NCBI GenBank assembly: GCA_030432235.1
Contig: JAUIHT010000014.1
Span: forward strand, 1-64,000
Length of the DNA: 64,000 bases
Source of the DNA: Verrucomicrobiia bacterium
Lineage (GTDB): Bacteria > Verrucomicrobiota > Verrucomicrobiia > Opitutales > Cerasicoccaceae
Direction of reading: 5' to 3'
Made by a program: the position numbers and the translations under genes. The notes under the pieces were generated by a model. That model did no database searches, was not told where the DNA came from, and saw only the letters and a list, made by a program, of their open reading frames with translations. Positions 1 to 64,000 of the stretch are shown in pieces (within the stretch, counting starts at the first letter, position 1; each line of letters opens with the position of its first letter).

Positions 1-84
1 AAAGCCGAGAGTGGCCTGCAGGACCGCGACGATATTGTCACCATGGCGGAATACATGGAGGTCGACGAAGGCCGGAAGGCATAG
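1..84 (+). CDS. 3' end of an unidentified gene (partial)
   Basis: Frame 1 is open from the first base to a TAG at 82-84 and gives 27 residues ending in MAEYMEVDEGRKA. The acidic, helix-like tail and its position just in front of the convergent DUF1428 gene (stop at 97) suit the C-terminus of a real plus-strand gene that begins outside the window. The fragment is too short to assign to a family, and chance openness over 27 codons cannot be excluded. Confidence 0.4.
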   Translation, partial: KAESGLQDRDDIVTMAEYMEVDEGRKA

Positions 85-96
85 ACTTGGCGTGCC

Positions 97-474
97 CTAA
101 GACGTCTGGCTTTCCACGATGGCCCGGAAGCCTCCGTAGGCCATGCGCTTGCAATCGAAAGGCATTTCGTTCCCGGACGACGGGCACATTTCCTTGATGC
201 GCGGATCCGCCATAACCTTGGCGTTGACCTCGTCGCGGTGTTCCCGTGAACGGTATCGAATCCAGGCGAAGATGACCTGCTCGTCCCCTTCCACTTTGGC
301 CAGGGTATTGAAGGAAAGTATATCCTTGATATTCAGATCATCTCCGACGCATTCCACGTATTCGAGCGCGCCGTGCTCCATCCAGACGGCACACGCTTTC
401 GTGGCCATTGCCTTGTACTCCTCCAGTTTGCCCGCAGGTACGGGAATAACGAATCCATCGACATAGCTAGACAT
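97..474 (-). CDS. DUF1428 family protein
   Basis: This 125-residue protein matches the DUF1428 (YbaA-like) family, starting MSSYVDGFVIPVPAGK and carrying the internal VIFAWIRYRSREHRDEV segment. These are small cytoplasmic proteins of ferredoxin-like (dimeric alpha-beta barrel) fold with no settled reaction. It is the last gene of a four-gene minus-strand operon behind a TetR regulator and two SRPBCC proteins, a grouping common in bacteria and suggestive of a stress or detoxification role (inference). It is the only gene in the window with an obvious Shine-Dalgarno sequence, so it may be translated independently of the upstream cistrons. Confidence 0.85.
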   Translation of the reverse strand: MSSYVDGFVIPVPAGKLEEYKAMATKACAVWMEHGALEYVECVGDDLNIKDILSFNTLAKVEGDEQVIFAWIRYRSREHRDEVNAKVMADPRIKEMCPSSGNEMPFDCKRMAYGGFRAIVESQTS

Positions 475-481
475 GATAAGG

Positions 482-488
482 CTCCTTT
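482..488 (-). promoter_or_regulatory. Shine-Dalgarno of the DUF1428 gene
   Basis: On the minus strand AAAGGAG lies 7 bases before the ATG at 474. It stands out because almost no other gene in this window has such a site. Confidence 0.7.
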
Positions 489-510
489 CCGTAATCGTTC
501 TGTGTTAGTG

Positions 511-1056
511 TTATGATACAGTTTTGGACGAGACGACCTCGTTCAAGTTCGACAACCCCTGAATGAATTGATCGCCACACATCTTCTCGCAATCCATGAA
601 GAGGCTGATTGTCTTGCCGATAAAGTTGTTCTTTCCGTACATGGTCCAGGTCACCCGGGTTTTGCCATCAACGGGCTCGAGTGAAAACTCCACCGTATTC
701 GATGCTTTGAAGGGCCGGATAAAATTCAGGGCGAAGACGATCCTGGAGTACGGGTCACTTTCGGTAATGGCCATGCTGCCGGCTCCGATATTTTTGTTAC
801 CGTCCCAATGCATCTTTGCGCCGACGCCCGCCTCCGGGCCTTCGAAAGTATTTTTTGCATTCGGGTCGAGCTTGGCCCAGGGAGACCACGCTTGCCAGCG
901 GTAGAGATCGTTGATCTCCGCAAAGACTGCTTCCGGCGAGCCGTCGATAACGGCCGAACGCGAGACCCGGAACTCGTCCGGGCGCGTGATGACAACGATG
1001 CAGAAAACTGCAATAACGGCCACCAGGCCGAGTAGGATATAGATCATAGTTCGCAT
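511..1056 (-). CDS. Membrane-anchored SRPBCC (polyketide cyclase-like) protein
   Basis: The 181-residue product begins with one hydrophobic helix (residues 3-22, IYILLGLVAVIAVFCIVV), followed by an SRPBCC/START-type domain (about 30-175). The pattern VSRSAVIDGSPEAVFAEIND, a W-rich turn and a late RVTWTMYG strand are typical of the polyketide_cyc2 group. Such domains bind hydrophobic ligands; the ligand cannot be named. The open frame extends upstream to 1218, but that part overlaps the preceding SRPBCC gene and looks non-coding, so the ATG at 1056 was chosen. Third gene of the TetR operon, 13 bases after the previous stop. Confidence 0.8.
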   Translation of the reverse strand: MRTMIYILLGLVAVIAVFCIVVITRPDEFRVSRSAVIDGSPEAVFAEINDLYRWQAWSPWAKLDPNAKNTFEGPEAGVGAKMHWDGNKNIGAGSMAITESDPYSRIVFALNFIRPFKASNTVEFSLEPVDGKTRVTWTMYGKNNFIGKTISLFMDCEKMCGDQFIQGLSNLNEVVSSKTVS

Positions 1057-1069
1057 GGGTTGAGTGCAA

Positions 1070-1573
1070 TTAAAGTGTGGTGAGGTACGCTTCGAATTTG
1101 TCCAACGTGCCCTTCCAGCCCATACGGCAGGCCTCGAGGTTATCGCCAAAGGTTTTGATTTCAACCTCGTTGGCGTTCTGCGGAACCCAACGGATATCCA
1201 ACCGGCTCTTGTCATCACCCAGAGGGCTGAAGCGGTAAGTCGTATGCATGTTCAGGGGCCAGGTATCCGATAGAGGATGCCGTACGCGATTGCCCTGCGG
1301 ATCGCAAAATCCATTCAGGAAAGTGACGAACTCGGGTTTTTCTATCTCCAGATAGTCGCACTTGCCCCACATCTCGCTGCCATCCTCGTTGCGAAGACCG
1401 TAGAGATAGGAGCCACCGGGGCGAAAATCCATTTCACTGGCGATGACGGTTGAGCCTGCGTGACCCCACCACTGCTTCATGTGCTCAGCTTGGGTGAAGG
1501 TTTCCCACAGGCGCTCACGCGAAACGGCGAAGTCACGCGTAAGTAGGAATTCAGGGAGACTGATGGTACTCAT
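1070..1573 (-). CDS. SRPBCC / AHSA1-domain protein
   Basis: 167 residues. The sequence has the signature of the AHSA1 (activator of Hsp90 ATPase homologue 1-like) group: DFAVSRERLWETFTQAEHMKQWWG near the N-terminus, a MDFRPGGSYLYG segment and a C-terminal GWKGTLDKFEAYL helix. Bacterial members are ligand-binding proteins of unknown substrate, often coupled to ArsR or TetR regulators. The start is set at 1573 (MSTISLPEF) because the longer frame runs into the tetR coding sequence. It lies 29 bases behind tetR, so co-transcription is likely. Confidence 0.85.
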   Translation of the reverse strand: MSTISLPEFLLTRDFAVSRERLWETFTQAEHMKQWWGHAGSTVIASEMDFRPGGSYLYGLRNEDGSEMWGKCDYLEIEKPEFVTFLNGFCDPQGNRVRHPLSDTWPLNMHTTYRFSPLGDDKSRLDIRWVPQNANEVEIKTFGDNLEACRMGWKGTLDKFEAYLTTL

Positions 1574-1602
1574 GATCGGTGTGTGTTGTGTATGGGTGAA
1601 AA

Positions 1603-2217
1603 TTAGACAGCGAAGAGGTTGTCCACATAGGCGCGCGCTCGTTGGAGATTCTTCACAATGATATCCGGCTCCTGCCGTGCCTTCGAGACCAGCATGGACC
1701 CCTGCCAAAGGCTGTTGAGAAACCATGCGAGCTCGCGCGAATCAAAATCCGCTCGCGGCGGGCAGGCTTGCTTGGCCTCATCAAGGAGGCGCGCGGCGAA
1801 GTCCGTCCAAACCTCCAGATGCTTGGCGCATTCCTCGCGCAGGTTGGGATTGGTCAGGGACATCTCCTGAGAAATGATACCGACCACACAGGTCACCGGC
1901 CCTTCGTTGCCCTGCACAAACCCGGTCATGATGTCGAAAAAACGGTGCACATGGTCAAGCGGCTCTTTGAGCGGCTCCCGGGTCGCCTCTGCGTACAAGC
2001 CCATGCCGAAGTCACCCCAGTCCGCCAACGCGGCCAGCCCCAGAGCTTCCTTCGACTTGAAATGGTGAAAGAAAGCCCCCTTGGTCAGGCCCGCCTCACG
2101 GCAAATCTGATCAACGCCTGTCGCCGTGAATCCCTGGCGCAGCACGAGGTCTCGCGTGGCATCGAGGATTTTGCGTCGCGTTTCCGCGGTACGCTGCTCT
2201 TGGCTTTTCTTTTTCAT
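1603..2217 (-). CDS. TetR/AcrR family transcriptional regulator
   Basis: 204 residues. The N-terminal TetR DNA-binding domain spans about residues 8-65, with recognition helix region DQICREAGLTKGAFFHHF followed by KSKEALGLAAL. The C-terminal ligand domain (about 80-200) contains a VNN/VCP-like Cys-Val-Val-Gly segment seen in several TetR subfamilies. It heads the operon with two SRPBCC genes and DUF1428 and probably represses all four genes. A 16-base imperfect palindrome covers its own start codon and sits directly after a plausible -10 box, so autoregulation is likely. Confidence 0.9.
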   Translation of the reverse strand: MKKKSQEQRTAETRRKILDATRDLVLRQGFTATGVDQICREAGLTKGAFFHHFKSKEALGLAALADWGDFGMGLYAEATREPLKEPLDHVHRFFDIMTGFVQGNEGPVTCVVGIISQEMSLTNPNLREECAKHLEVWTDFAARLLDEAKQACPPRADFDSRELAWFLNSLWQGSMLVSKARQEPDIIVKNLQRARAYVDNLFAV

Positions 2218-2232
2218 ACCAATCGGTCGGTA
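2217..2232 (-). promoter_or_regulatory. Probable TetR operator over the tetR start codon
   Basis: The 16 bases read TACCGACCGATTGGTA on the minus strand. The two halves TACCGACC and TACCAATC (reverse complement of the right half) agree at 6 of 8 positions. GACCGA/TCGGTC-type half sites are familiar for TetR-family regulators. The last base overlaps the A of the tetR ATG at 2217. Binding was not tested; this is read by eye. Confidence 0.55.
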
Positions 2233-2233
2233 T

Positions 2234-2260
2234 ATTTTATAGGAAAGCCATTTTCGTCAA
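2234..2260 (-). promoter_or_regulatory. Probable promoter of the tetR operon
   Basis: On the minus strand TTGACG (2260-2255) is followed after 15 bases by TAAAAT (2239-2234), a 5 of 6 match to a -10 box. Initiation 7-9 bases further on would fall near 2226, leaving a leader of only about 10 bases and no room for a Shine-Dalgarno site. The short spacer lowers confidence. Confidence 0.4.
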
Positions 2261-2288
2261 GCGGATTTTCTGAGCTATTGAGAAAACG

Positions 2289-5200
2289 CTACTCCGGTTG
2301 AGTCACCTGCACGCGAAAAGCACGCAACTGGCCAGAGGAAGCCGGCAGATCCACAACATCGGTGACGGTAACGGACACCGGGTCGGTTCCCACCTCCTCC
2401 ACCAGTGCCGGGCCACTCCAGGCATCACCCGGCAATAGCGTAGCGACAGTTTCCCAATCATCCGACTGGAGCGTCTCGCTGACTTGTATGGCGTAAATGA
2501 TATTGTCGGTGACATCCAAGCGATCAAAAGCAATGCGCAGCCTCGCACCCTCTGTCATACAGCGGACAAGCGCTTGTCTCTCGGCCGCATTCGGACGTCC
2601 ACGCAGGGCAAATTCGAGAAAGTTCGGTCGACCGTCGCGGTCTGGGTCGGCCATCGGACCGACCACCTGTACATCACCACCCTGCCCGGGAAAATGGTCT
2701 TCAATCCAGATCGAGAACGGGTCCGCGGGGTTTACGACTTCCTGCAAATCAAGCAGGTTGAGGAAGGCACGCCCGGTATCGTCGGTCGCGGTCACGCCTA
2801 CGGTAATCACGCCCTCCGCATCAGGTTGCACTCCCTCAAAGACAACCAGCTCGGTACGGTTCTCCGTAGCGTCGACGCTTTGGGTTACCCCATTGACGGT
2901 GAACTCCGTTCCGCCGTCATTGGCGGCATCGAAAGCCGCCGTCGCAAAGAACGTTAGCGTGTAGGTCGCCGCTTGATTGAGGCCCTCAAGGGTAAAGCTT
3001 CCCCTCCGGTTAAGGTTGGTGAAGAAGGAATCGAAAGTCGCGTTGTCCGGATAGAGCGCCACTCCCGTTTCCCCCGTGGTATCCTTATTCTGAAAGGCTT
3101 CGGTGATACGCAGGATCACGTCGGTGCTGTTCCCATCCGTGTCCTTCGAGTTGAGAATAAGGCTGTTAAAGTGGCCGTTGACCAGGTTCCAGTTTCCCCC
3201 GGGATTCGTCGCGTTGCCGAAGTCATAGAGGAAGCGCCGTGGGGGAATGGGCTCCACCGTGATGGTGACCGTATCCGAATTGCTCAGCACCCCGTCGGAG
3301 CCTTCCAGCTGCAGAACGTAGACGCCATCCCTGGAAAAGCTTGCGTTGGTTTCAGTGGAATGGGCATCGTCAAAGGTCACTGAGCCGGGACCGCTCAGCT
3401 TGCTCCACGTGACCATGGCCGTCAAGTTGCCGGGGAGAAGCCCATCGTCGACGACGGATCCCGACAGCTCAGCGCCGATATCCAGGCGCACGGTCTGGTC
3501 TGCACCCGCCTCCACTTCCGGTGGCCCGTTGGCGCCGGCAGGTTCAGCCTCCTGCACAAGAATAGCGCACAGGACCGGGCGGTAGTTAACCGTCAGCATA
3601 CGCACCGTCAGCACACCGTCGGTAACCTCGACCCGAACGGAGTGGTCGAGGGCGGTATTCTTCTCCACATAGGAGCGCACGTCGTGGTCATTCAGCACCA
3701 TCTGCTCCTCCACGAAGTAGTCCCCCAGGCGACTACCAACCGCATTGTTGGGGTTAATCAACTTGAGCGTGACAATATACTCCCCGTTGGACACCGGCAT
3801 ATCCCAACTGACGGAGCCGTGGCCGAAATTACCGGTCTTGTAGAGAGTTTGGTCAGGGGTGTTGAAGATCTCGGCGGCGGAATCCGTATGCGAGCCGCCC
3901 CCAAATACATAATCGCCACCGGGCAGATACTCGGTTCCGTCACTGGCTGTGTAGGCCGGTCCATTGCAATTGATTCCGATAACGCCCGGTCCTGAAACAG
4001 GAATAGGCCCGCCGGCCATCTTCACGTTCAAGTCGTGGCTGGATTGATACTCGGTGTCGTCCGCCGTCAAGCGCAGCACATAGTCGCCCACCTGGGAAAA
4101 GGTAGCGATGGCATCGAGCTTGTGAGGGTCATCGAAAGTGACAGCGCCAGGACCGGAGACCTTCGACCAGCTAACCGTAGCCGGAACCGGTAAGCCGTCG
4201 TCACCCAGCGTCCCTTCCAACTTCGCCGCATTATTGGGGGCCGCCAAAAGCCAGTCCGCTCCGGTACGCACCCGCGGGGCACGGTTGACGACAGGCTCGC
4301 CCCTCGTAGCGTAAAACACCCGCGCGCGACGGTTGCCCACGGCATCCAGGGCAGTTACGGTGACGCGATTGAGACCTAGCGACAGAGGAATGTTTGCACT
4401 CCAATCGGAAGTACCGGTGGCTGTGCCACTCTGGCCGCGATCGGTAGCCCAGGCCACCGACCCGAATGCGGTTTCATCGCCCGCCGTACCATTAAACGCC
4501 AGGGTGGCTTCAGTCGAATATAGTAGGCCATCCACTGCGGCAGGAGCCGTCACCACAAGGCTCGGCGGCGTCATATCACCCACAGGCGTGGTATAGCTGA
4601 TGCTCAGCGACTGGTTAAACGTCGTGCTGCCCGCATCGCTCTCGGCATAAGGCCAGCCGGTGGCTGTCACTCTGATCAGATTGTTGCCGGACTGCATAGC
4701 GGCTCCGCTGAAGGACCACTCAGCCGTACCGGTAGCCACTCCACTACCGCCCAGGCTATTGAGCCAGCTCACCTCACTGATTTGAGCGGCCTCATCGACC
4801 GCCACGCCGTTCATACTGAGGGTATCCCCCACCGCATATTCCAGAATACGTACCAAGGGCGCTCCCTGCGGGGCCGACCCGAGACGCTGCTGCATCATCC
4901 ACAACTGCAACTCAGGTATGGTGCTGGCCGATGGCCCGATGACGTGACCGCCGTTGTCAAATTCCGTATAAATCGTGGAGGCGCCAAGGTTCCGCAGTGT
5001 GGACGTCCGATTGCGTGACGCATTGACGTTCACCACCGTATCTCCGTTGGAATGCAGCAGCCAAATAGGCATGTGCGCGATTTTACTGGCGCTCCCCGTA
5101 CCACCGGCGCCCGCCAAAAGAAAAGCCGCCGCATAGCGGTTGGGAAAAGTGGTAATCTGAGACCACGTTCCATTACCGCCCATGGAAATGCCACCTATGT

Positions 5201-5663
5201 AGACGCGATCCGGGTCCATGTTCGGGTAGTCACTAAGTAGCTGAGGAATGAGCCCGCTCAGCAAAGTCTTCACATCTCCTTGGTGCCAGTGCTGGGACCC
5301 CGCTGGCTCCTGGGGGATAATCACATAGGCCGGATAGCGCGCCTGCCATGCGTCTTCGGCGAAATACATACCGCCGCTCCCATGATTCTCCATCTGCTTG
5401 CGATTGTCACCCGTACCAGAGCCCAACCCATGCAGGTAAACCACCACCGGATACTTCTCGCCGGCCTGCTGCTCCTCCGGGGCGAAGAAGCGATACGGCA
5501 TATTGGTCGTCGAGGGATTATTATCCGGATCGTAACTGCGGGCTTCGAAGTCGTCGATACTCACCGCAAAGCTATCGGCACTGAAGAAAAGCGCCCCGAC
5601 CAGGGCAAATAGGAACATGCTCGCCGACGCGCGTACGCCGCATGGGAAGAAGGGGTATTTCAT
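2289..5663 (-). CDS. Secreted modular esterase/hydrolase with Ig-like, PKD-like and malectin-like domains
   Basis: 1124 residues. The start at 5663 gives a signal peptide (MKYPFFPCGV then a hydrophobic stretch to about 33). Residues 50-265 form an alpha/beta hydrolase of the PHB-depolymerase/LpqC-like esterase type: the nucleophile elbow GISMGG has Ser160, with Asp208 (NGDTVV) and His240 (NGGHVIG) completing a likely triad. After it come two Ig-like segments (about 290-450), a PKD/REJ-like module (SGPGAVTFDD, about 455-550), a malectin-like domain (about 555-705, INCNGPAYTASDGT), a second PKD-like module (about 715-800) and a further beta domain. The C-terminus has a D-x-D-x-D-G calcium-type motif before NFLEFALRG. 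It probably deacylates an extracellular polysaccharide; the substrate is unknown. Confidence 0.75.
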   Translation of the reverse strand: MKYPFFPCGVRASASMFLFALVGALFFSADSFAVSIDDFEARSYDPDNNPSTTNMPYRFFAPEEQQAGEKYPVVVYLHGLGSGTGDNRKQMENHGSGGMYFAEDAWQARYPAYVIIPQEPAGSQHWHQGDVKTLLSGLIPQLLSDYPNMDPDRVYIGGISMGGNGTWSQITTFPNRYAAAFLLAGAGGTGSASKIAHMPIWLLHSNGDTVVNVNASRNRTSTLRNLGASTIYTEFDNGGHVIGPSASTIPELQLWMMQQRLGSAPQGAPLVRILEYAVGDTLSMNGVAVDEAAQISEVSWLNSLGGSGVATGTAEWSFSGAAMQSGNNLIRVTATGWPYAESDAGSTTFNQSLSISYTTPVGDMTPPSLVVTAPAAVDGLLYSTEATLAFNGTAGDETAFGSVAWATDRGQSGTATGTSDWSANIPLSLGLNRVTVTALDAVGNRRARVFYATRGEPVVNRAPRVRTGADWLLAAPNNAAKLEGTLGDDGLPVPATVSWSKVSGPGAVTFDDPHKLDAIATFSQVGDYVLRLTADDTEYQSSHDLNVKMAGGPIPVSGPGVIGINCNGPAYTASDGTEYLPGGDYVFGGGSHTDSAAEIFNTPDQTLYKTGNFGHGSVSWDMPVSNGEYIVTLKLINPNNAVGSRLGDYFVEEQMVLNDHDVRSYVEKNTALDHSVRVEVTDGVLTVRMLTVNYRPVLCAILVQEAEPAGANGPPEVEAGADQTVRLDIGAELSGSVVDDGLLPGNLTAMVTWSKLSGPGSVTFDDAHSTETNASFSRDGVYVLQLEGSDGVLSNSDTVTITVEPIPPRRFLYDFGNATNPGGNWNLVNGHFNSLILNSKDTDGNSTDVILRITEAFQNKDTTGETGVALYPDNATFDSFFTNLNRRGSFTLEGLNQAATYTLTFFATAAFDAANDGGTEFTVNGVTQSVDATENRTELVVFEGVQPDAEGVITVGVTATDDTGRAFLNLLDLQEVVNPADPFSIWIEDHFPGQGGDVQVVGPMADPDRDGRPNFLEFALRGRPNAAERQALVRCMTEGARLRIAFDRLDVTDNIIYAIQVSETLQSDDWETVATLLPGDAWSGPALVEEVGTDPVSVTVTDVVDLPASSGQLRAFRVQVTQPE

Positions 5664-6019
5664 GGCTTTTAGGTATAACGTTAACCTTAGTTGGCCTGAT
5701 AGAGGCACAACTTGGAATAGAGCAACGAATCAATTTTTATCACACAGATAGTCTATATTCCAGTTTTTTCGCCCATAGTCCTCAATAAATAGAGCATTTA
5801 TCCCTGAAAGCCCTACACAGGCCGTCTCTTTGAACGTGCTGCTTAGATCCTACTCGATTGATATATAACGTTTTATCTATTTGTTAAATAGTTTTCCCCT
5901 TCTCCAAAAAGAAATCAAAAAAAAGGCGCGAAGCTTTGAGGGTGCTCAAAACGAATAAGCCGCCCCACGCAAAGTCCATGGGCTTGGCTGGGAGTTACCT
6001 GAATCTACAAACCCGGCGC
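5664..6019. other. AT-rich intergenic region upstream of the esterase
   Basis: About 355 bases without a supportable gene, between the esterase start and the end of the ArsC-like gene (both minus strand). It must hold the esterase promoter. The only pattern seen is two copies of TATAACGTT (5674-5682 and 5864-5872), each containing the palindrome AACGTT; the first lies 11 bases before the start codon and could be an operator half. No convincing -10/-35 pair was identified. Confidence 0.4.
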
Positions 6020-6370
6020 CTAAAATGCCTGCTCCCACTCGGGCTCCTTGAAGCCAACCAGGGCCACGCCATCACCGATGAGAAAGGGCCGCTTGACCAG
6101 GTTGCCGTTAGAGGCGAGAAGCTTGAAAACCTCGGCCTCGCCCATGCCGGGGAGCTTGTCCTTCATGCCGAGCGCCTTGTAATCGCCCCCGGACGTATTG
6201 AAGAGGCGCCGCAGCTCACCGTCGTAAGCGGCCAGCATGGTTTTTAACTCCGCCACGCTCGGCGGTGTTTCCCGAATAGCGATTTCCTCGAAAGCGACGT
6301 CGTTTGCCTTGAGCCACTTGAGGGCCTTCCGGCAGGTATCGCAATTTTTATAGGCGTAGATTTTAAGCAT
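6020..6370 (-). CDS. ArsC/Spx-family thioredoxin-fold protein (arsenate reductase-like)
   Basis: 116 residues, the usual size for the ArsC/Spx/YffB family. It begins LKIYAYKNCDTCRKALKWL, with a CxxC pair at residues 10 and 13 in the position of the redox or catalytic cysteine, and ends with the family block LVKRPFLIGDGVALVGF. True arsenate reductases use CX5R-type chemistry or glutaredoxin; this protein is closer to the YffB/Spx-like branch, whose substrates are mostly undefined. It starts 18 bases after the helicase stop on the same strand, so the two genes are probably co-transcribed. Confidence 0.85.
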   Translation of the reverse strand: MLKIYAYKNCDTCRKALKWLKANDVAFEEIAIRETPPSVAELKTMLAAYDGELRRLFNTSGGDYKALGMKDKLPGMGEAEVFKLLASNGNLVKRPFLIGDGVALVGFKEPEWEQAF

Positions 6371-6388
6371 GACAAAAAGGTCGGCGTG

Positions 6389-8914
6389 CTACCATCCCCG
6401 GCCCTCGTAGCGCTGGGTCTGGGCGTGGGTCAGGGCAGGTAGGTCGGGCAGCGTGGCGCGGTGAAAGTGCGAGGCGACGAAGACCCGTGCAAGGTCCTTG
6501 AACTCCAGCCAGCGTTCCCATTCGTGGTCGGGAGCGCAGGTGACGTGATTGAGCAGCGAACGCCACTCCAGGGCGGCGCGCTCGATGTCGCCGGCATGGA
6601 GCTCGGCCCCGACGAAGTCCTGCTTGCGATGTGGGTTATCGAGGCAGGCCGCGAGCACCTCGGAGGCGCCGCAACCGTAGGCCGGGGGCACGCCATGCTC
6701 CAGGTAACCCTCGATAGTGAGCCCTCCGTAGACGAGGCGGCAAACATCCCCGAGGCGGCTACTGGTGTTGACAAAGGCCTCGAAGCGATGCCCGGCACGG
6801 AGGTTGGCCAAGTCGTAAACGAGGTCCTCCAGCGGGTAAGACTTGTCCTCCAGCGCGGCGGCGATAGCCAGGCCCTCGCCGTGATTGAAGAAACTGAAAA
6901 GGACGCCGCGGCGGGTCGGTTCCTTGCGCGGGTTGATAAGCCCGAGCTGGTGCCAGAGCTCTGCCGGGGTGCGCTTGGCGGCGGCCTGGCTGCCCTCAGC
7001 CATCTCGGCGAAGCTGGGGAATGGCGGCGGCTCTACCTCGCGCACGGGTGGGTTGAGCAAAGCGCGCCCATAGACGTCTACACGGGCCATAACGAGTGAC
7101 TCGGTGTAGTCCAGCCGCGCGCTAATGACGCCCTTGACCTCGACCAGCTCGACGACTTTGCCGCCTTGAGTCAGCCAGGGCATGAGCGGTACGATGTCGG
7201 ACTCAATCGCCTCCAGCGGCCAGGCTCGGGGCGGATTTCTCTCGCCGGGCTTTTCACGTTGCTGATGCTCGCGCAGGCCACGGTAGAGGCTCTTGACCAG
7301 CACCACCTCGCTGCGGTTGGCCTCGGTGGGAAAAGTCGCCACCGGCACCAGACGGCCGTAGAGCTTGTCCTCGCCGTCGCGCAAGCGGCAAAGGTTGCCG
7401 TGCGGGACAGCCTCGAGAGAGTCCGGCAGGCGCAGACTCGGGGTCCAGCGGCCCTCCTTGTAGAGAAAACTGTCGCCCAGGCGCGCCTTGACGCGGGGCC
7501 GCTGACGCTCCCACTGCCCTTGGCTGTTGAGCATCTCCTTGATCTTCGGGCGGGGCTCGGCGTGGCCGTTGGTTTTCTCAAACGCCGGCTGCGGAGCAGG
7601 CTTGGTGGGAGGTTTGAAGCGCTTGAGCCCCAGCCGGATGGGGTGATCGGAAAAAAGCCGGGTGGAAAGCTCCTCGGCGGCCTTCATGGGAGAGTCGCCC
7701 TCACGCGCGGCCTGATGCATGACGGCCAGAAAGCTGGGCCAGTCCGGCCCAGCCTGGCGGCGCAGTTGCAAGGGACGCGCCTCGGCCAAGCGGGGTTTTC
7801 CGGGGGCCACGAGCACGTAGCCCTTGTCGTCCAGACCGCGGCGTCCAGCCCGCCCGAACATCTGCAGGAGTTCGTCCGGACGAACCAACTGGCTGCGGCC
7901 GCCGTGACGGTATTCACGCTCGGTCACGAGGACGCTACGCATACAGAAGTTGATGCCGGCGGCCAGGCCGGTAGTTGCTACTACCACACGGAGCTGCCCG
8001 GCCTTGGCCAACGGCTCGACCAGCCCGGCGCGCTGCGGATAACCCAAGCCGCTGTGGTGGAAAGCGATGCGATTGCGAAGCATCTTTGCCAAAGGGTCCC
8101 CGGCCAGAGAACGCTGCTCGGGGCTGAGCTCCAGCCAGTCGGCGGTGGGCAGGGCGGAGGTCAGGCGCAGGGCCAGGTCCTCGGCGGCGGCGCGCTGCGG
8201 CGCGAAGACCAGAATCGGGCCCAGGTCTGCCGAAAGCGCCCGTGCAATCAAGCGAGGCCAAAAGCCCCTCAGGCCGCTCGGGATGCGGTCCGGCAGGGCG
8301 TCGAGCTGGATTTCCTCCTGCGGCACCGGACGCTCGCGATGGTCGACCAAGACGGCTTCGCGGCCGATTTCGCTGAGCCAGCGCACCAGGCGCTCGGGGT
8401 TGCCCACGCTGCCGGAAAGTAGCAAAAGCTGCGTGCCGGGCGGAGCCAAGGCGATGGCGAGCTCGTAGTTCATGCCGCGCCCGGGGTCGGCCAGCATCTG
8501 GTATTCGTCGATGACGAGCAGGCCGGGGCCTTCGCCGCGCAGAAATTTGCCCTTTTGCGTCTCCAGGGTAGCCACCACGATGGGAGCGTCGGGCTTCTCC
8601 GTAACATCCCCGGTGGCAATGCCGACGTTCCAGCCCTTCTTGCGCCACTCGGCCAGCTTGTCGTTGGCCAGGGCGCGGGTGGGCACGGTGAAAATCGCCT
8701 GCCGCTTGAGCCCCGCGCGCACCAGGAGCTCGAAAATGTAGGTTTTTCCCGCACCGGTCGGTGCGTGGACAACGACATCCTTGCCGCTGTGCAGTTGGTT
8801 AACCGCTTCCTGCTGCCAAAGATCGGGGATAATGAGGCCCGCTGAGAGTCCTTCCACGGATCGTAAAGCTAGGCCATCCCCACCCCCAAAAGCAACGCTT
8901 TCCGCGCACGGCAT
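6389..8914 (-). CDS. Ski2/Mtr4-like superfamily 2 DEAD/DEAH-box helicase
   Basis: 841 residues. Domain 1 has Walker A HAPTGAGKT (about residues 54-62), motif Ia VPTRALANDK, Walker B variant DEYQ in place of DExH, and motif III SGS. Domain 2 has the Ski2-type signature FHHSGLGYPQRAGLVEPL, VVVATTGLAAGIN, and motif VI QMFGRAGRRG. The C-terminal half (about 430-841) is a long helical and beta region without a family I can name. The protein should act as an ATP-driven nucleic acid helicase or translocase; RNA is likely by analogy with Ski2/Mtr4, not shown. The upstream gene (8918-9340) is only 3 bases away. A later start than 8914 is possible because residues 1-25 look poorly conserved. Confidence 0.85.
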   Translation of the reverse strand: MPCAESVAFGGGDGLALRSVEGLSAGLIIPDLWQQEAVNQLHSGKDVVVHAPTGAGKTYIFELLVRAGLKRQAIFTVPTRALANDKLAEWRKKGWNVGIATGDVTEKPDAPIVVATLETQKGKFLRGEGPGLLVIDEYQMLADPGRGMNYELAIALAPPGTQLLLLSGSVGNPERLVRWLSEIGREAVLVDHRERPVPQEEIQLDALPDRIPSGLRGFWPRLIARALSADLGPILVFAPQRAAAEDLALRLTSALPTADWLELSPEQRSLAGDPLAKMLRNRIAFHHSGLGYPQRAGLVEPLAKAGQLRVVVATTGLAAGINFCMRSVLVTEREYRHGGRSQLVRPDELLQMFGRAGRRGLDDKGYVLVAPGKPRLAEARPLQLRRQAGPDWPSFLAVMHQAAREGDSPMKAAEELSTRLFSDHPIRLGLKRFKPPTKPAPQPAFEKTNGHAEPRPKIKEMLNSQGQWERQRPRVKARLGDSFLYKEGRWTPSLRLPDSLEAVPHGNLCRLRDGEDKLYGRLVPVATFPTEANRSEVVLVKSLYRGLREHQQREKPGERNPPRAWPLEAIESDIVPLMPWLTQGGKVVELVEVKGVISARLDYTESLVMARVDVYGRALLNPPVREVEPPPFPSFAEMAEGSQAAAKRTPAELWHQLGLINPRKEPTRRGVLFSFFNHGEGLAIAAALEDKSYPLEDLVYDLANLRAGHRFEAFVNTSSRLGDVCRLVYGGLTIEGYLEHGVPPAYGCGASEVLAACLDNPHRKQDFVGAELHAGDIERAALEWRSLLNHVTCAPDHEWERWLEFKDLARVFVASHFHRATLPDLPALTHAQTQRYEGRGW

Positions 8915-8917
8915 CCG

Positions 8918-9340
8918 TTACGAGCAGGTGACAAATCGCTCCATCTTCTGGAACAGCCCCTTGCTGATGTCGATGTGCACGCCCGGCACCTCGGTGACGG
9001 TCAAGCGGACCCTCTCAAAAAGCCAGACCTTGCGTTTTTCGGCACAGATGTAGTTCCAGGGGATGAAGAGAGGCTTGTGAAAACTCCGGAAAAGAAAAAA
9101 GGGCACCATATAAAGCCCAATATCGTTTACGCCGACATTCAAACAATTGCCATAATTGGTGAAACCGAAACTTGCGCTCTGAAATCGATATAGATCGCCT
9201 GCGAAGCTGCCTGAAAAAGCAAACAACTGCGCAATCTTGCTCCAACCTCCCATCTTCGCCAAGACGAGCATGACGAAGCCCCACAGTACCACAAAAAAGA
9301 GGGGAAACAGGAAAGGCGGAAATGGCAGGCCCGGCTCCAT
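8918..9340 (-). CDS. Small membrane-associated hypothetical protein
   Basis: 140 residues starting MEPGLPFPPFLFPLFF, with a strongly hydrophobic N-terminal segment (about 5-30) and a second hydrophobic stretch in the middle (about 75-90). The rest is basic and ends VPGVHIDISKGLFQKMERFVTC, a cytosolic-looking tail. The open frame extends to 9475, but that start would overlap the UDP-glucose dehydrogenase gene on the other strand, so 9340 is preferred. I do not recognise the family. It lies 3 bases upstream of the helicase start and may be the first gene of the helicase-ArsC operon. Confidence 0.55.
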   Translation of the reverse strand: MEPGLPFPPFLFPLFFVVLWGFVMLVLAKMGGWSKIAQLFAFSGSFAGDLYRFQSASFGFTNYGNCLNVGVNDIGLYMVPFFLFRSFHKPLFIPWNYICAEKRKVWLFERVRLTVTEVPGVHIDISKGLFQKMERFVTCS

Positions 9341-9458
9341 ACGCGGGAAAGTTTCCACCGCCACATAGCCACGCGTCAATTCAGGACACGGCCTTTTTGC
9401 TCGCCTCGCCAAGAGGCCGTCGCTAAGCAAAACCCTTTTCGAACCCTCAAAAAACCAC

Positions 9459-10817
9459 ATGAAGATTTGCTGCATCGGAGCAGGCTATGTCGGCGGACCG
9501 ACCATGGCCATGATCGCGAAAAAGGCCCCGGATATCCAGGTCACCGTTGTTGATATCAACGAGAAACGCATCGCCGCGTGGAATTCCGGCGACCTGCCGG
9601 TCTTTGAACCGGGCCTGGACGAGGTCGTGACCGAAGCCCGTGGCCGCAACCTGTTTTTCAGCACGGATGTGGACAAGAACATCCGCGAGGCCGATATCAT
9701 TTTTATCTCCGTCAACACACCGACCAAGACCTACGGCGTCGGGGCCGGACGCGCGGCCGACCTCAAATACATCGAGCTGTGCGCCCGCAAGATCGCTGAG
9801 GTGTCCAAGGGCGATAAAATCGTAGTGGAGAAGTCCACCCTACCCGTACGCACAGCCGAGTCGGTCAAACGCATCCTCGAGAGCGCCGGCGGCCAAAGCA
9901 AGTTTCAGGTGCTTTCCAATCCCGAGTTCCTGGCCGAGGGCACAGCCGTCACCGACCTGGAAAACCCGGACCGCGTGCTCATCGGCGGTGAGGACAGCCC
10001 CGAGGGCGAAAAGGCCATTCAGGCCCTGGTAGACGTCTACGCCCGCTGGGTGCCCCGCGAGCGCATTCTGACCACCAACGTCTGGTCCAGCGAGCTCTCC
10101 AAGCTCACCGCCAACGCCTTCCTGGCCCAGCGTATTTCCTCCATCAACGCCATCAGCGCTCTCTGCGAAGCCACCGAGGCGGACGTCGATCAGGTCGCCC
10201 GTGCCATCGGGACGGATTCGCGCATCGGCCCGAAGTTCCTGCGCAGCTCCGTCGGCTTTGGCGGCTCCTGCTTCCAGAAGGACATCCTGAACCTGGTCTA
10301 CCTTTGCGAACACTTCGGGCTGCCGGAAGTCGCCGCCTACTGGGAGCAGGTCGTCATCATGAACGACCACCAAAAGGCGCGTTTCGTCGACCGCATCGTC
10401 AAGACCCTCTTCAACACCGTCTCCGGCAAGAAAATCGCCCTGCTCGGATTCGCCTTCAAAAAGGACACCAACGACACCCGCGAATCCCCCGCCATTAACG
10501 TCGCCCGCGATCTCCTGGAGGAGCAGGCCAAGCTCGCCATCTACGATCCCAAGGTCCCTGAGGCCATGATGAGGCAGGACATCGGCGAAAACGCCACCGC
10601 CGACAACGTCACCGTCTGCCAGGACCCTTATGAGGCCATCAAGGATGCCCATGCCGTGGCCATCCTGACCGAGTGGGACGCTTTCAAGGAGCTTGATTAC
10701 CAAAAGGTCTTCGATCTCATGCTCAAGCCGGCCTTCATTTTCGACGGACGCAATATCCTCGACCTTAAAAAGCTCCGTGCCATCGGCTTCGAGGCCTTCG
10801 GCATCGGGAAAGCATAG
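9459..10817 (+). CDS. ugd: UDP-glucose 6-dehydrogenase
   Basis: 452 residues. It oxidises UDP-glucose to UDP-glucuronate with two NAD+. The NAD-binding Rossmann motif is [10 protein letters not shown] (residues 4-13); the catalytic cysteine lies in [10 protein letters not shown] (Cys271); the C-terminal UDP-binding domain includes [16 protein letters not shown] and DGRNIL. The N-terminus ([20 protein letters not shown]) and the [14 protein letters not shown] segment resemble animal UGDH more than the shorter enterobacterial Ugd. The product feeds exopolysaccharide or glycosaminoglycan-like polymers. It stands alone on the plus strand with no Shine-Dalgarno site. Confidence 0.95.
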
Positions 10818-10882
10818 GCAGGGCAAAGCCTTGCAGCATCGAAAGTGCAGACCTCGTCTGCCCCAGGTTCCCACCAGGAAGC

Positions 10883-11341
10883 TCAGATATCGATGACGTC
10901 GTCGTCCTTTTTATCAACACGGTGACGCATCTGCGGTCCACCCTGCCCCGGACCGGTGCGATGCACCTGTACCTTGGTGCTACCCAGAAGCAGGTTGGCC
11001 AGGAGTGAAACGAAGGCCACCACTACCGCACCCCAAAGTGCCGACCAAAAGCTGGCTACGTCGAAACCTGGCACGATGGCGCCCACCAGCATGAAGAGCA
11101 GCGCGTTGATCAGAAAAATGCCGAGACCGAAGGTCAGCACGACGAACGGCAGCGCCAGGAAAATCAGGACAGGCCGCAGGATAACGTTGAACAGGCTGAT
11201 CAACACCACCGCGATGAAGAGCGACCATCCGTTGGAATACTGGATGCCGTCACTGGTCGCCGCAGCCACAAGCACACCGAGAGCGATGAGCACCCAGCTC
11301 TTGAGCAGCTTGGGCCAGTTGATCGGATCGGACTTTCCCAT
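10883..11341 (-). CDS. Phage holin family 4-like membrane protein
   Basis: 152 residues with four predicted transmembrane helices (about 14-32, 38-56, 60-84 and 92-118) and a charged C-terminal tail ending KKDDDVIDI. The LRPVLIFLALPFVVLTFGLGIFLINALLF stretch is characteristic of PF04020 (phage holin 4 superfamily, YvlD-like). Despite the name, most members are chromosomal membrane proteins of unknown role and there are no phage genes nearby. The start at 11341 follows the stop of the secreted protein gene by 2 bases, so the two form an operon. Confidence 0.75.
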   Translation of the reverse strand: MGKSDPINWPKLLKSWVLIALGVLVAAATSDGIQYSNGWSLFIAVVLISLFNVILRPVLIFLALPFVVLTFGLGIFLINALLFMLVGAIVPGFDVASFWSALWGAVVVAFVSLLANLLLGSTKVQVHRTGPGQGGPQMRHRVDKKDDDVIDI

Positions 11342-11343
11342 CG

Positions 11344-11895
11344 CTATGGACTGGTCGGAATGCCGCCAAGGTTGGTGGTATCCGTCGGATCGGTGTCACC
11401 GGCGTCCTGCACAGGCAACTGGTTGAGAATCTCCATGGGGAACGAAACGCTTTCAGCATCCGGTGGAGGTGGCGAATTGAGATTGTTCGTGGCCTCTTCG
11501 TCGGCCTTGTTCTGCAAAACGAGTCGAATCCAGTAGCGATCGGGCGGCGGAATGAAGCGAACCGCCATCAGGTAGGGCGCATCGTTCTCGGCGGGCTTCA
11601 TCACTGTCGTGTTCCGGTTGAGCCCCTTGCGCACGGCGTTGCCGTATTGGATGATGGCACGCGGCCACTCGTATTCGACGATGGTTTTATGGTCCTCGGC
11701 GAGGAAGTAGCAGCGGAAACGGTTGTTGACGAGGCGAACGTTCACACAACTGGCCTTTTCCCCCTGGTACGGGTAGTAAACGCCCAACGGCCCCGGCAGC
11801 TCATCGCCTACCTTGAGGTCGTCCGGTGTCTCGATAAAGGCGAACAGGGAAAGCGGAGCGGCCAAAAGCGCGATCAACGTGAGGAATAGTTTCAT
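11344..11895 (-). CDS. Secreted hypothetical protein
   Basis: 183 residues with a clear signal peptide (MKLFLTLIALLAAPLSLFAF, cleavage probably after residue 18-20). The mature part contains two Cys (about residues 50 and 62) that could pair, a FRCYFLAEDHKTIVEYEWPR block and a Pro/Asp/Thr-rich disordered C-terminus. I do not recognise a family; the beta-rich middle resembles small Verrucomicrobia-specific exported proteins. It is directly followed (2 bases) by the holin-4-like gene, and both may act in the envelope. Confidence 0.65.
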   Translation of the reverse strand: MKLFLTLIALLAAPLSLFAFIETPDDLKVGDELPGPLGVYYPYQGEKASCVNVRLVNNRFRCYFLAEDHKTIVEYEWPRAIIQYGNAVRKGLNRNTTVMKPAENDAPYLMAVRFIPPPDRYWIRLVLQNKADEEATNNLNSPPPPDAESVSFPMEILNQLPVQDAGDTDPTDTTNLGGIPTSP

Positions 11896-12039
11896 AAGAC
11901 CAGTTTAGCCCGGAAGGCACGCACGCTCAAGGGCGAATGTACCTTTACAGACCCACTCAAGGCAATGAGGTTCCCGACTACAGGAATCTATCACAAGTAT
12001 TTGAGCACTACCCTTTCCGGGGCAGCGAGCAGCGCGAGC

Positions 12040-12075
12040 GATGAGGCAAAGCCCCATCACGAAACGAAGTTTCGA
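12040..12075 (-). other. Two small stem-loops after gpmA
   Basis: Downstream of the gpmA stop the minus strand can form CGAAAC-TTC-GTTTCG (12075-12061) and then GATGGGGC-TTT-GCCTCATC (12059-12041, one mismatch). There is no T-run, so a classical terminator is not supported; they may protect the mRNA 3' end. Confidence 0.3.
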
Positions 12076-12085
12076 GGATTTAAAG

Positions 12086-12835
12086 CTACGCTTTAGCTTT
12101 GCCCTGATTGGCGACGGCATCCATAGCGGCCTTCACCTTTTCCGGGTCGCCTAGATAGTAGAACTTCTGCGTCTTCAGGTTGTCGTCGAGCTCGAAGACC
12201 AGCGGCATGCCCGTGGGGATGTTAACGCCGATGATGTCGTCATCGGAGACCCCCGCGAGGTGCTTGTAGAGCGCGCGTAGGCTGTTGCCGTGGGCGGCGA
12301 TAAGCACACGCTCGCCACGGCTGACGCGCGGCTTGATCTCGACGTCCCAGTAGGGCAGGAAGCGGGCCACAGTGTCCTTGAGGCACTCGGTCAGAGGCAA
12401 ATCCTCGGCCGGGATGCCGGCGTAGCGCGGATCCTTGGCGGGGTTGCGCTCGTCGTCGGCTTCCAGAGGGGGCGGCGGGATGTCGTAGCTGCGGCGCCAC
12501 ACTTTTACCTGGTCCTCGCCGTGCTTGGCAGCGGTCTCGGCCTTGTCCAGGCCCTGCAGGGCGCCATAATGACGCTCGTTCAGGCGCCAGTGCTTGATCA
12601 CCGGCAGGTAAACCAGGTTCATCGACTCCAGCGCGAGGTTGAGCGTGCGGATGGCACGGGTTTGCAAACTGGTGTAGGCGACGTCGAAGGTGAAGCCTTC
12701 CTTCTTAAGCACCTCTCCGGCCTCACGGGCCTGGGCTTCGCCGGTTTCCGTCAGATTGACGTCCGTCCAGCCGGTGAAGCGGTTTTCAAGATTCCACTGG
12801 CTCTCGCCGTGGCGCAAAAGTACGAGCTTGTGCAT
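12086..12835 (-). CDS. gpmA: 2,3-bisphosphoglycerate-dependent phosphoglycerate mutase
   Basis: 249 residues, the standard GpmA length. It interconverts 3- and 2-phosphoglycerate in glycolysis. The catalytic histidine is in [11 protein letters not shown] (His9), with the partner [13 protein letters not shown]; the second histidine lies in [12 protein letters not shown], and [11 protein letters not shown] and YDIPPPPL are family blocks. The start at 12835 ([10 protein letters not shown]) is used because the 24-residue upstream extension is unlike the family. Downstream on the same strand lies a stretch with two small hairpins (12040-12075) that may end transcription. Confidence 0.95.
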
Positions 12836-12915
12836 GGTTCGTGTGGTTAGGTTTGGCGTAAAAGGAACCCCCGATCCCGGTGTTTTTCGGCTCTGAGTCA
12901 ATGGCAAAGGGCCAT

Positions 12916-13758
12916 TTAGACGGTCAGAAGCTTATCCCATGCCGCCAAGTAGCGTTCTAAATGGGTTTTGCCGCCGGCGCTTTCGGTTTCGAGCAGTTCA
13001 CGCACGAGCTGCTGCTCCTGTTCGTACTCCTGCGCGGTGAGGAGCTCCCCGAAGCGGGCCATGCGCGCCCAGAGCAGGTGCGTGGTGAAGGCATCGAATT
13101 CATTATAGGCCAGGATTTGGTCGAGGCGCTTTTTCAGATACAGCTCCCAGACCTGGTCCCCGGCGGTATCAATTTTGCCGGGGATGCCGCAGGCGGTGGC
13201 GGCCTCGTGCAGGCGTGGGGTGTTGCGGCCCCAAGCCAGCGCCTTGGCGAGGTCCACGGAGTAGTCGCTGGCAGTGGAGAAATAGTCCGCGCCCTCCCAG
13301 GGCTTGTCCGGCCGCATACCGAACTTCCCCCCGCCGAGGCCATGGACAACCGTCCGCTGCATGAGGATGGGGATATCGGCGTCGGCGGAGTTGTAGCCGA
13401 CGAGCTGCGGGGTGCTCCGGGCGATGCCGCGCAGGAAGCCCTCCAGGATGGCCGGCTCGGAGCATCGCTCCGGGTCACGCAAATCGGTGGGCAGGGAAAC
13501 CAGGCGCAGGGACACCTTGCCTGACTTGTCTACCTCGCGGAAGATGCCCGCGATGGTGACGATTTTGCAGAGCATAGTCTTCAGGTAGGGGCGCGGCATC
13601 TCCTCGGTCGCGCCTGCCTCGGCCCAGAGGCGACGAAAAGCATCATACTCGGCGCCGGGACCGTCCAGGGAGACGCCGTAGAGGCGGCGGGCAGCCTCAG
13701 GATCGGGCACCCACTCGATATCGAAGGACAGCAGCGTCTTCTGTACGGTTTTAAACAT
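12916..13758 (-). CDS. Predicted 3'-5' exonuclease, PolB-like (DNA_pol_B_exo2)
   Basis: 280 residues of the PF10108 family of stand-alone DEDD exonucleases related to the proofreading domain of family B DNA polymerases. The first acidic motif is LLSFDIEW (Asp12, Glu14), the second is [12 protein letters not shown] and the third [12 protein letters not shown], giving the DEDD metal-binding set. It should degrade single-stranded nucleic acid from the 3' end; the cellular role is not established. It lies 80 bases upstream of gpmA on the same strand and may share a transcript. Confidence 0.8.
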
Positions 13759-13815
13759 TTTTAATCTTGGCGTTCGAAGTGCCCGAAGCGTGTTGGGAAT
13801 CCGAACAGTTAGAAA

Positions 13816-14208
13816 CTATCGCACCAGCGCACGCAAGCGTTCCGTGGTCTGATCACGATCCAACCGGCTGGCCGCGACATCGAGCGTGAGAGCGAGCCAA
13901 GCATCACGGTCGAGCTTAGTCACTTTTAGCACATCATTCTCTTTGAGAAAAACGAGGCAGGTCGCCAGAGCTGTACGTTTGTTACCATCGAGAAATGGAT
14001 GGTTTTGACAGAGATAAAACAGGTAGGCAGCACCCACTTCAACGACATCAGCATAAACCGACTGGCCAAACATGGTGGCTTGTGGAGCAGCAATGGCTGA
14101 CTCGAGTAAGCCCTGATCGCGCAAACCTTCTGCCCCTCCATGGGCAGCGATAACCTCCGAATGGATGGCAAGCACGCCTTCCAAAGTAGGATGCGCCAAG
14201 TCATCCAT
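13816..14208 (-). CDS. doc: Doc-type Fic-domain toxin
   Basis: 130 residues, the size of phage P1 Doc. The Fic motif HPFLDGNKRTA (about residues 75-85) is intact, and the N-terminus (LEGVLAIHSEVIAAHGGAEGLRD) matches the death-on-curing family. Doc phosphorylates elongation factor Tu and blocks translation. The start ATG at 14208 overlaps the antitoxin stop codon by one base (TAATG), so translation is coupled and toxin should not be made without antitoxin. Assignment as a toxin is by family and context. Confidence 0.9.
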   Translation of the reverse strand: MDDLAHPTLEGVLAIHSEVIAAHGGAEGLRDQGLLESAIAAPQATMFGQSVYADVVEVGAAYLFYLCQNHPFLDGNKRTALATCLVFLKENDVLKVTKLDRDAWLALTLDVAASRLDRDQTTERLRALVR

Positions 14209-14435
14209 TATGAAAGCGCCTTAAAGAGTTCGTCGTTTTGCTGAATGAACGAACGCGCTGTTTCACGGGCCTTCTCGACAGAAATATGCGGCCGCGATGG
14301 AGTTAATGTAACGCTGCCGCCATCATGGATAGTCACATTCACCTCGTCGCCCACTTTGAGGTGTGCCATATCCATGAGGGTCTGGTCGAAGATGATGCCC
14401 TGGGAGTTGCCGATCTTGGTGATTTTCTTAATCAT
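14208..14435 (-). CDS. AbrB/MazE-type antitoxin
   Basis: 75 residues. The N-terminal swapped-hairpin SpoVT/AbrB DNA-binding domain (residues 1-47) begins MIKKITKIGNSQGIIFDQTLM and contains LKVGDEVNVTI. The C-terminal tail (50-75, ISVEKARETARSFIQQNDELFKALS) is the likely toxin-binding helix, comparable to the Phd tail that blocks Doc. It should neutralise Doc and repress the pair's promoter. It is paired with Doc here, where P1 uses a Phd-fold protein. Confidence 0.85.
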   Translation of the reverse strand: MIKKITKIGNSQGIIFDQTLMDMAHLKVGDEVNVTIHDGGSVTLTPSRPHISVEKARETARSFIQQNDELFKALS

Positions 14436-14469
14436 ACACGTAAAACTATGTTATACGGGCTTGAAATGC

Positions 14470-14502
14470 AAAACAAAAGCCGGGCCCCGCATGGGACCCG
14501 GC
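14470..14502 (-). terminator. Rho-independent terminator of the class II aldolase gene
   Basis: On the minus strand a 10-bp stem (GCCGGGTCCC / GGGGCCCGGC, one G-U pair) with a four-base loop is followed by TTTTGTTTT. It lies about 24 bases after the aldolase stop at 14526. Confidence 0.85.
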
Positions 14503-14525
14503 TCGTTAAATGGTTTTGAAAAACC

Positions 14526-15557
<1,032 letters not shown>

Positions 15558-15846
15558 GTGTGCTTATGGTTTGAATATTGAGCTTAGTGAAGTAGGTGAA
15601 CTTATAATGAGCTAGGTCAAAATCAACATCTTTTATAGTCCGGCTGGCGTTTTCTCAAACGCAGTGGACATTCGTAGCAATTTTGCCGCCACCGCAACGA
15701 AATTGTCACTGGAACCGCCCCCTACGGAACGCCCGTGGGCGAATTTCTGGTTTGCACGGGCCGCACGCGCGGTGTTTCCTGATGTCCCACACCATCACCT
15801 ATTTTACTTCACCAACACGCCCTAAAAACCGCCAACCACTGATCCC

Positions 15847-16914
15847 ATGATCAAGAAGATTCAAGAATACCTCGGCAGCGAAGCCGATTCGCTCCTCTCC
15901 CACGAATGTAAAACCATCTCCAAGGACCGCCTGCATCTACCCGGTGGTGATTTCGTGGACCGCATTTTCTCCGGAACGGACCGCAACCAGCGCGTCCTCA
16001 ACAACCTGAACTGGATCCTGCACACGGGCCGCCTCGCCGGCACCGGCTACATGAGCATCCTGCCGGTGGACCAGGGCATCGAGCACTCCGGCGGCGCTTC
16101 CTTCGCCAAGAACCCCGACTACTTCGACAGCGAAAACATCGTCAAGCTGGCCGTCGAGGGCGGCTGCAACGCAGTGGCCTCGACCTTCGGCGTGCTCGGC
16201 AGTTGCTCACGCAAGTACGCCCACAAAATCCCCTTCATCGTCAAAATCAACCACAACCAGCTCCTGACCTACCCAAATCAGGCCGACCAGATCATGTTCG
16301 GCTCCGTCGAACAGGCATTTGACATGGGCGCGGCCGCCGTCGGCGCCACCATCTACTTCGGCTCCGAGGAGTCCAATCGTCAGATCATCGAGGTCTCCGA
16401 AGCCTTCTACCGCGCGCACGAGCTCGGCATGGCCACCATCCTCTGGTGCTACCTCCGCAACCCTGCCTTCAAAAAGGACGGCACCGATTATCATGTCTCC
16501 GCCGACCTGACCGGCCAGGCCAACCACCTCGGCGTTACCATCGAGGCCGACATCATCAAGCAGAAGCTGCCCGAGAACAACGGCGGTTACAAAGCCCTCA
16601 ACACTGGCAACAGCAGCTACGGCAAGCTCGACGAGCGCATCTACACCGAGCTGACCACCGATCACCCGATCGACCTGACCCGTTACCAGATCGCCAATTG
16701 CTACATGGGCCGCCAGCCCCTGATCAACTCCGGCGGCGCCTCAGGCGCGAACGACTTCGGCGACGCGGTCACCACCGCTGTGGTTAACAAGCGCGCGGGT
16801 GGCGCGGGCCTCATCTCCGGTCGCAAGGCCTTCCAGCGCCCTATGAAAGAAGGTGTCAAGCTCCTCAACGCCATTCAGGACGTCTACCTCTGCAAAGACG
16901 TCACCATCGCCTAA
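15847..16914 (+). CDS. fbaB: Class I fructose-bisphosphate aldolase (DhnA/FbaB type)
   Basis: 355 residues of the archaeal/DhnA-type Schiff-base aldolase family. Diagnostic segments are [47 protein letters not shown] (candidate Schiff-base lysine region), [10 protein letters not shown] and [14 protein letters not shown]. The reaction duplicates that of the class II enzyme next door, without needing zinc. In E. coli FbaB is used mainly under gluconeogenic conditions, which may apply here. The gene has its own downstream terminator. Confidence 0.92.
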
Positions 16915-16963
16915 AAAACTTTGATCGTGGCGCTTCGCGACCACGAGAAGCGGCAAGCTATTC

Positions 16964-16998
16964 AAAACCGCCTGCGCGTCACTGCCCGGCGGTTTTTT
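16964..16998 (+). terminator. Rho-independent terminator of the class I aldolase gene
   Basis: AAAACCGCC (16964-16972) pairs with GGCGGTTTT (16988-16996) across a 15-base loop and ends in TTTTTT. A second GC hairpin lies just before it (about 16925-16945). Confidence 0.8.
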
Positions 16999-17024
16999 GC
17001 CTTTTGAGCTCTGCGTATTTTTGG

Positions 17025-17055
17025 ATTCAGCATTCAGCATTTAGCATTCAGCATT
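17025..17055 (+). repeat. Four tandem heptamers before the lycopene cyclase-like gene
   Basis: Units ATTCAGC, ATTCAGC, ATTTAGC, ATTCAGC at 17025, 17032, 17039 and 17046 plus a trailing ATT end 7 bases before the ATG at 17063. There is no Shine-Dalgarno site between the array and the start codon. Confidence 0.85.
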
Positions 17056-17062
17056 ACCCCAC

Positions 17063-17440
17063 ATGACCTACTGGGGCTACCATCTGATCTTCACGTTGCC
17101 GCTCATCGCGGTGCTGTTGTGGGTCCTGCGCAAGCGGTTGCGACGGGCGCACTTCCTATGCTGGGCCATTGTCTGTGCCATCGCCTTCGTCTTCACCACG
17201 CCCTGGGACAACTACGCGGTCTACCTAGGCATCTGGGGCTTCGGAGACGGGGTCAGCCTGGGCTATCCGTTTGCCAGTGAAGCACGCTCTGCGACCAATC
17301 CTGACGGCCTCACCTGGCTGGGCTTTATCCCCTTCGAGGAGTACAGCTTCTTCTTTCTTGAGAGCACGCTGGTGTGCCTGGTGCTGATCTGGCTACTGGA
17401 CAAAAAGCCTACTGAGTCAGGTACCACTCCTGCGAGCTAA
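17063..17440 (+). CDS. Lycopene cyclase domain protein (CrtYc/CrtYd half)
   Basis: 125 residues with three hydrophobic segments (about 6-22, 31-46 and 97-112). PWDNYAVYLGIWGF (47-60) and FIPFEEYSFFFLE (88-100, PxEE motif) are the hallmark blocks of the heterodimeric lycopene cyclase domain family. In Gram-positive bacteria two such halves, CrtYc and CrtYd, act together to cyclise lycopene ends. Only one half is present here and no other carotenoid gene is visible. Its last 32 bases overlap the end of the convergent PQQ-repeat gene. Function as a cyclase by itself is unproven. Confidence 0.75.
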   Translation: MTYWGYHLIFTLPLIAVLLWVLRKRLRRAHFLCWAIVCAIAFVFTTPWDNYAVYLGIWGFGDGVSLGYPFASEARSATNPDGLTWLGFIPFEEYSFFFLESTLVCLVLIWLLDKKPTESGTTPAS

Positions 17441-18875
17441 AGTCGTAGAAGAACATGTTGCCGTCCTCGTCGGGCGAGTAGAGCGTCCAGGTATCGAGGA
17501 AGGCGTTGAAGAAATTGGGGAAATCGGACTCCGAGGTGTACAACCAAGCCTCCTGGGCGGCGTGCCACAACCAGTAGCTGCCCGAGCCGTCACCGGTGAA
17601 GTAAGCCCAGCCCAGCGTCTCATGATAGCACCAGGGAAAGGCCGCCACGTTGACGAATTCCAGCCCCGGCACATAGTACCAGTTGCCACCGGTGGAAACG
17701 CCGTCACTGAAATATGCCACGGGATCATCCGGCGCGGTGCTGGTATAAACACTCGAGGTGTTGGCCAGATCGAGCCCGAACCTCGGCCAGGCCGTGGTGC
17801 CGGGCGCGCTTTCGGTGTAAAAGGCATACAGGTTGCCGTCCTCCGCACCGATGAGCAGCAGGCCGTCCTCGGTGATGATCGGGGAGGAGTCGCTAACGGC
17901 GGGAATTTCGTTGGTCCAGAGCACCTCACCGTCAGGAGTGAAGCAGTACAGGGCCGTGCTGCCATCCCCGGCGTAGGCGGCGATATAGAGATTGCCGTCG
18001 GCATCCGCCACGGGCGAGCTGTAGAAGACATCGCCGATGGCCGCCCGCCAATTCTCGACGCCGTCCGGGTCGAGGCAGTACAGGTAACCGTCACGCGAGG
18101 CGAAGTACACGTTGCCCTCGGCGTCAAAGACCGGGGAGGAATCGATCTCCTCGCTGGCCTGGAAGGACCAGTTCAAGGTGCCTCCCGGGCTGAGGCAGTA
18201 GAAGATACCGTTGCCCGAGCCGAAGTAGATGTTGCCGTCGTAGTCGAGGGCGGGCGAAGAAGCGATGCGGTTGTCGAAGCCGTCGACCTCGTCCACGGTG
18301 TAAGTCCAGCGTAGATCACCGCCGGTGGAGACGGCGTAAAGCGTGCCGTCATACGCGCCGAAATAAATGGTGCCGTCCACCGCGATGGCGGGCGAGGAGT
18401 CGATCTCGCTGCCGACGTACTTCTCCCACTTAACCGTGCCGTCGGCGCGCAAGGCATAGAAAACCGTATCGGAGGAACCGAAATACAACGCTCCATCCGG
18501 ACCAGCCGCGGCTGAACTGATGATGAGCGAACCGGTCTCGTAGCTCCACTGCTCCGTACCGGTAGAAGCGTCGAGGGCATAGAATTTGTTGTCCCAGGAG
18601 CCCACGTAAACCGTGCCGTCGCTCACCGTCGCGGAGGCGTCGATCCAGTCCCCGGTGGTAAAGGCCCAGGCCTGGGTGGCGCCGGTAGCGCTGACATCGA
18701 GCGCGTATACCTTGCCGTCCTCCGAAGCGACGAAAACGCGACCGTTCTCATCGACCGCCGCCGAGGCGTAGATGATGCCGCCGGTGGAAAAGGTCCAGGC
18801 GAGGTCTCCGGCGGTCTGGCCGGACAGGGAAGCGACAACGAAAACGCAGGCGAAAAGGGAGAGAGACAACTTCAT
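17409..18875 (-). CDS. Secreted PQQ-like beta-propeller repeat protein
   Basis: 488 residues with signal peptide MKLSLSLFACVFVVASLSGQ. From about 25 to 365 there are eight or so repeats of the pattern SSPAVDADGTIYFGS-DGTLYAL, the PQQ_2/propeller-like repeat of outer-membrane assembly and quinoprotein families. The last 100 residues (about 385-488) form a Trp/Tyr-rich domain (GWAYFTGDGSGSYWLWHAAQEAWLYTS) that I know only as a recurrent C-terminal module of Verrucomicrobia exported proteins. No cofactor-binding residues can be assigned; a structural or binding role is as likely as enzymatic activity. Confidence 0.75.
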   Translation of the reverse strand: MKLSLSLFACVFVVASLSGQTAGDLAWTFSTGGIIYASAAVDENGRVFVASEDGKVYALDVSATGATQAWAFTTGDWIDASATVSDGTVYVGSWDNKFYALDASTGTEQWSYETGSLIISSAAAGPDGALYFGSSDTVFYALRADGTVKWEKYVGSEIDSSPAIAVDGTIYFGAYDGTLYAVSTGGDLRWTYTVDEVDGFDNRIASSPALDYDGNIYFGSGNGIFYCLSPGGTLNWSFQASEEIDSSPVFDAEGNVYFASRDGYLYCLDPDGVENWRAAIGDVFYSSPVADADGNLYIAAYAGDGSTALYCFTPDGEVLWTNEIPAVSDSSPIITEDGLLLIGAEDGNLYAFYTESAPGTTAWPRFGLDLANTSSVYTSTAPDDPVAYFSDGVSTGGNWYYVPGLEFVNVAAFPWCYHETLGWAYFTGDGSGSYWLWHAAQEAWLYTSESDFPNFFNAFLDTWTLYSPDEDGNMFFYDFSSQEWYLTQ

Positions 18876-18907
18876 GACTGACTGATTTGGGGCTGGGGAA
18901 TGGGGGC

Positions 18908-20338
18908 TTAATTGGACAATAGATCGCGGGGTAAATCACGGCTGACCGGAGACGCGCCCGGGGTAAGAGTCACGGTAAAGCAGGTGCCGGTCGGGTCGGA
19001 CTTCTCCAGCTCCAGCTCCGCACCGATGAGCTGGGCCAGGTGCTTGCTCAGAGCCAAGCCGAGGCCGGTGCCTCCGGGGCGGCTGGAGCAACCGGGTTGG
19101 AAAAGCTGTTCGCGAATCTTTCGCGGCAGGCCCGGACCTTCATCGCAAACGGTGAGCACCACGCGCTCTCCGGCCCGGGTGAAGTCCAAACGGACCGAGG
19201 CATCGGGCTCGCTGAACTGGATGGCGTTCTCGACCAGGTTGACGGCGATGAGCAACAGGAGGTTGCCCCGATGGCTGTCTATGACGGCTGCGGGGGCTTC
19301 ACCGACGGTGAAGCGTACCTGTCGCTTTTCTGCCAGGGGCTCGAGCTTGTTCATCAGGCACTCGCGCAACTCCTCGAAAGTCAACTCGTAGTGGATACCC
19401 GTGGTCTCGTCCCTCAACACAGAAACCATCTGGTCGATCATCTCCTGCATCTGCTCGGCCGATTCGAGTACCATATCGGTGTCCTGACCGGACTCCTGTT
19501 GCATCTCCAGGCTCATGCGCAGGGCGGAAAGCGGGTTTTTCAGCCCGTGAACGAAATGCGACGTGATGGTGCCGATGGCCGAGGTCTTCGCTGCCAGGGT
19601 CAGGTCTGCATTGGCCTGGGCCAGGCGACGACCGCGCTCCTCCACCTGATGGGTCAGCCGGGACATGTTTTGGAAAGAAAGGAGCATGACTAGTCCGATG
19701 AGGCCGCCACCGGCCAGCATCGCCACACTGGCCATCCAGGCCAGATGACGGTCCAGCGCGGCGAACTCCTCCGCCACGGGCGCGCCGTCGATGAAGTACT
19801 GAGCCGCGCCAAGAAAGGGACCCGCCTCGCCGTCGTGCAGAGGTAGGAGCACCTCGACCACCGGCACGCCATCCGGAGCTTCCACCGGGCTCTCCTCAAA
19901 GGTTAGGGACTCCAGCGATGCCTGCGGATAGTAGCGGCTGACGCTCTCCAGGCCCTGCAGGGCATCCAGTTCTCGGGCGGAGAGAAACCCGTAGAAAAGG
20001 ATCGGGGGTACGGCTTCGACCAGCTCTCCCTTCCAGTCATAGAGCCGCACCCCCAAAACGTTTTTCAATTCCGAGGCCTCCAGGGCAACTCCCAGCAGGT
20101 CCGCCTCGCCGGTGAGGTCGTCCACTGATGCACCGGCGCGCTCCATCGCCAGGAGAGCGAAGGGATAGAGCGCATCCGCGTCGCGATCGACGATCTGCTG
20201 GCGAATGGACTGGCGCAGGTTGAGCGTGACGACGGTCACCACCGCGCAGAACACCGCCAACGTAAGGACGGTCACCGCCAAGGCCATACGCATAAGGCTG
20301 CGCCTGGCCGGGGTGCTGTTCTGGGAGCGGTTTGCCAT
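18908..20338 (-). CDS. Membrane sensor histidine kinase
   Basis: 476 residues. A first transmembrane helix (about 18-42), an extracytoplasmic sensor of about 150 residues and a second helix (about 197-220) precede the kinase core. The H-box is ITSHFVHGLKNPLSALRMSLE, the N-box NLVENAIQFS, with G boxes CDEGPGLP and GGTGLGLALSKHLAQ. A short coiled coil (VEERGRRLAQANADL) links membrane and kinase. No response regulator gene is next to it, so it is an orphan whose partner lies elsewhere. The start at 20338 (MANRSQNS) is preferred over 20362. Confidence 0.88.
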   Translation of the reverse strand: MANRSQNSTPARRSLMRMALAVTVLTLAVFCAVVTVVTLNLRQSIRQQIVDRDADALYPFALLAMERAGASVDDLTGEADLLGVALEASELKNVLGVRLYDWKGELVEAVPPILFYGFLSARELDALQGLESVSRYYPQASLESLTFEESPVEAPDGVPVVEVLLPLHDGEAGPFLGAAQYFIDGAPVAEEFAALDRHLAWMASVAMLAGGGLIGLVMLLSFQNMSRLTHQVEERGRRLAQANADLTLAAKTSAIGTITSHFVHGLKNPLSALRMSLEMQQESGQDTDMVLESAEQMQEMIDQMVSVLRDETTGIHYELTFEELRECLMNKLEPLAEKRQVRFTVGEAPAAVIDSHRGNLLLLIAVNLVENAIQFSEPDASVRLDFTRAGERVVLTVCDEGPGLPRKIREQLFQPGCSSRPGGTGLGLALSKHLAQLIGAELELEKSDPTGTCFTVTLTPGASPVSRDLPRDLLSN

Positions 20339-20490
20339 GGGTCTCGGTATGGTTATGAACAAAGGTTAGCGTAAAAAGTCGCGGTCCGGGGGTATTTGGT
20401 GGAATTGGCGATTAAAAACGGCGAAAAATCTAGAGGACCAATAAGGGAGATGTGTGTGTGAAATTGGCTGTCGGGCGGAATGCGTAACGA

Positions 20491-21768
20491 TTAAAAATGG
20501 CGGGTAACCCCCATCTGGATGACGTTGGCGTTGTACTGGTCCTCCCCACGGTTAGAGCGGGTGAAGGTATAGGTGTATTCCAGGCTTGAGGACCATTGAT
20601 CGTTGAAAGTGTAGGTGAGTTCGGCGCCGATCTCCAACTGGCTCAGGAAGCGCAGGTCCGGGTTGCTGGTGTCAACGGGCTGGTTGGGATAGGCGTAATA
20701 ATAGAACTCCGCGGAGGCCTCGAAACTGACCGGGTCGAGGTCCCAATGAAAAATCTGCCCTAGGCGGTAGAGGTTATAGTTTTCGTAGCCTACCCCGTTA
20801 TCCTTGAGCAGGCGTAGGCGGGCGCGACTGCGGGTGTAAAAGCTTTGATCCTCCCACCAGTACTGCTTCCAGGCGAAGTCAACCTCGTGGTAGTACATGT
20901 TGAGCTGACTATCCGGGATACTGAAACCGGAGGAGTCCCGCTGCAGGCGTTCGTCCGTCAGGCGCAAGGCAAACTCGTAGCCGAGGCTGTACTTGGAGCC
21001 ACGCTTGTCGAGTTGATGCTCCCATTCCAGGCCAATGGCAGGCTGGGTGTAGTCGCTGCCCGTGCCGGGAAAAACGTAGCGGTCAATTACGGTTTCGAGC
21101 CGCACCGCGTTGTTTCCGGAGAGCTGCCACTCGGCATAGCCCTCGAATCCGGCGCCGTGAGCTTCGAAGAGGAAGGGGTTGGAGGTGTTGATGGCCGGGT
21201 CGATACCAGCGAAGACGCTGTTGTAGACCTGCTTGGTGTAAAGGTAGCGCAAGGTTGCGCCCGTTTCCGCATCAGCACCGGCGGGCTGACTGATGCTCGC
21301 TTGAATCCAGAACAAGTTTTCATCGGGAACTTCGGGTACGTCGGTGAAGTAATCGTACTCGGCGATTACGAGGAACTGCACAAAGCCCTGCTTGTCGTTC
21401 TGCGGATAACGGACCGCGTAGAACTCGGCTTCGGCAAAGAGAAAAGGACTGGGCTGCTCGGGGAAGCTGCTCTGCAAGGCGTTATCAGTGTACCCCACCC
21501 CGGCGCCAAGCTCGCCCTCGAATTCCCACACGGGAATCTCCAGCATGGCGTTCAGCTCTTCGTCGCTGATGGTATCTGCCGCGGAGCTCTTCCCTTCAGC
21601 GGCAGGCATCATGGGTGCCGGCTCTTCCAGCGGCAAACCCTCGGCGGGCTGGAGGCCCCCCAGCAGGGCATCGTCTCCCAGGAGCATCTGGTCGAGTGAT
21701 TCGTCGCTGGTGGTCGTGGCGTTCATGGAAAGGAGTCCGAAGACAGTGGTCAGGAGTGGGAGCAGCAC
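20491..21768 (-). CDS. Putative outer-membrane beta-barrel protein
   Basis: 425 residues beginning at a GTG (21768) with a hydrophobic signal-like stretch (LLPLLTTVFGLLSM). Residues 20-80 are acidic and disordered; from about 85 on there are alternating aromatic/polar beta strands ending in a terminal Phe (VIQMGVTRHF), the usual C-terminal signature of outer-membrane barrels. No enzymatic family is recognisable. The signal peptide lacks a basic residue at its N-terminus, so the start may be wrong. It lies 150 bases upstream of the histidine kinase on the same strand. Confidence 0.6.
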   Translation of the reverse strand: MLLPLLTTVFGLLSMNATTTSDESLDQMLLGDDALLGGLQPAEGLPLEEPAPMMPAAEGKSSAADTISDEELNAMLEIPVWEFEGELGAGVGYTDNALQSSFPEQPSPFLFAEAEFYAVRYPQNDKQGFVQFLVIAEYDYFTDVPEVPDENLFWIQASISQPAGADAETGATLRYLYTKQVYNSVFAGIDPAINTSNPFLFEAHGAGFEGYAEWQLSGNNAVRLETVIDRYVFPGTGSDYTQPAIGLEWEHQLDKRGSKYSLGYEFALRLTDERLQRDSSGFSIPDSQLNMYYHEVDFAWKQYWWEDQSFYTRSRARLRLLKDNGVGYENYNLYRLGQIFHWDLDPVSFEASAEFYYYAYPNQPVDTSNPDLRFLSQLEIGAELTYTFNDQWSSSLEYTYTFTRSNRGEDQYNANVIQMGVTRHF

Positions 21769-21839
21769 GGTGGGAGAGGTGTGCGGGTGGCTCTGATATG
21801 AGAATGAAAACTACTGCATAGAAGGCGTGGTCTTTTGCA

Positions 21840-21873
21840 GGAGGCCGGACGGGGCTGTGACCCGCCGGCCTCC
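21840..21873 (-). terminator. Strong GC hairpin after the Glu/Arg-rich gene
   Basis: GGAGGCCGGACGGG (21840-21853) pairs with CCCGCCGGCCTCC (21861-21873) around a 7-base loop, 16 bases after the stop at 21889. Neither strand has a real T-run, so termination efficiency is uncertain. Confidence 0.5.
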
Positions 21874-21888
21874 GGGACGATTGGGGAT

Positions 21889-22569
21889 TTACGGGGCGAC
21901 CTCTTCACCGCCGCGACGGTCGCCGTTGTTGTCGCGGATTTCATCACGCAGGCTCCGGCGGAGCTCTTTCAACTCCTGATGCTGCTGGCGCTGTTCCTCG
22001 CGGAAGTTGGCGATGATCTCCTCACGCTCTTCCTCGGTGGCGCCTTCCAACTGCTCGCGCAGGGCCTGGCGATTTTCACGCAGCTCCTGGCGGGCCGTGC
22101 GGAACTGCTCGCGGGCCTCGCGGACGTCCTCCGGCACTTCGCGGTCTTCCGGCACGAAGTCCTCGCGCCATTCGCGGACGGCTTCGCGGATTTCCTGGGC
22201 GGCTTCGCGCTGTGCTTCGATCAGGTCGGCGTTGTCATCGCGGAACTGGTCCAGCACGGCCTTGATATCCTCGCGTGTGGGGTCTTCGAGGGTATCGATC
22301 TGGGTGCGGAGGCTGTCACGCAGCTCCTGCTGAACCTCGCGGTAGGCGTCGATTTGGGTTTGAATGTCTTCGGGCAGCTCGGGGCGGTCCACCTCCGGGC
22401 GCTCGCGCTCGAATTCGGGTGGCCGCTCACGCTCGGGGCGTTCCATATCGCCACCCTCAGGGCGCTCCATCGTCTCGCCCTCGGGGCGGTCAACATCACC
22501 TGTGTCCTGGGCGAAACCGTAAAGCGGGGCTAAAAGTGCGGCAAACAAGAGAATCCATATCGTTTTCAT
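21889..22569 (-). CDS. Secreted Glu/Arg-rich coiled-coil protein
   Basis: 226 residues. A signal peptide (MKTIWILLFAALLAPLYGFA) is followed by a proline-charged repeat region (about 22-68, recurring MERPEG, ERP and DRPE units) and then an almost uninterrupted charged helix (about 70-215: QELRDSLRTQ, REAAQEIREAVREW, RTARQELRENRQALREQ). It should be a periplasmic coiled coil of extreme charge density. I do not recognise a family; the composition resembles metal-responsive CpxP/Spy-like periplasmic helices only in a general way. It starts opposite a PEP-CTERM gene across a 337-base gap with palindromes. Confidence 0.65.
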   Translation of the reverse strand: MKTIWILLFAALLAPLYGFAQDTGDVDRPEGETMERPEGGDMERPERERPPEFERERPEVDRPELPEDIQTQIDAYREVQQELRDSLRTQIDTLEDPTREDIKAVLDQFRDDNADLIEAQREAAQEIREAVREWREDFVPEDREVPEDVREAREQFRTARQELRENRQALREQLEGATEEEREEIIANFREEQRQQHQELKELRRSLRDEIRDNNGDRRGGEEVAP

Positions 22570-22728
22570 TTTTCGGTTGGGTTTAGGTTTTAAAGCGGAA
22601 GGGAATATTCGTCTGGTGCCATTCTATTTGCACATACCAGGCCAAAAGCGGGTAAATTACATAAATAATTTACTTTCAATAACTTAAAGTTTGTATACGG
22701 TTATTGATGACTGAAATCTCTAATGGAC

Positions 22729-22770
22729 ATTGGGCACTGGTGCCCAATTGGTTGCCACCCATTGGGGCAA
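22729..22770. promoter_or_regulatory. Operator-like pair of inverted repeats
   Basis: ATTGGGCAC (22729-22737) and GTGCCCAAT (22740-22748) form a perfect 9-bp-arm palindrome with a 2-base centre. Immediately after, TTGCC (22752-22756) and GGCAA (22766-22770) form a second inverted repeat whose right side (ATTGGGGCA) resembles the first arm. This is the layout of a dimeric repressor or activator site. Confidence 0.5.
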
Positions 22771-22851
22771 TACTCCCAAAACATCGCGTGGAAATTATAC
22801 GCATAACCGGCCCGACTGGATTTCGTATAATTTGTATGAAAAATACTTATC

Positions 22852-22881
22852 TTGACTATTTCATTATGCGCCGAGTAATTA
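22852..22881 (+). promoter_or_regulatory. Probable promoter of the PEP-CTERM gene
   Basis: TTGACT (22852-22857) and TAATTA (22876-22881) are 18 bases apart, leaving a 25-base leader before the ATG at 22907. Confidence 0.4.
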
Positions 22882-22906
22882 ATATTTCGCTAACATCTAT
22901 TGTATC

Positions 22907-23872
22907 ATGAAAAAACCCTTAGCAAAACTAACTCATCTTCTCGTCGGCCTTTCGTTAACCGGACTCTCCGGGACCCTCTTCGCTGGCTTGACCACATTTA
23001 ACGATCTTACCCCCGGCCAAAGCGTCAACGGCCAGGGCGGATGGACGGTGGAAGGTCCGTTTAACGACAACGTAGAGCAATTCGACGAAGACGTGGTAAC
23101 TATCGGTCCGGGTAATAATGCATGGCGCATCTCCAACTCGACCACTCAGACACTGTACAGCAATCAACCCTATTCGTCGAAGTCCGCGGAAGTGGCAGGC
23201 GAAACCGGGGCAGGGCTTTACAATGACTACGGCCCCAACGGAGCGGAGCCTTTCACCCCTCCCCATTCCTCAGCCACGGCCACCAGCCATTACTTTTACG
23301 GCGGCTGGGAGTTCAAATCGGCCACCGATGCGGCACAGGGCACCGAAGGCTCCGTCATGTCCATTGCCATTTCTCCGGGCGCCAGTTACGGAGCCATCCG
23401 AATGAGCTATCTCGCCATTTTGGATGATGGCACAGGTTTCAGCCTGCTGTTTTATGAAACCTCAAACGGGGACGGAAGTTTTGATCCAACGGTCATAGCC
23501 ACTGGACTCAGCTACGATGAGTGGCACAAAGTGCAAATGTACGTCGAGTTTGTCGATGGTGTCATCGATGAAGACGGCATTTATGGTAATGATATCGTGA
23601 ATATCGTGCTCAACGACACGCTTATCCACACCGGTACCTCTTGGGAATCCTACTACTATGAGACCACTGAGGGCGGTTTCACTCCGCCTACTCCTCAGTC
23701 GGTGGATTCTCTGTTATTTCGCATGTCGGGAGCCGCAAATGTCGCCAATGAAGGTAATGGATTCCTCTTCGATAATGTCGAAACCAGTAATATAGCGATC
23801 CCTGAGCCAAGTCAGTTTGCACTGGCACTGGCCTCCGTGGCTGTATGTCTTATCTGGTGGCGACGCAAATAG
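22907..23872 (+). CDS. PEP-CTERM sorting domain protein
   Basis: 321 residues with an N-terminal signal peptide (about 1-26, LLVGLSLTGLSGTLFA) and a C-terminal PEP-CTERM signal: IPEPSQFALALASVAVCLIWWRRK, that is PEP, one transmembrane helix and a basic end. Such proteins are processed by an exosortase and released or anchored at the surface. The middle is a beta-rich region (concanavalin/LamG-like impression: GGWEFKSATDAAQG, GNGFLFDNVETSN) that may bind carbohydrate. No exosortase gene is in the window. Confidence 0.85.
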   Translation: MKKPLAKLTHLLVGLSLTGLSGTLFAGLTTFNDLTPGQSVNGQGGWTVEGPFNDNVEQFDEDVVTIGPGNNAWRISNSTTQTLYSNQPYSSKSAEVAGETGAGLYNDYGPNGAEPFTPPHSSATATSHYFYGGWEFKSATDAAQGTEGSVMSIAISPGASYGAIRMSYLAILDDGTGFSLLFYETSNGDGSFDPTVIATGLSYDEWHKVQMYVEFVDGVIDEDGIYGNDIVNIVLNDTLIHTGTSWESYYYETTEGGFTPPTPQSVDSLLFRMSGAANVANEGNGFLFDNVETSNIAIPEPSQFALALASVAVCLIWWRRK

Positions 23873-23887
23873 CAGCGTAGAAGCCAG

Positions 23888-24352
23888 TCAGTTAATATCG
23901 CCCAGGTAGAGCGCATCAGGGTGGATATCCGACTCGCGGATGAACTCCTTGAGCTTGGCGGGATAGAAATCGGCCGCGGCCAGTTCGGAAAAGCTCAGCC
24001 AGCGAATCCCGATCTGGTGCCGGTCGGTCTCGTGACCGTCACAGGGCTCGGCGCCTTCGGGAAGCGTGCAGCGAAAAACGACCTCGATCTGGTGGAAGTC
24101 CTTATGGGCCAAGTGGAACGTGTGATTGCGCCCGATGTACTCGCGCACGTAGGCGATATTGCCCACCATCGGCTGGACACCTATTTCCTCCAGACACTCG
24201 CGCTGAAGGGACTCCGGCATGGTCTCGCCATGGGCCTGGCCTCCGCCCGGCAGGATGTAAAAAATCTCACCCTTACCCCGGCGCATCTGAATAGTAAGCA
24301 GGCGGCCATCTCGAATGATGAGGGCTCGGACGGCGCTGCGGACGAATTTCAT
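23888..24352 (-). CDS. Nudix hydrolase
   Basis: 154 residues. The Nudix box is complete (GGGQAHGETMPESLQRECLEEIGV: Gly-x5-Glu-x7-Arg-Glu-x2-Glu-Glu-x-Gly), giving the Mg2+-binding catalytic helix at about residues 34-56. These enzymes cleave nucleoside diphosphates linked to another moiety. The C-terminal region (HQIGIRWLSFSELAAADFYP) fits ADP-ribose or nucleotide-type Nudix proteins; the substrate cannot be predicted. The start at 24352 (MKFVRSAVRAL) removes four unlikely residues. Confidence 0.88.
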   Translation of the reverse strand: MKFVRSAVRALIIRDGRLLTIQMRRGKGEIFYILPGGGQAHGETMPESLQRECLEEIGVQPMVGNIAYVREYIGRNHTFHLAHKDFHQIEVVFRCTLPEGAEPCDGHETDRHQIGIRWLSFSELAAADFYPAKLKEFIRESDIHPDALYLGDIN

Positions 24353-24444
24353 AAGCAGCAGCAAAATATGGTATCAGCCGCTGACGGCAAAGTAAAAAAC
24401 GGCCTGCGCTTGCTGTCAGTTCAGAGAGCGTTAATTTCCAGCAC

Positions 24445-25026
24445 ATGCGAGATTGGGAAAAAGCTTACCACGAACATGATACGCCCTGGGACAAAGGCGA
24501 GGCCGCGCCACCCCTGCACGAATACCTGCGCACACACCGCATCACGGGCCGTGTGCTTGTGCCCGGCTGCGGTAGCGGTCACGACGTGCGCCTGCTGGCC
24601 GCGCAGGGAGCGGAGGTCACCGGGATGGACATCGCACCAAGCGCCATCAAGAAGGCCGAAAGCTTCCCCAGGGCCGGCGGTGAGACCTACACCGTCCACA
24701 ATGTGCTCTCGCTCAACGCCGAACACGTCGGAGCCTACGACTGGGTCGTCGAACACACCTGCCTCTGCGCCCTCGATCCCGCTCAGCGCGAAGCCTACAT
24801 CGCCAGCATGCACCGAGCGCTCAAGCCAGGCGGACAACTGCTCGGCATCTTTTACACCATCGTGGAAGACTACGACGGCAGCGAGCCGCCCCACCCCATC
24901 AGTCCAGAAGCCATCGACGCGCTCATCGCCGGGCGCTTCGAAACCCTCGAAGCCTAGACACCCACCGAGACCTACGCCAGCCGCGCCGGAGGCCGCGAAC
25001 AGATGCGCCTCCTACGCAAAGCGTGA
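24445..25026 (+). pseudogene. TPMT-family SAM methyltransferase with in-frame TAG
   Basis: The first 170 codons encode a thiopurine S-methyltransferase-like SAM enzyme: N-terminal WEKAYHEHDTPWDKGEAAPPL, SAM motif VLVPGCGSGHDV, acidic GMDIAP and LKPGGQLLGIFY. TAG at 24955-24957 stops the frame, but the next 22 codons continue in phase (TPTETYASRAGGREQMRLLRKA) to a TGA at 25024-25026. Relatives end in a W-x-P ... GRE-x-x-R-x-LR tail, so the TAG probably replaces a Trp TGG. The tail is otherwise intact, so the change looks recent, or the stop is read through, or it is a sequencing error. A shortened but stable protein is also possible. Confidence 0.7.
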
Positions 25027-25134
25027 GTTTATGGGGGCTACGCGCCCCAAACCCCGCGGTGCGTGGCCGCACGGGACATTGTTTTGGCTCAAAGAGTGCT
25101 GGCTTAGACCAGCTCTTCCTTTGCGGCCACACAC

Positions 25135-26940
25135 TCACCGGCCCATTTGTTCGCTAGCGGCGTTTTGCTGGCGGGCGATGTCGTGCAGGGTCAGCACTCC
25201 GAGCAGGCGACGCTCGTTCTTGGGCGAGACGATGGGGATCTGCAACACGTCATCGCGGATCATGAGGTTGGCCGCACCGCGAATGGACGTGTCCGGCGTG
25301 GCATAGATGATGTTCTGCACCGCCAAAATGTCTTTGAGGATACGTTCTTCCTTGGCATCGCGCATCTCTTCCAACTCGTGGTGCATGACCATGCCGACCA
25401 GATGCTCGCCATCCACCGCTGGATAGCCGTGGTGGGTTTTGCCCGACTCGATTTTCTCCAGGGCGGCGACAGGCGTGAGAGTGGCATCCACGCTGACCAC
25501 ATCGTAGGTCATGATAGTGGACACGGGCAGGTTGCGGTAATCCTGCACGCCCTGATAGGCGGGCAGTTTGCGCAAATTAACACCATCTTGCAGCAGCAGA
25601 GCGTTATATAACGGCACCTTACGCAAGTGCGCCGCGATGAAATATGAGATGATGTTGCCCGCCATCAGCGGCAGGATGAGCGAGTAATTGCGCGTCATCT
25701 CAAAGATAATCAGCACCGAAGTGAAAGGACAGCGCACGATGGAAGAAAACAGCGCCCCCATCCCCAGTAGCACGCAGGCGCCGATGACCTCCGAGGGATT
25801 TTCCACGTGAAAGAGCCCGGTGTGGTTGTGCAGCCAGACCAAGCCCAGGCCGAAAATCCCGCCTAGCATCCCGCCCAGAAAAAGCGTCGGCGAAAAGAGC
25901 CCCCCACTGCCGCCCGTAGCATAGTTGATGATGGTCGCGGCGAACTTGAAAACAAACAGGATGAGCATAACCGCGAAGACCAACTGCCCCTCGAAAGCGG
26001 TCAGCAGGCTGCCGTAACCGATGCTGAAGACGCCGTGCTGCGGTTCCCCCATCAGGCCCGTGACGTAAAACGCGATGGTGCCCAGCAACCCCACGGCCAG
26101 ACCACCGGCGGCCGGTTGCAACCAGCGCGGCACGTTTGACTCCTTGGCCTTGCCGCGCAGTTTCAGCAGCGCCGTGACGAAGCCGTGCCCGATGAAACCA
26201 CAGGCGGCTCCCAGCGGTATGCCCACCAGCATCCACCAGGATGTCGCGATGTCCTCGTGGATGGGCACGGTCAGCACCGGGTCCTCGCCCAGCAGCAAAC
26301 GGGAGGTCGCCGCCGCCACCACCACGGCCACCACCAGTCCACCGAGCGCCTTGGTGGAAAAATCGTCCAGCAGCTCCTCGAAGACGAAAAACAGCGCGGA
26401 GATAGGCGCGTTGAAGGCCGCCGCAATGCCTGCACCCATGCCGATGGGCACCATGGCCTGGATGCGCGCCTTGGCCAGCCCGAAGGCCTGCCCCAGCTTC
26501 GAGGCAATGGCCGCGCACATATGCACCGTCGGGCCCTCGCGCCCGAGGCTGTTACCCGTACCGATGAAAAGCGTGCCCAGGATGAAGCGCCAAAACGCCT
26601 CTTTGAGCGACATGATGCCGAAATCGTTGTAGTACGACGCCTTCGTCTGCGGAATGCCGCTACCCACCGCGCCGGGCGCGAACTTCGCCAGGATGATGCC
26701 CGCGGCCAACCCGCCCAACGCCGGTATGAAGGGCATAACCACCCAAAACCACGGCCCCAGCGCCTCCGCCGAATACCAGATGAAATCGAAGCTGTAATGG
26801 ATGGCCAAATGAAAGGCCACCGCCGCCAGACCGCACAAAAAACCGGCGATCATGCACAGGATCAGGAAGCGCTGTCCGTCGGTAAACCGGGCGCGCATCC
26901 AGTCAGGGAGCTGTGTGAAGGAAAACTTCAAAACGTCCAA
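25135..26940 (-). CDS. ClC-type chloride channel/antiporter with C-terminal CBS pair
   Basis: 601 residues: about 18 membrane helices (residues 20-440) then two CBS domains (about 470-595, STIMTYDVVSVDATL and KNERRLLGVLTLHDIAR). Filter motifs are GSGIPQ, GREGPTVH with the gating Glu, and GGSGGLFSPTLFLGG. The internal proton-glutamate region reads FFVFEELL, so the Glu needed for Cl-/H+ exchange in ClC-ec1 appears present. CBS domains suggest control by adenine nucleotides. The frame opens with a TTG at 26940; an ATG at 26898 is an alternative. A second ClC gene lies directly upstream. Confidence 0.92.
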   Translation of the reverse strand: MDVLKFSFTQLPDWMRARFTDGQRFLILCMIAGFLCGLAAVAFHLAIHYSFDFIWYSAEALGPWFWVVMPFIPALGGLAAGIILAKFAPGAVGSGIPQTKASYYNDFGIMSLKEAFWRFILGTLFIGTGNSLGREGPTVHMCAAIASKLGQAFGLAKARIQAMVPIGMGAGIAAAFNAPISALFFVFEELLDDFSTKALGGLVVAVVVAAATSRLLLGEDPVLTVPIHEDIATSWWMLVGIPLGAACGFIGHGFVTALLKLRGKAKESNVPRWLQPAAGGLAVGLLGTIAFYVTGLMGEPQHGVFSIGYGSLLTAFEGQLVFAVMLILFVFKFAATIINYATGGSGGLFSPTLFLGGMLGGIFGLGLVWLHNHTGLFHVENPSEVIGACVLLGMGALFSSIVRCPFTSVLIIFEMTRNYSLILPLMAGNIISYFIAAHLRKVPLYNALLLQDGVNLRKLPAYQGVQDYRNLPVSTIMTYDVVSVDATLTPVAALEKIESGKTHHGYPAVDGEHLVGMVMHHELEEMRDAKEERILKDILAVQNIIYATPDTSIRGAANLMIRDDVLQIPIVSPKNERRLLGVLTLHDIARQQNAASEQMGR

Positions 26941-26989
26941 TCAGCCACCCGTAGCCCTGGGCGGCAACAGGGAAATTACCCGAGTCTCA

Positions 26990-28408
26990 CTAGTCGGGCT
27001 TGGTGCCTCCGGCCGCGGCGGGGCGCGAGTGCCCAGCCATAAACTTGTCCGCCAGGGCCTCGTAGAGCGCCTCAGGACAGACCAGCCGCGACATTTCGTA
27101 GCCGAGAATGGCGGCCACCCCGAGCGGCAAGGCAAAGAGGGTCGCGCCGGTCATTTCCAGCAGGATGATAAACGATGTCATGGGGCTCTGTACGACCCCC
27201 GAAAAGTATGCCACGATGAAGAGCAGCACTATGGCCTGTTGCGTCGCACCGGTCCATTCGAAGAGCGGGAAACAGACCTTGCCCAGACCCGCTCCGACGG
27301 AAAACGACGGGTCGAAGAGCCCGCCCGGAATACTGGTGATGAGCACCAGGAAAGAGGCGATGGCGCGCCAGACCGGGTAGAGTGGCGAGGCATTCTCGTA
27401 GTCCTCAGCGAGCTGGGCCTGTTTGGCCTCCGGCAACGTGTCAACGTACTCGGGACTGCCGTTCAGAATGATGGCCTGGGCTTCAGTGTAGCCGCTACCC
27501 AGGCTGCTGCCCTCTGAGACCATACCGACCAGCGCGATGAGCAGGCCGATGCAGATGGCGGTGGGTATCTTGTGTGTGCGCAACAGGTGCGCCACCTTGG
27601 GCGTGGCCCAGAGCAAGGCGCTGGCGAAGAGCCCGCCCAGCGTTCCGGCCACCAGCCCGATAACGATAACCGCGATCCACGGCAGGAAGGTGGTGAACTG
27701 CAGCGGGGCGCGGTCATGGTCGATATCACCGTAGAAATAGTAGTTACCCAACCACAGCACGCAGACGATGCAGGCGATGAGCACGGTACGGACGATGGTA
27801 CCCAGGTTACGCTTGTCGAAGGAGCGCCCGATCTCCTCCATGCTGAAAACGATGCCCGCGATGGGCGCGTTGAAGGCTGCCGCGATACCCGCCGCGCCCC
27901 CGCCCAGGATGAGCCCACGCTGAACCAGGTGTTTAGGGAACTGGTGGAACTTGCTCGTCAGGTGCATGAAGCAGGCCCCAAGCTGCACCGAAGGTCCCTC
28001 GCGCCCGATGCTGAGTTGGGAAAACAGCCCCACTGTGGTCAGGATGAGCTTACCCACGGCAATGCGAAAGGACAGGCAACCCTCCCGCTCCTGGCACGCG
28101 CCCATCTTGAGCGCGGCAATGGTCTGCGGGATGCCGGTACCGTCCGTGCCGAGGAAATATTTGTCCCGCAACCAGATGATGAGCGTCAGGCCGATAGGAA
28201 TATAGAGAAATGCCCAGAAGTGCGCCTGGTCCCCCATCCAATGCAGTGTATGGCCGGAGAGACGCTCCATGATGGCGAAAAACAGCGCGCCCGCGCCGGA
28301 ACACACCGCCCCGATGAAAAACACGATGTAGCCATGCCAGGCATGTGCACCGAACAGCGACTCCTTCCAGCCGGGATTCTCCGAACTTTCCTCAGATTCC
28401 TGATTCAT
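26990..28408 (-). CDS. ClC-type chloride channel/antiporter without CBS domains
   Basis: 472 residues with the same core: GTGIPQTIAAL, GREGPSVQLGA with the gating Glu, AAFNAPIAGIVFSMEEIG with the internal Glu, and IPGGLFDPSFSVGAGLG. The first 30 residues are acidic and soluble. It lacks the CBS pair of its neighbour. The two genes are 49 bases apart in the same direction, so they are probably one operon; they are diverged paralogues rather than a recent duplication. Likely roles are chloride or fluoride handling, acid resistance or osmotic balance, none of which can be fixed from sequence. Confidence 0.92.
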   Translation of the reverse strand: MNQESEESSENPGWKESLFGAHAWHGYIVFFIGAVCSGAGALFFAIMERLSGHTLHWMGDQAHFWAFLYIPIGLTLIIWLRDKYFLGTDGTGIPQTIAALKMGACQEREGCLSFRIAVGKLILTTVGLFSQLSIGREGPSVQLGACFMHLTSKFHQFPKHLVQRGLILGGGAAGIAAAFNAPIAGIVFSMEEIGRSFDKRNLGTIVRTVLIACIVCVLWLGNYYFYGDIDHDRAPLQFTTFLPWIAVIVIGLVAGTLGGLFASALLWATPKVAHLLRTHKIPTAICIGLLIALVGMVSEGSSLGSGYTEAQAIILNGSPEYVDTLPEAKQAQLAEDYENASPLYPVWRAIASFLVLITSIPGGLFDPSFSVGAGLGKVCFPLFEWTGATQQAIVLLFIVAYFSGVVQSPMTSFIILLEMTGATLFALPLGVAAILGYEMSRLVCPEALYEALADKFMAGHSRPAAAGGTKPD

Positions 28409-28560
28409 CGTAGCAGTGCTTTAGCTAGGCGGATGCCCACGCGGTGTCAAAGGCGAAAGAATCTCAACTACCGGTTCCCCATAAAATCGACGCTCGGCAT
28501 GGGAACATTTAAAGGCCTAGCTTGACGCATCGCCTTGAAGCAGTCCCCTATTCTAACCCT

Positions 28561-29244
28561 ATGGCCCAAGATACCGGCACCACGCACATCCACGTCGAGA
28601 ATCTGCGCAAGACCTACGCCAGTGGCGACGGCGAGCTGACCGTCCTCGACGGCGTGAGCTTCACCCTCGGCGAGGGAGAGAGCCTGGCCATCGTGGGGCC
28701 CAGCGGCAGCGGCAAGACCACCCTGCTCGGCCTCTGCGCCGGGCTCGACCTGCCCAGCGCGGGCTCGGTCGCCCTGCTAGGCACGGACTTGGTCTCCCTG
28801 AGCGAAGACGGCCGTGCGGCTTTCCGTGGCAAAAACGTCGGCTTCGTCTTCCAAAACTTCCAACTCCTGCCGACCCTCACGGCGCTGGAAAACGTCATGG
28901 CGCCGCTGGAGCTGCGCGGCGTGAACGGAGCGGAGAAGCGCGCCCACGAGCTCCTGACAGAGGTCGGCCTGGCCAAACGCGAACGTCACTACCCCGTGCA
29001 GCTCTCCGGCGGTGAACAGCAGCGCGTGGCCCTGGCACGGGCCTTCATCAACGAGCCGCAAATCCTTTTCGCCGATGAGCCCACCGGCAACCTCGACGGC
29101 GCCAACGGCGGCCATGTGGTCGAGCTGCTCTTCGATTTGAACCGGCGCAGCGGCTCCTCGCTGGTACTCGTCACTCACGACCTTGAGCTGGCCTCGCGCT
29201 GCGGCCGCATCCTGCGTCTGCGCGACGGAAAGGTGGAGGCGTGA
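28561..29244 (+). CDS. ybbA: ABC transporter ATP-binding protein (YbbA/LolD type)
   Basis: 227 residues from the ATG at 28561 (an upstream TTG at 28522 would add 13 unlikely residues). Walker A is GPSGSGKT, the Q-loop VFQNFQLLPTLTALENV, signature LSGGEQQR, Walker B ILFADEPTGNLDG and the switch His VTHD. The PTLTALENV segment is typical of the MacB/LolD/YbbA group that powers FtsX-like permeases. The gene overlaps the permease by four bases (GTGA), so the two are translationally coupled. Confidence 0.93.
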   Translation: MAQDTGTTHIHVENLRKTYASGDGELTVLDGVSFTLGEGESLAIVGPSGSGKTTLLGLCAGLDLPSAGSVALLGTDLVSLSEDGRAAFRGKNVGFVFQNFQLLPTLTALENVMAPLELRGVNGAEKRAHELLTEVGLAKRERHYPVQLSGGEQQRVALARAFINEPQILFADEPTGNLDGANGGHVVELLFDLNRRSGSSLVLVTHDLELASRCGRILRLRDGKVEA

Positions 29245-31754
29245 GCGTCGTTCTGAGGCTGGCTTGGCGCGATGCGCGACGGCAGCGGCGGCGGCTTTTT
29301 CTCTGCGCGCTGTCCATCGTCTTCGGCGTGGCCGCGCTGGTGGCCATCAACTCCTTCGCGGACAACCTCGACGTCGCCATCCAGAAGGAGTCCAAGGAGC
29401 TGCTTGGGGCCGATTTGCAAATCGCCTCGCGCACACCCTTCACCGACACCGCCGAGGCGTGGTTTCAGGAGCTTGGCGGCGAGCAGGCACGGGAAACGCG
29501 GTTTGGCTCCATGGCGTACTTCCCCGGCAACGGGCAATCGCGTCTGGTGCAGGTGCGCGCGCTGGGCGGCGGCTTCCCCTGGTACGGCGAGTTCGAGACC
29601 CATCCCGCCGGGCTCAACCCCGCCCAGCTCGACGAGCCCGTGGCCGTGGTCGATCCCCTGCTCATGGCCCAGTACGAACTCAAGCCCGGCGACACGCTCA
29701 AGCTCGGCGAAACCGAGTTTACCATCACCGGCGAAATCGTGCAGGTGCCGGGCGAGGCTGCTTTCGCCGGCATCTTTGCCCCACGCATTTACATCCCGAT
29801 GTCGCAGCTCGAGGGCACCGGCCTGATCGGCTTCGGCTCCATCGCCTTCCACCGCGTCTATTTGGCGAACCCCACAGCCGGCCCTGAAGAATCACGCAAG
29901 ATTCTCAAGGAACGTTTCCCCGACGAACGTCTCAACATCGACACGGTCAAGGAACGCAAAGAGGACATCGGCGAGCCGCTCGACAACCTGGCACGCTTCC
30001 TCGGGCTGGTCGGCTTCGTCGCGCTGTTGCTGGGGGGCGTGGGCATCGCTGGATCGGTACAGGTCTACCTGCGCGACAAGCGCGACAGCGCCGCCATCCT
30101 GCGCTGCATCGGGGCCAGCGCCCGGGTAGCTTTCGGGGTCTTCCTCGCGCAAGTCCTGGCCGTGGCGCTGCTTGGGGCCACACTCGGCGCCATCATCGGC
30201 GTCTTTGCCCAGACGATGCTGCCGCGCCTGCTGGCGGACTTCCTGCCCTTCACCATCGACACCTTCCTGAGCTGGCCGAACATCCTCATCGGGCTGGCCT
30301 ACGGGGCGCTTATTGCCTTCCTCTTCGCGCTCTTCCCGCTGCTGCCCCTACGACGCATCAGCCCCCTCCGCGCGCTCCGGGCGGAGTTCGACCCACCCCG
30401 CCGCCGCGACCCGCTCATTGTGCCGTTGATCCTGCTTATCATCGCGCTGCTGACGGGCTTCTGCATGGCACAAGCAGCCAAGTGGTACGAGGGCCTGTGG
30501 TTCGCCGTCGGACTGGGAGTGGCGCTGCTTATTTTAGGACTTGGCGCGCAACTATTAAAAATGTGCCTGGCGAAGTTCGCGCGGCCCAAGGGTTTCACCA
30601 TGAGGCAGGGCCTGGCCAACCTGCACCGCCCTAACAACCGCACCGTCCTGCTGGTGGTGACTCTCGGCATGGGCGCGTTTTTGATTTTCACCCTGCGCAT
30701 GATCGAGTCCGCCCTGCTGACCCAAAGCGAGCTGGCCGACACCGCCAACGAACCCAACCTGCTCCTCTTCGACATCCAGCCGGACCAACACGAGGGCGTC
30801 TACGACATCATTCGCGCCGAGGGGCTCGACATCATGGAGGAATCGCCTGTCGTGACCATGCGCCTGCTCAAGGTCAAGGGCCGGAGTGTGGCCGACATCA
30901 AGCAGGACAAGGAAAATAAAATCGACGGCTGGATCCTTAACCGCGAGTGGCGCTCGTCCTACCGCAACGCCCCCGGGCCCGCCGAGGAGATTTCCGAAGG
31001 CGAATACGTCGGCGATTGGCCAAGCATGGAAGAACCCGTGCCCATCTCTCTGGAAAAGGACATGGCGGCGGACCTCGGCATGCAGATCGACGACACGCTG
31101 ACCTTCGACGTACAGGGCATCCCCATGCAGGTGCGCGTCTCCAGCCTGCGCGAGGTGGACTGGACGCGCATGCGGCCCAACTTCTTCGCCACCTTCCCCA
31201 CCGGCGTGCTGGAGGAGGCCCCGCACTGGTGGATAGCCGTCACCCGCACACCCTCCGTCGAGGTAACGGCGGACTTGCAGCGAAAGATATTTGAGGCCTA
31301 CCCGAACGTCTCCGCCATCGATCTGCGGATAGTCATCGCCGCGCTGCAAAAAGTGCTCGGGCGGGTGAACTTCGCCATCCGCTTCATGGCGCTCTTCACC
31401 GTACTGACCGGTATCGTGGTCATGGCCGCCACGCTCATCACCAGCCGTTACCAGCGCGTGCGCGAGAGCGTGCTGCTGCGCACCCTCGGCGCCGGTGGCT
31501 CGCAGGTGCGCGCCATCATGGCGGTGGAGTACGCCCTGCTCGGCGCCTTGGCGGGCCTGCTCGGTGTCGGCACCGCGCTCGCAGCCGGTATCGCCCTCAC
31601 CCACTTCGCCTTCAACCTCGAGATCGGCATCCCCTGGGGCGAAAGCGTTCTCGCCATCGCCCTCACCGCCAGCCTCACGCTCCTGGTCGGCCTGGCCAAC
31701 TCCCGCGGCATCGCCTCCCACCCGCCATTGGCGATTCTGAGGCAGGAGGCCTGA
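29241..31754 (+). CDS. ybbP: FtsX-like ABC transporter permease (YbbP type)
   Basis: 837 residues starting at GTG 29241, close to the 804 of E. coli YbbP. One helix at the N-terminus (about 18-40) precedes a first periplasmic domain, then helices at about 250-440 including an FtsX core, a second periplasmic domain (about 480-690) and three more helices ending at about 825. This doubled FtsX layout is that of YbbP-like permeases. Related systems act by mechanotransmission or lipoprotein or thioester-related export; the substrate is unknown. Confidence 0.9.
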   Translation: MSVVLRLAWRDARRQRRRLFLCALSIVFGVAALVAINSFADNLDVAIQKESKELLGADLQIASRTPFTDTAEAWFQELGGEQARETRFGSMAYFPGNGQSRLVQVRALGGGFPWYGEFETHPAGLNPAQLDEPVAVVDPLLMAQYELKPGDTLKLGETEFTITGEIVQVPGEAAFAGIFAPRIYIPMSQLEGTGLIGFGSIAFHRVYLANPTAGPEESRKILKERFPDERLNIDTVKERKEDIGEPLDNLARFLGLVGFVALLLGGVGIAGSVQVYLRDKRDSAAILRCIGASARVAFGVFLAQVLAVALLGATLGAIIGVFAQTMLPRLLADFLPFTIDTFLSWPNILIGLAYGALIAFLFALFPLLPLRRISPLRALRAEFDPPRRRDPLIVPLILLIIALLTGFCMAQAAKWYEGLWFAVGLGVALLILGLGAQLLKMCLAKFARPKGFTMRQGLANLHRPNNRTVLLVVTLGMGAFLIFTLRMIESALLTQSELADTANEPNLLLFDIQPDQHEGVYDIIRAEGLDIMEESPVVTMRLLKVKGRSVADIKQDKENKIDGWILNREWRSSYRNAPGPAEEISEGEYVGDWPSMEEPVPISLEKDMAADLGMQIDDTLTFDVQGIPMQVRVSSLREVDWTRMRPNFFATFPTGVLEEAPHWWIAVTRTPSVEVTADLQRKIFEAYPNVSAIDLRIVIAALQKVLGRVNFAIRFMALFTVLTGIVVMAATLITSRYQRVRESVLLRTLGAGGSQVRAIMAVEYALLGALAGLLGVGTALAAGIALTHFAFNLEIGIPWGESVLAIALTASLTLLVGLANSRGIASHPPLAILRQEA

Positions 31755-31759
31755 ATGCG

Positions 31760-33451
31760 TTATTTGACACCCTTCGGGCGTACCGGCTCCGGCAGGAAGG
31801 AGCCGTCGTTCACACCGACCTCGACGGCAATGAGTTCGTTCATGAGCCTGTTCATGCGTAGTACCAGCGCGCCGTTGGCCTCGCGATCGAGGGCGAGGTT
31901 GTCGACCTCGTTCGGATCTTCCTGCAAGTCGAAGAGTTCGAGGTCGTGGTGGGTATAGAGTTCGTCGAGCGTCGTCGGGATGGCAAAATTATTGGGTGCG
32001 TAGTAGCGGACATACTTGTAACGTCCGTCGAAAACGAAGTTTATCAAACCGCGCATACTCAAGTTGGGCTTTAACTCGGTCAACGGCGGCGCGAACTTGC
32101 CGTGGGCCTGGTCAGGTGCGATCTCGATGAAGTAGTCCGCATCGATGAGCTGGATGCCGACGTAGTTGAAAAGCGCGGCGGGGCGGGCGGCGTGGACATC
32201 CTGCTGCTCCGGCTCTTCGAGCAGAAAGGTCAGGTCATGCCCCGGCAGGCTCGCGCTGGCATCTTTACGTTGCGCGGGGTCCGCGCCGGACAGCCCGATG
32301 ATGGTCGGCAACAAATCAATACTGCTGGTGACGGCGGGACAAGTCTGCCCGGCTGAGTCCGAACGCTCGGGGTCCACGATGATCAGCGGGATATGAGACA
32401 TCGGCTCAAAGGCAAAGGGGCCCTTCCCCCGTAAGCCGCCGTGACTTCCGGCCAACTCGCCGTGGTCAGCGGTCAGGACCACCGCTGTGTCATCCCAGAG
32501 CCCGAGCTCAGTCATGGTATCGAGCAGGGTCTGCAAGGTATCGTCGTTGTCACGGATGAGATTCAGGTAGCAGTTGTAAAAACGGTGCCACATATCCCGA
32601 CGGTCCACGGGAATGACGCCCACCCAGTCCGTCCAGCCCTTCTGATATTGCCGTTGCGCATCCGGGCGGCCCGGATCGTCGAGGGATTCGTCCAGCGTCG
32701 GGTAGAGTTCAAACTCCCACTTCCGCTTAAAAATAGTGTTGTCCGGCGGAGGAGGCAGCCAACCGCCAGCCTTGGAGGCCTGCACCGTCTCCCCGGGCAT
32801 ATTGGCGTCGGTGTACATGATGTCGTGCGGGCTAATCATGCTGACGACCAGCAGCCAGGGTTTTCCCTCCGCATTCAGGCTCTGCGCATTGGTGCGCAGC
32901 CAGCGGTTGGCCGCAGAGACGGAATAGACGTCGGTGTCGTAGCCCTGATCAGGGCTTCCCGTTTTGTCTCCGTCGGCGGGGAAGGTATCGAAGCCGTAAC
33001 GACGGAGAGACTCGCTGTAATTGATCGTGTCGCTCGGCGTAATGAGGTCCTTATCCAGCTCGAACTTACCGAAATAGGCCGTCGCGTAGCCCAGGCTTTT
33101 CATAATCGTCCCCATGCTGGGCTTGTCGTCCGGCAAACTCGGCACGTAGCCCAGCTCCATCTGGTCAAACACGCCGTTGATCTGCGGAGGTTGACCGCTG
33201 AACATCACGCCGCGCGAGGGCGTGCACATGGCCGATGCCGTGTAATGATGCTGAAAGGTAACCCCAAGCTGCTTGAGCATATCACGCGCCGGCAAGTGAT
33301 AAGTATCCGGGGCATTCAGGTGGAAGGATTCCTGATCCGAAATGACGAGAATGATGTTTCGCAGGGGCTTATCCTGCCCCCACAATCCCGGGCGAAGAGA
33401 CGCAATCAGAGTAAAGAACACAATGAAGACTGTTGCGCGCCAGCGATTCAT
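31760..33451 (-). CDS. Secreted sulfatase (alkaline phosphatase superfamily)
   Basis: 563 residues with signal peptide MNRWRATVFIVFFTLIASLRPGLWG. The formylglycine site is intact (MCTPSRG, Cys76), with later metal and substrate residues in VLTADHGELAGSHGG and LFDLQEDPNEVDNLA. The first metal motif, usually DD, is replaced by ISDQESFH, so Asp39 is alone. It should hydrolyse sulfate esters of algal polysaccharides after Cys is oxidised by FGE or anSME, neither of which lies in the window. The start at 33451 follows a weak AGGA site. It converges on the ABC permease gene (5 bases between stops). Confidence 0.9.
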   Translation of the reverse strand: MNRWRATVFIVFFTLIASLRPGLWGQDKPLRNIILVISDQESFHLNAPDTYHLPARDMLKQLGVTFQHHYTASAMCTPSRGVMFSGQPPQINGVFDQMELGYVPSLPDDKPSMGTIMKSLGYATAYFGKFELDKDLITPSDTINYSESLRRYGFDTFPADGDKTGSPDQGYDTDVYSVSAANRWLRTNAQSLNAEGKPWLLVVSMISPHDIMYTDANMPGETVQASKAGGWLPPPPDNTIFKRKWEFELYPTLDESLDDPGRPDAQRQYQKGWTDWVGVIPVDRRDMWHRFYNCYLNLIRDNDDTLQTLLDTMTELGLWDDTAVVLTADHGELAGSHGGLRGKGPFAFEPMSHIPLIIVDPERSDSAGQTCPAVTSSIDLLPTIIGLSGADPAQRKDASASLPGHDLTFLLEEPEQQDVHAARPAALFNYVGIQLIDADYFIEIAPDQAHGKFAPPLTELKPNLSMRGLINFVFDGRYKYVRYYAPNNFAIPTTLDELYTHHDLELFDLQEDPNEVDNLALDREANGALVLRMNRLMNELIAVEVGVNDGSFLPEPVRPKGVK

Positions 33452-33525
33452 ATTCCTGTGACACCAACGTAGCCAAGGCAGAGATCCGGTCAAGTGGCTT
33501 TGAGCGAATGTTGTCAGCGCAATGG

Positions 33526-35043
33526 CTAATCCTGGGCGTTCTGATCCTTGAGATACGCCATCATTTGCGCGGACAGCTGCCTGGAGACATCGCGATAAGA
33601 AGGATCGTCGGCCAGGTTACGCGTCTCCAACGGGTCCTGCTCGTAGTCGTAAAGTTCGACCTGGAGGATAGCCTCGGAACCGTCGGCCGGGCGCATATCG
33701 CCGGTGTCAAACCAGCTCACGAGACGGTAGCGATCGTTGCGCAGGGCGTAGCCCATCTTGTCGCCACGCGGATACTGGCTCATCACATAGTCGCGGACAT
33801 CCGCGGCGGCGTCTTTCATCAGTGGCACGAGGCTGACGCCGTCGAGCCCGGTCGGGGTCGGCAGCCCGGTCAATTGACAAAGCGTGGGATAAATATCTAT
33901 CAGGCCCACCGGTTCGGTGGTACGGTTTCCGCCCGGGAAATCGGGCGCGGCGATAATCAAGGGCACGCGGGTAGCCTGCTCGTAATTGGTGTGCTTGCAC
34001 CACTGGCCATGGTCGCCCAGATGCCAGCCATGGTCACCCCAAAGGACGACAATGGTGTCGCCGTCGAGCCCGAGGGCCTTGACCTTATCCAGGAGTTTGC
34101 CGATCTGTGCATCGATGTAGAGGGCGCAGGCATAGTAGCCGTGGATGAGTTCACGCTGCTGCTCGGCCTCCAGCGGGCCGTTCTTGGGGATACCGGAGTA
34201 AGAACGCAGCTCTCCCCAGTTCGTATAGGCGTATTCCGGACTGCCTTCGGCGTGTTGCTGGAAGGGCGCCAGTTCTATTTTGTCGCGGTCTATCATGTCC
34301 CAGTACTTCCGGGGCGCGACAAAGGGCAGATGCGGTTTTTTGAAGCCCACGGCCAGAAAGAAGGGTTCGCCCGACTTGGCAAAGTCGTCGAGGCGGTTGA
34401 GCGCATAACTGGTGGTGGCGCCATCGACATAGGCGTCGTCGGGCACGTCCTCCGACTCCACGGATGGCCAGGCATTGCGCTCAACAAGGTAGAGGTTAAC
34501 GGCTCGCCAGCTCGTATGGCCCGCCGCTTCGGCTTCGTCGACCAGTTTTCGGATACGCGGGCTTTGGTAATAGGCCGCCGGTTTGCCGTACTGCGGATGG
34601 TAGTCGAGCTCCTTTGGTTGCACATAGGGAATACTCCAGGAGACGGAATCCTCACCCTTGTCCACGCTACGCTGATCGAAGATTTTACCGACGCCGATTG
34701 CCGTATAGCCGTTTTCCTTAAAATACTGCGGCAGCGTGACGACATCCGGCCGCTTATCGCGGATCCGCGTTTTGAGGTCCCAGACTTGCGTGTGGTCGGG
34801 GCTGAGCCCGGTCAACAGACTGGCGCGGGAAGGGCCGCAGACGGCCTGCTGGCAATGCGCATTGGTGAAAAGCGTGCCGTGCTCGGCCAGCCGGTCGATG
34901 GCGGGCGTGGGCACCTCCCCGCCGTAGGCAGTGAAATCCGGTTTGAGGTCGTCGACGGCGATGAAGAGGACATTCGGCGGCTTCGCGCCGACGGCGCTAA
35001 CGGCGCAAGCCAAGGCAACAAGTAAAGGGGTGATGCGATTCAC
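33526..35043 (-). CDS. Secreted sulfatase, iduronate-2-sulfatase-like
   Basis: 505 residues from a GTG at 35043. The signal peptide ends near KPP at residue 21 (LLVALACAVSAVGA). The metal motif is FIAVDDLKPD (Asp31-Asp32), the formylglycine site VCGPSRASLLTG (Cys69) and the second metal region LWGDHGWHLGDHGQW. The DLKPDFTAYGG and KTRIRDKRPDVVTLPQ blocks match the iduronate-2-sulfatase branch (S1 family). It lies 74 bases upstream of the previous sulfatase, in the same direction. Target is a sulfated uronic-acid polymer by family; not proven. Confidence 0.92.
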   Translation of the reverse strand: MNRITPLLVALACAVSAVGAKPPNVLFIAVDDLKPDFTAYGGEVPTPAIDRLAEHGTLFTNAHCQQAVCGPSRASLLTGLSPDHTQVWDLKTRIRDKRPDVVTLPQYFKENGYTAIGVGKIFDQRSVDKGEDSVSWSIPYVQPKELDYHPQYGKPAAYYQSPRIRKLVDEAEAAGHTSWRAVNLYLVERNAWPSVESEDVPDDAYVDGATTSYALNRLDDFAKSGEPFFLAVGFKKPHLPFVAPRKYWDMIDRDKIELAPFQQHAEGSPEYAYTNWGELRSYSGIPKNGPLEAEQQRELIHGYYACALYIDAQIGKLLDKVKALGLDGDTIVVLWGDHGWHLGDHGQWCKHTNYEQATRVPLIIAAPDFPGGNRTTEPVGLIDIYPTLCQLTGLPTPTGLDGVSLVPLMKDAAADVRDYVMSQYPRGDKMGYALRNDRYRLVSWFDTGDMRPADGSEAILQVELYDYEQDPLETRNLADDPSYRDVSRQLSAQMMAYLKDQNAQD

Positions 35044-35105
35044 GCTGTGATTAACGACCCCGCATCATGAAGCGTCAATCACGCGGATTAGGAAGCATAT
35101 TCAAT

Positions 35106-36191
<1,086 letters not shown>

Positions 36192-36205
36192 GAAAACGGG
36201 AGATA

Positions 36206-36237
36206 GTCGGTGGTCATGGGTCAAGAGTCAAGAGTCA
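36206..36237 (-). repeat. TGAC heptad array in the prfA leader
   Basis: On the minus strand TGAC recurs at exactly seven-base steps (plus-strand GTCA at 36213, 36220, 36227, 36234), with a degenerate fifth unit CGAC nearest the gene (36206-36209). The three bases between copies vary. Confidence 0.85.
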
Positions 36238-36297
36238 CTCACATCCAAAATCGATGAGCGCCAAGTGCCGGTAGGGTGTTTCACCAGCGACAACACT

Positions 36298-36322
36298 TGA
36301 CTCATGACCCTTGACCTTTGAC
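36298..36322 (+). repeat. TGAC heptad array in the thyA leader
   Basis: TGAC at 36298, 36305, 36312 and 36319, exact period 7, ending 9 bases before the thyA ATG. It is the inverted counterpart of the prfA array, about 60 bases away. Confidence 0.85.
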
Positions 36323-36331
36323 TTTACCCCC

Positions 36332-37171
36332 ATGCAGACCTACCTCGACCTCCTCCGGCATGTGCGCGACCACGGCGAAGATCGCCAGGACCGCACCGGG
36401 GTGGGCACGCGCGGGGTCTTTGGCGCACAGGTACGCTTCGATCTGCAGGACTCTTTTCCGCTGCTAACCACGAAAAAAGTACACTGGAAAAGTGTCGTTT
36501 ACGAGCTGCTGTGGTTCCTCAAGGGCGAAACCAACGTCAAGTGGCTCAACGAGCACAAGGTGCGCATCTGGGACGAGTGGCAGGACCTCGCCACGGGTGA
36601 CCTCGGTCCCGTCTACGGCGCGCAGTGGACCCGCTGGCAGGCCCCGGATGGACGCAAAATCAACCAACTCGACGAATTGGTCGCGAACCTTCAGTCCAAA
36701 CCTTTCAGCCGCAGGCACATCGTCAGCGCGTGGAACGTGGCGGACCTGCCCGACGAGTCCGTGCCCCCGCACGAGAACGCCGCCGCCGGCAAGATGGCGC
36801 TGCCGCCCTGCCATTGCCTGTTCCAGTTCCACGTCTCGCCCAGCGGCGGCCTCAGTTGCCAGCTTTACCAACGGAGCGCGGACATCTTCCTCGGCGTGCC
36901 CTTCAACATCGCCAGCTATTCGCTGCTCACGCTCATGGTCGCACAGGTCGTCGGCCTCAAGCCCAAGGAGTTCGTTCACACATTCGGGGATTTGCATCTC
37001 TACTCGAATCACTTTGAGCAGGTGGAGGAACAACTCTCCCGCGAGACACGCCCGCTGCCGCAGGTGAAGTTAAACCCCGCCATCAAACGCTTGGAAGATT
37101 TCGACTTCGACGATATCGAGCTCGTTGGCTACGACCCACACCCCACCATCAAGGCTCCCATCGCGGTATGA
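36332..37171 (+). CDS. thyA: Thymidylate synthase
   Basis: 279 residues. It methylates dUMP to dTMP using methylene-tetrahydrofolate. The catalytic cysteine is in [13 protein letters not shown], the folate/dUMP blocks are [20 protein letters not shown]-like SAWNVADLP and [17 protein letters not shown], and the C-terminus ends [10 protein letters not shown] as in the family. The start is set at MQTYLDLL (36332); the seven codons upstream are part of the heptad array. Its stop overlaps the start of the next gene (ATGA), forming a thyA-orf-folA operon. Confidence 0.96.
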
Positions 37172-37470
37172 GTAAGCCCAGGAAACAATACAGCAAACTA
37201 CTGCTTGTATTCGGTATTCTGCTTTGTCTGGGACCATTCTGGGGCTTCCTCGCCTCACTTGTTCAGATGATATTTACGTTCCATGAAATGGCGGATATCG
37301 GCACGGCCCAACCGGAGGAGCTTGCGGCTAGAATTGGCTACGCCTTAACCTCCGGCATGATCGGCTTGGTCGCGGTTCCCTTCGGCATTGGTGTGCTCAT
37401 TTACACCTTTGCCAGCGCCAGGGCGGTTCCACCTCCCATACGTGATTTTACCCAGCAGACTTCTCAATGA
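37168..37470 (+). CDS. Two-helix membrane protein between thyA and folA
   Basis: 100 residues with two hydrophobic helices (about 11-35, [21 protein letters not shown]; and 60-83, [20 protein letters not shown]) and a short basic N-terminus. The first helix followed by a soluble loop has a faint MotA/ExbB-like appearance, but no family can be assigned. It overlaps thyA and folA by four bases each (ATGA), so all three are translationally coupled. Why a membrane protein sits between two folate-cycle enzymes is unclear. Confidence 0.7.
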
Positions 37471-37934
37471 AACCCTCTTGGCAGGCCATCGCGGCGATGG
37501 CGGACAACCGTGTCATCGGTAAAGGCGGCGACATCCCCTGGCGCATCTCCGAGGACTTCAAGTGGTTCAAGGAAAAGACCCTGGGTGGCGCCATCGTCAT
37601 GGGTCGCAAGACCTACGAATCCATCGGACGGCCCTTGCCCAAACGCCTGAACATCGTAGTCAGCCGTACAGCGCCGGATATCCCCGGCTGCACCGTCATT
37701 CGCTCTCTGGACGAACTCGATACTCTCGAGCTGGAAGACCGCGAGTTGTTCATCATCGGCGGCGGCGAAATCTATAAGGCTGCCCTGCCTCGCTGTTCGG
37801 ATCTGTGGATCAGCCACGTCCATGGAGACTTCGACGGCGATGCGTTTTTCCCCGAGTTCGCAAGTAACTTTGAAGCCGTCGAAACCGTACGGGAGCTTCC
37901 CGAGTTCAAGGTCGTCCATTATCGACGCATATAG
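37467..37934 (+). CDS. folA: Dihydrofolate reductase
   Basis: 155 residues. It regenerates tetrahydrofolate consumed by ThyA. Diagnostic parts are IAAMADNRVIGKGGDIPW, ISEDFKWFKEKTL with the catalytic Asp in the position of E. coli Asp27, IVMGRKTYESIGRPLP and FIIGGGEIYKAAL. It ends the thyA operon and its start overlaps the preceding stop. Confidence 0.95.
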   Translation: MKPSWQAIAAMADNRVIGKGGDIPWRISEDFKWFKEKTLGGAIVMGRKTYESIGRPLPKRLNIVVSRTAPDIPGCTVIRSLDELDTLELEDRELFIIGGGEIYKAALPRCSDLWISHVHGDFDGDAFFPEFASNFEAVETVRELPEFKVVHYRRI

Positions 37935-37946
37935 AGAGGCCAAGTT

Positions 37947-37973
37947 TTTCGTGTATTTCGCCCCTTTCGTGGT
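37947..37973 (+). repeat. Three tandem nonamers before yjbQ
   Basis: TTTCG recurs at 37947, 37956 and 37965 (exact period 9, units TTTCGTGTA, TTTCGCCCC, TTTCGTGGT). The array ends 12 bases before the ATG at 37986; no Shine-Dalgarno site is present. Confidence 0.7.
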
Positions 37974-37985
37974 TAGATTCTCGCC

Positions 37986-38402
37986 ATGAAATCACACCGT
38001 GAAGAACTCACCTTCCGTGTACCGCAGCGGCGGCAACTCATTAACATCACACCGCAAGTCGATGCCGCCCTGCAAAAAAGCGGCATCCGCGAAGGCCTCT
38101 GTCTCGTCAATGCGATGCACATATCGGCATCGGTCTTCATCAATGACGACGAATCCGGCCTGCATGCGGACTTCGAGGACTGGCTTGAGGGGCTCGCGCC
38201 GGAGAAGCCTCACTCGCGCTACCGGCACAACGTAGGCGAGGACAACGCTGACGCGCATTTGAAGCGCACCATCATGGGCCGGGAGGTCGTCGTCGCGGTG
38301 ACGCAGGGGCGACTGGACTTCGGCCCGTGGGAGCAGATTTTCTACGGTGAGTTCGACGGCCTGCGCTCCAAGCGAGTGCTCGTTAAGATCATCGGCGAGT
38401 AA
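37986..38402 (+). CDS. yjbQ: YjbQ/UPF0047 family protein
   Basis: 138 residues, family-typical length. Blocks [48 protein letters not shown]...[13 protein letters not shown] and [13 protein letters not shown] are the UPF0047 signature, with conserved metal-site His and the Gly-rich end. Members complement thiamine-phosphate synthesis weakly, hence the name secondary thiamine-phosphate synthase enzyme; the true role is open. It may be co-transcribed with folA (51 bases) or use its own leader, which carries a nonamer repeat. Confidence 0.9.
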
Positions 38403-38447
38403 GCCTCACCACTTGCCAGTTTCCGGTATCCTGGCCCGGGTTTCAAT

Positions 38448-39329
38448 TCAGCTAAAAAGCCGATTCCCTCCCTGAAAGCTGCGCGGAGAGCGGCCGGTCT
38501 TTTGACTAAACCAGCGGGAGAAATAGGGCAGCGATCGAAAACCCAACTCGTAGGCGATTTGCTTGATCGGCAGCGAGGTGCCCTGAATCATTTCTATCGC
38601 CTGCTCCAGCTTACGATTTTCAAAGTACTGGCGCGGGGTGAGGTTAAATTGCTTGGTGAACAAGCGGTCCAGTTGACTGGGGCTCAAACCAACTTCCGCC
38701 GCCAGATAACGAGTCCGCAAGGCCTGGTCGAAAGAGAGATGGTCGAGAATCTGCAAGGCGTGCAAAACCCGGTCGTCCATGTCACCCAGACGCGACGGCA
38801 CGATGCCTATCTCCAGCAAGCTGTTGGTATAAATACAAAGCCAATCCAGGAATGCACTTTGCAGGAGCAAGTGTGCCTGCAGGTCTCCATGCAACCAAAG
38901 CAGATTGCTGGAAGCCTCGGGCAACTGTGTCTTGACCACCTTGTGCAAGGCACGCGCTTTCTTCTCCAATCGAGGAAAAGTGCCCGCATCCAGAACAATG
39001 GCGGCATCTGAATTGAATAGGGGCTGGCCACCCGGCCAATAAAACTTAAAGTGTATGGATAACACACGTGTATCATCAGAAAACCGCTGATGACGCGGCC
39101 CCGGAGTCGGGAAGCACCATTGCCCCTTTTTCGCATGAACGACAGCCTTGTCCGTCTTGACGCTCAGTTGCCCATCCAGCATGAGCAAAGCCGACTGACC
39201 GGGCAGGTGATCGCGTATATCGCGATACGGCTTCTCCACGAAGCCCTCGTAAATCCAGGCAAACTCCGCGCGCAGATGCGCCCAATCCGACATCCGCATC
39301 TTATGAGCAATATGGAGTAATCCCGACAT
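38448..39329 (-). CDS. AraC-family transcriptional regulator
   Basis: 293 residues. The N-terminal half is a cupin-like sensing domain (about 25-150, QSALLMLDGQLSVKTDKAVVHAKKGQWCFPTPG); the C-terminal double helix-turn-helix (about 190-290) includes LAAEVGLSPSQLDRLFTKQF and IAYELGFRSLPYFSRWFSQKTGRSPRSFQ. The effector is probably a sugar by family habit. The start at 39329 (MSGLLHIAH) is an ATG; a TTG at 39344 is the alternative. It is divergent from a PEP-CTERM gene across 76 bases and may control it. Confidence 0.9.
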   Translation of the reverse strand: MSGLLHIAHKMRMSDWAHLRAEFAWIYEGFVEKPYRDIRDHLPGQSALLMLDGQLSVKTDKAVVHAKKGQWCFPTPGPRHQRFSDDTRVLSIHFKFYWPGGQPLFNSDAAIVLDAGTFPRLEKKARALHKVVKTQLPEASSNLLWLHGDLQAHLLLQSAFLDWLCIYTNSLLEIGIVPSRLGDMDDRVLHALQILDHLSFDQALRTRYLAAEVGLSPSQLDRLFTKQFNLTPRQYFENRKLEQAIEMIQGTSLPIKQIAYELGFRSLPYFSRWFSQKTGRSPRSFQGGNRLFS

Positions 39330-39405
39330 GCGCAAAGAGTGCAACTATTTAGTAAATTTGGGCAAGCCAATTTCCTAGTTAATAACCCCTAAATAAGCTA
39401 ATAAT

Positions 39406-40251
39406 ATGATCATGAAAACAAACTCGTTGTTCAAAAAACTTCTACTCCCTTCCCTCCTGGCTTTCACTGTCTCCACTGCGTCTGCCGTTACGTTAGACTT
39501 TGATGTGGCGACAGACTTTGAAGACAATTTCTGGGCGCCGACGAATCGTTCGCTGGTCTCTTGGAATGCCAGCGGCTACGTCTCCAAGGGCATGCCGAAT
39601 TCCAACACCAGTACGCTGGTTTATAATAGCAGTGCAACCGGCGGCGGCAGCGGTCTGGCCGGTACAGCCGCAGGCTCGCCTTTGGATAAATTCGATAGCT
39701 TTGTCTACGAGACAGATGTAGCCATGGATACCTTTGGCCCCGGCAATACCTTTGGGCTCTATACGAAGCTCAACGATGCTGCGACCTCCGGCTACCTGGC
39801 CATATTTCGCATTAACAATGGATCCAGCCAGGCGGACTTCCGCATCTTTGTCGAAGCCAATCCGCAAAACGGCAATGGCCTGGGCTCCAATACCACGCCG
39901 GTTACCACACAAATCTTCGCTGGCCTTGGTAACTTTTCTACCAGTACATTTTACCGGTTCCGCCTGGAAGTGGAAGACATCGGTAACGATGTCCAGTACA
40001 CGGCCTCCATCTGGACCACCGACCCCGTGCCGTCACAGATTGGCAATACGCTCACCTACACCTTCACCGACGGTGTTACTGGGCTGGGCCAGGTCGGTCT
40101 GCGTATCAGCAGCGCCAACGCCAGTGTGGCAGGCAATTTGAATTTTGACAATTACACGGTCAATGCCGTTCCCGAGCCCGCCCACTGGGCCGGTATCTTC
40201 TGCGGTCTGATCGGCCTCCTCGCCATCGTGCGCCGACGGAAGCGCGCCTGA
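39406..40251 (+). CDS. PEP-CTERM sorting domain protein
   Basis: 281 residues: signal peptide (about 1-27, LLLPSLLAFTVSTASA), a beta-rich middle with many Asn/Ser/Thr and Gly (LamG-like impression, YETDVAMDTFGPGNTFGLYTK) and a C-terminal PEP-CTERM signal VPEPAHWAGIFCGLIGLLAIVRRRKRA. It should be exported and cut by an exosortase encoded elsewhere. It is divergent from the AraC regulator and is followed by a terminator hairpin that abuts the next gene. An ATG two codons later is an equally good start. Confidence 0.85.
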   Translation: MIMKTNSLFKKLLLPSLLAFTVSTASAVTLDFDVATDFEDNFWAPTNRSLVSWNASGYVSKGMPNSNTSTLVYNSSATGGGSGLAGTAAGSPLDKFDSFVYETDVAMDTFGPGNTFGLYTKLNDAATSGYLAIFRINNGSSQADFRIFVEANPQNGNGLGSNTTPVTTQIFAGLGNFSTSTFYRFRLEVEDIGNDVQYTASIWTTDPVPSQIGNTLTYTFTDGVTGLGQVGLRISSANASVAGNLNFDNYTVNAVPEPAHWAGIFCGLIGLLAIVRRRKRA

Positions 40252-40308
40252 TTCGACCCTATCGAGCAGGCAACTTCAATTGGACAGTTGTCAGATTTTC
40301 AGTGATGA

Positions 40309-40336
40309 AAGCCCGGGCAGTTGTCCGGGCTTTTTT
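40309..40336 (+). terminator. Terminator whose T-run touches the next start codon
   Basis: AAGCCCGG (40309-40316) pairs with CCGGGCTT (40325-40332), loop 8 bases, followed by TTTT and then the ATG at 40337. It fits the end of the PEP-CTERM transcript, but leaves no leader for the sulfatase gene. Confidence 0.75.
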
Positions 40337-41698
40337 ATGAAAAGAATTTATTGTCTCATAGTCTTTCTCCTCGCCCTTGGGCTTTCCGCTTTTGCCCGGC
40401 AAGAGGCCGCAACATCACGTCCCAATATCCTGATTATCTTTGTCGACGATCTGGGCTATGAAACTGTCGGCGCGTACGGTGGCCTCGATTTCCCGACTCC
40501 GCAAATCGACGCCATGGCAAAGGAAGGCATGCGTTTCTCCCGTGCTTATACCAGCCCGGTTTGTACGCCCAGCCGGGTGAGCCTGCACTCCGGGCTCTAC
40601 ACCGCGGACCACCATTATGACTATGTGCTGCCGGTGCATGAAGGCACACGGGACACGATCAGCTTCGATAAGATGCCAACCTTCGCCATGCTTTTTCGTG
40701 ACCACGGCTACCGGACCAGCGTCACCGGCAAATGGCAGTTGGCCACCCTCGCCTACCACCCCAATCACCCGCAGCAATCGGGTTTCGACTCCTGGTGCCT
40801 GTGGCAAATCTGGGACGGCGAGAACGACGTCAAAACCACGCGCTACTGGAACCCTTTTCTGAATCGCGACGGCCTCGTGCTTGACGGGCGTACCCTAGAC
40901 GCGGATGTCGTCCTGCCCGACGGGGAACTGCTCCCGGCAGGTACCGTCATGCCGGATGTCCGCAGCGACTTCGGTCCCGATGTCCTGAACGCCTACGTCA
41001 AGGGGCAGATGCGCGAAGCCGCCGAGGCCGACGAGCCCTTTTTGATTTTGCACAACATGATGCTACCCCATATCCCAATCGTGAAAACGCCAGACAGCGA
41101 TGAGCCTTCTCTCAAGGGCATGATTGCCTACATGGATAAACTCGTGGGCGAGTTGCTGGAGGAGGTGCGGAGCCTGGGCATTCAGGACAATACTTACGTC
41201 TTCTTCATCGGTGACAACGGCACCGAGCTTTATGAGCCTCGGCGCACCACGCACGGAGAGGTCAACGGCGCCAAGCGGGATTTGAATGATGCCGGAACGC
41301 ATGTGCCGTTTATCGTCTGGGGACCCACACATGTTCCTCCCGGCACGGTCAACGACTCCCTGGTGGACATCACCGATGTTTACCCGACACTCTGCGCCCT
41401 GGCTGACATTGATATCCCGGAAGGTCGCTTTCTCCGTGGCTACAGTATAGCACCACAAATCGAGGGAGAAGACACTCCCTCACCACGCCAATGGGTGCAT
41501 GGCGGCATCAGAGGCAATCAGTCCGTGTATGACGGGCAATGGCGCTACGTGAGCAAAAAGCAGTCCGAGGAACTTATCGATGCCAGAGGGACACCCAACG
41601 AAATCGTGGTGGAAAACCCCACTGGCGAAGCCGCCGAGGCCAAAGAACGCCTGAAAGCGGTCATGCAATCCATCGAAGCAAGTCGGCCCAAGCACTGA
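40337..41698 (+). CDS. Secreted sulfatase
   Basis: 453 residues with signal peptide MKRIYCLIVFLLALGLSAFA. The metal motif is IIFVDDLGYE (Asp37-Asp38) and the formylglycine site SPVCTPSRVSLHSGLY (Cys76); FFIGDNGTELYEPR carries the second metal set. Compared with the other two sulfatases it is short and lacks their long C-terminal sections. The ATG at 40337 directly follows a terminator hairpin with no Shine-Dalgarno site; an in-frame TTG at 40280 would make a longer protein whose extra 19 residues translate the hairpin and look spurious. Confidence 0.9.
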   Translation: MKRIYCLIVFLLALGLSAFARQEAATSRPNILIIFVDDLGYETVGAYGGLDFPTPQIDAMAKEGMRFSRAYTSPVCTPSRVSLHSGLYTADHHYDYVLPVHEGTRDTISFDKMPTFAMLFRDHGYRTSVTGKWQLATLAYHPNHPQQSGFDSWCLWQIWDGENDVKTTRYWNPFLNRDGLVLDGRTLDADVVLPDGELLPAGTVMPDVRSDFGPDVLNAYVKGQMREAAEADEPFLILHNMMLPHIPIVKTPDSDEPSLKGMIAYMDKLVGELLEEVRSLGIQDNTYVFFIGDNGTELYEPRRTTHGEVNGAKRDLNDAGTHVPFIVWGPTHVPPGTVNDSLVDITDVYPTLCALADIDIPEGRFLRGYSIAPQIEGEDTPSPRQWVHGGIRGNQSVYDGQWRYVSKKQSEELIDARGTPNEIVVENPTGEAAEAKERLKAVMQSIEASRPKH

Positions 41699-41706
41699 AC
41701 AGCCCT

Positions 41707-42444
41707 TCACTGCACGTGTTTGACGCCAAACTCGTCTTCCACGATTTGCTCGCGCATCTTACGGACGACGATACCAAGCGGATCCGGATCGCGCTCGGAG
41801 GGTGGGATGTCGATCAGGAAAATCGTCGTGCGTGAATCAGCACCCACCGCGTGCGAGGAGCTCGTCACAACCAGCCAACCCTCTTTGTCGTTTTCAGCCG
41901 CCACTTTCAGCCAAGCTTCATGATCTTCAGAATAAGGAACTATCTGGGACTGAGTACGGCTTAAGAGCATTTCCTGGCCTGCCAGTTGAACGGCCATGCG
42001 TCGATCGGAGAAATTGAATATTCGATAATGATTTTCCGGAAATGTATCGAGAGACTGGTCGATGACATACATTTCATACTCGGGTTGAGAATCCGTGGGA
42101 TTCTTGCTTAGCAAAACTAAAAAGGGCCCCATGCCCTTTGGTAACTGGCCTTCTGCGATTGTAATTCTTAGAGGAGGTTTCCCAGGCTCAGGATTCGGTT
42201 CCTCGCGATAAAACCGTAATCGACGATCAGGTGGGATGGGATACAACTGAGAAAATGACTTCGTCGTAGCGTAAACTGTTTCCTCTTTTCCATCAATGTC
42301 ATATAGCAATTTTGCTACGTCGGCCATGGACAAGACCCGAAAGCTTATCGGCTGACCTACAGGTTGTGATGCCTGGGCAGGCAAGCTAGTCCCGACCAAA
42401 ACGAGAACTGCCAGGGTAATTATACTTCGTCCGCAGATAGCCAT
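41707..42444 (-). CDS. Secreted hypothetical protein downstream of the Verru_Chthon A gene
   Basis: 245 residues with signal peptide MAICGRSIITLAVLVLVGTSLPAQA. The mature part is mixed alpha/beta (RVLSMADVAKLLYDIDG, RRLRFYREEPNPEPGK, VVTSSSHAVGADSRTTIFLIDIPPSERDPD). I do not recognise a family, but proteins of this size and composition are typical companions of Verru_Chthon A genes in Verrucomicrobia. Its first 25 bases overlap the end of that gene, so the two are coupled. Confidence 0.65.
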   Translation of the reverse strand: MAICGRSIITLAVLVLVGTSLPAQASQPVGQPISFRVLSMADVAKLLYDIDGKEETVYATTKSFSQLYPIPPDRRLRFYREEPNPEPGKPPLRITIAEGQLPKGMGPFLVLLSKNPTDSQPEYEMYVIDQSLDTFPENHYRIFNFSDRRMAVQLAGQEMLLSRTQSQIVPYSEDHEAWLKVAAENDKEGWLVVTSSSHAVGADSRTTIFLIDIPPSERDPDPLGIVVRKMREQIVEDEFGVKHVQ

Positions 42445-45400
42445 CGGAAAGAAACTATTTTAAATTTTCGACCAAACCATTGATTGATATCAACACTTGG
42501 ATCCTCCTCGGGTAAATCTGTATCATTTTGATATTCAGGATAGCGCTGAACCACCGCCTCACACCAAGCTTGAGCACGTACTTCATCAGGGCTATAAGGG
42601 TTAGTGACTTCGCCATAGGCCCGGATAACAAAGGTATCAGAGCGTGCGCTCAGACTGGAGCCTATGGTAGCCAGGATATCAGCTTGGGTAATAAATTTCG
42701 GCGCGAAAGCAGCTCGATTGCTATAGGGGTGCGTTTCAGCATCTCCTCCCCAAACCTTCTGCCGCTCGTAAATGTATGACCATTGCTCCCTCTGAATGTC
42801 GTTGGCCAACTCATCCTGGTTGGTCCAGAAAGTAAGAGAGCCATCATTCACCGGGAAGGCGATTTCCGCACCGTCAGTCCCATCAGATGAAAGTACCGTC
42901 CCGTCGATGGCGGCCTGGAGTGTACCTTTAAAGTGCTCATGTTCGTTACCCGGACCGGTGAGTGGGTTACTGTCATTATTCATGGGGTTATCCACGAGTC
43001 TGCGATTAATGAAATCCGCCATTGAAACAAAGGGGCCTCGCTTACGGACTTCTGCAACGATGTTATGTGCTAGCTGGGCAATCTGCTCCTCACTTAAGGT
43101 TCGATAGCCTTCAAATGCTTCGTTGGGATCGACACCTGATGTTGGACGAGTAAAGCGAGGAAAGCTGGTTTTGAGCGAATTACCAGATGTCTGATGCTCC
43201 GGATCAAAAGCAAGTTGGTTGTTTCCACCTAGAATAGCCCTCCAGGCCTGTTCTGAGGTTGAATTGATATTAAATCCTCCTTCAAGCATAAGACCCGCAG
43301 CTACCTGATCGGGATTCTGCAGATCCTTACTATCATTGTATTTGACGTGCCTTGGGTTGGCAAGAGCTTCAGGCACCGCTCCCGTAGCAGGCACTGAAGA
43401 GAAGAAATACTGGTCCCAGAGCGTGCGGTTAAGCAGGTAAGATACGTCGTAGTAGCCTTCCATATCACGCTGTAAGCCAATTTTATGGCTGTTTTGGTCG
43501 AGAACGTGATCAATACGCGCCAACTGGTATCCCGGAGGAGCGTCATCAAAAAGCGGGCCGGATTCAGGACGTAGCCGAAAGTCCGCCAGACTGTTTCCTA
43601 TCGGATAAGAAGGATAGGAACCAATCAGGGATAAGTTTGCGTGTTGAAGCTGGCCGATCGACAAGATCGGTTGATCCTCGTAAGGGAACTCGAAGAGTAC
43701 CGCGTCTACGGGCGCATTATTAATCCAGTCGTGGCCAAGGCCGGCAGAAGCACGTTCACTGGGACCTTGACCATTCTGAAATTTTTTCCACGGAACGTCG
43801 GTTCCCGCAGTCGCCGTATAAAGAACATTATAATTCCGGTCACGACGAGTTCGTGAAGTCCGTGGGGCACGCATATTTCCCTGAGCAATCCAACGGCTCG
43901 TTAACATGTGCTGATCCGCATTCAACTTTGCATTCGAGTTGTAGCCAGAGAACAACGCCTGCATCAAAAACACGAATGAAGGATCAATATCCGTTGAGGG
44001 GGCCTCCAGCTTGGCAGGCCCTTGCAATACGGACATTTCATCGTTCTTAGCATTTGGATCTACCATGGTTTCCACATGGTTTTTATCAAAGCCTGCCAAT
44101 TGATTGGCTTGATACCATAGACGACTTGCTGTTCGCAGATCGTGAGCCCGATCATTGGTGGGCATCCCGTTCATCCAGTAGTCAACGGGTTCGCCAATGT
44201 ACATGTATAGTTGTCCGCCCCCCCTATTTGCAAAGCTCGACCCTCTGTTTCCATCAGGCCTTAAGCGAAACCTTTTATTGGCTTCATCATTCCCAATCGT
44301 ACTAATTGGAATGGAGACATATGTCGTGTATTTGGGGTCAATATTTTCAAGAATATTGGTTTCATCATAAAGACTTCCCGCTGTAGCATTGGGAAGCGCA
44401 AAAATAAGACTCTGCCCCGGCAGAATATCCGGGCAATTCAATCGAAATCGAATGTAATCATATTGATGACTTCTGATTTCTTTAGAAGTATCTTTCTGAA
44501 AATCAAAGATGCACTTCTTCTCCCAAATTGTTTTCGGCTCGGTTGATTCAGGATTAAACGGATCGTATGCGGGATTATCCTTTTCCACATCGAGGCTTAG
44601 CTGAACATTGTAGTGAGGAAATATACCGACCTCATAATTGCCGCCTCCATCGTAGGGCTCGGGCGCCTTAATGGTAAAATTGTACGGATTCCAAATGATG
44701 ACAACGGGATATAAGTTCATGTTGATGCCATCCCCATCAGCAGGCGTATCATTCGCCCCAATAGCGGGGGCCACCCTAATTCCCATGGAAAAATAGGTGA
44801 TGACAGGGGCAACGCCCACATGATCAGGCGAACCATCTTCCTTGTCGTAAGCCGGACGAACTGGACTCATTGCCATATTACTCAACCCAGAAGTCGACAC
44901 ACGTGTCTGTGCGAAGCTCCTCAGGTGCTTCCATGTGGGAATGCCATAAAGCGTGGTATCCCCGCTATGCGGCACCCACATGCGGTTGGTGTCGGCGGTG
45001 GGATCATCCGGAGCGGGAGCATAGCTCTCGTCAAGCAGGATGGAAAGGTCGCGCTTGAGGCCACCGGCATAGACGTCTGCGATGACGGACTGCGAATGCG
45101 TGGTGAGGTCGTGAAAGCGGTACTTAAGTTGATCTGCAAAATCATCCGGCGACGAGGAGGTAAAGGGCAGGTCCATGCGCTCCTCACTACGAGTCAGCGT
45201 GGACGCCATGGGATTGTACAATGATTCAATGCGGGGCCCGTCGAGCTCGGCAGCGGCGGACGGACCGGTGGCCATCAACTCCACGGCAGTACGGCTGGCA
45301 TTGACGAAGGCGTTGAGCTTGTCCTCGTCTTTGGTGACCAAGGGCAGGTTGGCGCGGGCCTTGACGCCTTCGTCCCCGATCCACCAGGCATAGCGCCCTG

Positions 45401-46094
45401 TCGTCGAGCCGCCATCACCCTCCATTTCAACCAAAGGCGCGACGACATAATCGCTTTCATCCCCCGTGGAGCCAGGGCCTACGAGCATCCGTGCGGGCTG
45501 GCTGCCGCCCATACCTGCGATGGTGATATCCTTGGAAGTCGCGGTGGCGCCGGCCAAGCCGCTGACGGCTGCGCTGGCCGGAAAAGGTATATCCGCAGTC
45601 TCGGGAGCCGAGATAATCTCACCGGAGGCGCCTACATCGGTCGACGGGTTAAAAGAAATGCTTTCGTTACCGCTGACCAGCCAACTCAGCAATTGAGCGG
45701 GCGAGCCGGTCCCGTCCGTATCTACCTTAGTTGGATCGGTGAGGTCGGTCGCGATAGTCTCCGGCGTATCAGCATAATTGGCTGCGATGGAGCTGCCGTA
45801 CACGCCGGTCCAGTAGGCATTGGCCGAGCCCGCACCTCCTTGAAGGTCGGCCCGTGCGGTCACGCGCTGATCCGGCCCGGCATACTTCTGCAATTGACCC
45901 AGGGCGATGCCCAGTGCGGCCAGCGCATTCTGCTGAGCTTCTATTTCCTCGCGGGTATGTGTAGCCGTCTGCGTTTCCAGCGTGGTCAAGGTGGCCAGGC
46001 TGATCACCAGCAACAGCAGCAGCGACATCAGTGCGATGCTGACGATCAAGGCGAAGCCATGACGTTCGGCCAACTGCTGTCTGTTAATAGTCAC
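42420..46094 (-). CDS. Verru_Chthon cassette A-type pilus-assembly-related protein
   Basis: About 1224 residues. Near the N-terminus RHGFALIVSIALMSLLLLLVISLATLTTLETQT is the prepilin-like helix of this family, followed by ALGIALGQLQKYAGPDQRVTARADL, its most conserved segment. The rest is a large extracytoplasmic region. TIGRFAM describes these as very large exported proteins in cassettes with three smaller prepilin-like partners (B, C, D). None of those partners is next to this gene. The GTG at 46094 (VTINRQQLAE) is chosen because the frame to 46193 runs into the GH16 gene; the exact start is uncertain. Confidence 0.8.
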   Translation of the reverse strand: MTINRQQLAERHGFALIVSIALMSLLLLLVISLATLTTLETQTATHTREEIEAQQNALAALGIALGQLQKYAGPDQRVTARADLQGGAGSANAYWTGVYGSSIAANYADTPETIATDLTDPTKVDTDGTGSPAQLLSWLVSGNESISFNPSTDVGASGEIISAPETADIPFPASAAVSGLAGATATSKDITIAGMGGSQPARMLVGPGSTGDESDYVVAPLVEMEGDGGSTTGRYAWWIGDEGVKARANLPLVTKDEDKLNAFVNASRTAVELMATGPSAAAELDGPRIESLYNPMASTLTRSEERMDLPFTSSSPDDFADQLKYRFHDLTTHSQSVIADVYAGGLKRDLSILLDESYAPAPDDPTADTNRMWVPHSGDTTLYGIPTWKHLRSFAQTRVSTSGLSNMAMSPVRPAYDKEDGSPDHVGVAPVITYFSMGIRVAPAIGANDTPADGDGINMNLYPVVIIWNPYNFTIKAPEPYDGGGNYEVGIFPHYNVQLSLDVEKDNPAYDPFNPESTEPKTIWEKKCIFDFQKDTSKEIRSHQYDYIRFRLNCPDILPGQSLIFALPNATAGSLYDETNILENIDPKYTTYVSIPISTIGNDEANKRFRLRPDGNRGSSFANRGGGQLYMYIGEPVDYWMNGMPTNDRAHDLRTASRLWYQANQLAGFDKNHVETMVDPNAKNDEMSVLQGPAKLEAPSTDIDPSFVFLMQALFSGYNSNAKLNADQHMLTSRWIAQGNMRAPRTSRTRRDRNYNVLYTATAGTDVPWKKFQNGQGPSERASAGLGHDWINNAPVDAVLFEFPYEDQPILSIGQLQHANLSLIGSYPSYPIGNSLADFRLRPESGPLFDDAPPGYQLARIDHVLDQNSHKIGLQRDMEGYYDVSYLLNRTLWDQYFFSSVPATGAVPEALANPRHVKYNDSKDLQNPDQVAAGLMLEGGFNINSTSEQAWRAILGGNNQLAFDPEHQTSGNSLKTSFPRFTRPTSGVDPNEAFEGYRTLSEEQIAQLAHNIVAEVRKRGPFVSMADFINRRLVDNPMNNDSNPLTGPGNEHEHFKGTLQAAIDGTVLSSDGTDGAEIAFPVNDGSLTFWTNQDELANDIQREQWSYIYERQKVWGGDAETHPYSNRAAFAPKFITQADILATIGSSLSARSDTFVIRAYGEVTNPYSPDEVRAQAWCEAVVQRYPEYQNDTDLPEEDPSVDINQWFGRKFKIVSFRWLSADEV

Positions 46095-46128
46095 TGTGGG
46101 GGGTATCAAGCGGGCGGAGACGCGTCTG

Positions 46129-48666
46129 TCAGGACGAGCCTTCCGCGGTGTTATCTGCAAGTGTATCCATGCGTTCGGCCAATTGCCAGGCACGGACGTA
46201 ATCTATCTGAAAATAATCGGGCAGGCTGGCTTCGTCGATGTCCTTGGTCGACCAACCGCCCATCTGGACACAGAGGATAACGTAGCCGGGCACATTGCCC
46301 ACTTCCTCGTTTTCCCAGACGCCTTTTTTGACCCCATCGACATACCAGGTGAGTTTGCCCGGTTCCCAAAGCAGACCGAAGACGTGCCAGCCATCCGATG
46401 TCGGACCATAGTAAACCTGGTTGGTGCCCCACTGCTTGTGGTTGGCGCCGTAGCCTCCCCAATGGGCCGCGATATTGTTGCGACCAGGGCCCCACTCCGT
46501 CAGGTGCTCGAAGATATCAATCTCCATCCCCTGGCCGTTCTTGCTGCCGGTACTGCGGCGCTGCCAGACATCCAACCCGCTCTCCGCGCCACGGTCGGGC
46601 ATGAGCCAGAAGGCAGGCCAGAGTCCGCGGGCTGTCGGCGGCTTGAGCCGGGCCTCGATATAGCCGTAGCGCTGGGTCCATTTGTCGTAGGTGGTCAGTG
46701 CGGCAGTCGCGTACTTGCGCGTGGGCAGGTTCGGGTCGTCGTACTGGTGGCCGGGATTGACCTCGCACTTGATGGTCAGGTTGCCGTCCTCCACGCTGAT
46801 GTTTTTCTTGGTGAAACGCTCCAGAGCCCAGTCGGCAGGACCATCCCAGACATAGCGCGTGTTCCAGGTCTCCAAGTCGAGTTGATCGCCGTCAAACTGC
46901 TCGTCTAAAGTCATGACCCAATCGCCTTCCACCGGAGGACGCTCGCCGAGCCAATCCGGCGGCGTGACCGGGGTATCCCGATCCGCAATCGAACTGAAGA
47001 CGTTTTTGTTCTCGCCCTGGTCGGAGCTGCCGAAGGCTTTCAGGTCTTTAATAAGCAACGTGGTTTCCGCTTTGGGATGAACGAGAAAGAGCTGAACACC
47101 GGTTACCTTCCGGGAATCCAGCGGGAAGCCGGGAGCACCGTTGGACTGACCAAAGGTCAGCTGTATGTTTTTCGTCTCACCGGGTTGCAGCTTTTGCACT
47201 TCGGTGTTCCACGGCTCGTTTTTCCAATTGCCGGGATTGTCGACCCGGAGCGCGGCCTGAATGCGGTGAGTGCTTTCATTGGTGACCTCTACTTCGATGC
47301 CTTGAAAGTGCTCAAGGTTCCAGCCTCCCTTCGGGCAGGGGAACTGCACATTCGGATAATTGGTCTTTTCGAGAACAGCCCGTATCGCCTGTTCCTTGCC
47401 CGAGCCCACCACAGAGACCGTGCTGTGATAAGTTTTCAACTGATTGACGCTGGCGCCCTCCGCCAGGTTGAAAAGCTCACCCGATATGGCAGGCGAGTTG
47501 AAGTTTGTACTCGCCGAATCGCTCGATGCCGGGGCCGGGGTGGAAGCTTCTTGAGCCGCCTTGGGCGAAGCGGTACCGACCGGCTTGATGCTTTTGATGA
47601 GAAGCGCACCCTCCGCCTTCGGCTTGTCGACCAGCATCTTGATATTGGCAACGTTACCCGCATCCAGATTGTAGGCAGGCTGCCCGTAGGACTCGCCGAA
47701 GGTAACGGTCACGGTGCCGCTTTTACCGGCCCCGATCCAGGAGGTCTGGCTGTTCCAGGGAGACTTTTTCCAGTTGCCCGGATTGTCCACACGCAGGCCT
47801 ACGCCAAGACTGGTGCTCGTGGTATTGACGACCTCGGCCTGAACTCCGCTGAAGGCGGAAAGGTCCCACTTGCCGCCCATGGGCTTCATATCCACTCCCG
47901 GGTACGAGCCGCTTTTGGGGAACGACATCTTCAGGACAGGTGAGCCGCCCTCATCGGCAATGGAAACGCTGGCGCCGTTCTCCGTTTTGTAGGAGCTGGT
48001 GTCGCTCAGGTTCAGCAAATTCTCCGCGCTTGTTGGCGAAGCGGCCGGGCTCGATACCGTGGCCGTGGAGGCACTACCTCCCTGGGGTTCGGATGCACCC
48101 GCCGGTGCCGAGCCAACGGCACGCAGACCGGTAATCAGTACCTTCGAATCCGCTTTGGGTTTCGCAACAAAGAGCTTCAAAGCGATAACCTTGGCCGGGT
48201 CCAGCGGGTAGCCCGCATTACCATACGATTGGCCGAAGGTAACCGTCAGCGTCTGCTTTGCCCCGGCTGCCAGCCAGACATTCTGCGTATTCCAGGGAGA
48301 GTTTTTCCAATTGCCGGGGTTGTCCACGCGCAGGCCGATATTCAACCGGTTTTCGCTGAGGTTGACCAAGTCCACCTCGACGCCGCTGTACTGCGAAAGG
48401 TCCCAGCTTCCTCCGGGAACGGGGAAATTCAGTCCGGGATAGCCATTGCTTGCAGGGAACGTGACTTGCATCGCAGGCTGGCCGTCGCTGGCCGTCGCCT
48501 GAGCCACGGTGGCTCCGTATTCGGTTTTGAAGGTACCGGGCTCCGCGGTGGCCAAGTCCAGCAACTGCCCTGACGTAGGCGGTGTGGCGGCCTGACACAA
48601 GGCAATGCAGGCGCACCAGGCGAAAAAGGTAACGCTCCGGGAAAGAAAGGGTAATCGTATATGCAT
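46129..48666 (-). CDS. Secreted GH16 beta-glucanase with three N-terminal CBM-like modules
   Basis: 845 residues with signal peptide (about 1-27). Three repeats of about 150-170 residues (30-190, 210-365, 390-560) share LRVDNPGNWKNSPWNTQ and VTFGQSYGNAGYPLDP and look like carbohydrate-binding beta sandwiches found with agarases and laminarinases. The GH16 domain (about 575-825) has GLWPAFWLMPDRG and the catalytic EIDIFE (around residue 712: nucleophile Glu, assisting Asp, acid/base Glu). It cleaves internal beta-1,3 (or mixed) glucan or related galactan bonds outside the cell. It lies 17 bases behind a GH1 gene in the same direction. Confidence 0.9.
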   Translation of the reverse strand: MHIRLPFLSRSVTFFAWCACIALCQAATPPTSGQLLDLATAEPGTFKTEYGATVAQATASDGQPAMQVTFPASNGYPGLNFPVPGGSWDLSQYSGVEVDLVNLSENRLNIGLRVDNPGNWKNSPWNTQNVWLAAGAKQTLTVTFGQSYGNAGYPLDPAKVIALKLFVAKPKADSKVLITGLRAVGSAPAGASEPQGGSASTATVSSPAASPTSAENLLNLSDTSSYKTENGASVSIADEGGSPVLKMSFPKSGSYPGVDMKPMGGKWDLSAFSGVQAEVVNTTSTSLGVGLRVDNPGNWKKSPWNSQTSWIGAGKSGTVTVTFGESYGQPAYNLDAGNVANIKMLVDKPKAEGALLIKSIKPVGTASPKAAQEASTPAPASSDSASTNFNSPAISGELFNLAEGASVNQLKTYHSTVSVVGSGKEQAIRAVLEKTNYPNVQFPCPKGGWNLEHFQGIEVEVTNESTHRIQAALRVDNPGNWKNEPWNTEVQKLQPGETKNIQLTFGQSNGAPGFPLDSRKVTGVQLFLVHPKAETTLLIKDLKAFGSSDQGENKNVFSSIADRDTPVTPPDWLGERPPVEGDWVMTLDEQFDGDQLDLETWNTRYVWDGPADWALERFTKKNISVEDGNLTIKCEVNPGHQYDDPNLPTRKYATAALTTYDKWTQRYGYIEARLKPPTARGLWPAFWLMPDRGAESGLDVWQRRSTGSKNGQGMEIDIFEHLTEWGPGRNNIAAHWGGYGANHKQWGTNQVYYGPTSDGWHVFGLLWEPGKLTWYVDGVKKGVWENEEVGNVPGYVILCVQMGGWSTKDIDEASLPDYFQIDYVRAWQLAERMDTLADNTAEGSS

Positions 48667-48683
48667 GGTTTACTTTATAAGGT

Positions 48684-50096
48684 TTAGGAAAGAATGGCGG
48701 CTTCAGATTGCTCTCGGGCGAGAAAAACAGAGATAGGCTCCTCCAGACTTTCGCCGTTTGTCTTAATGACGTTACGGTACCAGTACGCCGAATCCTTGAG
48801 CGTGCGCTTCTGGGTTTCGTAGTCCACGTGGATGAGTCCGAACCGGTGCTTGTAACCCTCGGCCCACTCAAAGTTGTCCATCACGGACCAATGAAAATAG
48901 CCGCGCACATCGATACCATCGGCCACCGCGTTCTGGAGGCACTGCAAGTAGCGGCGCAGGAAGTCGATGCGCTGATGGTCGGGCACGCTGCCGTCCAGAG
49001 AAACCCAGTCATTGCAGGAAAGACCGTTCTCCGTAATGACGACCGGCAACTTGTAGCGCTCGGCGACAAACTTGGTGCCCCAATAGAGAATCTCAGGCGT
49101 GCGATTCCACAGGAAGTGCGTATGCGGCGAACCCGGAGCAAACGCATCGAGGCTGTAGCCGCCATCGGGCGTGGCGCGGGTGGGATACCCGTGGTACATA
49201 TTGGCACCAAAGAAGTCCAAGGGCTGCTTCATGATATCGAAGTCGCCGGAGTTGATGCGAGGCATGTTCTCCCCGTAGACCCGGATGCCTTCCTCGGGAT
49301 AAGTGCCAAACACAACCGGATCCGCCCACCAGGTATTGTTCCAGAAATTGCCGTCGTGAACCGCGCTCATCGCACGCAAGGCCGCGTCACCATCCGCCGG
49401 TGAGTCGGTGGCCGGGTAGTTGGTGCAAACCATGGGAGCCCAACCGACACTGGGCGTGCGGACGGCGTTGGCCCGTATGGACTGCACCGCGAGTCCGTGA
49501 CCAACGAGGGCGTTGTGCCCGGCTTGCAGCGCTTTTTGCAGAGACAACGCCATGCCGGGCGCATGTTCACCGGATAAATGGCCAAGCCCGATAAAGCACT
49601 GTGGCTCGTTCAACGTCATCCAGTAGGACACGCGATCGGACAAATGCTTCACCACGATGTCCGTGTAGTCGGCGAACCACTTGGGGCTGTCGGGATGCAG
49701 CCAGCCACCTTTTAACTCCAGCTCGTGGGGATAGTCCCAGTGAAAGAGAGTCACCCACGGATCGATGCCGTTTTCCAGAAGGCAGTCGATGAGCCGATCA
49801 TAGAACTCCAGGCCCTTGCGGTTGACGCGGCCCGTACCCTCCGGCATCAGACGCGGCCAGGAAACGGACAGACGATAGGCGTGAAGCCCCATCTGTGCCA
49901 TGAGACTTACGTCGTCGGCGTAACGGTGGTAATGGTCACAAGCGGTATCGCCGGTGTGCCCTTCCCAGACTTTGCCCTGTCGATGACTGAAGGCATCCCA
50001 CACCGACGGGCCTTTGCCATCGGCATTCCAGGCGCCTTCAATCTGATAGGCAGCCGCTGCTGCGCCCCACGTAAAGTTTTCCGGAAATTGTGTCAT
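48684..50096 (-). CDS. bgl: GH1 beta-glucosidase
   Basis: 470 residues, normal for GH1. The acid/base Glu is in TLNEPQ (about residue 163) and the nucleophile in VITENG (about 355). WGAAAAAYQIEGA and the C-terminal YFHWSVMDNFEWAEGYKHRFGL are family signatures. No signal peptide is seen, so it should act in the cytoplasm, releasing glucose from imported beta-linked oligosaccharides made by the GH16 and GH81 enzymes. It is followed at 17 bases by the modular GH16 gene, forming an operon. Confidence 0.95.
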   Translation of the reverse strand: MTQFPENFTWGAAAAAYQIEGAWNADGKGPSVWDAFSHRQGKVWEGHTGDTACDHYHRYADDVSLMAQMGLHAYRLSVSWPRLMPEGTGRVNRKGLEFYDRLIDCLLENGIDPWVTLFHWDYPHELELKGGWLHPDSPKWFADYTDIVVKHLSDRVSYWMTLNEPQCFIGLGHLSGEHAPGMALSLQKALQAGHNALVGHGLAVQSIRANAVRTPSVGWAPMVCTNYPATDSPADGDAALRAMSAVHDGNFWNNTWWADPVVFGTYPEEGIRVYGENMPRINSGDFDIMKQPLDFFGANMYHGYPTRATPDGGYSLDAFAPGSPHTHFLWNRTPEILYWGTKFVAERYKLPVVITENGLSCNDWVSLDGSVPDHQRIDFLRRYLQCLQNAVADGIDVRGYFHWSVMDNFEWAEGYKHRFGLIHVDYETQKRTLKDSAYWYRNVIKTNGESLEEPISVFLAREQSEAAILS

Positions 50097-50139
50097 CTCA
50101 AATGTTAGATCGTTTTGATTAATGCTGACGGGCGAATCC

Positions 50140-51708
50140 TCACTCTCCCATCTGACGATTTTTCACGTCCGGCACCGGGTCCAGTATCTGGTCGGCATTC
50201 TCGAGCCGCTCGCGAAGTTTTTCGTAAGGCACATCCTGCACGTCGCAGTCCTGCTCGAGGGCCAGAACGGCAGCCTCCGCGGCCGACTGAGAAAGAATCA
50301 TAAACACCGGCTCCATACGGATGGAACCGAAAGCGATATGCGAGGCGGCCAGGCAAAACGGAACGAACAGATTGCCGCACTCCCCTCGCTTCGGCACGAT
50401 GCTGCGATAGGAAATCGGGTACGGAGGCCCCGAGGCCACTTCGACATTGCCCTCGTTGAGGACCTTGCCGTCGACAACCACGCGGCGGCAGTTGTGGGAA
50501 TCCATGGTGTAAGCTGCCAGGGCGATCGAGTCGTTCACCGTCTGATGCCCGAGGCAATGATGCTCGGTCATGACCAAATCGCTGATCAATCGCCTCGACT
50601 CACGGACGTACAGAGCATGCGAGAAGCCGCCTGTCGCCACGAACTCATCGCGGCACCACCCGTAAGTGCGCACCTTCTTCTGAAAAGAGGAAGGGATGGA
50701 CGGGTCCGTACACCAGAACCACAAAAGGCCTTTCGTCCAGCGGACATGCTCCTGAAATATTTGCTCACGCTCTGCGTAACCCGCTCCCGGAAAGCGATGG
50801 CTCATGCCGATGTAATCCGTCGAAACCGCATGGCAGTTATTCATGTCCACCTTGTCGTCTCTAAGGTCGTCGAACTTCAAAAAATCAGGGACATGGCCGG
50901 CCCTACAAAAACGCGCCAGCAGCTCATAGTCTTCGGGCTGGTAGTCCGCGGGCTCAGTGAACGGAATTCGGTTTGCCGGATTATCCGTCAGGCACAAACG
51001 GAAGTTGTAAGCCTGCACGCGATCATCGCCCCGTCCCGTAACATGCGGCTCCGGATCGATTCCCGGCAACAGGCCGCTGTCGGGTTTTCCTTCGATGCGG
51101 TACGGATCCACGGGAAGATTGAATTGATGCCCGTGCAATACCTGCGAGCCGTTGTAGTGCTCGCCGTAATCCTGGTTGTCCTCGCGACCGATGGTATGGC
51201 TGACCCCGGCTTTGGCCATGAGGTCTCCCTCATAGCTGGCATCGATGAACATCCTGGCCTCAACCGTAATGCCGTTCTCCGTCGTCAGGCCGGTGATTCG
51301 GTCGCCGCTTGTAGTAACGTCCTTAAGGAAACTTTCAAAATGGCAAGTGATGTCTTCCTCGTCCAACCATTCGGCGTAAACGGACTCGGCCACATGCGGC
51401 TCAAAGAGCCAACATTCCCACTGGTCGTAACGTGCCCCCAGCCGCCGGTAAAATTGACGCGACAGACCGCCAATGGCCTGCTTGTTGCCGATATCGGTGA
51501 AGCTCAAACCGCCCGCAGTGAGCCCCCCGAGATGATAGCCCGGCTCCAGAAGCGCTACGCTCAACCCGTGGCGGCGAGCTGTAATCGCTGCGATGATTCC
51601 ACCCGAATTGGCGCCATACACGCAAAGGTCGACTTCCAATTTAATATTAAGCTTTTCCTCGGGGGGAGAGTAATACCGCAATTTATTTTTGGTAGGGGCT
51701 CCAAGCAT
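50140..51708 (-). CDS. FAD-dependent oxidoreductase (FAD_oxidored family)
   Basis: About 522 residues. The FAD-binding Rossmann motif is LCVYGANSGGIIAAITARRHGLSVALLEPG with GGLTAGGLSFTD; later blocks ARMFIDASYEGDLMAKAG and YRSIVPKRGECGNLFVPFCLAASHIAFGSIRMEP fit PF12831. These flavoproteins are common in sulfatase and glycoside hydrolase loci, with no settled reaction. Possible starts are 51741, 51723 and 51708; the last is favoured, but the first 25 residues look unconserved in any case. It sits 43 bases upstream of GH1, so it probably belongs to the same operon. Confidence 0.85.
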   Translation of the reverse strand: MLGAPTKNKLRYYSPPEEKLNIKLEVDLCVYGANSGGIIAAITARRHGLSVALLEPGYHLGGLTAGGLSFTDIGNKQAIGGLSRQFYRRLGARYDQWECWLFEPHVAESVYAEWLDEEDITCHFESFLKDVTTSGDRITGLTTENGITVEARMFIDASYEGDLMAKAGVSHTIGREDNQDYGEHYNGSQVLHGHQFNLPVDPYRIEGKPDSGLLPGIDPEPHVTGRGDDRVQAYNFRLCLTDNPANRIPFTEPADYQPEDYELLARFCRAGHVPDFLKFDDLRDDKVDMNNCHAVSTDYIGMSHRFPGAGYAEREQIFQEHVRWTKGLLWFWCTDPSIPSSFQKKVRTYGWCRDEFVATGGFSHALYVRESRRLISDLVMTEHHCLGHQTVNDSIALAAYTMDSHNCRRVVVDGKVLNEGNVEVASGPPYPISYRSIVPKRGECGNLFVPFCLAASHIAFGSIRMEPVFMILSQSAAEAAVLALEQDCDVQDVPYEKLRERLENADQILDPVPDVKNRQMGE

Positions 51709-52099
51709 AATTACATACTGCATTAGACCACAAAAAAGCACAAGGGACTTAGCTTCTCGGTTTTGGTCAAATAGTTGTACTTTTTACGCAACGGGTGACT
51801 TTTCTCTTTTTTTAAAGGCATGAAAGGCGTATACAATCCAGCATACCCTGTTTGAGAACACCCCATAAAATGAAAATAAAACTTATACCTACTCTATTCA
51901 TAATAGAGCTATAACTATCTTATTTTCGCTCTTCTTAACTAAAACTGAGTCCGCAACCAATTACCCCGGTTTCGTCATACCAAACTGCCCCACCCTGGTT
52001 GTCTGTCTGACGAACTTCTAGAGCACTAATGCTGCTAGTGAAACCAGCGGCATCATGACTTTACATATTATTTTCTACTAATCCTAACTCATAAATAAT
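51709..52099. other. AT-rich intergenic region between divergent oxidoreductase and GH16 genes
   Basis: About 390 bases at much lower GC than the flanking genes. It must contain promoters for the minus-strand oxidoreductase-GH1-GH16 operon and the plus-strand GH16. I saw no clear operator; the only weak inverted repeat is CACTA...TAGTG at about 52026-52042. No gene or RNA is supportable. Confidence 0.4.
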
Positions 52100-53902
52100 A
52101 TGAAGACTAGAGTACCCCGCAAAACCCCATCGGCATTCACCGTGATGTCGATTTTCATCTACCTTACAGCCTTCACTCTGCTCCATGGGCAACCGACTCC
52201 GCCGATTCAGGGCGACTGGACGCTGACCTTCGAGGACAACTTCAGCAGTTCCGACCTGGACGGCACCAAATGGAAAAACGGCACACACCACTCAGGCATT
52301 GAAGGCGCCGGCGGTAACGACCCCAGCCTCGTAACTATCTCCAGCGGCACGTTGAAAATCAAATCGAGCGTCGATGACATCGTTTACAGTGGAGACAGTT
52401 ATTCCTACTCCACCGGGGAAATCAGTACCTTCGCAAAGTTTACCCAACAGTATGGCTACTTCGAGGCACGAATAAAATATCCGGCCGTACAAGGGCTGTG
52501 GCCCGCTTTCTGGCTCATGCCGGACCGGGGAACCTATGGCAACAAAGACCTCTTTCGTAGAACCTACCTCAAGTTTAACATCAGTAGCTTCAGCGGTTCC
52601 GTAAGCAGTGCCGAGCTTCAGCTCACCATTGCGGGGGGTGAAGTCTCTGCTGACCCTAACAATGTCCTGGTCCTGCCGGTTTCCAATAACTCCTGGTCGG
52701 AAACATCCATTACCTGGAACAACGCCCCAACACCCGAGCCACGCTGGCTGAGTCAAAAGTGGGATATCGATCCAACCGTGGGCAACACCTTGTCCATCGA
52801 TCTCACCGACTATGTAACGCAGGAATACAGCGGTGACAAGGTCGTCTGCCTGTGCCTGGCCGACACATTCATGCTCAGCGAGCTCATACAGTTCTATAGC
52901 AGTGAAACCTCCACGCAGGCAGATCGTCCTAAGCTGGTGATTAACGGCCAGACCTTTTACCCCACCGGCGATTCTACGGTGCGCTGGGGCAGCTATGCCG
53001 ACACCAACTACGGCAACGACACCGTGCTGAACGTCAAGGACGGCTGGGGCAACACGGCCGATACCTTCAACGGCGGCATGGAAATCGACATCATGGAGTC
53101 CCTAGGAGTCTGGGGCGCCAATGAAATCCAGCATGCTGTACACTGGGACGGTTATCAAAGCCAGCACCAGGCCGTCGAATGGCAGGATATCACCTATGCG
53201 GCCACGGGTGATAATTTCCACACCTACGGCATGTACTGGGAAGAAGGACTCCTGGAATTCTACATCGACGGTGTCAATACGGCGACCTGGAACAATTCGC
53301 GCGTCATGAGTGTGCCGGCTTACATCATCCTTTCTCTCCAACTTGGCGGGTGGGATAGCAACAACGTCGGCTCGCAAGTGGACAATCAAGTCATGGAAGT
53401 GGACTATGTGCGCGTCTGGAGCGGTACCAAAACCGGAGGCAGCACTGGCAGCAGTATCGCCGGCACCAAAAACATCATCAACAAGTATACCGACAAGGCC
53501 TTGCGTCCGCTCAACGCCGGTACCGCAAACGATGTGCAAATCGTCCAAAATACTTTGGACAGTTCATGGAGCAGTCAAAAGTGGGACATCGTCGATGTGG
53601 GTGGCGGCTACTACAAGATCGTCAACAACTATACGGGCAGAGCCCTGCGTCCCCTCAATGCCGGTACCGGAGACAATGTCGCAATCATCCAGTACGGCTA
53701 CAACGGATGGGACACACAAAAGTGGGAGTTCCTGGATGCCGGCAACGGATATTACCAAATTCAGAACAAGTATACGGACAGGGTCCTGCGCCCCTACGAT
53801 CCGAGCGGCTCTGGCGGCACAGATGACGATCGGGACATCGTCCAGTACTCCTTGAATACCAGTTGGGACTCGGAGAAGTGGGAGCTCGTCGATAACCCCT
53901 GA
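52100..53902 (+). CDS. Secreted GH16 enzyme with inserted DNRLRE-like module and ricin-type lectin domain
   Basis: 600 residues. A signal peptide (about 1-31) leads into a GH16 domain that begins at residue 36 (IQGDWTLTFEDNFS) and reaches GLWPAFWLMPDRG at 132-144. Residues about 146-325 are then an inserted beta domain with the DNRLRE/CBM96 hallmarks RRTYLKFNIS, SWSETSITWNNAP and DRPKLVINGQ. GH16 resumes at GGMEIDIMES (catalytic Glu328, Asp330, Glu333) and ends near 441. Residues 455-600 are a ricin-B-like lectin with repeats of NKYTDKALRPLNAGT and SSQKWDIVD. It should degrade insoluble beta-glucan. The modular GH16 at 46129 has only a short loop at the insertion point. Confidence 0.88.
   Translation: MKTRVPRKTPSAFTVMSIFIYLTAFTLLHGQPTPPIQGDWTLTFEDNFSSSDLDGTKWKNGTHHSGIEGAGGNDPSLVTISSGTLKIKSSVDDIVYSGDSYSYSTGEISTFAKFTQQYGYFEARIKYPAVQGLWPAFWLMPDRGTYGNKDLFRRTYLKFNISSFSGSVSSAELQLTIAGGEVSADPNNVLVLPVSNNSWSETSITWNNAPTPEPRWLSQKWDIDPTVGNTLSIDLTDYVTQEYSGDKVVCLCLADTFMLSELIQFYSSETSTQADRPKLVINGQTFYPTGDSTVRWGSYADTNYGNDTVLNVKDGWGNTADTFNGGMEIDIMESLGVWGANEIQHAVHWDGYQSQHQAVEWQDITYAATGDNFHTYGMYWEEGLLEFYIDGVNTATWNNSRVMSVPAYIILSLQLGGWDSNNVGSQVDNQVMEVDYVRVWSGTKTGGSTGSSIAGTKNIINKYTDKALRPLNAGTANDVQIVQNTLDSSWSSQKWDIVDVGGGYYKIVNNYTGRALRPLNAGTGDNVAIIQYGYNGWDTQKWEFLDAGNGYYQIQNKYTDRVLRPYDPSGSGGTDDDRDIVQYSLNTSWDSEKWELVDNP
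52535..53074 (+). other. Segment coding for the inserted, apparently permuted DNRLRE-like module
   Basis: Residues 146-325 of the GH16 protein. In ordinary DNRLRE domains the DSTVRWGSYADTNYGNDTVL strand comes first and RRSYLKFD follows. Here RRTYLKFN opens the insert (153-160) and DSTVRWGSYADTNYG closes it (291-305), running on through KDGWGNTADTF into the GH16 catalytic motif. Confidence 0.65.
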
Positions 53903-53930
53903 TTCTGGAATCGCTCAGCAACTTAAACTG

Positions 53931-53958
53931 CCGCGGAAGGGTCTATTCTCTTCCGCGG
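53931..53958. other. Perfect 9-bp stem-loop after the GH16 gene
   Basis: CCGCGGAAG (53931-53939) and CTTCCGCGG (53950-53958) flank a 10-base loop. There is no T-run. It lies 28 bases after the GH16 stop and 13 bases before the next ATG, so it could cap the GH16 mRNA or affect translation of the next gene. Confidence 0.55.
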
Positions 53959-53971
53959 CCTCAACAAAGTC

Positions 53972-55063
53972 ATGAAGCGCAGAATCATCAAAATCATTGC
54001 CGTTGTGGCCGTCGCCACGGGTGCCTGGCTATGGGTAAATCGAGCCGGCGAAAAACCGGATGCCCCAAATGGTAACACCGTCACGGATACTCACGGGCAA
54101 AAAACGGCCCCCATATTCGCGGGTAGTACCACTGAGACAAATGCCCAACGGCTTAAACCGGCGGAACCAGAGGTGCCGTTAGTCGAATCACTACGCAGCC
54201 TTCTGGAGATTACCGATTCCAACGAGCGCAACGTCCGCGTCATTGAGGCCCTGAGTGAGGTCAACGCAGAGAACATCTATTCGGTCGTCGCTTGGCTGGA
54301 AAATACCATCCCTCCCGACAAGGACTCCTCCCCCGTGTACCAAGCGCTACTCGCCCACTGGGCCACTTTCGACGGCCCGGCCGCCACCCAGTACGCATTT
54401 CATTCGCTGGAGGGCGATCTGCGGCTGGACTGTGGCGTCGCCGCCACACGCAGTTGGGCGAGTGTGGACCTGGCCAGCGCGGGCGAGTACATCAAGCAGC
54501 TCCCCGAAGCCTACGGCAAAGATTACATCATCTACGACTTCGTCTTCCCCTATGTGGATTCCGATCCGTTGCAGGCCATGCAATGGGTACAAGGCGTGCC
54601 CGACGAATTTCGGGGCACCGCCGCGCTCCACGCTACGAACTATTGGCTTACTGTTGATGAAAAAGCAGCCACGGACTGGCTGATTGAAAATTCCAGCGGA
54701 CATCTCGAGAAAGAATCCATTCGGGAAGTGGCCTTACACTGGGTACGCCACGACCTGCAACAGGCCGATCAGTTGGTTTCGCGCTTGCAACAGGACGAAG
54801 CTAAGGCCGTGGCTATGGAATCCATTGTGAACTGGCTGGCCTCCCAGCGCCCGACTGAAGTCGCGGTATGGCTGAACGAATTTGAAAACACGCAGCTGCT
54901 GGATCGTGTCTATGCCACCTTCGCCCTGCGCATCAGCCGCATCGATGCCGGCAGCGCCGTAAGCTGGGCTGAGTCCATCACAGACGACGAATACCGCCTC
55001 GCAACCATCAGTGAGATTGGCCGTCGAAACACACCCGTGGAAGTTGCTTCCGACGAACCATAA
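53972..55063 (+). CDS. Membrane-anchored helical-repeat hypothetical protein
   Basis: 363 residues. One N-terminal transmembrane helix (about 5-22, IIKIIAVVAVATGAWLWV), a disordered linker to about 65, then helical repeats with recurring Trp and Ala (VVAWLENTI, LAHWATFDGPAATQYAF, TRSWASVDLASAGEYIKQLP, NWLASQRPTEVAVWLNEF). This HEAT/TPR-like pattern recurs in Verrucomicrobia but has no assigned function. It probably faces the periplasm. It follows the GH16 gene by 69 bases across a stem-loop and may be co-transcribed. Confidence 0.65.
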   Translation: MKRRIIKIIAVVAVATGAWLWVNRAGEKPDAPNGNTVTDTHGQKTAPIFAGSTTETNAQRLKPAEPEVPLVESLRSLLEITDSNERNVRVIEALSEVNAENIYSVVAWLENTIPPDKDSSPVYQALLAHWATFDGPAATQYAFHSLEGDLRLDCGVAATRSWASVDLASAGEYIKQLPEAYGKDYIIYDFVFPYVDSDPLQAMQWVQGVPDEFRGTAALHATNYWLTVDEKAATDWLIENSSGHLEKESIREVALHWVRHDLQQADQLVSRLQQDEAKAVAMESIVNWLASQRPTEVAVWLNEFENTQLLDRVYATFALRISRIDAGSAVSWAESITDDEYRLATISEIGRRNTPVEVASDEP

Positions 55064-55093
55064 AAAAGCCCGGACCGTTTTCGGCCCGGGCTT
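55061..55093 (-). terminator. Rho-independent terminator of the GH81 gene
   Basis: On the minus strand AAGCCCGG (55093-55086) pairs with CCGGGCTT (55073-55066) and is followed by TTTT to the end of the site. It lies about 20 bases after the GH81 stop at 55113. Its stem repeats that of the terminator at 40309-40336. Confidence 0.85.
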
Positions 55094-55112
55094 CGCTAAA
55101 GGATAGTCCCGC

Positions 55113-58100
55113 CTAGTTGACCGGGAAGTTGACGGTATTGACCACCATCTTCTTGGGCGCCACCGTCATCGTGCCCGAGACATTGGCTGAGGCCACGGTG
55201 GAGTCCGACGCGAGGCGGTCGAAAGCCGCATAACGGGTGGTCCAACCGGGATTGAAGGCGACGAAGGTGGTGTCCACCGAGAGGCTGTCATCAGCCACCT
55301 TGGAGAAGGCGGCGAGGAACAGGATGGAGCCGTCGTCATCGCTGCCACCATTGTCGGTAGCGCGACCCAGGTAGGTCCAGTCCGGCGTGCCGTAGGCGTC
55401 GAGGGCATGCAGGAAGTGCAAGACCCCCGTGCTGCTGAAGGCCGGTTGACGCGGTGCTTCACGACCGGCTACACCGTCGATGGAGGCCCAGCCAGCCCAG
55501 AGGCGTTTGACGTACGTCTGCAGGTCGCCGCTGAGAGCGGTGCCGTCTTCATTGAGCGGCTCGTCACCGGGATTGTAAGGCACACCGCTAAGGGCGGCGG
55601 TCATGGCCATGCCCAGCCAGTTGCCCGGCTGGAACAGCGCGGTGTCACGCGCCTCGCGCCATTCACTGCGAATGGTGGACCCATAGCGGGCGCGCACGAA
55701 GTCGGAGTGGCGGGTGATGCCCAGGGTCCAGGCCGTCGGCGGGTATGCCAGGATGAACATGGAACCAGTCGGGAAGGCGTAGAAGAAGTTGTTCAACGTC
55801 GGCCCGAACTTACGGTAGAGCGAGATGCCCGGCGAGGACTCCCCACCAAAGTACGGCGGAGCCACGTAGAACGCTTCCCGAGCACCGTCGTTGTAAGAAC
55901 TATTCGCCGGATAACCGTCGTTGTTGCCATTGTTAGGCACCGCGGAGGATTCAATACTGGTGACCGGTATCCAGGAGTACTGGTTCAGCGCATTGTTGTC
56001 CGAGAGGTTGTAGTTCTTGTCAGCGAAGTACATGTCATTGGCCGTCATACCGGTGGCCAACATGTAAACCCCGACATCGGTGAGAGACTTGCGATCCGTA
56101 CCGGCACCCCAGAGGATAGCCGCGCTGTAGGACTGCAAGCCCTCCCAGATGGAGTTCTCGTTCTCGTCGCCATAGGCGAAGTCACCGGTGCCCGAGCTGA
56201 CCGCGACGCTCCACTTGGTCTCCGGGTCACGCAGACCGGCGGGGCCGGGCGAGACACCGGTGGCCCAGCCGTGACCGCCCCACTGGTCGAAGAAGGGCAG
56301 CTTCTGATAGGTGAATTGCGGCACCGTGTAGATGTCGTTGAGCAACTCCGAGTTGTCCGGGTCGTAGGCCACGGAGAGATACCACTGCTCCAGACCGGTG
56401 CCCATCTGACCCGGGTCGGCCCAGAGGTCAGCCGGTTTGCTGGTGATGTTGCTTTCCCACGAGCGGTCGAAGACAGCGGCCCAGCCTGCCACCCCGAGGT
56501 AATACCCGAAGAAGTAGTGCTGGTCATTCCACTGGTCGGAAACCCCAAACCCACTCCAGAGCTTACCGTCTTTCCACTGATTGAGACCGGTCTTGCCGGT
56601 GTTGCCGTCCGGCGTAGGCGGATCGTAAACCGAGCTGACCACGCCGTAGACCGGGATGGTGGCCGAGGGATTGATGACGATGCGCCCGGCGTTGGTATCG
56701 TAGAGGGAGAAGTAACCCATCTTCCATACTTCCGGATCCGTCGGGTTGTTGTGATAAACCGGATCGGCGTGCAGGAGGCTGAGGGTGCGCTGCATCATCT
56801 CGACCGAACTTTCCAGCGCGCCACCGAGGGTGAAGAGCGGGTTGTGGTCGCGCAGGATGGGCAGACCGCGTTCGTAGGTCCACTTGTCATCGTCCGGCCC
56901 GCCGTCCGAGACATAAGCCGTATTGCCCTGGATAAGCGCCCAACGAGTAGCCTCTACGGAAGGCTCGTCCTCCGTCGCATACTTCTGCTGCAAATGGTAA
57001 AGGACGTTGACCCACTTGGTCGCGGCGGAGAGCTGGTTGCCCAGACCGTAACCGTCGGGAGCGGACTTGCCGCCGAAAGCGCCACCGAAAGGCCGCACAC
57101 CGTCGGACATGCCGTTGGTGTACTCGCCGATGACGTTGTCATAGAGTGTCTGCTCAACGTTGATAGTCAGCGGCACCGACTGGGTGAGGAAGCCTGCGCC
57201 CTGGCTGTTGGCGCGCAGCACCTGGCGGTTGTCCACGTCGAAGTACCGCAGATAGAGGCGCCCCGACAGGTCGTTGGTATCACCGGCAAAGTCGGGCAAG
57301 TAACCCCGCTGGGAAATCGGCGTGGGCGGGTCGGGCGGAGGCGGTGGATTGTTGCGGACAGAGGGCGTGCCGAGTGTGCCGTCCCCATTGGGCTGGGCGA
57401 TGATTTCGGCGTAGGGACCGCGGGGCGGGTTGGCGTCGTTGCTGGCGCCGCCGGTAGCGACAAACTCAACATTCACGCTGCTGCTGGGCGCGAAGCCACT
57501 GCCGCCGTCGATAATGTCGATGTGGTCGACCTCTCCTTGGGCATTCACCGTAACGGAGACGGTGGCGTTGACGCCGCTTGGCTCCGGCGCTTTGACGAGG
57601 GCCTGGAAGGTATCTGTGCCGACAGGATAATTGCTGCCCGGGCGCAGGACCTCGACCTCGACGACCACACCACTCTCGTTGGTGGTGGCGCGGGCGGCGG
57701 CATCATGGCCACGACCACCGCGGACCTGGAAGAGCGCTTCGCCCCAGAATCCGCGGCCGTTCTTGACCACGCCGTCTACCTTCTTGTAACCGCCTTCGCT
57801 GGTCGACGTATTGGACGTGTCGATGACAACCAAGCCGTCGGAATCCACGCTCCAGTTGATTTCCGGCATCTCAAAGGTGCCCTCGAATGAACCCGGTCCA
57901 GCCGAACCGCCGGTGATGACCACTTCGACGGACTCGTCATACTGGACCCCGCTGGCGCCACCGGTCAGGTTGACTGTCTGGATGGTGGCGGCCGGATACG
58001 CCCAAGCCACGCAAGCCGTGGTAAAGGTACCCGGAGTATCAAACTGGATCTGCTTGCGGGTGGTGACCTTGGCCGCGCTACCGGCCAGGTCCAAGATGCG

Positions 58101-61100
58101 AATCTGCCCGTCAACCGTGCGCACGATACTCACCTCAATACGCTCGTCGTCGTCGTTGAAATAGTGCGCCCCGGTGGGAAAGACAGTGTAATCGCCGGGT
58201 TCTTCGATCAAAATGCCATAGAAAGTACCACCGCCTATATAATCCATGGTAACGCTGGCGGTAGGCGAAGTGCCGCCACCGGGCGGAGGCGGAATCTCTA
58301 CGGTGATGTTGGCGGCGGTTTCCGCCAGGCTGTCCTTGATGAGTGGATACGCCCCGTTGTTGTCGAAGCCGCCGATGGTGCTGTTCTCAATGGCAAAGAT
58401 TTCACCCGGATTGGTGATGGTGGCCACACCCCCGGTGCCATTGCCAATGATGATGGCGGTGATGGGCTTGGAGGGATCGCCGAAGATGAAGCCGGAGCCG
58501 CCGGTGATGATCTGGGCCTTGCCCGACAGGATGTGATCCGGAGTCGGAGGATCTTCACTGCCACCGCCGAACTGGGGCACCACGATGGCCGGGTCGTAGG
58601 CGTTGTTGCCCTCCTGCGTAATCTGGATGGTGGTGCGGTAGCCGGAGCCCTTGTCGTTCATGAAGACGGCCAGAACGCGACCTTCGCCGTCGGTCTGGAT
58701 GCGGGCGGTGGCCTGGGTGCCGCCGGGCAGCGTGGGAGCATCGATTATCAGCTCACACTCGCTGGTTGGAGGGGGTTCGCCCACCGGGTAACCATAGCCG
58801 GGGCTGAGCACATCCACCTGGAGGATGCGGCCGGTGTAGGGCTCGAGCAAAACCTTGAACTCGGCTCCGCTGCCCTGCTTGTCCGCGCGATAGTCGTGCA
58901 GGATGGCGTTCACGGGAGCCGTTATTTGGGTGTAGCTCTCCAAATCGCCGGAGAGGACGACCTGCTGGATACCGGACTGCTGGTAGTTCTCCTCCCACTT
59001 GGGCGGGGGCATGGCGGGCAGGAAGTTCTGGAAGGGATACTCCACCGTAAAGCTGCCGGTGACAACCGACTTGAGGTTCCCGCGGGGGTGCCAGTACTCC
59101 CAGCGCGAGGGCGCGTCGGGATTGTTCTTGTTGGCATTGGTCGGGCCGGCCACGGCAGGGAAGTCGATGCCGGTAGTCTTGAGCGGCTCCCACACGACCT
59201 GATCGCGGGAGCCCTTGGTCAAGTCCGGCCCGAGGGTGATAGGCTGGTACTGGTGTGGCATCAGCGCCCAGACGGACTTGTCCTGATCGACCGTCATGGC
59301 GGAGGCGTTAGGCGCCCCGGCCACGGCATAGGGATTCTGGTAAGCCGAATCGAAGTGGGTAGTGACCTTGTACATGTTGGTCACGTCATAGGTGATGGCG
59401 GTGTCACCAAGGAAGTTGAAGGCATACTTGCCCATTTCATTGGCCCAGGCACGGGCGGCATCATCACGATCCGCCTTGGAGTCACGCGTGACCCCGGTAT
59501 GGTAATAGCGCATGACGGGCACTTCGCCGACCACGAACCAGTTCTTGCCGGTTTCGTTGAACTTAAGGAAGAAGTACGGGTTGCCTTGAGTATCCGTACC
59601 GCTGTTGGAGTCGGTAACCGTCTCCACGGTGTCAGTGCGGTAGAAGACGGCGAAGTAGGTGTGGTTGTCCACCGTGCCGGGAGGATTGAAGCCGCCGGGC
59701 AGAACCCTGTCCGGGTGGTTGACCGGGTCGGGCCGGTAGTTGAACTCCGGATCGACCTCCATGAACCACTGATTGGGATTACTCTGGTTGCCGTAAAGGA
59801 GCATGTAGCTGACGCCATCGACACCGGGCACCTCCCAGGGGCCACCCGCAATCGTGCCGGCATCCGTACCCGTGTTGTTGTCGAGGGAGTCCTCCAGGTT
59901 CTGACGGATGAGGTTGTAGAATATCATGTAGCGATCCGTATCCGCGCTATCCGTGCGGCTGGCGTTGAACTCGCACCAGATGAAGGGCGAGCCCTGGGCC
60001 ACGGTCATCTTCAGGTAGTTGCCCTTCCCTTCCTGGCCATAGCTGGTGCGGCGGTAACGATAGTTATCGTAAGCGGGATCGGTGGGATTGATCCCCTCCC
60101 AGACCAGGTCGGCGTGCCAGTCGCCCATCTTATCGGTCTGAATGGCGAAGGGGGTTTGCAACTGCGGGCTCAGGTTCGAGTTGAAGACCGGGTAAGGGAA
60201 TATTTCATGTTCCGGCGTCGTAGCGGAGCCAACATTGTTCCAGTCGCCTTCCGTAAGCAGTGTGTCGGGAGGGAGAACTGAAGGCACCATGAGGAGGGTT
60301 TCGAGTGGGCGCATCTTGATGCGCAGCCAGGACTCCTTCCAGGCGTTCGGATAGTCGCTGCCCGGCCCGAGGTCGACGTAGTTGCCATATTGGCAGAAGT
60401 AAGGGTAGTTAGGCGAGATATTCACGCCGCGGACGATTTTCTTGACCTTGTAGTACTTGGCCTCGCCCTCGAAACGCTCCATCGGCTGCGTCTCGTAGCC
60501 GAACTTACCCGCGGGCCAGTTGTAATTCAGGCGCAGAGGCTGCATGTAGAGAGGCTGCTGGTCCACACGCACGGGCGTCCAAGATCCTCCGTCGATGCCC
60601 TCCGTGGGCGTGTACTGCCAAACATAGAAATCCCAGGGGGTGACGCTGGGATCCAGAGGATCCTTGTAGGGATAGCCGGCGTAGTGCCCCGGGGGCGGTG
60701 TGCCGTTACCCCAGAGGAACCAACCCATCCAGCTACGCTTTTCCGGGCGGTAGGATTTGCCCTCGTATTCGGCAAGCAGATTTGGGGTGAAGGAAACCTG
60801 ACTGGCCCCGACCACGCGCGGATACTTGCTGTTCTCCTCGGCATCGTTGGTGTCGCTGACCGGCGGATTCAATTGATACACGTAAACGTTGACCAGCGGA
60901 TCGATGCCATCCCAGGCAGCTCCCACCCCGGCGCCGACCTCGATCTTGGCCGTCACATCAGGAGTGTAGGGAATAACAAAGGCCAGGCGGTAGAAGACGG
61001 GCTGGTCTTCATCATCAATGTCCTGGCGATAATTGAATACCGTGGTCTCGTCAGGATCGCGAATGCCAATGGCCGTGCGCAGGACATCCGTCCAGTCGTC

Positions 61101-61433
61101 GCTCTGCATCGTATTGGTCTTCTCCATGGTGATGGAGACGCCCGAATCGATGTCCTCATAGAGACGATAGACGAAATAGTTGCCCATCTCGGTCTGCTCC
61201 ATACGCGGACCGACATCCTCCACGGAGTCCGGCACGAGGGGATTCGTACCAAAGACGAACTCCAGCCCGTTCGGGTAGGTGTCGTTGTCCGGGTTATAGG
61301 TGGGCCCTTCCTGACCGACAGGAAAAGTAAAGCCCTCGACCCATTCTGCATAGGTGAGGGCTTTGGCGATTGGTGCGCATAGCAAAAACGCACACAGGAG
61401 ACCGGCGCAATATAGCTTATTGGATGTTTTCAT
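55113..61433 (-). CDS. Giant secreted GH81 endo-beta-1,3-glucanase with inserted repeat region
   Basis: 2106 residues with signal peptide (about 1-25). Residues 25-300 include a Verrucomicrobia-type exported-protein module (YPNGLEFVFGTNPLVPDS). The GH81 N-terminal beta-sandwich is recognisable around 430-530 (GNYLKMTVAQGSPFIWCEF). The catalytic (alpha/alpha)6 domain lies at about 1400-1850: WNDQHYFFGYYLGVAGW (about 1633, proton-donor Asp region) and FFDQWGGHGWATG with the later NENSIWEGLQSYSAAILWG (about 1761, base Glu region). Between them (about 860-1390) is a long repeat-rich stretch. GH81 enzymes cut beta-1,3-glucans such as laminarin. Residues beyond 1850 form further beta structure. It is by far the longest gene here. 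Confidence 0.85.
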   Translation of the reverse strand: MKTSNKLYCAGLLCAFLLCAPIAKALTYAEWVEGFTFPVGQEGPTYNPDNDTYPNGLEFVFGTNPLVPDSVEDVGPRMEQTEMGNYFVYRLYEDIDSGVSITMEKTNTMQSDDWTDVLRTAIGIRDPDETTVFNYRQDIDDEDQPVFYRLAFVIPYTPDVTAKIEVGAGVGAAWDGIDPLVNVYVYQLNPPVSDTNDAEENSKYPRVVGASQVSFTPNLLAEYEGKSYRPEKRSWMGWFLWGNGTPPPGHYAGYPYKDPLDPSVTPWDFYVWQYTPTEGIDGGSWTPVRVDQQPLYMQPLRLNYNWPAGKFGYETQPMERFEGEAKYYKVKKIVRGVNISPNYPYFCQYGNYVDLGPGSDYPNAWKESWLRIKMRPLETLLMVPSVLPPDTLLTEGDWNNVGSATTPEHEIFPYPVFNSNLSPQLQTPFAIQTDKMGDWHADLVWEGINPTDPAYDNYRYRRTSYGQEGKGNYLKMTVAQGSPFIWCEFNASRTDSADTDRYMIFYNLIRQNLEDSLDNNTGTDAGTIAGGPWEVPGVDGVSYMLLYGNQSNPNQWFMEVDPEFNYRPDPVNHPDRVLPGGFNPPGTVDNHTYFAVFYRTDTVETVTDSNSGTDTQGNPYFFLKFNETGKNWFVVGEVPVMRYYHTGVTRDSKADRDDAARAWANEMGKYAFNFLGDTAITYDVTNMYKVTTHFDSAYQNPYAVAGAPNASAMTVDQDKSVWALMPHQYQPITLGPDLTKGSRDQVVWEPLKTTGIDFPAVAGPTNANKNNPDAPSRWEYWHPRGNLKSVVTGSFTVEYPFQNFLPAMPPPKWEENYQQSGIQQVVLSGDLESYTQITAPVNAILHDYRADKQGSGAEFKVLLEPYTGRILQVDVLSPGYGYPVGEPPPTSECELIIDAPTLPGGTQATARIQTDGEGRVLAVFMNDKGSGYRTTIQITQEGNNAYDPAIVVPQFGGGSEDPPTPDHILSGKAQIITGGSGFIFGDPSKPITAIIIGNGTGGVATITNPGEIFAIENSTIGGFDNNGAYPLIKDSLAETAANITVEIPPPPGGGTSPTASVTMDYIGGGTFYGILIEEPGDYTVFPTGAHYFNDDDERIEVSIVRTVDGQIRILDLAGSAAKVTTRKQIQFDTPGTFTTACVAWAYPAATIQTVNLTGGASGVQYDESVEVVITGGSAGPGSFEGTFEMPEINWSVDSDGLVVIDTSNTSTSEGGYKKVDGVVKNGRGFWGEALFQVRGGRGHDAAARATTNESGVVVEVEVLRPGSNYPVGTDTFQALVKAPEPSGVNATVSVTVNAQGEVDHIDIIDGGSGFAPSSSVNVEFVATGGASNDANPPRGPYAEIIAQPNGDGTLGTPSVRNNPPPPPDPPTPISQRGYLPDFAGDTNDLSGRLYLRYFDVDNRQVLRANSQGAGFLTQSVPLTINVEQTLYDNVIGEYTNGMSDGVRPFGGAFGGKSAPDGYGLGNQLSAATKWVNVLYHLQQKYATEDEPSVEATRWALIQGNTAYVSDGGPDDDKWTYERGLPILRDHNPLFTLGGALESSVEMMQRTLSLLHADPVYHNNPTDPEVWKMGYFSLYDTNAGRIVINPSATIPVYGVVSSVYDPPTPDGNTGKTGLNQWKDGKLWSGFGVSDQWNDQHYFFGYYLGVAGWAAVFDRSWESNITSKPADLWADPGQMGTGLEQWYLSVAYDPDNSELLNDIYTVPQFTYQKLPFFDQWGGHGWATGVSPGPAGLRDPETKWSVAVSSGTGDFAYGDENENSIWEGLQSYSAAILWGAGTDRKSLTDVGVYMLATGMTANDMYFADKNYNLSDNNALNQYSWIPVTSIESSAVPNNGNNDGYPANSSYNDGAREAFYVAPPYFGGESSPGISLYRKFGPTLNNFFYAFPTGSMFILAYPPTAWTLGITRHSDFVRARYGSTIRSEWREARDTALFQPGNWLGMAMTAALSGVPYNPGDEPLNEDGTALSGDLQTYVKRLWAGWASIDGVAGREAPRQPAFSSTGVLHFLHALDAYGTPDWTYLGRATDNGGSDDDGSILFLAAFSKVADDSLSVDTTFVAFNPGWTTRYAAFDRLASDSTVASANVSGTMTVAPKKMVVNTVNFPVN
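57260..58850 (-). repeat. Glycine-rich repeat region inside the GH81 protein
   Basis: Coding for about residues 860-1390. Degenerate units built on (G/S)G(Y/F/N)-x-(P/V)-x-G followed by beta strands recur, for example PGYGYPVGEPP, NDKGSGYRTT, TGGSGFIFGDP, RPGSNYPVGTD and DGGSGFAPSS, together with ATARIQTDGEGRVLAV-type strands. They look like a stack of small beta modules separating the two GH81 domains. Confidence 0.6.
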
Positions 61434-61708
61434 CGTGCAGGGGATATAGCGTGTTGACTGTTAGCAGACCAGATAGTGGGACCTGCCAACAATCTGGATC
61501 AAATGAGTATAGACGGCGTTCAGAGGCTAACACCTGAACGGGGCCGTTAGCAATGCTTAATAGCGTGTTAAGTATGTGACAGGCTTAGAGAACCGTCTCA
61601 ATATTGTATTATTCCCGATTTCCCAAAATCATGGTAAAAATAAGCCCATATCCCTAATACATTTCATGGGGTATGCCTTTCAAAGCCTGCGTTATCTCAC
61701 TATTCGCG

Positions 61709-62242
61709 TTACAGAGTCGTCACAAAGGCGGGGAAATCTGCATACCGGACGACGCCTTTTTGCGCCATGAAAGCAGATAAATCGTCGTCGATGGGCTTGC
61801 CGGTCTCCACCGCGACCGCACGTATGCCGGCGTTGAGCCCCGTTTCCCAATCGCTACGCCGATCGCCCACCATATAACAGCGCGCCGGATCGAGCCCGTG
61901 CTTTTCGATGCTCTCGAGGATGAAGCGTGGGTTGGGCTTGCGGTAAACAGGCGCATCATCGGGGTGCTCCGGCGCGATGCAGATATCCGTGAAGAGATCC
62001 GGACCGAGTCCCAGCAGCTCAACCATATGTTCGTTGCAGGCCACGGCGTCCTCCAGGGCGAAGAAGCCGCGCCCGATGCCGCTTTGGTTGGTGAATAAGA
62101 AGAGCTGGTAGCCCAACTCCAGCACCCTAGCCAGGGACTCCTTTACGCCCGGCAGCAGGACTACGTCGTCGGGCTTATGCACGTGATGGGCATCCACCAT
62201 GAGCGTGCCATCACGATCGAGAAAAAGAGCCTGGCCGGACAT
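61709..62242 (-). CDS. gmhB: D-glycero-D-manno-heptose 1,7-bisphosphate phosphatase
   Basis: About 177 residues of the HAD superfamily. The nucleophile motif is LFLDRDGTLMVD, motif II TNQSGIGRGFF, motif III YRKPNP and motif IV VGDRRSDWETGLNAG, all as in GmhB, which makes an intermediate of ADP-heptose for lipopolysaccharide core. GmhB's loop with Cys residues for zinc is only partly present (CNEHMV, CIAPEHPDDAP). ATG codons at 62242 and 62251 are both possible; the open frame to 62380 overlaps the next gene's control region. The gene is divergent from the DUF192 lipoprotein gene. Confidence 0.85.
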   Translation of the reverse strand: MSGQALFLDRDGTLMVDAHHVHKPDDVVLLPGVKESLARVLELGYQLFLFTNQSGIGRGFFALEDAVACNEHMVELLGLGPDLFTDICIAPEHPDDAPVYRKPNPRFILESIEKHGLDPARCYMVGDRRSDWETGLNAGIRAVAVETGKPIDDDLSAFMAQKGVVRYADFPAFVTTL

Positions 62243-62307
62243 ACGCCCCATGCAAACGCCGCAAAGAAGACTGTCAATCCCCCGCCGTCTCTGCCAACGT
62301 GTCCTTG

Positions 62308-62835
62308 ATGAAAAAGCCCTATTGGTTGCCGCTCTTCTGGCTATTGGCCGTCCTGCTTTTGCCGGGTTGCGATGTCGCATCCAGCGATCTTGAAGTAAAG
62401 CGAGTTGAGCAGCCTGAACCCGCCGACACCTGGTTCCCCCTGACCCTGGGCGATCAAACCATTCGCGTACAGCTCGCCATTGCTCAGGGCGAGCGCCAGC
62501 ACGGGCTCATGCAGCGGCATGACCTGGGCGAGAACGACGGCATGCTTTTTCTCTTCGAGCACCCGCAAAGGATGTCCTTCTGGATGGAAAACACGCCCCT
62601 GGCCCTGAGCATCGGCTACTTCACGTCCAACGGCATGCTGATGGAAATTTACCTGATGGAGCCCTATGACCGCACTTCCGTCCCTTCCGAGCGGCGCGAT
62701 TTGCAGTTCGCCCTGGAAATGAAGCAGGGCTGGTTCCGCCACAAGAACGTCAAACCCGGCGCCCGCCTGAATCTGGATCAACTGCGCGCCGCAGTTATCG
62801 CGCGTGGCTTCGAACCAGCCGACTATGGGCTGTAG
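62308..62835 (+). CDS. DUF192 family lipoprotein
   Basis: 175 residues. The N-terminus is a lipoprotein signal (LLAVLLLPGC, lipobox LPGC, lipidated Cys about residue 22). The DUF192 domain (about 45-165) includes LTLGDQTIRVQLAIAQGERQHGLMQRHDLGENDGMLFLF and SFWMENTPLALSIGYF, the family signature with its conserved Met-Arg/His and FWM-x-NT. Its role is unknown. The ATG at 62308 gives the best signal peptide; an upstream GTG at 62299 is possible. Confidence 0.9.
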   Translation: MKKPYWLPLFWLLAVLLLPGCDVASSDLEVKRVEQPEPADTWFPLTLGDQTIRVQLAIAQGERQHGLMQRHDLGENDGMLFLFEHPQRMSFWMENTPLALSIGYFTSNGMLMEIYLMEPYDRTSVPSERRDLQFALEMKQGWFRHKNVKPGARLNLDQLRAAVIARGFEPADYGL

Positions 62836-62840
62836 GTTAT

Positions 62841-63668
62841 TTAGAAAAGACCCAGCAGCTTCATCCGGCCGTAGATAAGCAGTACACTGGCGAGAAAGCC
62901 CGCCACCAGCAGGACGACAAAGGCCCGAAAAAAGGTCTTTTCCGAAAAGCGTGCGAAGGCCTTTTTGCCCAGCCAGTTTCCCAAAATGGCCAGCGGCGCC
63001 AACAGCACCGACGTCCCGAAGTTGCCCAGATGCAGTATGCCCAGCCAGATGAATGGCACCAGTTTCGCCGTATTCTGAGCTTCCAGAAACCAGGCCTGGC
63101 TGGCCACGAAGCGCTCCTTGGCCCAGCCATGATAATTGAAGAATATCGTCAGGATGGGCGAACCGCTGTTGGCCACCGTCTGGCTAAGAGACACCCCGCC
63201 TCCGGCCAGGAACAAGTGAAACGTAGTCGGGTCGTGAGGCTGCTTCGCCTTGATTTTTTTGCGCATCATGACCAGCGCCACATAGGCCAGCGAGAGCGCT
63301 CCCACCACCAACTCCAGATGGCGATGCACATCTGCTTCCTCCCCTGATCGCATCAGCAGCCAAAGGATAACGCCGCCGAGAGCGGTACCGATAATTGCCG
63401 ACACCAGCAGGGGCACGAGCGTGCGGTGTTCGATGCCCTTGCGGTGCTGCGCACAACTGACGCCCCCGGCGAAAACCATCAGCGGGGCCACCACCGCCAA
63501 GCCGTCGGCCCCACCCAGCGCCAGCACCATGAGCGGCGAGACCACAAATCCTCCTGCTCCGAAGGCGCTACGTGCAAAGCCCAGCAAAAATGCGGCAATC
63601 AGCGCCAGCGGCAGACAAAGCCAGGTGACGGGCTGGGAAAGCAGAGGCTCGATTGCAGCTTCAAACAT
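62841..63668 (-). CDS. TauE/SafE (TSUP) family membrane permease
   Basis: 275 residues with eight or so predicted helices. Family features are FARSAFGAGGFVVSPLMVLALGG near the N-terminus, GTALGGVILWLLM, and the matching second-half motif GGVSLSQTVANSGSPILTIFF. These carriers move sulfite, sulfonates or other small anions; some are linked to sulfatase-rich genomes because desulfation releases sulfate and sulfite. The substrate is not identifiable here. It converges with the DUF192 gene (5 bases between stops). Confidence 0.9.
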   Translation of the reverse strand: MFEAAIEPLLSQPVTWLCLPLALIAAFLLGFARSAFGAGGFVVSPLMVLALGGADGLAVVAPLMVFAGGVSCAQHRKGIEHRTLVPLLVSAIIGTALGGVILWLLMRSGEEADVHRHLELVVGALSLAYVALVMMRKKIKAKQPHDPTTFHLFLAGGGVSLSQTVANSGSPILTIFFNYHGWAKERFVASQAWFLEAQNTAKLVPFIWLGILHLGNFGTSVLLAPLAILGNWLGKKAFARFSEKTFFRAFVVLLVAGFLASVLLIYGRMKLLGLF

Positions 63669-63757
63669 GTTTAACGTTACTTATCGATGGCACCAACGGT
63701 GGGACATGGTATAACATAAAACAGAAACGGCAAATGCGAGCGATCATTAAAATGGCA

Positions 63758-63784
63758 TTGACCCATCTGTATCACGGGTATGAT
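63758..63784 (+). promoter_or_regulatory. Possible promoter of the GntR gene, under its operator
   Basis: TTGACC (63758-63763) and TATGAT (63779-63784) are 15 bases apart, a short spacer. The -10 box lies inside the palindrome, so occupancy would block transcription. Confidence 0.4.
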
Positions 63785-63791
63785 ACAGATG
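63764..63791 (+). promoter_or_regulatory. Operator palindrome upstream of the GntR gene
   Basis: CATCTGTATCA (63764-63774) and TGATACAGATG (63781-63791) are a perfect 11-bp inverted repeat with a six-base centre, ending 12 bases before the ATG. This is the expected layout for autorepression by a GntR/YtrA-type dimer. Confidence 0.7.
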
Positions 63792-63803
63792 ATAACATCC
63801 ACA

Positions 63804-64000
63804 ATGAAACTCGAAATCAGCTCAGAAAGCAAGCATCCCGTTTATCGGCAAATCGCCGATCAAGTCCACTTTGCCGTCAATACCGGTAGCCTCAACCCCG
63901 GCGATAAGCTGCCCAGCCTCCGCGATGTCGCCACGGCGCACGGCCTGGCCGTGAACACCGTGGCCAAGGCCTACCGTGAGTTGGCCGCCAAGGGCGTGGT
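63804..64000 (+). CDS. GntR-family transcriptional regulator (partial, runs off the window)
   Basis: The frame from the ATG at 63804 is open to the window end and gives 65 complete codons starting MKLEISSESKHPVYRQIADQ. The GntR winged-helix DNA-binding domain is clear: GSLNPGDKLPSLRDVATAHGLAVNTVAKAYRELAAKGV. The short N-terminus and sequence resemble the YtrA subfamily, often small repressors of ABC transporter operons. A perfect palindrome just upstream is the likely own operator. The rest of the protein is outside the window. Confidence 0.9.
   Translation, partial: MKLEISSESKHPVYRQIADQVHFAVNTGSLNPGDKLPSLRDVATAHGLAVNTVAKAYRELAAKGV

Follow-up and report, generated by a model that had tools for sequence, protein, structure and literature searches.

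A circularly permuted CBM96-derived module within the catalytic domain of a GH16 enzyme lineage

A split GH16 domain in the 52100-53902 protein

A GH16 catalytic domain that breaks off at an active-site loop and resumes some 180 residues later raises the questions of what fills the gap, how it got there, and what it does. Such a domain is encoded by the open reading frame at 52100..53902 on the positive strand of a 64,000-nucleotide stretch of Verrucomicrobiia DNA (contig JAUIHT010000014.1, positions 1 to 64,000; hereafter the window). The predicted 600-residue protein has a signal-peptide-like N terminus, the split GH16 domain with a permuted CBM96-like insert, and a C-terminal ricin-B-type trefoil (approximately residues 454-596, 53459..53887, positive strand; PF14200, 51 bits; 3pg0, 3vsf), which is a second candidate sugar-binding domain. 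The reading frame, residue numbers, and motifs given in a preliminary description of this locus all agreed with our rereading of the sequence.

The GH16 sequence begins near residue 36, continues to GLWPAFWLMPDRG (residues 132-144), and resumes at GGMEIDIMES (residues 325-334). Its first part (residues 36-143, 52205..52528, positive strand) ends in the strand GLWPAFWLMPDR and was delimited by alignment with empty-loop GH16 enzymes, by the family alignment, and by the AlphaFold2 model. The second part (residues 325-441, 53072..53422, positive strand), delimited by the family alignment, begins with the catalytic strand GGMEIDIMES, whose E328, D330, and E333 (ExDxxE) are invariant in all 32 insert-bearing proteins described below. 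The insertion site is thus the GH16 loop that links the WPAFW strand to the catalytic EIDIME strand. In the paralogous GH16 at 46129..48666 on the negative strand, which served as the empty-site reference in alignment and tree, this point is occupied only by the short loop DRGAESGLDVWQRRSTGSKNGQGMEIDI, as previously noted for this gene, and the alignment revealed a short loop in the other empty-loop homologues as well. Three similar repeats of ~170 residues precede the GH16 domain of that paralogue, with only borderline matches to Agarase_CBM and NPCBM_assoc.

A Pfam scan of the whole protein found CBM96 in two stretches (99.3 bits, cutoff 26) and GH16 in two stretches. When the insert was cut out in silico, GH16 was recovered as one stretch scoring 86.4 bits, as opposed to 68.3 bits in two (PF00722, cutoff 22). 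The beta-jelly-roll is known from prediction only, with Foldseek matching the model to GH16 laminarinases at TM values of 0.7 to 0.8 of the target. By all sequence and predicted-fold tests made, the host protein is a GH16 enzyme, presumably a secreted endo-beta-glycanase. Of the WPA...WPX motif that characterizes GH16_3 and GH16_1, the protein has the WPA, the WPX loop being replaced by the module, and it does not conform to this type.

The insert is one domain in permuted order

The ~180 residues that separate the GH16 parts make up one complete CBM96/DNRLRE domain whose order is circularly permuted. In the scan of the source genome with Pfam CBM96 (PF24517), the insert gave two separate matches, first to model positions 37-163 (the main segment, 52547..52945, positive strand; 82.3 bits) and then to positions 3-39 (52949..53056, positive strand; 27.5 bits, E value of 8.7e-6, over the cutoff). 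The latter, DSTVRWGSYADTNYGNDTVLNVKDG, is the transposed N-terminal segment, and the permutation opens the chain between canonical strands 2 and 3. The preliminary description had proposed that joining the end of the insert to its start would restore a canonical domain, and this proved correct. The rejoined insert matched Pfam CBM96 in a single stretch (7-163/164) with 117.2 bits, compared to 108.1 bits in the native order, and the NCBIfam DNRLRE score rose from 89.3 to 102.1 bits; by either model, the native order was the poorer fit. Rejoining had a similar effect in three paralogues from the same genome.

A control model was built only from 42 canonical-order domains, all of them located outside the GH16 loop concerned. 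This model detected the swapped order in 32/32 inserts and favored the rejoined form in 30 of them (on average, 127.2 versus 107.9 bits). The transposed tails scored 9.4 to 31.8 bits with it, whereas none of 640 shuffled tails exceeded 7.4 bits. A profile of the 32 inserts produced a crossed match when compared to solved structures: residues 17-48 of 8wab corresponded to profile positions 139-170 and residues 53-186 to positions 7-138, so that the domain was covered exactly once. The insert scores over the PF24517 cutoff but departs from the strand order of the solved CBM96 members. We therefore refer to it as a CBM96-derived module and not plainly as CBM96.

Two matches in swapped order could also be truncated leftovers of tandem CBM96 domains. 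Tandem CBM96 is common in these phyla, and the trimming of a pair would be a plausible route of origin. However, the model is covered once, with an overlap of at most a few residues, in all 32 members, and the insert alone was predicted by AlphaFold2 as one well-formed domain, not two truncated ones (pLDDT of 92.9, pTM of 0.89). Confidence was low only in about the last ten residues, at the join to GH16, and less so in the first ten. Residues 36-441, modeled with the family alignment, reached a pLDDT of 95.3 and a pTM of 0.91. The best PDB matches of the predicted insert were the CBM96 modules 7vbo and 8wab (Foldseek E values of 8e-6 to 4e-5), and its beta-sandwich, known from prediction only, is that of CBM96. 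Because the pieces cover the domain once, we read the insert as one permuted domain; the view that it comprises two truncated domains was rejected on the once-only coverage in the 32 members and is very improbable.

The insertion is shared and has a single origin

The insertion had been described for the 52100-53902 gene. It is real there but not unique to this gene. Three further copies occur in the source genome, and at least 32 distinct proteins were found to share the architecture and the break point; they come from Verrucomicrobiota, Kiritimatiellota, and, in a few cases, Planctomycetota. Of 88 genomes from the same order, 8 contained a total of 16 full-length matches, and 388 genomes sampled evenly from the phylum yielded 10 matches in 7 genomes. 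Among the matches listed are Cerasicoccus species, a member of the Opitutaceae (Rariglobus), a Spartobacteria isolate, a Kiritimatiellae MAG, a Phycisphaerales MAG, and two Planctomycetota MAGs. In Planctomycetota the architecture is rare (2/343 genomes in one draw, the Phycisphaerales genome coming from another).

These homologues also bear on the integrity of the contig. An assembly error or a chimeric contig was considered, and nothing was found in its favor. Since the break point is the same across all 32 distinct sequences in the alignment, misassembly is excluded. The search for homologues with a shared break point recovered both junctions in many independent assemblies, and a 73%-identical protein is present in genome G007, at a locus matching Cerasicoccus frondis (L035). 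With the three same-genome paralogues, the homologues in other assemblies led us to reject misassembly, the least probable of the explanations considered.

In a tree of the catalytic domain from which the insert columns had been removed, all 32 insert-bearing sequences formed one clade (support 100/99), adjacent to a clade of empty-loop enzymes that contained the GH16 at 46129 in the window. When the rejoined inserts were placed in a tree with the 42 canonical domains, they again formed one clade (98/96). A single clade in both trees points to one ancient insertion that was stably inherited. Pairwise identities of the insert and of GH16 were correlated (r = 0.82) about as strongly as those of the two GH16 halves (r = 0.79). 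On these sequence comparisons, the module was acquired a single time and has since been passed on together with the catalytic domain.

Several features of the family members deserve mention. Permuted-insert GH16 genes occur in tight clusters of two and three (G000:C34:204894-209413 and G001:C1:4080963-4088296), which suggests diversification within one locus. In three genomes, such genes have GH16-like neighbors (L143 at G000:C34:209623-210375, L155, and L156) with a degenerate WPAFW strand and a replaced acid/base Glu (GMEMDIVRHQ, GMEMDVVRQL, and GMEMDVVYHL, respectively); judging from these motifs, they are probably non-catalytic GH16 relatives. The L027 protein (G005:C4, an 811-residue frame) combines the permuted insert with a CBM96 in canonical order close to the C terminus and offers a natural within-protein comparison. 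The L003 and L004 proteins have C-terminal tandem repeats (GVAGTDWRTGTGYLMYSEEDTATRFTAFSGNADH...), where a Pfam scan of the L004 protein found no match. Finally, RR.T in the empty GH16 loop resembles RRTYLKF of the module, and D.F is found at both junctions. An origin by microhomology might be read into these very short resemblances.

Junction and groove residues

Both junctions have residues particular to the permuted family. At junction 1 (TYGNKDLF, 52532..52555, positive strand), Tyr146 is kept in 30/32 members. At junction 2 (DGWGNTADTFN, 53039..53071, positive strand), position 316 is aromatic in every permuted member, whereas canonical domains mostly have Gly, Ser, or Asn. Asp255 and an aromatic residue at position 216 are likewise specific to the permuted family.

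In TM6-N4, the founding CBM96, the alginate-groove residues are K10, K22, K25, K27, K31, R36, and Y159 (PMC9971899). By alignment, K22, K25, K27, K31, and R36 span strands 2 and 3 and their hairpin. Most of these contacts are changed in the 52100-53902 protein (K10 to W, K22 to T, K25 to N, K31 to N, and Y159 to L). Only the equivalents of K27 and R36 remain, the latter being Arg in 12 of the 32 permuted members. Given these changes, alginate binding by analogy with TM6-N4 is not supported; with most contacts altered, alginate is not the expected ligand.

Possible role of the module at the active site

The GH16 loop that separates WPA from the catalytic strand lies at the negative subsites (PMC6827312). 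The earlier placement of the insert in an active-site loop is in keeping with this position, as the loop borders the negative subsites of the cleft. There, the module could serve as a wall or roof for these subsites in a secreted endo-beta-glycanase. The permutation would select which face of the module is turned to the active site. It is the opened hairpin of strands 2 and 3 that joins GH16, so the permutation is expected to turn the groove-bearing side toward the active site. The groove of the module and the catalytic cleft could then make one extended chain-binding channel, with Tyr146 and Trp316 at the junctions as candidate sugar-stacking residues. Sugar binding by the module, including the earlier suggestion of glucan bound over the cleft, and the substrate are inferences.

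We consider it fairly probable that the module extends or roofs the negative subsites of an endo-beta-glycanase, likely acting on a beta-1,3-type glucan, with the permutation setting its orientation and Tyr146 and Trp316 stacking against sugar. Against extended subsites speaks the loss of most CBM96 alginate-contact positions, and against sugar stacking the fact that conserved aromatics could be packing at a domain interface. A stronger version, that one ancient insertion of a permuted CBM96 founded a GH16 lineage with a two-domain composite active site, in which cleft and groove form a continuous channel, is put forward more tentatively.

Alternatively, the module could act as a lid. In the beta-glucosidase RmBgl3B, a PA14 insert for which sugar contact was not found was considered responsible for the failure to cleave longer substrates (PMC6987092), and the permuted module has lost most of the known CBM96 sugar-contact residues. 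On the other hand, family-specific aromatics are present at both junctions, and several members carry extra modules, including the canonical CBM96 of L027, as is typical of polymer-acting enzymes. A lid seems unlikely to us, less so than a further alternative in which the module functions as a targeting CBM in its own right, merely tethered via the loop, and the permutation is a historical accident with no role. The CBM58 of SusG and the CBM4 modules of GH10 xylanases were concluded to be independent targeting CBMs: Xyn10C-like enzymes retain catalysis when their inserted CBMs are removed, and no hydrogen bonds connect CBM58 with its catalytic domain (PMC7848910). The confident fold predicted for our insert alone is consistent with such independence. 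However, the loop adjoins the catalytic residues, the break point is unvaried in 32 proteins, and the junctions have family-specific residues; tethering alone is thus quite improbable.

Relation to known enzymes

The module belongs over cutoff to the same family as the CBM96 members (PF24517, NF033679), among them the alginate CBM of Dp0100 (7VBO) and a chondroitin-sulfate CBM (8WAB), and is predicted to have the same beta-sandwich with all strands. It differs from them in that it is permuted, sits inside a catalytic domain, and has most alginate contacts changed. The host shares its fold, the ExDxxE motif, and the WPAFW strand with laminarinase-like GH16 endo-beta-1,3-glucanases (4DFS, 4BQ1, and 3ATG) but has an entire domain in place of their WPX loop at the negative subsites.

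CBM36 and CBM60 modules are separate units, linked end to end and not inserted into a catalytic domain. A natural circular permutation between these two carbohydrate-binding modules has been described (Montanier 2010, as cited in PMC4725902). The present module is likewise permuted but sits in a catalytic domain. Other secreted glycanases with a CBM inside the catalytic domain are the Xyn10C-like GH10 xylanases, with an inserted CBM4 pair, and the GH13 enzyme SusG, with CBM58 (PMC7848910); their folds, loops, and CBMs differ from ours, and permutation was not reported there. The PA14 domains of the GH3 beta-glucosidases KmBglI and RmBgl3B are likewise inserted beta-domains that shape the active-site pocket (PMC6987092), but these are unpermuted, belong to other families, and serve an exo-acting pocket. 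GH16_20 xyloglucan endo-hydrolases have a lengthened loop ahead of the EXDXE strand (PMC6827312). This is the same loop, extended only as a loop and not to a whole domain. In the open-access literature, searches covering CBM96 and GH16, permuted CBMs, and GH16 domain insertions found no description of a CBM both inserted and permuted. Insertion and permutation are each known for CBMs on their own, and their combination appears to be undescribed.

If our reading is correct, the lineage represents a natural case in which a binding module is an integral part of a glycanase active site and not an appendage, and in which permutation decides the module face that meets the catalytic cleft. For enzyme engineers, it provides a naturally kept break point in a CBM96 domain, and the empty-loop relatives in the same genomes offer a clean test of the effect of an inserted CBM. 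Automated annotation describes the lineage as partial GH16, CBM96, and partial GH16. A study of GH16 subfamilies regarded sequences as fragments, and excluded them, when they covered <95% of the family model (PMC6827312). The lineage may have been lost from the subfamily scheme through this coverage filter, and such filters possibly hide this Verrucomicrobiota enzyme lineage.

Gene neighborhood and substrate

The neighbors of the 52100-53902 gene in the window encode a GH1 enzyme, the second GH16, and a protein with a weak, below-cutoff match to the GH81 C-terminal domain. This company suggests a beta-1,3-type glucan as the substrate. However, two sibling genes lie beside sulfatases, and one sulfatase is encoded within the window. 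The GH81-like protein (55113-61433, negative strand) is a secreted-type protein of 2,106 residues without a solved relative and is possibly a divergent giant endo-beta-1,3-glucanase. The 40211-51741 region of the window and G000:C34:188001-216400 each contain genes for GH16, GH1, a FAD_oxidored protein, sulfatases, and large unannotated proteins, and are perhaps duplicated polysaccharide-use clusters.
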